Assembly: GCF_910592395.1 (NCBI RefSeq)
Contig: NC_088309.1
Coordinates: 20,152,599-20,216,598, forward strand
Direction: 5' to 3'
From: Lineus longissimus
Taxonomy: Eukaryota > Nemertea > Pilidiophora > Heteronemertea > Lineidae
Length of the DNA: 64,000 nucleotides
Part shown: positions 1 through 64,000 of the stretch, piece by piece
Layout: each line of letters begins with the position of its first letter
Numbering within the stretch: position 1 is the first letter of the stretch
The notes under the pieces: model-generated
Seen by the model: only the letters and a program-made list of their open reading frames with translations
Databases searched by the model: none
What the model was told of the DNA's origin: nothing
Made by a program: the position numbers and the translations under genes

Positions 1-18299
<18,299 letters not shown>

Positions 18300-18480
18300 T
18301 TTATGTCTCTTGATATATTCTTCTCGGTGTTCTTGGGGGTTTTATAGGCGAAAACTGAACAGTACCGGTGCCCGGTAGATTTTTATTACGGACTTATGAA
18401 CCTCCAACTCGACCAAGATGGCGGCCACCGGCAGAGGAAGATGAAATATAGTCCGGCGAATTAATGCGCGCTACGTTGCA
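18300..18480 (-). promoter_or_regulatory. Putative clathrin heavy chain promoter and 5' UTR
   Basis: Directly upstream of the clathrin ATG. On the minus strand a TATAAAA word covers 18340-18346. About 115 bp upstream of the ATG lies GCCGCCATCTTG (18414-18425), a good YY1-type core-promoter motif. CpG density rises around 18360-18475. The exact transcription start cannot be read from sequence. A start at the YY1 site would give a 5' UTR of roughly 110 nt; a start set by the TATA word would leave only about 15 nt. Confidence 0.45.
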
Positions 18481-19510
18481 AATCAGAAATAATAGGAAAT
18501 CTCTCATTTCGGGAATAATTTATTTGAGAAATAATACAAGTCAAATTACCTAAATGATCCCTGCCCAAAAAAAATGTATTCTTTCAAAACATTATTTTTC
18601 TTTGGTGAAAACCTGTCTGCACTAGATATATTTAGACCTGGTCACAACATGACATTTTGGTATTCATTCACAAATTTATGAATGTCATAGGTCATTTCCA
18701 GGAAATTTGCTAGGAAAAATGTTGGAAAATATTCGTGAATAGTAATCCAAGGAATCAGTCAATGGCTTTACGTCATCAAACGTGCTGTGCAAAGGCATTC
18801 CCTCATGTGGATCGGAATAGATATGACTAATGGTCATGCGCCCCAAAGTTAGACTCCCTGGGCAGCCCATTGCGTCACCCTTGTCCTTAGGGTGAGGAAC
18901 GAGGCCGGTCGCATCCGGAGTGTACCCAAAGTCTGTCCTCCACTACAATAAAATAATAATTATGTGATCTACCACATGCCCGTTGTGCCATGGTCGCATT
19001 ACTGAGGACATCGAGACCGCAAAACCTTAATAAATATATAGAATATATATATATAATGTGTAAAAGGAAGGAATTGAATGACACTAAAATGTAACTTCAT
19101 TCACACTTGTACCATGGTATTTCCACTGCTGTAAAACGGTCAGGGGCCGTTGCGATTGCCATGACTTCTTACGTTCCTGTCCTTGGTGTCGTGACGGCTC
19201 TTGGCAGAGTTTGCAGCATGTTATTTGAAATTCTTATTCTGTACATACATGTATAGTTTTTTACTCTGTAGTCAATAAAATAATTGAATTTGTCATGCAT
19301 GGAGTTCAGTATACAAGCGATTGGAGACGTCTCCGGAGATCCCGCCTGCCCCGTCGAAATAGGCCAGGGCGTGTCTTCACCTTCGGCCAGCAAATTGCAG
19401 AAGTGCAGGGTAAATCTACCAGCACAATTTAGACCTTAGCATAAGTCGAGAAGTCCTCTGTCTCTGTATTTAAACAAATTTATACATCACCCAGTCAATT
19501 GAAATGAACG
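18426..19510. other. Spacer between clathrin promoter and next gene
   Basis: No gene seen. It contains one copy (18849-18942) of a dispersed repeat whose relative is at 24555-24646. The rest is AT-rich unique-looking sequence. Confidence 0.65.
18849..18942. repeat. Dispersed repeat, copy 1
   Basis: Roughly 95 bp matching 24555-24646 at about three quarters identity by eye. Shared words include AGACTCCCTG, GCAGCC, GCGTCA, GAGGC and GTCTGTCCTC. It could be a SINE or MITE fragment; no tRNA-like promoter boxes could be confirmed. Confidence 0.6.
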
Positions 19511-19520
19511 TTTATTTATT
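19511..19520 (-). terminator. Candidate poly(A) signals for the 503-residue gene
   Basis: Two overlapping AATAAA words on the minus strand (plus-strand TTTATTTATT), about 360 nt past the stop codon at 19882. An ATTAAA word lies closer, at 19875-19880. Confidence 0.4.
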
Positions 19521-19633
19521 TTCCTACAACTGTAATATGCATACAATTTTTATTACGACTACTTCAGCAAAATATGCTTTGTCTCGTGATAGTGTCACAT
19601 CTATATTATCGGCGTCTTCACGTTACCTTAAGC

Positions 19634-19676
19634 GAATTCGCCTAATGTCAATTCGCCTTATTGTCATTTCGCCGGA
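19634..19676. repeat. Short tandem repeat of ATTCGCC-type unit
   Basis: Three imperfect copies of a unit of about 17 bp built on ATTCGCCTTATTGTC. Small and non-coding. Confidence 0.5.
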
Positions 19677-19881
19677 TATGTGATGGCCTCTCGACACACA
19701 TACGAGTGTGCTGAATACGACCTATCTATACCAGTATGAAAAGTTGCCCAGTGCGAATACCATGGCATCATTGGAACCTCCCATCGCACTCTGTTAGTCT
19801 ACAGTGTCAAAGGAACTTGTTCAGACAGAACAAATGGAGTCACCCAATTAAAGTCTTTGCAGCTTCTTTCAGCTTTTAATT

Positions 19882-22800
19882 TTAAACAATGCAACTCTCC
19901 TGCCCGCTGCCCCGGCGAATCTGAGCCATGTGCGCAGAATTCTGCATAATTGTATGCCAACCAATCAAGTTTGGAGCAGTCATTTTTCTCTGCACATATC
20001 CTATTTGTTGTCCAGGTGACCTGCGTTCGAGACGTCTGACTTTCTCTTGTGTGACATTTCTTATAAACATCTGTCGTCTGGGCTCGTGAAGATATTTTTG
20101 GCGGATCCTCAAGGAGACACCCTTTTCGATTCTCGCGTTGGTTGGCGTTGTAGGTTGTGACTTGCTAATGTGTCTGTCCTCATCTTGAAGCTGCAAAAAC
20201 AGTTATATTGATAAAGTGGTATTACCTCTGGTTGTGACTTTGTCCTCGAGACCAATTTGGGATGGTCCAAGGTCTTTCCGAGACAAAAATGGTCACTATG
20301 TAGGTTCTAGGCATATTGAATGAACAGAAAGGAGGTACATTTTCACAGCCCAGAAAAATTCTTTTTGAGGAAAGCATGATTTTATTTGCATGGCGTGAAA
20401 AGGACTATCGCGCAACTCTTTTATGTTTTAAGTCGTCGCTTATACATTGGTCATGACAGACGTCAATAAATCCCCGCCCGTCATCATGCCAGTGCGTGCA
20501 AGGGATATCACTTTCGACCAGAACTCTATGCTCGTGAAACCAATCATTTACCTTGGTTTGAATCGTTGTTCCGGCCGAATAAGAGAAGGTGCGACTCCTC
20601 TGCAGCAACTCCCCAACTGCCCTCAGGACATCTTCGCGCTTCCTTCCGTCCGGAGTAACCCGCAAACGACGAGAACTTGTAGCCGGTTTGCTATCAAAAT
20701 CCTGTTTTGTATGAACTTCACTAATGAATCTCTCCCCGTCTTTTTGAGGGCCTTTTTTGTCTTCTTCTTCAAATAAAATATCATCTTGCAATGTTACTTT
20801 TTCAATCTTCTTGTCTTTCTCGGTCTTCGTGAGGCCGTGATTGTTGTCTGCTCCACCGCTTTCTCCGCAATCTACCTCAACCTGATGCGCTTCGGGTTCA
20901 TCGGCAAATTGAATATCAACGGCTATACCTTCGTTGTGGCTTCTCTTTTCCGTCTCCTCCTCTTTTTTCAGCAATGTGTCTACTGACAAGGATAATTGTC
21001 GTCCGCGACGACGCGCACTCTTCCTCGCCGATCGTTGACGCCGGAGATACTCCCGCTGTCTGAATGAAAGACTGGGGTCAAAGGTCATATGCTCCTTCCT
21101 ATATTGTTCTTTACATTCATTGGTTGTTCTCATGAAAGTAATGTTCTTCTCATGAATCAAACGATCCACGGACTGAGCAGGAGTGAGCGGTTTCTCTCTG
21201 TTTGGTAGCACCAACGCCATCAATCCGTGCATTAAATTCTCTTCAGGAGACGATCCATCGAATACGTCACCGCAACCTGTTCCTTCCCGCGACAACCGAG
21301 GAAGATGGGTGTCTGTATCATGAAACAAATCAGGGAACGCTCGTAATAATGTCAAAATCAATTGTCTGGGAGCATTTTCTAAACCAAGTCGGCGCAACTT
21401 CGGCAAATCAACTGCGTCTAACTGTATTGTCCTTGTCCCGACTCTTGTCCGCAACTCTTCCCTGATGCTCCTTTTCTCCATGTCGAATTGTCTCTCCACA
21501 TTCAGTCTCTGATAATCGAGTTTCTTTATAATGTCTTCCAGTTTTCGTTGATCTTTGTAAATCTTTTCCTTCGTAGCGACAGATGTCTCGCTGATCAGCG
21601 GGTAGCATTCAACGACCCGTTTTGTCCGATTCCAGGCCATTTGGGCAGGGTTTCTGAAACATATGATCAGAAAGGTGAAGTGAATATCTCGACAATCTAG
21701 CCCGCAATATTTATTCCCGTTAATAGGCGGGCCGCGTGTGCAAAACAGTAATTGGCGATTATAGATGGGCCTGGAAGTGTCATTTTCTCCCCGGGCCATG
21801 CAAATATTCCTCGCTCGTTACTTATATGGGTACGAGGAGAGGAGCGTGCAACTGACCCTATTTTCGATAAGGATATTTCATATAGAATAGTCCATTTTTG
21901 TGGGCAGTTAAAAATGTACTCACAAACCGATAGCCTATTATGACTGCTGATTATAGTTGTACAAAACTTAGATTCTATGGTGTTTGGTCATAAATCCAAA
22001 TTTTTCAGAGCCAACAAAAATACAGTGCAAGATGAAAAAACTACCCACCTGTGTCTTTTTGGTCCAAATTGTTTCCAGTCCACCTCAGAGATTTCAATAA
22101 GCGGGCTTTACTCCAACACTGTTGTGTCTAGTTCAGTGCAACTCTTTTTGAAGTCGGTTATAAATCTCAACCTACATATAAATAAGAACACCCACTTATT
22201 TCATAATTCTATGAATTCGATCGAAGATGGCTAATAATGTCATAATCAAGCTAATTTCAGCAAGTGTTTAGTTTACAGTATGACAAAGCCGCTGAAACTA
22301 AGACGTCATCTGCGGTCCGCAAAAGAAGTAAAAAAACCCGGAATCACTCCCCCGCCTTGCAGCACTGACATTTGAGAAAATTAGCCTGCTTGTTGCTCTG
22401 CTGTCTATAACGGTTATCTGTGATATTTCGGTCACAAACGCGACCCTTTTTCTGATCTTTGCCATTCGGCTTTTGCTTTTAGGTTAATATAGCAAACATT
22501 TAGCGCTACATAATCTTGATTCGTAGAAAATGCTATAAGTTAGATTATGGAAGTTTACGCCTTAACATATAATTGACGTCGTCGGCAGTTTACAAAATAG
22601 AAAATGTTGTCCTTTATAAACAGTTACACTACCACAAGAATCCGGAGAGTCAACATATATCAGACATCAAACCTGAATAACCTTTTTTGCTCATGTCTGA
22701 TAATCATAATACCTCACACCGAAAACATTAATTTACTCAATTATGTCTATTTGAATGTGCTAAATTACACCCTCCTGTTTGTCTTTCATTATATGTTCAC

Positions 22801-23331
22801 TCAACCCATCAAACCAATTCTCTTCAAAAATATATTTCTGATGTAAAGTTTACTTACCTCATTCTTAAAGCTGTAGAAAAACTTTGATTCTTTCTCTGAC
22901 CATAAGAATGATGTCGGACTCTCTGCAGTTGCTCTCTAAAATATAAGAGAAGATACGATAAGATAATGACTGATTGCTTTACAATTATCGGAAGAAAACG
23001 CCCCAATTATGTATACATGTAGTTCTTAGTGAGACCTTTATGTTTATTCCTTTATCATACCGCCACGTCAAGCTTTCTGTTACCACATTGTCGAGAATGC
23101 TAGAGTTCCCAAGTGAATTTTACCAAGATTTTAATGTTTAAGCATTTAGTGGCACATCTTTTCATCTGACCCTAAAAGGAGGTCCGGACATCACACAACT
23201 CTCACAATAATGACAATAAGGACATAGAAAATATAGGTGTAATATAAACATGAAAGAAAAATGATAACCCAAAATATTAAGTGCCTTCATTATCCCTGTT
23301 ATTTACCAAGAAACAGTCTTATAGGTGCCAT
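19882..23331 (-). CDS. Uncharacterised basic coiled-coil protein, about 503 residues, four exons
   Basis: Not recognised. Coding exons: 23307-23331, 22858-22933, 20552-21653, 19882-20190, totalling 1512 nt with consistent phases. The proposed start MAPIRLFL lies in a good context (GGAAGATGGCACC); the first two exons depend on a small start exon and on choosing the second of two adjacent AG acceptors. The third exon is the core: a heptad-like K/E-rich segment (KIYKDQRKLEDIIKKL) suits a coiled coil, followed by a hydrophobic LILTLLRAFPDLF segment and a very basic run (RRQRSARKSARRRGRQ) that could bind nucleic acid or act as a nuclear signal. The C-terminal exon is again arginine-rich. There is no signal peptide or membrane segment. 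If the first exons are wrong, translation could start at MAWNRTK (21640), giving 465 residues. Confidence 0.68.
20234..20264. repeat. Isolated copy of GTGACTTTGTCCTC repeat head
   Basis: About 30 bp (GTGACTTTGTCCTCGAGACC, then AATTTGGG) matching the start of the repeat units at 52.6-53.6 kb. It lies in the intron between the last two exons of the 503-residue gene. Confidence 0.55.
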
Positions 23332-24105
23332 CTTCCAACTAAACATGTCATGGGCCGGTTAGAATAAATGCACAATTGCGTGACAAATTTGTACCATTTT
23401 ACTTCAGCTTGTATACAGTGTTTACATGCAACTGTTCATGTTCTTTTGGTAAAGATTTTTTTAAAGAACAAACACGTCTTGCGCCTTCTGATGGTCAATG
23501 ATCTTTATTTCGTCTGCCCATGCAGAAATCTCAAGAATGAAGCTGGAAATTTGATATAACATTCCAAACATTGAATGATCAAGTTCAGTTAGGAATTTCA
23601 TTATCAAATTACTATTCAAACACGTTGAATATTCCTTTCGTCATAGAATCATCCTTAGTCCTACTTGTTCTTCATTATTCGATCGCCTATTAACAGACAG
23701 GTTCCACAACCTTTACGAAGAGCTACGAAGTACGAAGTGTAGACCTATGTGTAAGTGTGTAAATGAACATTATCGACGACTTTAAAAAAAGCGAGAGAAC
23801 ATTCATGCTCCTGCATTACATGTGTCCGGCATGCATAAAACTAAAATTTATCATATTTTCAAACCGGAATTTGAAAATGATAGAAACATCCACCACTTCT
23901 AATTATTCATGCTATTAAAATGATGTGTGCGCACATGTTTGTATCTTTATTCATTATATATCATCCGGGAACGCCTGTATATATTGCAAAATGGCGGTGA
24001 TAACGATTGCCTGTAGTCGCATTTTATAGAAATTGAAACATTCAGCGAAAACACAGGAATTTTGCTACTTGATTGTGTTGGAACTGGTTGCCGAAGAGAA
24101 CAGTT
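23332..24105. promoter_or_regulatory. Divergent promoter interval between two genes
   Basis: The 774 bp between the start codons of the minus-strand 503-residue gene and the plus-strand transporter. Near the right end, AAAATGGCGGT (23988-23998) resembles a YY1 site and contains an ATG (23991) that opens a 12-codon upstream frame ending at 24029. The left gene starts within another AAGATGGC word. TATA-like words (TATATAT) occur at 23956-23983. A shared bidirectional promoter is possible but unproven. Confidence 0.4.
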
Positions 24106-27100
24106 ATGGTGGACGCTCCCAAGGAAAGCGCCAATGGTGATGTGCCCATGGTGGACGCTCCCAAGGAAAGCGCCAATGGTGATGTGCCCATGGTGGACGC
24201 TCCCAAGGAAAGCGCCAATGGTGATGTGCCCATGGTGGACGCTCCCAAGGAAAGCGCCAATGGTGATGTGCCCAAACCGGTGCCAAAACCGGTGCCAAAA
24301 CCGGTGCCAAAACCGGTGCCAAAACCGGTGCCAAAATCGGGGCCAAAATCGGGGCCAAAATCGGGGCCAAAACTTAAACGTTCACGCGCCTTCCAGGTCG
24401 TTTCAGTTATTATAATAGGTGTAATTTTCCTGACAATGGTAAATATCAGGCATCTTATTCCCATATTACCCCCCCCCCCCTCCCGATATCATGAAGGTGG
24501 CTGGTAACGGTAGTTATGCAAAGGCTATGCTATCTGCATGTTAAAACGTCGCTCTAGACTCCCTGAGCAGCCTATCGCGTCATCCTAATTGGTCTCCTTA
24601 CGAGGCTGGTCCACTGCGTCCGGGGTGTACTCTATGTCTGTCCTCATGGCAATAACCACTTTGTTTAATCAAACAAATCCAGTTTGTGTCCCTTTATGAT
24701 GGAAGCAATATCTTTCCATACGTACGTGTCCAAAACGCCAGTCAGCTCGTCCTATCTCACGCAATGGCTACTGTTTGTGTTTATAGGTCTAACATAGTTG
24801 TTCAGTGTTCAATCCCGGTTCACTACGAGAAGCACAAAAATGATTATGTTAGTTTTTCCAGTTAAAGACATCGTTGACAACACTTTTTACAGGGAACAGC
24901 AGTGGCATTGACAGGACTCACTCTGGAGAATCTTCAGCATGTAACCAATTCAAGCCAACCGATTACAAGCCTGGTGTTCTGTGGGCGAGGCGGAGGCGTC
25001 CTTGCGGGGACACTTATTGCCGGGCTGCATGCCTGTGCCTGTGGGGAACGATTCCGCGCACTTATAACTGGAGCTGTATTGTTTCCCACGGCTGTGGCCA
25101 CAGCGGCTATTCCGTGGTCCCCCATCATCTACAGTACTATATTGATACATTTCTCGCAAGGACTTGGAATAGGATACGTGAAAACAAGTAAGAATCTATA
25201 GTATAGCTCATCGTTATTTAAATCTGTTTCAGTGTCAGAATACTTGTAGCTCATCGAAAATTTGCGTCCGTGAAAGAACATTACAATCCAAAACGTAAAT
25301 GTGGAGTCAACAAACTGTTGGAAATGAGAATCGGGTTTGAGAGTTACAGAGCAGTATCTTAGCTGAGAACCAAACTGCATCCATAAAGTTAACCATTTCT
25401 TTGTTCTTTCAGGTTGTATAATGCTGCTTACACGCCAGTGGGGCTACCTCTCTCCCTCTGTCCTGGGCGTTCTCCTGACATTCTTCAACGGAGGATGCAT
25501 ATTGGCCACACTTTCGACTCTCGTCTTATTACGAGAAAACAACTTTGGTGAGGTCTACAGCAATGCAAGTGCCGCTGGGATTTACGGCTACAACATAACG
25601 AGTGACCTCACCAATGGAACAAGTAACACCACCAACGCAAACATGACACACCTATTCCCTACGATCGGAATTGGCACTTTATTTGATGCCAACAATTACA
25701 CTGATGGCGCCTCCAACGAAACCAGTGATACCGATAATGATGCTTACAACGCAACAAATGGCATCGCTAATATAACGAGTGACATCACTAATATAACGAG
25801 TGACATCATTAATATAACGAGTGACATCACTAATATAACGAGTGACATCACTAATAACATTACCAAGGCAAACATGACACACCTCTTCCCCAACAGAACA
25901 AGTGGCGTCTTCAACAGAACGAGTATCGACCACAACACAACGAGTGCAGGACACAACAGATTGAGCATCATCTTCAACAAAATCAGTGCCTTTTGCAACA
26001 GAATGAGTTCAGCTCCCAACATAACGAGTAAAATCCCCAATAGAACGAGTGTCATCCTGGAAGGTTTGAGAGACATCTTCAACAGAATAAGTGCCCTTCC
26101 CAACACAACGAGTTACATCCACAACAAATTGAGTGACATCTTCAACAGAATGAATGCCACACTAAATACAACGAGTGACATCGATAACGGGACGAGTCAC
26201 ATCCCCAACAGAAAGAGTGACATCCACAAAGGAATGGAAGATACCTTAAACAAAGGAAGTGTCATCCCCAACAGAAAGAGTGACATCCACAAAGGAGTGG
26301 AAGATACCTTTAACAGAGGAAGTGTCATCCCCAACAGAAAGAGAGACATCCACAAACGATTGGAAGATACCTTTAACAGAGGAAGTGTCATCCCCAACAG
26401 AAAGAGTGACATCCACAAAGGAGTGGAAGATACCTTTAACAGAGGAAGTGTCATCCCCAACAGAAAGAGAGACATCCACAAACGATTGGAAGATACCTTT
26501 AACAGAGGAAGTGTCATCCCCAACAGAAAGAGTGACATCCACAAACGATTGGAAGATACCTTTAACAGAGGAAGTGTCATCCCCAACAGAAAGAGTGACA
26601 TCCACAAAGGAGTGGAAGATACCTTTAACAGAGGAAGTGTCATCCCCAACAGAAAGAGAGACATCCACAAACGATTGGAAGATACCTTTAACAGAGGAAG
26701 TGTCATCCCCAACAGAAAGAGAGACATCCACAAAGGAATAAAAGATACCTTTAGAATGGGAGCTAACCATAAAACATTGAGTGACATCTTCAATAGAATA
26801 AGTGCCATCCCGAATAGAATGAGTGACTCAAACATCGAATTTAGTGATAGCCACGACAGAATGAGTGCCATCACCAAAAGAATGAGCATTATTCCCCCCA
26901 AAACGAGTGCCATTTACAACAGATTGAGTAACATTCTCAGCAGAAAGAGCGCCATCCCCGACAAAACGAGTCCCATTCACAATAGATTGAGTGATATATC
27001 CAACCGAAAAGGCACCATCCCCAAGAGGCTGAATGCGATCCCAAAAAGAAAGATCTCCAATCACAACATAACGAGAACCATCCCAAATGGAAAGAGCGAA

Positions 27101-28585
27101 ATTCCCAAAAAAACGAGTTCAGTTAACCCCAACAGAACGGGCATACAACCCAACAAAACGAATCCCAATCACTATGGAGTGGCCAATGGTTTCAACAGAA
27201 CGAGTGTCATCCCCAACAGATTGAATGCAATCGTCAACAAAACGAGTGTCAAAAGCAACGGAACGAACTCAAACAAAACTAATGACATCGCAAAGAGATT
27301 CTGTGAAATCTTCAAGAAAATGGGTGAAATCCAGAACCAAATAAGTGACAACTTCAACGCAACACATGGCGTCACTAGTATATTGATTTACCTTTTTAAT
27401 AGAATGGATAGAATGAATGTGGTCACCAACAAAACGAACACCATCGCTAACAGAACGAGCGCTGTTAACAACAGAACGACTGCCATCCGCAACAGAACAA
27501 GTGACATGACAAACGGAACAAGTGACATCCCCAATATCTTCAACAGAATGAGTGACATCTCAAACATAACAAGTGAGGTGACCAACAGAACGAGCGACAT
27601 TAACAATATAACAGGTGATATGGCCAACATGACAAGTGACATGACCAACAGAACAAGTGATTTCACCAATGGCACAAGTGACATGATAAACAGCACAAGC
27701 AGAGAAAACATAACCGACCATTCGTCTGCAACTTCATCTTCTTCTTCTCCTGCAAAATATATTAGTATTTCACACATTGTTGAAGAAGTCCATAAACTTA
27801 TCAAATTAACAGGGTTTGATCTATCGAATCTTCGTCTGCTGTACATTGCCCCAGCAATACTGATGATCGTGGCGGCCATCTTTACGATATTGTGTTTCCC
27901 AGTACTAAGTAAGATACCGACCACAATAGTTACTCCGATTGAAGTCAACACGTCCTTCCGCATAAAAGTATGCTACTTTGTCTTCCTGTATTTCAGTGTA
28001 GGCTACGTCAATTTCTACTTTTTTCAAGGACTGGAGGCCTCATTTGGAGGACAGGGGTTGACATTCGTGCAGTTAGCAGCCGGTTGGACTCGAGTGCAAG
28101 GTTTGGGTTTAATGTTGGCATTTTGGAGCGCCAATGCGTCCGCTTGCTTTGGGGCGGTCATATTGGTAAAGTTCCTTTCAGCAACGACTATCAATATTAC
28201 CGGGCTTCTTCTAATGGGTTGTGGTACCATCGAAATCATTTACGGCGCAGCTTATACTGTAGTCTTCCTAGCTGGGGTTTGTCAGTTAGGAATAGGTCTC
28301 GGATTATTCAACACCTGTATCATCGTGTGGGCAGACTATTACACCCGTATGGACCCACGATACGTCTCGACATGGGTGGGGTTACTTTCAGTCGGGGAGA
28401 TTTTTCTGCCGGGCGCAATCGGTTTTTTCTTTGAGGCATACTCTCCTTTAATGTTTCAATTTCTCATCGTTGCCATCATATTTAACGCTGTCGGTTATGC
28501 ATTTATAGAATTGGTGGGATGCGTCAATAGCCCAACTACCCCAATTTGGCAGCACATCGGTCTCCGAGAATTCCCGACAAACTAA
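24106..28585 (+). CDS. MFSD4/NaGLT1-type major facilitator transporter with giant glycosylated loop
   Basis: Plasma-membrane-type MFS transporter; the family includes the sodium-dependent glucose transporter NaGLT1 (MFSD4B), but the substrate here is unknown. Exons 24106-24438, 24893-25187, 25413-28585; phases close and the product is 1266 residues. Order: cytosolic tail with 14-residue repeats (MVDAPKESANGDVP, four copies) then KPVP x5 and KSGP x3; TM1 about 96-120 (VVSVIIIGVIFLTM, then GLTLENLQ); TM2-TM5 to about residue 249 (GGGVLAGTLIAG; GLGIGYVKTSCIMLLTRQWG); loop 250-1017; TM6 from about 1018 (APAILMIVAAIFTIL); TM7 with FFQGLEASFGG, the family's signature-like segment; then five more helices. 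The loop between TM5 and TM6 is extracellular in MFS topology, which suits its sequons. Family members normally have about 500 residues, so the extra length is almost all loop. The start codon has a good context (GTTATGG). Confidence 0.85.
24109..24276 (+). repeat. Coding minisatellite, 42 bp x 4
   Basis: Four essentially identical 42-bp copies (starts 24109, 24151, 24193, 24235), encoding VDAPKESANGDVPM; the last copy runs into the KPVP repeats. Near-perfect identity at the nucleotide level indicates recent expansion, so copy number may vary between individuals. Confidence 0.9.
24274..24369 (+). repeat. Coding microrepeat, 12 bp x 8
   Basis: Five copies of AAACCGGTGCCA (KPVP) followed by three of AAATCGGGGCCA (KSGP). 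Codons are identical within each set. It forms a proline/lysine-rich cytosolic stretch before TM1. Confidence 0.9.
24555..24646. repeat. Dispersed repeat, copy 2
   Basis: Relative of 18849-18942, lying in intron 1 of the giant-loop transporter. A 12-base C run precedes it at 24469-24480. Confidence 0.6.
25560..27720 (+). repeat. Degenerate 10-11 codon repeat region (sequon-rich loop)
   Basis: The whole TM5-TM6 loop is built from a drifting unit of about 30-33 bp, read as N-R-T-S-D-I-x-x or N-R-I-S-A-I-P and similar. About 44 N-x-S/T sequons occur (for example NITSDITNITSDI and NRTSDFTNGTSD). They cluster at both ends of the loop and are absent from the 63-bp array in the middle, where NRK and NRG replace NRT. 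Confidence 0.88.
26198..26764 (+). repeat. Coding minisatellite, 63 bp x 9
   Basis: Nine 63-bp units (starts 26198, 26261, 26324, 26387, 26450, 26513, 26576, 26639, 26702), encoding 21 residues of the type VIPNRKSDIHKGVEDTFNRGS. Two main versions exist, SDIHKGVEDTF and RDIHKRLEDTF, and they partly alternate, implying past expansion of a 126-bp double unit. Because 63 is divisible by 3, several other frames stay open across the array; those are shadows. First and last units are the most diverged. Confidence 0.93.
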
Positions 28586-29179
28586 GCCAGACGTTCGCCG
28601 GTCTGTCCTATAGCCACAGCTTGAAGCCAACACTGCGCGATAGGCTAATGCGGTCATTCCCAGGAAAAAAACATTTACTGTAAACGGGCCACTTTTAAGA
28701 CAATTTTATCTAGAGGCTGATAAATGTAGATTCCATTAGCCATGTGCAATATAGTGAGGTAACTGGCATTTCTACATGGGAACGTAACACTAAATTGATA
28801 TCGGTTAATCATGTGCCCTGTTGGTACATGTACATGTATATCCCAAAGCCGAATTTACAGTAATCAAGCATTTTTGATGAACCAACTGTATGGAAGAAAG
28901 GTACTGTATAGGACGGATAAAAGGCCTCTGATTTACCCAACATGGTTTTAGTTATCGATATTTTTTTGATTCTAAACTATAACAATGTAACTGCAATGCG
29001 GACCAGACACTGACGTGAGTACATGTATTTGCATATGACGTGTAATTTCCTCGAAAAGAGTAAAACCGACATCACTATTTGATCCTACTAATTTTTTTGC
29101 CATAATTTTGTTTGAAGCAATTACAACTGGGAAGGAAGATAAACGCAAGATCGCTATAAACAATATCAAGATAATTTCT
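28586..29179. other. Tail-to-tail spacer after transporter
   Basis: 3' flank of the giant-loop transporter. No AATAAA was seen close behind the stop codon, so its transcript end is unresolved. No gene seen. Confidence 0.6.
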
Positions 29180-32100
29180 TTTATTTACAGATACAATACT
29201 ATGCACATAAAGTGGTCTAAAACGACTAGCTGTACAAGATACAAGAGTCTCTTTTAGGAAAAGGGCTGAGATCCTAATCGCTTATCAAAACCAATATGAT
29301 TACTTACGATACCGGTATATATGCACATCACATGTGCATTTGCGAACAGAGTCGGGGTCAAAAGCTTAATATATTACAGCTGAATCGAATACAGTTAAAA
29401 AACACATCGTCATTGAAATTTACAACGACGTTCAAATACTTTTGTTGTGCACCTATAAGATGCATAGTGCTTAAGGTATAGCGAATAAATGCCTCGATGG
29501 AACGGGAGCGGGTACAATTGAAAACATTGTAAATATTCAAAAGCATTGTAAAACTTCTCAAGTTATGAGGGGCGGATATTTCAAGATATCTCACTGCACT
29601 TTTTACGAAAGTGGCAAACTTTTCAAATATTATCACCTAATCTGTGTCTCTCCGTCAAAAAAAACCATAGAACAAATTAGCAAGTGAAAATTCTAAGTTT
29701 CGGATGGGGGCAGGCTTTTGCTCAAATTTTACAATGTTTTTGATTGAAGAATGACACGATCCCTAACATCAACGGTACGACCATAAGCATCTCGAGATCC
29801 TGAGTTACGAGTCCCTCCATCGACTCTCCGCAAAAAGGGCTCTCTTCCAAAAAACCTGCGTACGATTTACTTAGCTGATGTTTGCATTCGGATCTAAATA
29901 CTGGGCCTGTTGTGGACTGAGTTCAAACACCATTTTAGCTCTGTAATTATAGGCCGGGACTGGAAAATATACAACGAATTGGCTTAACTTAATTCAGCCT
30001 ATACTGGATGGTGAAACTTTGGCCACAGTGGTCCAAAAAAGAACCCCAGGTCCACATACCCGAAAACCAAGAAAGAATGAATGTGAGTATTTAAAACAAG
30101 AGCGAGTTTTCGCCAAGACATGGTATATCGGGGACTTGTAAACTCAAGAACACGAGATGCTCGGAACCGTGCTGTGGTTTTATTCTCCCGGGAGTTATGG
30201 AGGAATGTCTCGAGATAAGGCCGGGTCGGTCCAAATTAAGTTCACGTGCTTTGAGAGGTATATGTAAGAGATGCGCCGTCGTCAACGAATTGTTTGAGCA
30301 CACTTTCGAAATGTTACCTCTTCGTAGCAAAATCCTTCAAATCTATCCTGGGAAAGGGTAAATACACACCTCAAAATGTATTTGGTGGAAAACCCAGCAC
30401 ATAGGCGTTGGAAGAACATTATAAATCAATTCAAAGCAAAATTCATTGACTTGTTTATACACTGCAGTGCATAACGGTGTAGAAGTTTGAAATAACCTGG
30501 AGTAAAATGTCTCTGAAACAAAGGATTCTATTTTGTTCTCTTGACGACGGCAATGGCCTCTACAGAACCAAACACAATGATCTGTCAGAAAAACAATGGT
30601 CTGATACTCTCATTTCAGGGGGACAATTTCTACTTCTACACCGGCATATACCAAAATGCATGACCCTGAATTCTGGTCCCCATGCAAACACGTTTGATTT
30701 CGACGATACATACATATCCTGAATAAAAATATATAAAGCCATGTGGCACCTAATGTATGGCGACGAACTCTCACGAACAACACACACACAGTAACGAGTA
30801 ACAGAGTAAACAGTAACATGGAACCAGCTGACCTGGCAGTTGGACCAGGTCTTACTTTAAATCAAATTTACATCATTCCTTTCTCACACTGATAGAATTA
30901 CAATGGCAAAACATTATTCCAAATAAAAAATATGTACACTTTGACTCATACTAAAATGGTTTTCAATAAACGGACAGTCTCCAAACCAGCAAAATAGCAA
31001 AAAAATATAGTGCTGGAATGTTGATCTCGTTCATGTCTTGGTCAGTGAAAAATGACCTCTGGGTACTAAGTATGACCACACCCCTTTTTAGATGCAGCTC
31101 CATACACCCTAAACAATCTGGTCCAAGGTGCTAGTCTCGGTAAGCTAAATAAGCGAAATTCGCCGAAACCTGAGATACATGTACCACGAATGAGACCAAT
31201 GCGATTTAAGAAAACATGCATTGATAAAGGCATGACCCTGTTTCTAAGCAATTATCTAGTTATGATATTTTAGCCATTCTCTCAGATAAAATCACATTAA
31301 TCGTGTTTGGCATGTCATAGAACCTCATCGACTAGTTATTGGTTGCCCAGGATTTTTTGACACTTGTTGTGACATACTGTATAAAGTCTTCAGGTGCCGT
31401 TCCGTCTTGGAAATAGCGGGTCCACATTTTAGATGTAGCCCTCAATAAATATGGCTGTCTGTCAGCATCATAATAAACAAGTTGTTTTACCCATATTTCA
31501 TCCATCAAATATCTGGCGTGGCATTGCCATCCAGATCTCACACTTGTGGTACCAAGCCCTAGTTTCTAATTGCAAAATTATCTTTCTTCACCCTCATTAA
31601 AGTATATTGTACATAGCCTAAAATGTATATGATTATTTCGAACATTGTATTGCAGTTGCAGCATTAAACTCGATGAGTTATGCACAAAGTAAATACAGAA
31701 GCTATGAGATAGATGGTAAAGCACCAAAAGATCTAGAAGTAACAACAGCATGGGAGCCAAGATATTTTATGTAAATGTATTAATCCAACTGCAGACTGCC
31801 ACTTTTAAACCACCATGCTGCTGAAGGCTGAGATCAGAAACTAACCATACGGACAGTTTAATTCTTTACCGTATTGGCTAGTCATACATGTAATTAATAG
31901 ATTGACTTACAGGCCAGAACAGATCTGCCAGAAGCTTTGTGGCTAGTGAAATAGAAGGGATGAAAGCACTCTTAACCTCGTTGAAGATTCACGGGATCTG
32001 CTGATAACACACATTCAACATAATTACCTGAACTCATACATCATATTTACACATCTATATACATATTATTTACATATTATTTACAGTCTCACTCAACAGA

Positions 32101-32979
32101 TCATCATCTCGTTAAAACAATATAAAAACTCATTAAGCAGACCATGGCAGATATATCTGAGAGGAATCAAAACGGTTTGACTCCTCAGATCATATACTTG
32201 AACCATTGAAATGGTTCAATCAGATCTCACAACCATTTAAAGGGTTCAATCAGATCTCACGAACAACAGAAAAGGATATTGATAATTACAAATCTGGTAC
32301 AAATATCAGATCTAACAAAAAATATATTTTCCATGAACCTATGTATCCCAAAACATCGTCAAGAAATCTTAGATCTGGTAGTTTCACTGTGATGTCAACC
32401 ATATATACAGAATACCATAATGACGAAACGAACTAAAGTGACTTTGGCAATAAAATGCCACAATCATATCCACACCAGCACTCGCAGAATGAGCAGAAAA
32501 TGCAATTTTTTTGGTATTGACGTTTGGACTGCATGAGCACGAGGCTAACATGTCGCTACATGTTTACTGTACCATGTTTGCTGTTATTACCCAATAAAGA
32601 GATCATTCACTTCAACTTTTCTCTTTGGTAAAATATATGAATAAAGTGATGTTAGCACAAATACGTGCATATCTGATGAGAGCGTGTTGTGGAGAACACT
32701 CGCAAGTGCCTCTAACTATACCCTTAATGAAATAATAAAAGTCTTATCAGAAAAATCACAGAAGCCTTCCTTTGATCACAGCATTGAGTATGCAGCGACC
32801 AGCACCACGTAGCTTATCAAGGGGCAAAGCAATACTTCCTCAGGAACAGTTTATGGAAGGAGACATCATGGCCTAGTGTTTAAGGGTTTGACCTCATAAG
32901 GTTTCCTGTCTCTTTGAGCACTTCCTGGTTGCGCCCCCTGATCCAATGTGCGTTTCACGCAAAGCCAAAGTAATGATGT
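29180..32979 (-). other. Downstream region of left SLC16 gene, possible long 3' UTR
   Basis: A minus-strand AATAAA (29180-29185) could end a long 3' UTR; another lies near 30178. The region is AT-rich, with one orphan reading frame (31329-31571, listed separately) and a small direct repeat of GGTTCAATCAGATCTCAC at 32213-32260. Which poly(A) site is used cannot be decided. Confidence 0.4.
31332..31571 (-). other. Orphan reading frame, about 79 codons
   Basis: After a possible acceptor (TTTTGCAATTAG) the minus strand is open to a TAG at 31332. The product contains WQCHARYLMDEIW, LVYYDADRQPYLLRATSKMW and TAPEDFIQYV. The residue mix is protein-like, but no family is recognised and no partner exon was found. 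It could be a terminal exon of an unmapped transcript, an alternative 3' exon of the left SLC16 gene, or chance. Confidence 0.25.
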
Positions 32980-35900
32980 TCAAGTTTCCATCACATCACC
33001 GGTTATGATATTGCTGCCAAACAGCATATTGGGCTGAGTTCCAAAGTCGTACTGGCTCCCAAATGCATGGACTCGATGGAGGTTGGCCTTGGAATCAAAG
33101 AGTGCTCTTCTCACCGTAAGCAAAGAATTTTGTGTGACACTGTTTCCAGATGACTTCGTCCTTTCACTGAAAGAGAACAGGGAGAGTTCAGTACAAGGGC
33201 AATGGTTTAATTCTTGAGTGTTGTTTTTCATGGTTTCCAAGAAAACGGTTCGGATTAATCGATCAAATTGTCATTTCTATGGCACAATTGTCCAGCCAAA
33301 CAGGAACCTTATTGGTTTAACCCGAGATGTTGCCCGTCGCAAGAAGATGAGAAATTTTATGGTTACTCAAAGAGGAAGTTTCTAAATTGGTTGTGGATAT
33401 ACTGGTAACATTTCGTTTAGCCCACGTTTAGCCTAAAACAGCCAGCCCGTCTGTCAATACAAATGTAGCCAAAGAGCCCACCATTAGCCAAGTAAAGTCT
33501 TACTCATTGTTAGTATAAAGAAGGTTGCTGTTCATCCATCCACTTTCTTCATCGGTCTCGTACGTCAGTGGCAATCTCTTCAGGGCTGGAAGTAGGATGA
33601 CCTTGCTCAAGATGATAGCAGTGCCACCAAGGTAGAAGGAATAGGAATACGTCCCCGTCGCATCGCAGAGCCAACCTGAAATCAAGAGGGGAGATATCGA
33701 TGAAGAGAACTTGAGGAGATATCTACGAAGATGTCAGCGATAAACAACAACTGCTCCATATCCTATGTATACATATACATATGCACGATTTTCCGATTTT
33801 TTGGCGACTCCTCCCAATGTCCGCATGCATTCATAACCAAGCTGCGTACGTAAATAAAACTTCGACCGATTTGGGCTTAAATTAGCGATTCAATCTTTGG
33901 TATTTGTGTTTCAAATGTGGGATAGATACATACATTATAAACCACAGGTTCTTGCCAAGAGGCAATAATCTAATCTGCCACGAGGACATCCTGATCCCTG
34001 GTTTGACTTCTAAGCTTTTACTCTCATGGTATCCTTTTAGTGTACATGTACTTTCCTGACAACGTACCTGCTACTGGTGCCCCGACAAGTTGTCCTATAC
34101 CCTCAAATGAGATGAGGTAGCCGAGTCCATGAGCAAACCTTTCCACCCCGAGAAACTGGATGAGGATATCTGGAGTCAGCGGTCCAACTGAGGCAGAAAA
34201 GAAGCCGAACAACACTGATATGACAATCAGACCACTGTAGGTGTGTACCAGCGGGACAGCTTCAATCGGTATGCCAACAAGCATGACTGATAGTATGTAT
34301 ATAACAAGGACATTCACTCTGGGATTCAGGGCGGAGAACCCCCAGAATAGTCTTCCTACGAAGTTTGCTAGTCCGATGCAGGAATATAGGATGGCCGAGT
34401 TGTCGTCGCTCACCCCTTCATACTTGGCGTAGACAGCCAGATGCATGTAAACGATGCCAAATCCAAATGCCTGCATCAGAGAACTAAAGCATATCAACAC
34501 AAAACGGTAGTTTTTGAAAAAGGAACAGCCCAGTGTTTCGTAGAGGGACTTCTTTTCTTTGTCAGCATCATCTATAGTCTTCTGTGGTTTTGGTTTCATA
34601 ATCAGTGAGGTTACCAACAGGTTTAGCGTGATCCCGGCCATGATCAACAAAGAACCTCTCCAGCCATATTCCTCATCCAAATAGCGAATAAGTGGTGGGT
34701 AAACCACTGTGCCAAATCCTGTTCCAGTGGCTGCCAAACCTAATGCCATGGTACGATGCCTGTCGAAATACCCGCCCAAAACGGACATACAGGGCAAAAA
34801 TGAAAGGCCGATTCCACATCCTGAAATGATAAAGCAATAGTGTTCAGAATACATTAAACTATGATCTTCTAAAAAGCTGATAGTCGCAATCAAACATCAT
34901 CACGAACAGTTTAAAATACCACAGAACCATACCACTCCTACCAAATTCTTGTCGAACAGTTTGTTTGCCTGAAATTGGACTTTCAGAAATTGGGTGGACT
35001 ATTTGAAAAAGGGAGTCAACCCAAAGCTCGTACACTATTTAATTACCTACCTGCAACAACTCCAAATGTGGCATAAAGTTGATATATGTTAGTAGCCATG
35101 GCACTTGCGATGAGACCAGCGACAGATAAGAGACAGCCTATTATCATTAGCACACGATTATCGAACTTCTTCATCAGCACGCCTGCGAGGGGACCTACAA
35201 CCAAAAGAAAACTATGTAAGATGATGATTTGATGCTTGGGGCATGACCATTAATACCCCATCCAATTCTGTACTGTGAATTATTGATTGAATAAAAAGAG
35301 TATGAAAGTCAGAGTGTCCGCGTCGGACCACTCATCCTCTGAAGAGGCAACAACAAACTTGGGTTCGAGCTGCAAGCGTTAGTGCAGAGGTACAATGTAG
35401 GTGCAAACAATAAAACTGCTAGCTGCATTAAAGGGATTTGAAAGACGGAAACAGGCTGAACTTGCTATAAAATTGAAATTAGCAAAATGTTGGTAAATTT
35501 AGTCAAATGAAGGCTGAACACTGAAATTTGGGAATAGGCGACATAGAAATGTGATGAAAGTAGCTTTCCACCATGTGTTGATGGTGATTCGATATTGAAA
35601 TGGTCAAGGAATCCTGGATGTTCGTGATGTCATAGTGCCACTGCCACACCAGACCAAATGGTGGCAGTGGAGGTTTTCTTGGTCGTCGTCTTCTTTGCAT
35701 GTTCCACCACCATGCAACTAAATGAATAAAGGGCACTTATCCTGGTAACAGCTTGGGCAGCTGCTTTGGCGGCGAAGAGGAGAAAGTTCTCCACTCCTAC
35801 TTACGATCCAACCATGTTCTTCGTTCTGTAAAACAACGCTTCCTAAAGGTCCCTTGGACACTTAAATTCAACCAAGTTGTCCATTCTTTAAGGATAGTCC

Positions 35901-38627
35901 ATAATTTATCATAAGGCCGAGGCCGATCCTAAGTAAGCATGATACCATCTTTTCGGTGTGCTTGTTCAAGTAAGGTAGGAACCCAAACGCCTGAACGAGG
36001 TCGTCGAACAGTCGCTGGGCAGTTTCTCCAGGGCCATTTTTCCTTTCCCTGTTAATGAAGAAAGAGTTAAAGGTGCTGCTGCCTGAAGAGGGATACAATG
36101 ATTAGTTAAAGAATGCTTTTTGTCCTCACTAGTTCCGCTACACGTTTGCCGACTGGATAGAGTAATGATTCTCTGTTCTTCTCAGCTTCTCACAAGGACT
36201 AGGCAGTCCTGGTAACTTTTTAAAACAATTATAATGCCTTTTTTTCATCATCATAAAGTGAATGTAAGGCATTAGCCACCTGTCGATGTTTGTGACCCTT
36301 CTTTAGTTAATTAGCTAATCGGACCTACTAACTTTCGAAGAAGCGCATGACAGGCTGCTTGTCCATAAACAACCTTGCCAACACCTACAGTTATACAGCA
36401 CTGACAGATGGCCACCAATTTGAAACAGGAATTTTATGGGTTTTTTGCTTGATTTGCACATCAGAAATATTTCAGGGAAATGCAGCCATTGATTTCATAG
36501 ACTTTCGATTTGGAAAGTCAATGCAAGTTTCTTGATGTTTCTTATTTCCATGTTGCTCTATTTCTTCACAGACTTTGCCAACAGGACAAATAGGCCTATA
36601 GGTGTGAATGGGAAGGATGGGAGAGACCCATGGCCCGGTCAGAATGTTCAGACCAAAGTTTGGGTCATGGCACAACATCCACTCCATTCCCGATCAATAG
36701 CTTTTTAATTGCTTTACCAGTTTTGCTGCACATGTGAAGCTGCTTGCGCCCTCATCATACTTATGCAACTTTGATCGCCCATTCGGAGCATCTTTTGACC
36801 ACTGCCTTTGTTAGACCAACGTCTCTCTTCAATGATGGGATTACTCCTTCATATAATTCCCATCATCTCTGAGGCTAACACTGGGTGTGGCCAAAGTGAT
36901 CTGACTCAATGCATCTGCAGGATGAGGTCGTCTATCATGGGGGACAGGACGACCATTTGCCAGACAAAAGTAGCAAATTTGCCAAGGGACTCCTCACTCA
37001 GCTACGGTCATCTGTGGTTGGTAAGCGAAAAGGTATTGGAATATATTCCCCAGTATTTGGTCCTTCCCCAATCAAAAATCTCAAATTGTGATTTTCAAGT
37101 GATGTTTGATGACCAAAGCTGAATGGGAAATACATCGTTTATAAAACTTGAAAAATTCACTTTTGATTATATAAGAAACATGAAATATACCGGTAACCTC
37201 ACATATCTCATCTTCGTTGATTGAAGGCGAAAAAAACCGGGTGATCCTCTGGCAAATGGAAGCATTAACGGCAACACCAGTTCACCAAGCTAAGAAGGAG
37301 GTTGGCTAATGAGAATGACTTAAGCTCGTCAACAGATTGGCAACTAGTCTTGTTCTACTGTCAGACTCTATTGGGTAGATTCAGAAATAAAAGCACGGAC
37401 CAAGAACTAACAGCTGGCTATATTTCACTGAGCAACAACCATCCAAATTATTGGATGAAAGCAGCGCACAGTAGGTAATAGCTACATGCAATACCACCTT
37501 AAAAGCTTGGTGTACCGTTGATTTATAGGGATTCATCATTTCTTTTGCAGCGTTTCACAATCTTTATAAATATCAAGAGTGAACTAAGCAGAATGCTTGT
37601 CATCATGGTACCCTTTAAACAATTCCAGTGCGATTGGTAACTGACAGTTCGATCACTCTAAGAATTAACCAGATTTCCATGGCCAAACTAGTGCCAACTT
37701 GTAAAGGTAAAAAACGTGCACAACAAGGGGTTCATAGATATAGGTACATGCCTTTAGTGTAATTAATAACGCCAAAAATGTATATCTTCAGATTCAGATA
37801 TTCATCATTAGTACCCGTTGTCATTTTCCATTTCTGTAAACTAAGTTCTTATAAAATATTTTTAAGGACTTGAGATTTTTGTTCCGATTTCTGCCACAGA
37901 CGTTTTGTGGAAGGGTGTCAGAAGGTCCACTGTTCAAACTCGTATTTCATGCACATCATCCGAGCTTTTACATTACCTTATCCTGGCCATAAAGGGGTAC
38001 GCCGTTCGTAATTATTGGTGGTCCACAAAAATAGCAGTCGCACGCACTGCCGCAGTGTAGTTAATATGCATATTTACGAATTTGCTGAAACTTTATATTC
38101 ATAGTTGTATATCTGTCCTTAGAGTATATAGGTTGGTTACTCTAAGATCTGTCTACTCGACGGCATTGTTAAAATTTATATTCAGTATGCATTCACACAA
38201 TTTGAAGTTTTTCATTTCAATTTCACATTTCAAATATTCAACGATCGGCGTACGCCTTTAAGCATGCCCCTCTGGCACTGGCTTATGCTTCGCAATTCAA
38301 TGTGCATAAAAGGATGGCGTGAACTTCCAATGACAAACATTCTACCTCGTTCAAACTGATTCTTTTATGGGAGTTTGTGATAACCCTACCAGGCCTTGAA
38401 GACTAAGGATGTACCATATGTTGCATAATTTAGTCAGTCATATCTGAGGCTCCTTCTTAAGAACAAAACTGAAATAACGGCAAATTTGTGTCTCTGGGAT
38501 AATCTGCATCCGTTGCAAATAACAAAAACCTCCAGTCTAGTAACTCAATAGCGAGTTAAACAATTTATCCTGATGACTGATGCCAGATCAGGCGGCCTTG
38601 CAATGCATTACATATACATGTAGTAGA

Positions 38628-38669
<42 letters not shown>

Positions 38670-40864
38670 TCAGGGTTCACGGCCATTGCATGAATCTATC
38701 ATCGTTTTCGTAATGAGGCCTGGTAGGGTTATACTATAGTTTATATCATTAAGAGCTGGTATTTACTGGACTGAGAGACTGAAATGTTGCCAAAGTGGTC
38801 ATGGCATACGAAGATATTTTGCTGGCAGCTCTACAGAATGAGTCCCAAAGTTAATCTTCCATAATCTCATCGGCTCATATTGTGACCTGAACTCCAATAG
38901 GTTGAGTACTGGCAAGAATAGAGCTCGCCAGCTCGCCTTCGCCTTATGTTTGGTACTGGTAAACACCCTTCGTTTTTAAATGTGGTTCACAAAACGAACT
39001 CAGAACTTGTTTTTACACTATCCATTCTAGAACCGGCAATAGCATCTAGCACAAGTTTCCTTCTCAAACACAACTTTCGAAATAGTCAAATTTGACAAAA
39101 AAAGGAATTACAAATATATACCGAATTGATGGGTGAATGTACGTGTATACCGAGAGATTACGTAGATGCCTTTTTGACCCATCCTGTATGGAGCTCTAAC
39201 TACCTGCAATTCGTAACTTATTGAAATATCTGACCTTCAGTTCATCTATCCAGACCACACCCACGAGTAGTAATGCCATGTGACTTACTACCCTAGATGG
39301 GCTTGAGGATGTTTTCCCTTAAACTGTGTTTGAGAATCGAAGTTCATTCCTCTATGGTTGTGCCATTATATATATAAAGCTAGTTCTCGAGTCACCTTTG
39401 GTGGAAAAGTCAAGTCCAGCCCAAGATTTCTCCCATGAGCATTGCGCCGCGCACATTAATGATGTTTTTAGTGGGCATACAAGTCAGTGATTCCAGAAAA
39501 GCCAGAAATCACAAATTGCCCCAACGGCTGTCAATGTCCACCAATTTACAAATGGCATATTTTTTGTTTTATTAGTTTTTAAAAAGGATCTGATCCCCTA
39601 TTTAAAACTTAAAACTTTGCACATGCAGGCGAGGTGTAGTTTAGAGGAGATAATGTACATGTAGTTGTTTTATTTTTGTATCAACATGTTCTTTCTTCAT
39701 CCATTGGCCAAGTTGTTTCTATTATACGGTCTCATTATGCAGTGTGATATAAGGGTTATTAGCACTTCGTCCCTTGCGAATGGAAATTGTATGTAATCGT
39801 CGCTGTCGTCATAGCAACAGCGGAAAATGACCGCTATATCGGTCATCAGTTCATGTGTTGCCTGATATATATATTAGTTCCTCTATATAATCTTAAAAGT
39901 TTCTTATTGAAAGACTCTGGTAATATATAACATCATCACTGGAAGTCAAGTATATCAGGCCACCTCATCAATTTAAAGGATGTGTAACGAACATCACGCT
40001 TATATATAGCTCGGCGCAAAAACGGCAATAGTTGTTCCAGGTTATCTGCACTGATTTTATCCCCATGTAATACACTTCCAAAGGTGACTCGAACAGGCTT
40101 ATCTGTGAAGAGATAGAGAGATAAGTTTGCGTTTTATCGAAAATTAAACAGATGGGAGGCGAATCGTACGAGGTTATGATGAGCGCTTTTCGGCAAGGGT
40201 AGCAAATGATGTGAGGGGCTAAAAGCATTCTTTCCGATATTCAATATAAGCCTATTAGGCCTAACTTCGACCATTACACCTCTCGTCTGCCCTTGGATAC
40301 ATTTGGCGCCATTTTGCGTTGTTGAAAGAGTGAGTCGCGGCAGACGAAAAAGTGTCTGGTCGAAATGACACATCAACTAATCCTACAAATATGGGCCTAA
40401 CGTGATGATTAATATGCATTCATACAGTTCAAGTGAATAGCAAACAGTATCATCTTAGACTTCTTACCTATGAAGCAGAGGCACGCCGAGTTGATGGAGC
40501 CAATCCATGACGTAGGTCCTTTCCCTTGCTGGAACACCTCAAGAAAGATGACGTAGTACACGCCGACGGTCCAGCAGATTCCAAACATCAGGAGATGGGA
40601 CAACAGTGCTGCAACCATCACAATCCAGGAGTAGCAATCTTCAATACTCTGGGGTGCTTCCCCGTCGGCACTTCCTTTTGAGACTGTGCCGTCCCGTGGC
40701 CCCTCAAAGAAGCTTGGTCGCCTGGCATATTGCTTGCCGTCACCGCCCTTGCGTTTGTCTTCTGGCGACTTCTTTGCTTTTCTTTCTGGAATTGTTGTTG
40801 TCTTCACCTCTGTTGATATGCTCACCTTCCTTTCGTTCGTCTGGTTATATTCTTGGTTGGTCAT
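32980..40864 (-). CDS. SLC16 family transporter (monocarboxylate-transporter-like), left paralogue
   Basis: Twelve-helix MFS carrier of the plasma membrane; substrate unknown. Coding exons: 40468-40864, 35051-35194, 34068-34820, 33504-33675, 32980-33166, giving 550 residues with splice phases 1,1,1,2. A 70-residue basic, serine-rich cytosolic tail precedes TM1 (EDCYSWIVMVAALL), the degenerate form of the MCT motif (D/E)G(G/S)(W/F)GW. The second MCT signature is clear after TM4: YFDRHRTMALGLAATGTGFG, ending YGWRGSLL. The TM11-12 segment GWLCDATGTYSYSFYLGG is also typical. In TM8, GLANFVGR has Asn where MCT1 has Asp302 and keeps the Arg306 equivalent. The exon containing the ATG begins at a splice acceptor 17 nt upstream, so a non-coding 5' exon must exist. 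Resembles the orphan MCT9/12/14 group more than lactate carriers (inference). Confidence 0.93.
35195..40467 (-). other. Intron 1 of left SLC16 gene (5.3 kb)
   Basis: Contains an (ATC)n microsatellite (38630-38667) and AT-rich sequence. A minus-strand frame at 35868-36098 faintly recalls a retroelement integrase but is too degenerate to call. No other gene seen. Confidence 0.65.
38630..38667. repeat. (ATC)n microsatellite
   Basis: About 12 perfect ATC units inside the first intron of the left SLC16 gene. Confidence 0.95.
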
Positions 40865-43800
40865 GATAAGGTTAGGAGTTTCTAGAAAAGAAAAAGATAG
40901 ACTTATGAGACAAGTTTATAAAAATGCGAAGAGCTCCATCTTCACTATCAAAATAGCAAGTTAAACATTTAATTATGAACACAGATCACGAAAAATTTTC
41001 AACTGAAAAGATTTTGGTGAAATCATTATAAATTTCGTTATAGCCGAAGTCAGCGATAACGACTCACAAATGTACCTTGGAGAAACATGACTCGCGCGTC
41101 ACCAACACCAGACTGATACCTCGCAGTTATCCCCAAGCCGATGGTATACAAGTGATAATATGATGACACGGAAACACTATAATTGTCGCCAAAGCAGGGA
41201 TCGGTTCCTTTTACTGAGCCACGCCGTATACAGTTGTCATGTGTGTGTGTGTGGGGGGGGGGGGGGGGTAGGGAGGGGGTAAGTCATGCCTGCATGGATT
41301 GTCGATCTTTTCCTGGCTATTTCGATGCTTGAAAAGTATAGGCTAACTTACCACCAATAGTTCACCGCAGTTGAAAGTGTTTGAGAAGAAGGCCTACTTC
41401 TATATACACTGATGTTGCACTGTCGTCTGCTATTGTTTGATAGGGCGATCATCTGATGATGCACCATATCCTAATTGGTCACATGGCATTTCTGTCAGTT
41501 TCCTCCCAGTACAAAGGTCAATATTGCATGGCAGTGGAGAATATCGCGCTGTATTTGCCACATGAGGTATTGTTTCTGACGCCTTATCTTCTGATATACA
41601 TACGTACACTCTCGATAAGAGCAAAAATAGTGCAAAGTGCCAAGTGCTATAATACGGTTTATCCCGAGTTCAGGGTTTTTCTCACTATACTTCGTAACTT
41701 TGCTGTTAGAGGGCAACACCCCTTCTCAATTTTTATATAATTCGTTGCGATTGCCTACCTTTTTTGCCTATTTATGCCATTTTGTGTACCTTTTTTTCCG
41801 GTACCTTTTTTCCGGTACCTTTATTTCCAGTACTTTTATTTCCTGTACTTTTATTTCCTGTACCTTTATTTCCGTACCTTTTTTCCTCTACCTTTTTTTC
41901 CTCTACCTTTTTTACCGTATACCAAAATAAACATACACTCTGGCATTCCCATAGTCAAAGCTTATTATTGGTAGACACAAATTGGGGGGGGACTAATTTA
42001 AAACGTGTGATTGGAAATTAGGTGAAGTTATCATCATTATACCAGTCGGTCAGCACACCCGATTTTTAAAAACGCATATTCCCGACAACGATTTTTTCCA
42101 TCCTCGCCATTACTGCTGATATTGAATGCATACGTCCAAAGCTTAGGCTTGCCTCCTATACTTTCACTTACAATTTAGACTATGCAAGTACAATAGGAAA
42201 TGATTTTTTTAAAGTTGGTAATCAGGCACATTGGTTTATTTATTCATGGTTTTATGTCTATAATACGGTCGCCTTAAAGTTCATATAAAGGCCGGGGTAT
42301 ATAGGCTGTACGAGTCAGCATTAGCATTATGGTCATGACGACCAATACTTATAAAATCATATGATATATCAGCCTTGGTCATATAATGAACTCTTGAGTG
42401 ATTTAGAGGCCTATGTTTTATTTTGAGGAAAGAATGAAACACCTATGATATGGGTTGACCATTGTTACACGGAGCAATTTCATGCCGAGATCATGGGGGA
42501 AAACAATAGGCCATTAAAATGCAATGTAAAATTTCTCAGCTTATTATTCATTACGTTTTATCATAGATATCAATAGAATAAGTAATCTTGTTGCCGATAA
42601 TACAATGAATTACACGTTCAAGCCAATGTATACACTGTTGGTGATAAATAGTCATAGCAATTAACACATTATTTGTTAATTGTTCCAAGGCTATTACGGC
42701 CACACTGCACTCAAACACTGCAGCCATAAGTCATAATTAGACATTATCTGTTTATGATACATGATATATCAATTTATCATCCAAGGGACTAATAACTGGC
42801 ATGCAGAATCATGATACAATATTCACAATATGATGACCACATACATTTGTGTCACCAGACAATTATTTTACATCCGTATTAGGTGCAAGCCCCATGTAGA
42901 GCTTTAGAGTTACCAACTTGCACGTTTATAAAATGTCATCATTGTTCGGTGTTAAATATTTTCTAGTCACGCTAAACCATACGGTTACTACAAACTGGCT
43001 ACATTGAACATCTCACTTTGTGTTTACTATTCATTTAAATTTTTTCATCAGATCCGCTCAGTCATGCAGTCTAATTGTCACCCTAAGAAATGTATGACCT
43101 ACATTTCATTTTAGTGATTTTAGTGAATCCCGTAGCGCACGAATACGAACAATTATCTCCAAACATATTTATATCTATACATGAACCATACCAGCAGGAG
43201 CAACCCACATGATGATTAACAAATAAATGGTAAGTCTAAAACAGTGTTTCATTTCGTATTGTTCGAACACTCACTTGGCGAACGTGAGTGGTGAGGAGCA
43301 CGTTGATGACCATGGTAAAGTAGCTGTTTTTCAGTATATCGGGGGGGGGGGGCATGGACCACAAAAACGAGAAATGGAATAATAGAATAGTACAAATAGC
43401 TCAAGGGCCAGAGTATACCAGTCATAGTTCAGATATGTACGTTGAATCATGAAGCTATAACATTATATATGTACAATGGTCACAAATGCTGTCGCAGGCT
43501 TCCTGTGGTTTATCACAACAGCCGCATGCATGGACGATTTAAATAGTGTAGAGGATTAATACACTATATCATCAAGTATAGTATGTATCTAAACAGGGTG
43601 CGATCTTGTTTTTCTTGGACTTTGGTCAAACACAACTCAATTTGTACGACTTGTGTATAGTCATGAGGCGATTGGGTTTGATGCTTTCTCCATCGAAAAA
43701 AGTGTTCGGCACTCCAGTAAATCCATGCTTAAAATGGCTTTTCGTCGAGTCGTATAGGCCTTTAAATGTACGAACCTTTAAAAATATTTTTCGGAACAGT

Positions 43801-46285
43801 GCCAGAAAAAGTCCAATAACTCGATATTTTAGCTGAAAAGAGCCTCCGCTCCCCGGTCTGCTGGCAGTCGGGGAGAGAGTTAACAGTAATTGTTATACGA
43901 ATCCCTTCAGATAAGAGGCGGTTTGTTGGAGCGGCCAGAGTGAGATGGTCGATGATCGGTTATATTTATCGTTTAATCATTTCTAAAATATAACCGACGT
44001 TAGTCCATCCATGGAAGCTAAAGAGAACGACCAGTTAAGAACCAGAATGCGCCGGGAAATGACAAAGGAATGCAGTGATGTTGAATTTAAAAGAAAGATC
44101 CTTTATCTTCTACAACAACAATTGCGTGAGCTGCCCCATTTTGTCGATGTGGAGCGAATTAAATGTTGCTTCCCCACAGTACCATAAAATGTATGGTACT
44201 GGTAGTCCTTCGAGTCTTTCTTGCCGATACCAGCTATATGCATGTACAGCGAGACGAACAGCTGACTGTATAGTTTTCAAAATGGACGCCATTTAAGCAT
44301 AACATTAAGACCCGTTTCGGGCTGAAGGGATGTTGGTGAAATACATTAACTGCTCTAGCATCCAATTAACCCAACACCAGTACATCAGCTAATGTATCTT
44401 AGGAATACAGCTGCTAACTTCTACAGTATTATTTTCATGCAATAGCAAGACTTACCTCAATTTTCAAGCGAGAAACGCAGCCTTCCCTCTGTATGATACG
44501 AAGCTTCAACAATCCGTCTACCGATACAGCATTATGCAGGAGCTCCTATTGATTATCTTACAAAAGCGCCAGCCCAACCAGTTCCAACCGGTTTCGCGCT
44601 ATAATGTTTAATGCGCCAGCGCTATATATACATGTATGAAGCAGACGATATTTCACGGACGTAGGAGTAGGGCAGGAAAGTCGTGTGCTAGGCCAGTTAT
44701 TTCTCTCAAATTAATTAAGTATGTTATGGATAACATTTTTCGCATTCAATGGTAATGTTGGCCTAATTTCGAATGGATTGAATTGATATCAGGTTCAACG
44801 ACTCGGGACTGCAAATTTGGAACGCGGGGTCCAATATTTTGGATCTCCAGGGTTTTGGTTCAGCCTCAGCCATGGTCATGGGGATTCTTGTCTTTCAGGC
44901 AGAATTAAGATGTGAATATCCTGCATGCACTGAATGTGGTTTTTTTGCGATGGTATACATGTGTATTTCTGCAGTTATGTAGGACTATAATGCATCCGTG
45001 ATGGAACATGGTCAACGTGACCAGAAATCAAGAACCATTAATGCAACCTATGGAACGGCATTGGGGATTGAACGTATCACGTCACATCACTCTTTTATCC
45101 GCTTGCCATTGCATGTCTCCAGAAGAAAGCGGGGGGGGGGGGGTTAATGTGCAGGGCTGGAGAAGCGAACATTAACCCCTGATTTCCTCAGGATGCATTG
45201 CATGGTGACTGTAATGTTGTCTTTGCAAATTACAAAAGTACATTTCTGGCAAAAATTTAGGTTATCAATTGTTTCATAGAAAAGAGATAGAGTGGCCAGC
45301 TGCTGAAGTCAGAAATGACGCTATATACACATAGCAATTAAAAACAAGATGATTTGGCAGATTTGAAACTAATGTATTCATCGAACGATACTTGCTGACA
45401 ATCACTGCTCGTGCTGAGAGTTATGATGGCCTATATAGCTCTCATTATCTGTTTTTTAGGACGAGTCCAACCAGCTATTTTAACTGTATAATAGTTAAGC
45501 ATGCCTGGTGTAAAAAATGGACAATGACATTTTCACACGCAAGTGAATTATTGTTTTTCAGAGACCTCATGTATAGGCCTTTGTCGGACAAACCCTACTA
45601 ACTGCTATAGCTAGCTCAGTGCCAGCTAAACTGATCTAGAGCAAGTATGTAGGGCCTACAAATATATCCCATTGCTAGATTTTTATACATTCTTGCTACA
45701 GTATTATACTATACAATCATATATGTACATACACACACAGTAGTGGTGTGCCTTGCCATGCTAACATGCTACGGCGTTTGCTGGTCTCTGGTCTTGGATT
45801 AGGTCTGAGCTTTAGGTCTGATTCATCGGCGATCGCTTACATTTTCCTTAACTCTGATCGGGCTACTACGAATTGCATCGGTGCAAACTACATGTACTAA
45901 CATTTTCCACTTTTTCTGTATTAGCCTTCACTCTTAAAAGTTTTTTAGCTTCTCAAAAACCTTCACAAAAACCGTATTTCTAATATTGTGCATGTGCACT
46001 CTATACCATATTATTGTGTTGATTCGGGATCGCAAATCCTCTGCCGAGACGCCATCGTCAACGCACGTAATGGTCTGTATAATCTAGGTAGTTTTGTCAT
46101 ATCCTATGCCGTTGTTACTTTTTCAACGGACTTGAGTATCAGAATGATGTCCCTCAAACCTGAACAGGCGGATCAGCTCAAAGGTCTTCGTCATGTTCAG
46201 CCTATAGTTTACCTACCACGCGCGGAAAATATCAAGCAGTGGTTAATAATTTTTTTCCGTGTTTCAGAGATAAAGTGAGAATGCG
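40865..46285. promoter_or_regulatory. Divergent upstream interval of the SLC16 pair
   Basis: The 5.4 kb between the two start codons must hold the 5' exons and promoters of both genes, as each ATG exon starts at a splice acceptor 17-18 nt upstream. A plausible minus-strand donor (TTGAG then GTAAGT, exon ending at 44456) could close the first exon of the left gene. G runs of 12-16 bases occur at 41253-41268, 43341-43352 and 45131-45143. A T-rich minisatellite lies at 41785-41923. No coding gene seen. Confidence 0.4.
41785..41923. repeat. Minisatellite, about 15-16 bp unit
   Basis: About nine imperfect copies of a GTACCTTTTTTTCCG-like unit, T-rich on the plus strand. Open frames across it (poly F/L/P/V) are artefacts. 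Confidence 0.8.
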
Positions 46286-49261
46286 ATGGGAGAAGATGAA
46301 GAGACCGAGCCTGGCCAACATGGACATGACGGAAACGAGAGCGAACTGTCCGTGGAGACACCCTACTCCTGGGCCGTCATGGTTGCTACCTTCATCGGCC
46401 AAGTCATGATCTATGGCATTTCCTGGACAGTCGGAGTATACTTTGTCATATTCCTTGACGTCTTCCAGCAGGGGAAGGGGGCAACGTCTTGGGTAGGCTC
46501 AATAAATACAGCGTGTACATATTTGGCTGGTAAGTATTATACGGATCATTTGCTTACCCTCAGCCTCAAAATAAAAGGAACTTTTTTCAAGCTCAAGTTA
46601 AGCTAGGGGTCAAAGTGCGAATAACGAACAAGATAACTTTTACAACCATTCTTTATTTGGCATTTGTCATTAATACGCATCAGCGTCCACAACTACTTGT
46701 CGGTAGTTCATTTAATGAATAATTATTCTCGGCGTAATCTATTGAATTATTTCCATCATAAGGACCAATCTCTAGTGTGTTGATGAAGAAGACGGGAGTG
46801 CGATGGATGATGGTGATAGGCGCGGTCATTGCTGCAGGCGGCTTATTGGCCAGTTCCTTTGTCACCGAGCTTTATCATCTCTACCTCACATTCGGAGTGA
46901 TTACAGGTAAACAGCTATTCAGTGGAATCCACAATCAATCCTTCAAGTGCCCCGAGTTGCGGAAATCTCGAATTAAAGGAAACTTGTCATAAAGAGCTAA
47001 GGAAAATTGGGAGTTTTGAATGGCCCGGTAAAAAACAAAGGCGGGATCTAAACAGTTTCCAGGACACCAAAACGGTGGCACGGTACTTTATTTTCTCATC
47101 TAAATACCCTTTTTCTTTTTTTAGGTTTTGGCCTGGGTCTTGCCTATGTGCCTTGCATCTCAGCTGTAGGATTTTACTTTGATACGCACAGAACTATTGC
47201 AATAGGGATATCCGCTTCAGGGGTGGGGATAGGGACATTTGTTTATCCTCCTTTAATCCGTCTCCTGGAGGATTCCTTCGGTTGGAGAGGGTCGCTCCTT
47301 GTTCTATCTGGAGTAACACTGAATCTAGCTGTGGTTGGTGCATTCATCCGCCCAATTCAAATAAAACAGACTGATAAAAACAAAAACGAAGTTGATGAGG
47401 AAAAGATAGGGATATTGGAAATGTTGGATATCACCATCTTCAAGAACAGTCGTTACTTGTTGCTCTGTCTCAATAATCTGTTGCTCATGTTCGGTATAGG
47501 TATTGTATACGTCCATCTCTCAGCATATGCAGAACTTCAAGGAGTCAAAGGAACAGCAAGTGCAATGTTGTTCTCAGCGATAGGAATTGCCAACTTTTTA
47601 GGAAGGATTTTCTTTGGCTTCGCTGGACATCATCCAAAAGTTAACGTCGTCCTAGCGTACATCCTTGCTGCTTGTATATACGGCGTCTCAGTCGAGTGTC
47701 TCCCAGTGATAACAGAATACCCAGCTATGGTTGCGATAGCAGTGATCTTCGGTTTCTTCACAGGATCATTTGGGACGTATTTGCCCGACATCCTCATTAC
47801 GTTCCTCTGCCTCCACCGTATGCCATGTGGTTATGGGTACCTTCTAATATTTGAAGGCATTGGACAACTCCTCGGCGCACCCGTCGCTGGTAAGTGACAT
47901 ATCCATTTTGACTCTGTTATCGAAGTTTTTTACTCTGTGATCCGAGTGTTTAGTGGCTGAGAAAGCTGCACCAAGAGAATGTAAATGGACTAGTCCAGAA
48001 AGGCGAGATCACCCACCTAGAGTGCATCTGCGAGGCTTGAAGTTGCAGCAGGGTAGGCTATTTTAATGACTCGGATTCCTTCTTACTGATACTTATAGCG
48101 AAGGGGATGCTCTAATAAGTGCTATGAAAATGTATTGTAAAACCTTCTGGTAAGTTTGCAGGTCAGCAGTGACCTATTCCTTGATGAGCTTCTTCGGTTG
48201 TCATAAGATAGGCCATCAAATTGTTGAGTGTTTTATTGACTGAAAAACACTAAATATACTTAATGACAACCACATTAGCACTGTATACCTTTATCCGAGG
48301 TCTGCATTGAGTAAGGAAGTGATGAAGCAAGTTTGTTACCGAAACATCTCAATTTTCTAGGTATCTTGTACGACTCCACCGGAACGTACATCTACTCATT
48401 CTACCTTGGAGGGACCTGCATTCTAGTCAGTGCTCTCATCCTCTTCCCAGCCTGGCGATGGATTAAGCCGAAGTACTTATCTGATGTCGACAATCTCAGT
48501 CGGTCGCCATCATTATCGGATGAAGAGTTGTAAGTTGCTTCTGGTTGACCTTATGAATACATTTCTGTTTACTTTGGTGAGAATAGACCTGGTGAACCAG
48601 GTTTCTCTCACTGAAATAGTAGTCGGCCTTGAGGGACAACCTGGGTTCAGGAGCTGCGCTGGTCAAGGTGACCTCCTCCTAGTGAGGGGGAAAGCGTAGT
48701 TGACATGGATTTCTTAAATTATAACTCTGATAGAAAATTTTCTGGTCAATAGTCAGAACGCCTCTCTCATCTCTCCGGTGACTATATTTCTTCGATCTTC
48801 TCGTCATAAAGAAATATTTATATCTTTTCAGCGGATCCCAGGTTGCTGCAATTGGTGAAATGGATGATCTGCAGAATGGTGGCTCTCTACCAAAGATTAA
48901 TCTGTCGGCTGGCAGCATCCATTCACATTCAAAATCTCAGCGAAGTTTAAACCAATCTCAGTACAGTCTTCACAGATTCGGCGTCATCAACAGAGAAACG
49001 TTGTTGAAAAGAAGGACTAGTTCAGCGCAGTGTCTCTGTCAGCATCCTGTCTTGGAAGGGGCTGGTGGTTCAAACAGGTATTTAAGTGCTGTTCCTGCCA
49101 GATTAGAGTTATACAGACCCTCATCTGCTCGGTCACTTCAATCAGCTCGCCCGATGATCAAAAACAGGGAGGGTAATCTCAAAGTCCCTGTCACGCCAGA
49201 AGGGAGCCATAAAGGCTCGAAATCGTTAATATTTTCAGGCTCAATGAGGACACTGATGTAG
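46286..49261 (+). CDS. SLC16 family transporter (monocarboxylate-transporter-like), right paralogue
   Basis: Coding exons 46286-46529, 46763-46906, 47125-47889, 48361-48529, 48832-49261: 583 residues with splice phases 1,1,1,2, the same as the left paralogue; the second exon is exactly 144 nt in both. Short acidic N-tail, then TM1 with ETPYSWAVMVATFIG. MCT signature YFDTHRTIAIGISASGVGIG and FGWRGSLL after TM4; TM8 GIANFLGR with Asn at the Asp302 position and Arg kept; LYDSTGTYIYSFYLGG before the last helices. The C-terminal exon encodes a serine-rich cytosolic tail of about 140 residues (SAGSIHSHSKSQRSLNQSQ), much longer than that of the left copy. An out-of-frame ATG sits at 46281, five bases upstream of the chosen start. 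Acceptor at 46267/46268 leaves 18 nt of 5' UTR in this exon. Confidence 0.93.
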
Positions 49262-50181
49262 AATTGCATTTTTAGCCGAAAATGTGATATCAAAATGGAG
49301 TTTTCTCAGCTGCTGTGACCGGCCTTGAGGACAGTGTTTCTCATTTAGGTCAAAACTAGAATCTCATGTAGTTGGAATCTCTTCAGCTTACAAATAATCT
49401 GTAAGTCTTATATATTTTTGTTCAAACCTTTCTTTTTAGAGGTATTTTGCGAGGGATGATCTGAGGTAACCTTGGTAGCATTTTTATATTAGAACTAATC
49501 TCAACACTTTAAATTGCTCATACTCCAGCTGATGCTATAGTACTGGTAGAACGGAACACGAAATTTCAATTATTTCGTCTCTTACTTAGACAAAATAGAG
49601 ACAAAATAGAGATATAACATTATAGTTTTCTCTGCTCCCACACATTTCAAGTGTGACGTTGTCTGAGGAATGTATAGTTTCTCTGAGATGGTGTTTCTCA
49701 GAAGCAAGGTGACATATACTAGATGTTTAGTCCAAAACTCGGGCAGTGACAGTGCCTTTTGTTTTCAAGAGAGGTGATCGTCAGGAGCCTGGACACACAT
49801 ATAGAATCTCCGAAAGTTTACAAGTTATCTGTATTAAATCCTATATACATTTATGTTCAAATCTCTCGTAGTGCTTTTATATTAGATCTATCTATACGAA
49901 TCACTTTTCAACATGTTATATATTTATACATGATACTTGCAATAGCACCTAACTAAATACCAGATGTGCAAATGCAACTTGGTGTTATTTAAGATTATTA
50001 GCTGTATTCATATTAAGTTTTGTAACATGTACTATGCAACTGGTATTGGCCTGGTTAACAGAATACAAAATGTCAAATGCATCACACACGTGTGTACCAC
50101 GACTAGAAAGTAGTATATCCCTGCAGCATTTTGCTAACACCAGAGTCTTTCAAGACTCAGCTTACGCCAAGACTAAATAAA
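49262..50181 (+). terminator. 3' UTR and poly(A) signal of right SLC16 gene
   Basis: AATAAA at 50176-50181 in CTAAATAAACGC would give a 3' UTR of about 0.93 kb. Inside it, 49392-49500 and 49810-49915 look like diverged copies of one another (TTACAAATAATCTGTA with TTACAAGTTATCTGTA; TTTTTATATTAGA with CTTTTATATTAGA). Confidence 0.5.
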
Positions 50182-52528
50182 CGCTTGTCTTTATGAAATT
50201 AAATTATATTCCCATACTTTTTTGCCGACATGCACAATTGTACTAAATCCTGCACAATTTACATGTTGAAAGTCATGATATACTGAACAAGTTTTAGATG
50301 GTAATGGTGGTAACTACAGCAGGCCAACAATCAATTTTGGTCGATGCTTCTTCCAATATATAACATTGCGGTGTATTTTTATAGCATACGCTTATTTCCT
50401 ATTTGAATGTCATTGAATATATTCACAAGGATGCATAACAATAGCCGTGATATTCAGTATGTATTGCAACATACATACATGTAGATGTATAACGAAACAG
50501 CTGTTGCAGAAGTATTGTGCGAAGTCTTGGTGGTTAATCATGAAGCAAATCAATCTTTCCACATCGTTGGTTGCAATAATGATTAGTAGCCTAGCTATAG
50601 GATCTGGACAGGAGTAATCCACGTTGATGAAAACCCAGAGTCCGCAAAATGTGCTATTCAACACTGAAGATATTTCAGGAAGAAGATGTGGTGTAGAACT
50701 CATTTAGGCTGCATTAGTAAGCAATTTAGGCAGTGTTTACGAACTATAACTGGGCATAGAAATGATTATGACCATCTGCTATGTCAGAATTGGCCTCCCT
50801 GTATCAGCAGCCAGTTTTAGGGGGTACCCCTTTCACTTAACAAGTACAAATGACAACCATATAGATCCTATTGTTTCATGGTTTTGAATACAAAAATCTG
50901 TTCCAAAGATATAATTTTTAAGGGAAATTCACACCTTTGAATTTACCAAGACTTTTACAATTTTAAAATGCATGTGATATAAATTTTTTATCATGAATAT
51001 TTATTTATACACAGTTGATAAATGATTCTGTACATGCATGTATATAAAAATCAGATGCTGCTGCAGAAAGTACTATTTGAGAATCCAGAAGCCATAATGA
51101 TTATATGAGCTGAATTGCATCACAATAAGAGTTGCCAAAACAAAAAATTATGAATTCTAGATAGGAAAAGTTCACAGGGTAAACAACGAGCGGACCATGT
51201 TATATAGATCTGTCTTGTATGACGCAGTGAACACCACACAAATATTTTGAGAATAGAAATTTCTGCAGAAAAATCAGGGTTAATGTTTTAGGTGTTTGGT
51301 CAGTGTTAGCAATTATTTTCAGAATCTGTCTCTTTCCTCAATATATATATTATACACATTGCAATAAATGAATACTGAACTCACGAGAACGTTTTTTGTA
51401 ATCTTCGTATGAACAATTTGAAGGACATATCGATCAAAAGCCGCACTCTATACAGTATACACTGAGTAGCCAAGTCTCTATACTTCACCCCGTGGGGCTC
51501 CATCCTCCATATATGATATATATAGTTGTGCTCGACACTTGCATGCAGTCCAGTTCTGGTGACAGATGTTTGAGTTGAGGATTGAAGAACTCTTACCGTT
51601 ATTGAACTGATGCCCAGAACAGGACTGGACTACCCTTGACTATATCTGCTTTCACTAGACTTAGGTGACCAGGCATGCAAGGAGTGGTCAAAGCTTAAGA
51701 TCGGCCAGGGTCTTGGCAGACCATCGAAGCTTTCCCCCATTGGAAACACGTGTGATACACGTGCAGGCTTCATACTCGCACAGCGCCAAAATTAAAAAAA
51801 TCAGCGTATTAGGAACGAAATCAGCGCCTCAAGTGTCATGATTGGTGAAGGCTTGGGCCAATCTCGCAATGAGAGTGTCATGATTGGTGCAACCTTGGGC
51901 AAATCTCGCAATGAGAGTAGGCCTACTCCACTTCATTTGCCTTGCGGAAGGAACCAACCGTAAGAGGCCGAGTATGCTGCTAGTATCACTCAGCAACAGT
52001 TACTAATTGCCCTTGACTAATGGCGAGGCTAGGAGATTGAGCTTGGGCGTGGCTTTGTGCGTTGATTTCAACACTCCGATATGATTTTGGATTTTGTTGT
52101 CAACAGGGATCACGAAGAGTTATTTTCGATAAACACCAGTCTTTTTAAATCGCTGTAAAAACCGCAATATACATGTGCATGTATTATCAAAATTAATATT
52201 GATGTTTTCCTCATCGTCATCACTGTACTGCGAATTGTAATCGACGAGCATGTGAAAGGAAGGTATAAAAATGGGACAGTTGTTCGGAATGCAAGAAGGG
52301 CGGCACCTGCAGGTCAGATAACTGCCGAATCTTCTCATAAAACGCCTATAAATGCTTTGAAGGTAAAACCGAATCAGCGTAAGAAAGAACCACCACTATA
52401 TGCTTTTCGAAATCATGGCGTATCATTGATAGCCTGAACACAGATTCGTTTCGCTAGCCTGCAGCATCCTGAGTTTGCTTTTTGCAAAAACATCTCCCGG
52501 GCGCCGGGCCGAATGTCAAATTTACATG
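50182..52528. other. Spacer with a 42-bp tandem duplication
   Basis: No gene seen. Two 42-bp copies (51832-51873 and 51874-51915) share AGTGTCATGATTGGTG and ATCTCGCAATGAG. Reading frames in this interval are short and without motifs. Confidence 0.65.
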
Positions 52529-53970
52529 CACCCGCTGAAATTGTCACATAGTCAGTAGGTCATGTGGGACAGGCTTGGCAACAATGATCACCATTGACGA
52601 CGCTTGGAGAATGATCGAATGATTGTGACTTTGTCCTCAAAACACCATCGCCACAGATTGTGCCGTGCAACAATAGCAATTAGGATGATTTATGTAAAGT
52701 CTGATCTGGTGACTAGCTAGACCCCTTATTATCGCCTATAGCGCTCTAACTGCTATCACATTCCCTACATTCTAGTTTAGTGGTGGTGACTTTGTCCTCA
52801 AGACCAATTTCGGCAAAACACCATCGCCACAGATTGTGCCGTGCAACATAGCAATTAGGACGATTTGTGTAAAGCCTGATCTGGAGACTAGCTAGACCCC
52901 TTATTATCGCCTATAGCGCTCTAACTGCTATCACATTCCCGACATTCTAGTTCAGTGGTTGTGACTTTGTCCTCAAGACCAATTTCGGCAAAAGAGAATC
53001 GCCTCAGATTGGAATATTTTGCCGTGCATCATAGCAATTACAACACTGGATAAGGCCAGGATAGGATGATGCATCACCTAGTGACCATCAGCTTCACCCC
53101 CTTGTTCTTGCCTATAGTCCTCCTTAAAGTGATAATACTGTTAAGACACTTTATATATCCGATTGGGTCAATTCACAAAATTGCATAAGTTCATGCAGTG
53201 TGTCATTTATCGAAAATTGGTAATCGAGATAATTGATGTAATTTCTATCAATCTTGTCTCCTCAGGATGTTTCCCTTTCAGGTTGTGACAGGAGTCTTTC
53301 AGCAACGCACATCACATCATACAGTATTGCAACTACAGTATAATTTCAACACCCGCTGAAATTGTCACATAGTCAGTAGGTCATGTGGGACAGGCTTGGC
53401 AACGATGATCACCATTGATGACGCTTGGAGAATGATTGTGACTTTGTCCTCAAAACACCATCGCCACAGATTGTGCCGTGCAACATAGCAATTAGAAATA
53501 TTTGTGTTAAGCCTGATCTGGAGACTAGCTTGACTCCTTATTATTGCCTATAGTGCGCCAACTCCTTTCACATCCCCTACATTCTGGTTTAGTGGTTGTG
53601 ACTTTGTCCTCAAGACCAATTTCGGCAAAAGAGAATCGCCTCAGATTGGAATATTTTGCCGTGCATCATAGCAATTACAAGACTGGATAAGGCCAGGATA
53701 GGATGATGCATCACCCAGTGACCATCAGCTTCACCCCCTTGTTCTTGCCTATAGTCCTCCTTAAAGTGATACTGTTAAGACACTATATATATCCGATTGG
53801 GTCAATTCACAAAATTGCATAGTTCATGCAGTGTGTCATTTATCGAAAATTGGTAATCGAGATAATTGATGTAATTTCTATCAATCTTGTCTCCTCAGGA
53901 TGTTTCCCTTTCAGGTTGTGACAGGAGTCTTTCAGCAACGCACATCAGATCATACAGTATTGCAACTACA
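52529..53970. repeat. Duplicated block, 821 bp plus about 620 bp
   Basis: Two consecutive copies (52529-53349 and 53350-53970) each begin CACCCGCTGAAATTGTCACA and end near CAGTATTGCAACTACAGTA. Inside them, subunits of about 160-175 bp start with GTGACTTTGTCCTC at 52625, 52786, 52961 (first copy) and 53438, 53598 (second copy). The second copy has lost one subunit. A tRNA-like TAGTTTAGTGG precedes some subunits, hinting at a SINE origin, but this is weak. Confidence 0.85.
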
Positions 53971-54117
53971 GTAGAACCTCTACATTAATGACACCCTTGC
54001 TCTCCTTAGACTTGATCAGAGGTAAAATTGAAAAAAAACCCAACCCAATTCCAGAACAAAAGGAGTGTCCTTAGAGAGAGTGTCCCGTTAACAATGGTGT
54101 CTCCCGAGGTTGGACTG
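53969..54117. mobile_element. MITE related to 15287-15464
   Basis: 149 bp with CAGTAGAACCTCTACATTAA on the left and an inverted, more diverged CAGTCCAACCTC end on the right, flanked by TA (53967-53968 and 54118-54119). It abuts the end of the duplicated block. No coding capacity. Confidence 0.65.
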
Positions 54118-54441
54118 TAGTTTTAGCTGCAAGTAAAGTTAGAAAAGTGCCCTTCAAATGTGATTTAATTTTTTTGAAAGAAGCAGGACTACTATTGTCA
54201 CCATGTGTGTTGGTGCAAGTGCGTATTGTGTGTGATATTCTGCCAGGTGTCCAGGGCAATGTTCAGTGTGGGGTAGGAATGTGCTGCAGGGTGTCATTTT
54301 GATTCAAGAAATAATAAGAATTGTCCTGCCTGAATTCTGAATGCCCTGATTCCTGTCGCCTTTGAAATCTCCTCTACAAAACACAAAATACTCAATAAAC
54401 AATAAACAAATGCCAAAATCAAATAATAGGAAAAAAGTCAC

Positions 54442-57184
54442 TTTATTTCCGAGAGCTTTGTAGTAAGCGTCACTTCATTACAACACTACAAGTAACATGC
54501 ATAGAATTACAAATGTTTCAATAACGTTGAAATATATATGTCAATTTCACCAGAAATCTCAAATATATCTGATGTTTGCTGCCATATGAAGGTGACCAAG
54601 TTGTGATATGAAGCAAAGAACCCGGTATTGAAATACCTTGATGATAAGCCATTTGTCGGAATGAGCAACGTCCAGCGGATCATCTGGATACTGGATGTGC
54701 TGCCATCTAGGAATCAAGTAGCAAACTGGTACTTGTGGCTTTCAACCAGGGAAGGGGTTAACGTTCCACAAGGAAGTTTTCTCAATTAATTTCAGACTCT
54801 TTTGATAATCAATGTTGGAGACAAAGTTGTATCAGTTAATAAATAAGTTTACAATTAATGGTCTAATCATTAACGTCGGCAACAAAAATGCACGAACATC
54901 GTTAAGTTAAAGGACTATCACATGACTTTTCAAACACCGTTCACAAGTCCAAAGCAAGTTAAACATGGACGCATTGCCAATTATGAGCTTGTTTCAGAGT
55001 TAATCAAAACGAAGTTTTATAACAATCGTTCTAATACCATTTACAGGATAGGTCCATATGAAAATTTAATACGTCAAAGGGGGCGCACCAATAAAGGAAA
55101 AAATTAATTAAGGGCCCAGTTGGCTGAATTTTAAATGATAAGATGCGTTACTTGTAGAAAACCTGATGAAAATCATAGTGTTATTTTAATCTTGAGACAA
55201 TCATTCACTTCCTTACAACTTTAGTAGCATGTGCATTATTATGCATCAAGTTTGTTCTAATAACAATGAAAATAACACATGATGAAATCTCAGTTGAACA
55301 TTAAGCAAGAAAGTCAGCAGTTTGTTACAAGACAATGAGAGACGTGCGAGATATTTGATGTGACATGGCCCTATTTCAGCCCCCCAGAGCTGGTCAGCGG
55401 CATGCTCCAACCGGCTGGATTAATTAGCCATAAATCACCGACTGACTAACCACTGTTTTATGTGCTTGAGAGAAGCAGTAGGTAGTACAATTTCATACCC
55501 CATCTTCAAATTCAAAATCAGCAGAGGAGGGAAGAGAGCATGATAATAGGTTCCTGATTAAACAAACAACAGCAGAAAGATGAGGAAGTGTTATTATGCA
55601 CCAGCATTTAAATGTAGATCTGTAGCTATACAACAATCCAAAGTTGGTTTTGCAAGATAAAAGAGATAAAATGAGGATGCCCTGGACAAGAGTTTCAATT
55701 TGGCCTATGCAAAAGAGGTTGGTGTAGGGTACATTGAGCATGGTGCCACAGTGAAACAATGTCCGATTGTGATCAGAAGGTGCCAACTGGTACACTCTCT
55801 GAAATGATTGAGTGTAGCCCAATAAAGTGCCCTCCTCCCAATGGTTTCGACAGAATGGTCCTGGATTACGCAGGGGAATAAAGGTAAATCACTTTGAAAA
55901 TGTTGTACATAATAAAGCACCTTACAAGAACCTAGACATTTTTAACGGTAGTTTGAAGTTTAAGTCAAAGAAACAACGGAGTTAAAAGATACAGATTCAC
56001 GTACAAACAGAGACAACACTTCATAAAATGTGAGCATATTCAGTCAACAATAGCCCGATACTTTTATCATTAAACTAGACCTGAACTCTCACTTTTCCTC
56101 AGATGGGGCTTCACAACCCAACAGACAAATCACATGCCTCTTTCTTACAGTTTGGGCATTAGAGACAAGTAAAAGTTGTTGGTTTACAACAAGCCCATAG
56201 GAATAACTTTAAAAACCAAACTTGTGCAGAGGGCTGTGTATTATTCAGTGGACATTCATTCTTGCACAACCTTGTTAAAACTCATTTTAGTTGAGGGCGA
56301 TGACTTTCGTTGCCGATAACTGTAAATATAGGCAGCAAACATGGCCTTATTTGTCATTTGATATAACTACCTAAGGTTTGATACTTGCATTGATACTTGC
56401 ATCAAAGGCCTTCATTCATTGAGCTTATCAGCAAATATAGGTAGGGAGCATGCCTGTTTTATTTCCCATTGGATTTTGATTAGCTTATGAGTTTTGATAC
56501 ATGCCTTTAAGTAGACCGACGGAAATTGTGCTAAATTAATGCAAGTAACTTAGTTCATATATGTAGTACACTTACACACCAACTATCACTACAGAGAATG
56601 GATAAATTTCAAATAGCTGCCTTAAAGAATTAGTCACCTCAACCATAAACACCACAAACTCACCTAAATTAGAAAAATAGACTTCCATCAACTATATCAC
56701 CCAACCTTTTTATTCAAACAAAGCAGTTTAACGTTTTCGATGCACCAAGGATGCTCACATGTATGACAATCGCACGTGTAATTACTGTAATTATAGTATA
56801 GACACTGATATGAATGAATCTAAATGCATTTTTTCAACCAGTGCTTTCACTTTTAGTGTAACTAGCAGCACAATTGTCTGTCATTATGACCATTCCAAAT
56901 TGAGATATTTACTTTCTGCCTGAAAAATTCTCGACACTATACTAAAATCACTTTACTGTAAGCCCTCTCATTCAAATGGCCACAAAACCAACTTTATAAC
57001 CATAACACGTAACGTAACAATGACACCAAATTAAATGGAAAAGCAAAGTTGTCAGTTCCAAAAATAACAACTCTCAAGGTCACAATTTTTTTTTGGTTTT
57101 GGTTTACAATGTACAGTATGTTGAATGTCACTCGATGCAAGAAACTTGGAGGTTTATAGTATGGAATATCATTCGTTGACTATG
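54442..57184 (-). other. Likely 3' UTR of the two-helix coiled-coil gene
   Basis: A minus-strand AATAAA at 54442-54447 would close a 3' UTR of about 2.7 kb. The interval is free of the repeats that fill the preceding 2 kb, consistent with transcribed sequence. Reading frames here are short and show no motif. Confidence 0.4.
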
Positions 57185-60100
57185 CTACTGCAGACTGTCC
57201 TTCGCTCCAGTTTTGGTTAATGCGTAGATATCTCCGCCTACCTCATGTATTCTAGGAGGACTCTGCTGCATGCTGGGAAGTTTAAAGATCGTGATCGGCA
57301 ACGCTCTGCTTGAGGTAATCTCCGTACAGTGATTGCTACAAATAAGACGGAGAGAATGTAAGAATATCACGAAAGATGTCGAGAATCAGAAAAACTCTCA
57401 ATCATATCATCGGATTACTCCAACTTGGGCTCTAATGTGAGTACGGTCACACATATGCCCAATAGATAAGCCTTTCTTATAGGAACCCCTCAATCGGTGA
57501 AACGGCGTCAAGACGGTACTTGGTGTCCCCAAAATAGCAATTTTCAACAGGTCAGGGCCATATTTAGGTGTTCTGCCCCTCCCCCTCCTCCCCTCAAGAA
57601 AGCCTACTGCCCCTTAGGACCAAGAAGTTAAATACTGCCACACCCGCCCTATCGGTATTACAAGTATCACATAATGAGCCCTATCATGCAATGAAGAGAC
57701 CCTCTTTACCATCTGCATCATTGAGATACTCCTCTTGATCACTTTATAATAGAAATCACGGCAGACATGTATAATACGATTAGGCCAGGAAATCACTGGG
57801 GAGTTAATTTGGTAGAAGGCAGAGGCTAAACATGGCAACTGTAATCTGATTTCCTCGTTCTGGCTTTACAAGCTGAGAGGATGGGTTTGAAATGTCAAGA
57901 CATGTCTAAATGGGTCTTCGAAAAGTACATTTAACCCACAGATCAAAGCTCGACAGTGAAAAATCAGTAATTCTTTCTATTTCAAGTTCTGTCCAAAGTG
58001 GTATTAATTCAATACAATAGATTGTCCTATTTTCCGATGTTGCTAGGGTGAACCGGAAAAACTGCCCAGACCATTGGGCCACACCAATTTAGTATCTTAG
58101 ATAGTTATATGTGTGACCAGCTGGAATAGTCCAGTATAATTGTAAATATGTTTGGATGGTGGTTCAAAACGCCTTGTTCTTGCAATCATTCTCATTTGTC
58201 CGTAAAAATAGTTTAGAAATAAATCATTATATTCTGACCATTACCACAATCATTCTGGTAAAATTCCTGTTCATGAATGCATAATTATAACTTTTTATTT
58301 TATCAGCACTAATCTCATCCTTCTCCGGGGTCTCCCTAGTGTCTTGGGGTATCACTCTGTGATCAATTTATTGGGACAATTGGTCCAAGCTCTTGTAGAC
58401 GTTTGTGGCTTGGGGAGGATCTTGTCTGACCCTTTAAAGTAACCAAAAATCATTAACAGTTCTGGTTATTGGGGTTTTCGGGGATAAAATAATGTGCGCA
58501 AACTTTTCGCGCTGTTTTTGTTGAATTTACCGCCAAAAACGGTCACGTGTGATGATGTGTGACGTCATCGCGTCATATGTTCATCGCAGCGTAAAATAAA
58601 ATTTCAACCGTCCGGATTCACGTCACTCGACGTCCGTAATCTTTTCCCAATTTCAATGGCAATTTTATAAGGTAAGGTGTGAAAACATGTCTAATCCATG
58701 TATGAAGGATCATAGAAACCCTAGATTCAGTAATCTGAAGGAAACAAAGTTTAGTTTGCTGTTAAATTGTGATTTCGTAACGAACAAAAACAAAGTCGAT
58801 GAAAGTGACATGACGCCATCTTGAAAATTTGTAAATTTCGGAATCTTTCACAAAGTTTTCAATAGTTTGGATGCCTCCAACGTTCATCTTTGTTAGCGAC
58901 TAGAGTATTTATGTGTGTCCCTTGTTTTTCCGGTATTTGGAGAAAAATTACTTTAGAAAAGAAGATTCTTCGGCGATGTAAAATTTGTGTACAGGTGTCA
59001 TGTACATTGTTCCGTGTACATTTTCCCGCCCTTTTTGTTTGGCGTTGTTGTCCAGTCGATCTTCAGTTTGAAGTGAAATATTTTGGAATCATTTGATAAA
59101 TATTTTCATCCCTGTTGTGACTGATAGTATAGTAATTCCAGAAATATGATTCAGCACTGTGGTATTTTGTTTCAATCAAAACATTGTCAACCTTGAGGAA
59201 GAGTATAGTTTTATACACCATAGTTGAAGACGACTTTCATTTATCACAACCTTACCTGGCCATCTGTGAATGGAGACTATTACTATTATTTAGATTTTCA
59301 ACTTCAAGATCGTCTGTGTAGAGAATTAGGCTGAATATCAGTTATTCTGAGATGTTTGCTAGATGTGGAGACGAAGTCACATCCACTCCATCAAATTTAG
59401 AAGAAGACATAGTCACATCCTTGTGAAATTAAAAAGTGAAATATGTTATCCTTTTTGAGGACAATGTCACATCCTTGTCCTGATGTGATTGTCTTGTATG
59501 GAAGGTGAATTAATTGTTTCAGAGTTGGGTAGAATATTGTAAAGCTGTTCATGATGATTATGACCTTTCCGGGCCTGCTAGCATAAATTGGTTTGGGATC
59601 TATGTTCTCACTATTTGGGAAATCTTGCTTTGTATTGTAAAGGGAATTTAATTGTACTTTGAGAAAATTTGGTCTTCTTGGGCTCGGAGATTTCATCACA
59701 TCATGGCTGCTACTACCCGTGTTATCCGTCCTTTGTAAATATGTTGTTTCCGTCCAATATCTTACTCCGTCCTTAAATTGTTTCAGACCACTAATTTACC
59801 TTACTCAGGCATCAACCTCTAAATAGTGACATACCAATTCCGACACCAGTATGGGAAGGCTGCCCGGAATATAAATTAACATAGCTGAGGTATTAATCAG
59901 AAACTGTTAAAATGCTTTAATTAAGGGTCGTGTCACAGAGTTCAACTCTGTAGTCTTGATCATAAACCATGATCATTTTGTGGATACTAATAATTCATGA
60001 TATATAGTATTGCCACTGTTGTGAGATGTAAATCCTGGGCTTAGCAATCCTTTTGCCAGCTTGTCGAGTTACAAAGCAACCTGATGTAATTGTACCCTAG

Positions 60101-63100
60101 TGTAGAGTATAAATTCGAGCTAAGCAATATCATTGCCGGCGGTAACGAGTTTTAAGACACTCGCTTTAGATTCAGAGTAACAAAGCATGTTGATGAACAG
60201 TTTGTTGAGAGCACAGTACAGTGTTCTGTCCAACATAGATGTCAATTTGGGAGCACAGTATAGTGCTCTGATCCTGACTGGTTGTGAGACCTGAAAGGTT
60301 GATTAGTATCTTAAGAGTTATCTTTGTATTTGCAGGTTTTCCATCTTGCCTGAATATCTGTCATTGCCCTTTAGTTTTAGCTTTAGTTTTAGCTTTAGCT
60401 TTGGCTTTGGTCTTCATTCTTGACTCGTTGGTTTGTAATATGACTTTGGTCTGACTTCAGTCCTTAGCCTTGCTGTAGTGTTACATTGCCTTTGGCAAAC
60501 CATATCTTGCCATTTTAGAGACAGAGTATTAATAAATCACCATCCTAGAATAGAAATGACTATTGTTTATTCTGTGCTAGAAGACTCTTATGAACCTGGT
60601 CACATATGATTTAAAACATTTATTTGCCTTCATCCCGCGAAGAAATATTTGCCTCCTCCCCAATATTCAATGTACTGTATTAAATTTGGGCGGCTTTGGG
60701 GTACATGAAGCCTTGTGATTGACTCATACCTTCCTACTCTTGACATGGCTCTGGACGTAGTCCCTCTGTTCTATAAATGATCTCTTCTGCTTCCGGGACA
60801 AAGTAGGAACTCTCCTAAAGTACAATCATATACATGATTAAATATTCCATACAGTGTGCCTTTAAAGGCCTAGTCCGTTTGTTAAAAAATTGGAAAGTTT
60901 CTAATTGTGTAAATACCCACTAAATATAAATTTCGACAATGCTGTTTTTCAGACAGATATACAGATACCATAACTACCAAGTTTCAGGGAATTTGCATGC
61001 ACCATAACTGCACGACAGCAAAGTTTGCATTTTACACTAGCTTGACAGTGCATACGTGAAAACCACGAAAAGAAAATGCTTGCAATTGCAAAGATTTCAC
61101 TCTTTACAGTACTTGAATAATTGGGCAATTTTTGAAAAGATTTCAGAGTCAGAAATTTCTGTTACATTGTCTTACCTTGATGAGAACTTGGCAATGATGA
61201 GCAGTAGTAATGAGAAAACAACAAACACGCCGAGAACTTGGGGATGATAATCTTGTGGCACAGCAGAGAAGAAACCTCGAACTGGAGCCTGAAAAAGTAA
61301 TGAACTTTACTACATGTAACAGGAATCATTCTAAAAGAATACTGCAGTATAAGTCACATCATTTTAAAACTTCTTACTGAGTCAATTTTGACATGTTTGA
61401 ATATTCATGAAAGTGGAGGGATCAATCAATTAGTGGAACCACTTTTTTGGCTGTTTTCATTGTATTATGGATTTTTATTCTTTCAAACATCGCAATTTAG
61501 CTCAGATTAAATGTTCATCACATGATACATTTTAAACTTTGAATGTTTTGGGTACATTTTCTGGATTTTTATTCTTTTAAATATTGAATACAAGGTAATT
61601 TCCTGGATTTTTATTCTTTCAGATACCAGTTTGACTTTGAATACGAGGTCATCAGAGGATACCTTTTGAATATTGAATGTTTGTGTACATTTTCTGCAGC
61701 ATCCCACAACTACTCTCTACTAACACTTCAGTGGTGGCCATTTGTAGTTTCTGATAACCACTGGCATCCTCTTGTCAACCTACCATGTATAAATGCAGTG
61801 TTTCCTGCCCATTCTTTCCAAGGACATCAATGAGCACTTTCTTCGAGGCGGCGCTCGACAGGAAGTAGATGAAGAGCAGCAACGGCATCAGGACGCCCAG
61901 AATTCCAAGGAAGAATCCTCGACACTTCGCTTTCAAGTTGTACGAGGAATTCTCACTGGAAACAATAAAGTGAAGGGTTAATTCAATTGAAGTGAAAAGT
62001 GAAGGTTTTCGATAAAACTCAAGTAGTTATTTTCAATCATGATCTGTGCAGAGCTCCTCGAGTCCAAACATAATACACCGATAAATGCCTAGTATATAAG
62101 AACTCGATCTAATGCCCTTTCCCTCTCCCCTTCGTATCATTGTTAGGATTATGAAACATATTGAAGTTTATTGAGGATCCCTTAGTTCTCATGGGACAAG
62201 GATCAGACTAACTAATCATCATCAATGAATTTAGTCATTTAGAATCAAGGGTGACACTGATCTTCATAATTACAGATAATTCTTATCATGGAACTGTAGA
62301 ATTGAAGTTTTCTGGACATCTTCTTCATACTCATCTACTATATTTTTTAACCAAAAGATGGGTCATCTCGAGCAAAGAGTGTTTTCTGAGAAGAGCGTTT
62401 CTTTCCAAAATGATAATGGGATAAAATCCGAACATTCCAGAAGATGATCTGGTCATTATAGCCTAGTTGATTATTCACGTCTGCTCCAGAAAGAAATTTG
62501 ATTTTCTTCCCCAGACAGAATATTCTAATGCAAGATGAGGGTACATGACCGTTCTGCCATCTATAGGCAGACACTAAAACTGCCAATTACCAATACATTC
62601 TTGCGACATGATATATAAATAAATCTCTGGAATTCCACGACTTAGGCCCAACAAATTTGTTGCTTGGCGTACAGGGATAGGTTGGGAAGTTATATGCCCG
62701 CATGAAAAACTTGGAAAGATTTGCAGGTTCTTGACCAAAGCAAAATGAAAAGGGTAATGCCTGGATGATTGAACGCTTGCTCAATGAGTTGATGGCTAAC
62801 GCTAAACCAAAGGCAACAGGGTCCGCACAGATGTTTCCTCCAATAATGATATAACCTCAAGGAAACCGATTTTATATACTTTGCCCACAAATTGTGAACT
62901 AGTTATTTTTTAACAGCATTGATCTTCTAAACATGCGGATTCAGGTCTATAAATCCATAAAATACATGTTCATGTTGGCATGAGAATCTATTCTTGCTCA
63001 ACAGAAGACAAAAACATACACCTTTATACATCCTTCGTCTAAAAGTACTTGTGTCTCCCAAACTGCCCTTAGGATACAGTCCTTTTTGGTCTTTCCTAAC

Positions 63101-63713
63101 GAAGCTACACTAATTCCCGGCAGGGACTGTCTGGGTCTAGTCATATTGACTCACTTGCCAGTATGATTAACGAATCGAATCGTCTCAACCACGCAGGTCT
63201 AATAATGATATAATCAAAGACCATTGAATTCACACTGTCCTCGCTCGAAAAAAACTACAGCACCACACTCTGATGCTCATGCCACCAAGCAGCATGACAG
63301 TTAGCTTTATTTACGCAGCTCAAACAATAAAACAAATTTCAATGATGGGTGCAAAGGAGAATTTTGCATTCTTAGAATACCAACGCTCAACACTTCAGAA
63401 AATTCAGAAATGGCACACCTTCCAGGAATCTGGGTAGGTCTCACAAAAAGGTCTGGAGCTTCTGCCATGGGCTACAATTTGGCTAGACTTGTACCAGCTT
63501 CCAGGTTGCGCATGACCACCCCTCCCCCCAAACAAGTTGAAATTAGGTCCCTTTAATAGTTCATGCACACCTGTCTTGCTGTAGTTTCCTATCGATGATC
63601 TCGGCTATCTTTTCGCAGTCCTTCTCGAGGGCATTGAGCGTGTTCTGTATCGTCTGGTTGATCGTCTTCTCAATATCCTTGCAGACCTCCTCAATCTGAT
63701 TGACACACCGAGA
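57185..63713 (-). CDS. Coiled-coil protein with two C-terminal membrane segments, last four exons
   Basis: Not recognised. Visible coding exons: 63571-63713, 61784-61955, 61176-61288, 57185-57335; phases agree and the frame ends in TAG, giving about 192 residues of a longer protein whose 5' part is beyond 64000. Order: a helix-forming segment with acidic and basic residues (CVNQIEEVCKDIEKTINQTI and EKDCEKIAEIIDRKLQQD), probably a coiled coil; TM1 (LGILGVLMPLLLFIYFL); a loop of about 45 residues (VLIDVLGKNGQETLHLYM); TM2 (VLGVFVVFSLLLLIIAKF); and a tail of about 55 residues rich in Ser, Pro and Ile. A coiled coil followed by two membrane spans occurs in some ER and outer-mitochondrial-membrane proteins and in membrane-anchored TRIM E3 ligases, but no signature decides this. 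Confidence 0.72.
58495..58671 (+). promoter_or_regulatory. Promoter-like CpG patch with CRE, E-box and donor
   Basis: In otherwise CpG-poor sequence there is a cluster of CpGs with a CACGTG E-box (58544-58549), a palindromic cAMP-response element TGACGTCA (58560-58567), and a good plus-strand splice donor (TATAAG then GTAAGG, exon end 58671). A CGCCATCTTG word follows at about 58811. This could be the start of a plus-strand or alternative transcript; no downstream coding exon was found. Confidence 0.35.
60369..60410. repeat. Imperfect hexamer repeat (TTTAGC / TTTGGC)
   Basis: About seven drifting copies of a pyrimidine-rich hexamer (CTTTAG, TTTTAG, CTTTGG). Confidence 0.75.
61289..61783 (-). 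repeat. Intron with imperfect direct repeats of about 100 bp
   Basis: GGATTTTTATTCTTT recurs three times (about 61469, 61562, 61605), with a shared following segment around TTGAATAT and GTACATTTTCTG. Non-coding. Confidence 0.6.
61956..63570 (-). other. Intron of the coiled-coil gene (1.6 kb)
   Basis: No repeat, RNA gene or additional exon recognised. The frames at 62347-62890 lack motifs. Confidence 0.6.
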
Positions 63714-64000
63714 CTGAAACAAATCGACAAAATTAAGATTTGCTATAATGCAGAATATTTTTCAAAAATATACCTGAACAACAACAAATGGATCAACCTA
63801 AACAACACTTGAAATCTTAATGCAGTCATGGGACATAGTATTCGATGATCACGACGGTGCATGTGCACGGTGACTCGGCGGTATTTCGCAAAGTGTCGCA
63901 CAAAATACCTGAGGATAAAAACCTATTGGGACTGTATGTTTACGGAAAGCAGATGGCATAAACTTTTAAGTTGGCATTGATTTTAGGACCAAGTAGTAAT

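Follow-up and report, generated by a model that had tools for sequence, protein, structure and literature searches.

Large inserted extracellular domains are already known in MFS proteins, and the two best comparable cases are folded and bear three predicted N-glycan sites each: in PepT1/PepT2 (SLC15) the insertion lies outside the cell between TM9 and TM10 and comprises ∼190 residues (391-580 in mouse PepT1; PMC4597091), while the N-glycosylated luminal domain 4 of SV2A has been placed between TM7 and TM8 as a beta-helix (PMC11026379). In NaGLT1/MFSD4B (sodium-dependent glucose transporter 1) and MFSD4A, a helix-bundle core is combined with a sequon-bearing TM5-TM6 loop, which has 37 residues and 2 sequons in the rat protein. 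A loop of 40-42 residues has been counted in 81 of 120 mammalian NaGLT1 proteins, namely those with both anchors, the 39 lacking an anchor having been left out of the loop statistics.

The window, i.e., the whole stretch of 64,000 nucleotides of Lineus longissimus DNA that has been analysed, contains a three-exon gene (24106-28585, forward strand), adjacent to the clathrin heavy chain gene, with a predicted product of 1266 residues that is related to NaGLT1 and, as in PepT/SV2-type MFS proteins, carries a large extracellular-loop insertion, here of 765 residues and 44 sequons between TM5 and TM6. A similar transporter has not been found in literature searches covering open-access papers. We tentatively propose that the divergent transporter core would have acquired, through a coding minisatellite, a brush that bears glycans and is long, basic and probably flexible.

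Gene layout and kinship of the core

The gene model has been built from the reading frame and GT-AG sites (Table 1), and it runs open through 1266 codons in three exons with intact splice sites. Regarding the layout, a phase-1 intron after TM4 is followed by a single exon from TM5 to the stop, and the window gene thereby matches the family as represented by the genes of this genome. Each of the nine paralogs with a recovered last exon likewise encodes everything from TM5 onwards to the stop within it, and the phase-1 GT donor occupies the same codon in all eight paralogs with exon 2, phase 1 having been imposed in the site search, so that the result is the presence of GT and AG at these sites. 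The single exon across the loop, as presumed in the initial annotation, is supported by a frame open from 25367 to 28585, by the lack of a plausible acceptor and by the single-exon layout common to the paralogs; the giant loop is very likely exonic.

Table 1. Features of the window gene, in positions of the window
Feature	Position	Strand	Content	Basis
Exon 1	24106..24438	+	start codon, cytosolic N-tail with repeats, TM1 for the most part	reading frame and GT-AG sites
Exon 2	24893..25187	+	end of TM1 to TM4	NaGLT1 profile, eight-paralog exon profile
Exon 3	25413..28585	+	TM5, giant loop, TM6-TM12, stop	open frame, acceptor score 11.8, paralog layout
TM5-TM6 extracellular loop	25532..27826	+	765 residues, 44 sequons	
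Recent 63-nt array in loop	26200..26753	+	8.8 copies, 95% matches; in sequon-free part	
TM6-TM12 half and C-tail	27827..28585	+		profile of nine paralogs and three mammals

The NaGLT1/MFSD4-type core seen at first on either side of the loop has been recovered, as profile searches and BLASTP comparison with the paralogs both pick out TM1-5 and TM6-12. A profile of 120 NaGLT1 proteins matches TM1-TM5 with an E of 4.9e-8 and the exon 2 stretch alone with 2e-6. With a profile built on the exons of eight paralogs, exon 2 reaches 50.0 bits, 2000 shuffles giving 11.7 at most; the TM6-TM12 half scores 50.9 bits with a profile from nine paralogs plus three mammals, as against 6.0 for the best of 2000 shuffles and 9.7 for the best other ORF of the window. 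Within a set of 13 sequences, BLASTP has aligned the loop-less core to the C8 paralog introduced below with an E of 1.8e-34 (26.6% over 369 columns), and the window gene stands on a long branch of uncertain position. An unrelated MFS family is rejected on the NaGLT1 profile, the paralog profiles and BLASTP. Other searches have brought nothing: the mammalian NaGLT1 profile does not match the C-half, a rat NaGLT1 query against the gene's own genome does not list it, a Pfam search of the core gives no model up to E 1 (of three paralogs scanned, two behave likewise), and a PDB sequence search of the core has been unproductive. In the protein database, where both searches were limited to candidates sharing 5-residue words, none of 1478 candidates reached 0.001 for the full-length product scored on residues 1000-1266, and none of 7996 reached 1 for the loop-less core.

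As judged from its sequence, the window gene belongs within the MFS to the NaGLT1/MFSD4 branch, as a fast-evolving, divergent member. Kinship with sugar transporters holds, but a working sugar transporter, as had been assumed, is doubtful: of the 30 polar core columns invariant in nine mammals and the C8 paralog, which keeps the mammal-shared residues by the way in which they were chosen, 19 have been changed and 11 kept, in an alignment that leaves out 2 of 11 mammals for want of a split point and has a doubtful 7-residue gap in its C-half. We therefore regard the protein as a member of NaGLT1/MFSD4 by descent that is doubtful as a working NaGLT1.

Composition and placing of the loop

In eight short-loop paralogs, the TM5-TM6 loop comprises 39-81 residues with 1-5 sequons. 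A further paralog of the same genome (C8:8.92M; L002/L009) resembles the window gene in family, last exon and loop enlargement (372 residues, 9 sequons), whereas its loop is Thr-rich (16% Thr) and of a different sequence. As the paralog loops all carry sequons, the window loop is an extreme expansion of a family-wide sequon-bearing loop, and the distinct loop of the C8 paralog indicates that enlargement recurs in the family. The size and sequon number first reported have been borne out, with 765 residues in the open frame (766 by a slightly shifted anchor), exceptional beside the mammalian loops, and 44 sequons, 43 of them NxT. Chance sequons are ruled out by 20000 composition shuffles of the loop, which have given a mean of 21.0, a maximum of 37 and none reaching 44. 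The loop-like matches inspected elsewhere in the genome (L003, L004, L005, L007; 23-31% identity) look like unrelated short-period repeats, and Rfam at gathering scores has given no match over 23400-29600.

The repeat unit, initially described as 10-11 residues, in fact measures 7 residues or 21 nt, and the Asn and hydrophobic periods lie near 7. Its N-x-T-S centre persists as consensus core and has drifted much among diverged units, with N in 56/76, T in 44/80 and S in 49/80; Thr is gone from position 3 in 36/80 (∼45%), and position 7 is most commonly Pro (18 times). The sequons do not form a uniform canopy, since 23 are found in the proximal and 21 in the distal flank, with none over ∼292 residues between, and the newest array, a higher-order one of 63 nt in mid-loop, is devoid of them. 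In mucins and other repeat-built surface glycoproteins, coding tandem repeats multiply glycan sites. The description as mucin-like can be kept as this analogy of working only, as the loop bears N-linked sequons instead of a Ser/Thr/Pro-rich O-glycan domain and sits inside a transporter fold; its composition amounts to 21% Ser+Thr and 13% Asn, with a net charge of +34.

A cytosolic placing of the loop is unlikely, because sequons occur in the loop of 9/9 paralogs and of rat, and because both ends of MFSD4A have been published as cytoplasmic (PMC5648162), which agrees with the extracellular position first assigned. Ten hydrophobic segments reach the hydropathy threshold and the other two helices have been placed by alignment; the flanking charges are ambiguous, the positive-inside rule not being clearly followed beyond the N-tail, and the count of twelve helices therefore rests on alignment.

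Origin of the loop and competing explanations

One uninterrupted frame lies within the exon common to the paralogs, and inside this ancestral last exon a 21-nt unit encoding N-x-T-S-x-I-x would have been tandemly duplicated in frame, followed later by the 63-nt unit. The frame appears to have been kept open, with Asn and Ser kept above independent-site expectation. No stop occurs in the diverged repeat flanks against 7.0 expected by simulation (P 0.001), and Asn (56 vs 37.4, P 0.0005) and Ser (49 vs 35.8, P 0.0025) are in excess, although these P values are too favourable because the repeat units share ancestry. Amino-acid change overall has not been reduced relative to the simulation (291 vs 303.5, P 0.149), nor is there a hydrophobic excess at unit position 6 (P 0.85). 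With each of four gap costs, the net length of every indel cluster is divisible by three, and non-unit indels keep the frame. The other five frames over 25557-27720 contain 9 to 68 stops, a difference partly built into the unit, which makes the stop simulation the better test; the idea that the frame is open only because any frame would be is rejected. An in-frame expansion within the ancestral exon, with the frame and Asn/Ser kept, is accordingly what we consider probable.

Such an expansion would be lost from the protein if the repeat were spliced out as an intron and the loop thereby brought back to ordinary length, the event that the initial annotation had named as refuting it. Indeed, an in-phase pair exists, as donor 25548 (score 2.3; real donors 1.9-12.4) joined to acceptor 27812 would yield a short loop, and further donor-like sites in the loop score up to 6.4. 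However, the in-phase exits 27704, 27785, 27788 and 27812 score -20.1, -5.3, -10.3 and -5.4, and the 177 AGs between 25600 and 27850 all score -0.5 or less, as against 2.7-16.6 for real acceptors left out in turn, in a profile from only 14 introns (5/19 mapped clathrin introns having been dropped for length mismatch). With no intron at the loop in the paralogs and with repeat indels that keep the frame, splicing-out is most unlikely on this check of the sequence. A pseudogene or mis-joined repeat without functional protein would fit the long branch, the many family residues lost, the proneness of repeats to assembly error and the absence of the protein from the database searched through shared 5-residue words, but it is very unlikely given the intact exons and splice sites and diverged flanks that show neither in-frame stop nor net frameshift. 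The loop may also be stiff, as its heptad pattern, hydrophobic at unit positions 3 and 6, could give rise to helical or coiled-coil rods, acting as a stalk or dimerising element. The hydrophobic period of 7.0, accompanied by a further leading peak at 3.5, long distal helices drawn by a single-sequence model (pLDDT about 50-62) and weak below-cut-off Pfam matches, some to families which we take to be coiled-coil, point in this direction; against it, pLDDT stays under 50 for 682/758 loop residues (mean 40.0; 43.6 in another single-sequence structure model), and the occupancy of position 3 by Thr and of position 7 by Pro speaks likewise, which leaves rods improbable.

The chief rival is an expansion that has been tolerated without function, in which slippage or unequal crossing-over in a freely variable loop has produced a chain that is translated, perhaps glycosylated, and serves nothing special. 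The core would then do whatever its relatives do. This explanation is a serious possibility, if short of probable, and is favoured by the overall rate of amino-acid change, by the cytosolic N-tail, which bears fresh repeats as well (42 nt x4 with 100% matches, 12 nt x8.8), and by a loop sequon density of 5.8 per 100 that lies within the relatives' range of 2.4-8.0. Since ∼45% of the units have lost Thr and the newest array is sequon-free, there is little sign of strong selection for glycan number. The excess of Asn and Ser and the recurrence of loop enlargement in the C8 paralog argue against mere tolerance. For the glycan-bearing brush, the chain would enter the ER lumen, where many of the 43 NxT sites may be N-glycosylated, and would amount to a long, basic and for the most part unstructured brush, with each end fixed to the helix bundle and with two glycan-dense stretches presumably flanking a sugar-free middle. 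Its main role, the least certain step, might be spacing, protection or display at the cell surface, the core acting as an anchor that has possibly ceased to be a sugar transporter. The glycocalyx element, gamete recognition protein and pore shield of the initial annotation would each be no more than candidate roles. Taken as a whole, this chain of events is put forward with reserve.

Meaning for the family

The loop has grown from about 50 to 765 residues by a short repeated DNA unit. That TM5-TM6 growth has turned the NaGLT1/MFSD4 fold into a surface scaffold in at least two genes with different sequence, and that the window gene has given up transport for display or shielding, is conceivable and rather unlikely. 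For gene predictors the locus calls for caution, as the core has no Pfam match up to E 1 and no protein database match has been obtained for either the long form or the loop-less core within the limits of shared 5-residue words. Should the loop be produced and carry glycans, a coding minisatellite would have converted a small loop with sequons into a brush that exceeds the transporter in size. The nine relatives in this genome, whose loops range from 39 to 372 residues, offer a ready series in which loop length and glycan number may be related to surface delivery, transport and shielding.

Structure and family membership of the transporter gene

The three exons of the window gene join as a single 1266-residue frame, as judged from reading frame and splice sites. 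TM5 ends in LATLSTLVLL and TM6 begins with NLRLLYIA, and the stretch separating them (25532-27826) has 765 residues and 44 sequons, of which 43 are NxT. The initial annotation, which had named ~770 residues and ~44 sequons, has thus been borne out, and shuffles of the loop residues (20000 trials) have averaged 21.0 sequons, with 37 as the highest count. The gene is intact, and the loop has been expanded in frame, with its sequons, inside the homologous exon. The cytosolic N-tail is also repeat-built (24106-24373), with four copies of MVDAPKESANGDVP (42 nt, 100% matches), each holding an in-frame ATG, followed by KPVP/KSGP units (12 nt, 8.8 copies).

The core, i.e., the helix bundle without the loop, has matched no Pfam family up to E 1 and no PDB sequence. 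A protein database search with a NaGLT1 bait has scored 7997 proteins (883 at E ≤0.001, rat NaGLT1 on top), and a profile of the best 120 of these 883 has matched TM1-TM5 (E 4.9e-8) and not the C-terminal half. Within the genome (391 Mb, 30 contigs, probably animal from its gene content; window at C2:20152599-20216598), rat NaGLT1 has found fourteen places among the matches listed, the window gene being absent. Taken together with a further search of the genome, these places show that, besides the window gene, the NaGLT1/MFSD4 family has expanded to at least nine paralogs with a TM5-to-stop exon, named by contig (C8, C9, two on C12, C3, two on C1, C17 and C2:1.36M), and at least two partial matches, a lone exon 2 on C13 and an exon 1 on C7 that presumably resembles MFSD4A.

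Profiles built from these relatives have recovered the NaGLT1/MFSD4-type core proposed for either side of the loop: TM6-TM12 scores 50.9 bits against three mammals plus the nine paralogs, where the top score is 6.0 among 2000 shuffles and 9.7 among other window frames; the TM1-TM4 exon scores 50.0 bits against eight paralog exons, compared with at most 11.7 for shuffled sequences and 12.1 for a monocarboxylate-type MFS frame in the window; TM5 alone scores 18.8 vs 7.7 bits. When the loop-less core was compared within a 13-sequence set, E values were 1.8e-34 for the C8 paralog, 1.7e-15 to 1.6e-12 for mammals, 5.5e-4 for C17 and just 0.032 for C2:1.36M. A phase-1 GT donor lies at a common codon in all eight paralogs having exon 2, and the phase-1 acceptor before the paralog last exon reads TTTCAG in 7/8 and TTCCAG in C2:1.36M. 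Based on these matches and the splice positions common with the paralogs, we regard the window gene as a fast-evolving NaGLT1/MFSD4 member on a long branch, without a firm place in the tree.

Features of the window and of loci elsewhere in the genome (L-handles)
Feature	Location	Strand	Remarks
Window gene, exon 1	24106-24438	+	GT-AG intron after
Window gene, exon 2	24893-25187	+	GT-AG introns
Window gene, exon 3	25413-28585	+	GT-AG intron before
Clathrin heavy chain gene	409-13529	-	at least 19 introns mapped with a reference sequence; continues past low end of window
Open frame, 470 residues	20408-21817	-	between clathrin and transporter genes; no Pfam match at 0.001
MFS frame	34027-34896	-	presumed monocarboxylate-transporter-like
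MFS frame	40412-40915	-	presumed monocarboxylate-transporter-like
MFS frame	46274-47894	+	presumed monocarboxylate-transporter-like
15-nt array TGTACCTTTTTTTCC	41785-41913		8.8 copies
Tandem duplication, 175 nt	52638-53011		2.1 copies, 93% matches
C8 paralog (C8:8.92M)	L009 (also L002) 1267-3489	-	NaGLT1-family; own 372-residue Thr-rich TM5-TM6 loop
ETNPGP open frame	L007 2-3526	-	also repetitive KQRARQDESKQKQLKTNDKLS stretch
ETNPGP open frame	L004 2-1141	-	

Pfam MFS_1 has matched two of the four window frames scanned (E 8.4e-28 and 1.1e-21) and neither of the other two. The ETNPGP motif we take to be 2A-like; both frames carrying it are probably mobile-element proteins.

Coding state of the loop repeat

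The repeat unit, for which 10-11 residues had been proposed, is 7 residues long (21 nt, consensus AAC AGA ACG AGT GAC ATC CCC, N-R-T-S-D-I-P), as Tandem Repeats Finder and wrap-around alignment concur, and Asn and hydrophobic residues recur with a period near 7. Mid-loop, a 63-nt block has been amplified (26200-26753; 8.8 copies, 95% matches); this array holds no sequon, and the sequons are split into 23 upstream and 21 downstream of ~292 sequon-free residues.

Splice-site profiles were built from 14 clathrin introns on the opposite strand (19 mapped, 5 dropped). True acceptors, each left out in turn, score 2.7 to 16.6 and those of the window gene 4.0 and 11.8, while none of 177 AGs in 25600-27850 exceeds -0.5, including the four that would leave the loop in phase (-20.1, -5.3, -10.3 and -5.4), which argues that the loop stays within one exon, as first supposed. 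Donor-like sites with scores of up to 6.4 do occur within the loop, so it is the acceptors that carry this argument.

Under four gap costs, indel clusters in the repeat net multiples of three (7/7 in three runs, 10/10 in the fourth), with 1934/1962, 1965/1970, 1977/1977 and 1789/1930 aligned bases in codon register. A separate alignment of a slightly wider stretch has 25 gap runs, 13 being multiples of three; the others, checked by hand, cancel within clusters, except the last at the stretch edge. When diverged units were simulated with each site mutating independently at observed rates, stops (0 vs 7.0 expected, P 0.001), Asn at position 1 (56/76 vs 37.4, P 0.0005) and Ser at position 4 (49/80 vs 35.8, P 0.0025) have departed from expectation, P values that are too favourable because the units share ancestry. 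Non-synonymous change overall is not scarcer than simulated (291 vs 303.5, P 0.149), and position 6 has no excess of hydrophobics (P 0.85). Maintenance of the reading frame, Asn and Ser is supported.

Topology, core and possible role of the loop

The TM5-TM6 loop spans 37 residues with 2 sequons in rat NaGLT1, 40-42 with 1-3 in mammals (81 of the best 120 proteins, those with both anchors), 39-81 with 1-5 in eight paralogs, and 372 with 9 in the C8 paralog, where an apparent internal duplication is seen (KPTFANGKFLTSDPKVADGKNLKVLHDVGK / KPLTNGRILSKNKDVAAGKNVPRKLVDNVQK). As the C8 loop is Thr-rich and unlike in sequence, the two genes gained large loops by different routes. At 5.8 sequons per 100 residues, the window loop falls inside the relatives' range (2.4-8.0), and the sequons in relatives suggest that this loop probably bears N-glycans family-wide. 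Both termini of human MFSD4A are cytoplasmic according to PMC5648162, which places the loop outside; together with the relatives' sequons, this agrees with the extracellular position initially assigned. A hydropathy scan of the window gene itself has found 10 of 12 helices, and the positive-inside signal is unclear beyond the N-tail.

The C8 paralog and nine mammals have 30 invariant polar columns in common, 11 of which the window gene retains. Among the changed residues are Asp from DTGG in TM4 (Lys in this gene), Gln and His of TM5 QALHF and the TM8 Arg; two other divergent paralogs keep the TM4 Glu and likewise lack Gln, His and Arg. We read this as a suggestive, though not conclusive, sign that the gene has lost ordinary NaGLT1 transport.

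Outer domains inserted into MFS proteins are already known, as PMC4597091 and PMC11026379 describe for PepT1 (residues 391-580, TM9-TM10) and SV2A (LD4, a TM7-TM8 beta-helix with three putative N-glycan sites), respectively; a repeat-built MFS loop of comparable size and site number was not found in the open-access literature searched. Single-sequence models are of poor quality; they give seven helices for TM6-TM12 (mean pLDDT 43.6) and weakly suggest distal helices in the loop (mean pLDDT 40.0). The heptad spacing of the repeat would also allow a helical stalk. The chief rival, a tolerated expansion serving no function, is nearly as likely as a glycosylated brush. For the brush, the loop chain would be inserted into the ER, many of its NxT sites would receive N-glycans, and the helix bundle would hold both ends of a basic, flexible chain, which would most likely serve surface spacing, protection or display.
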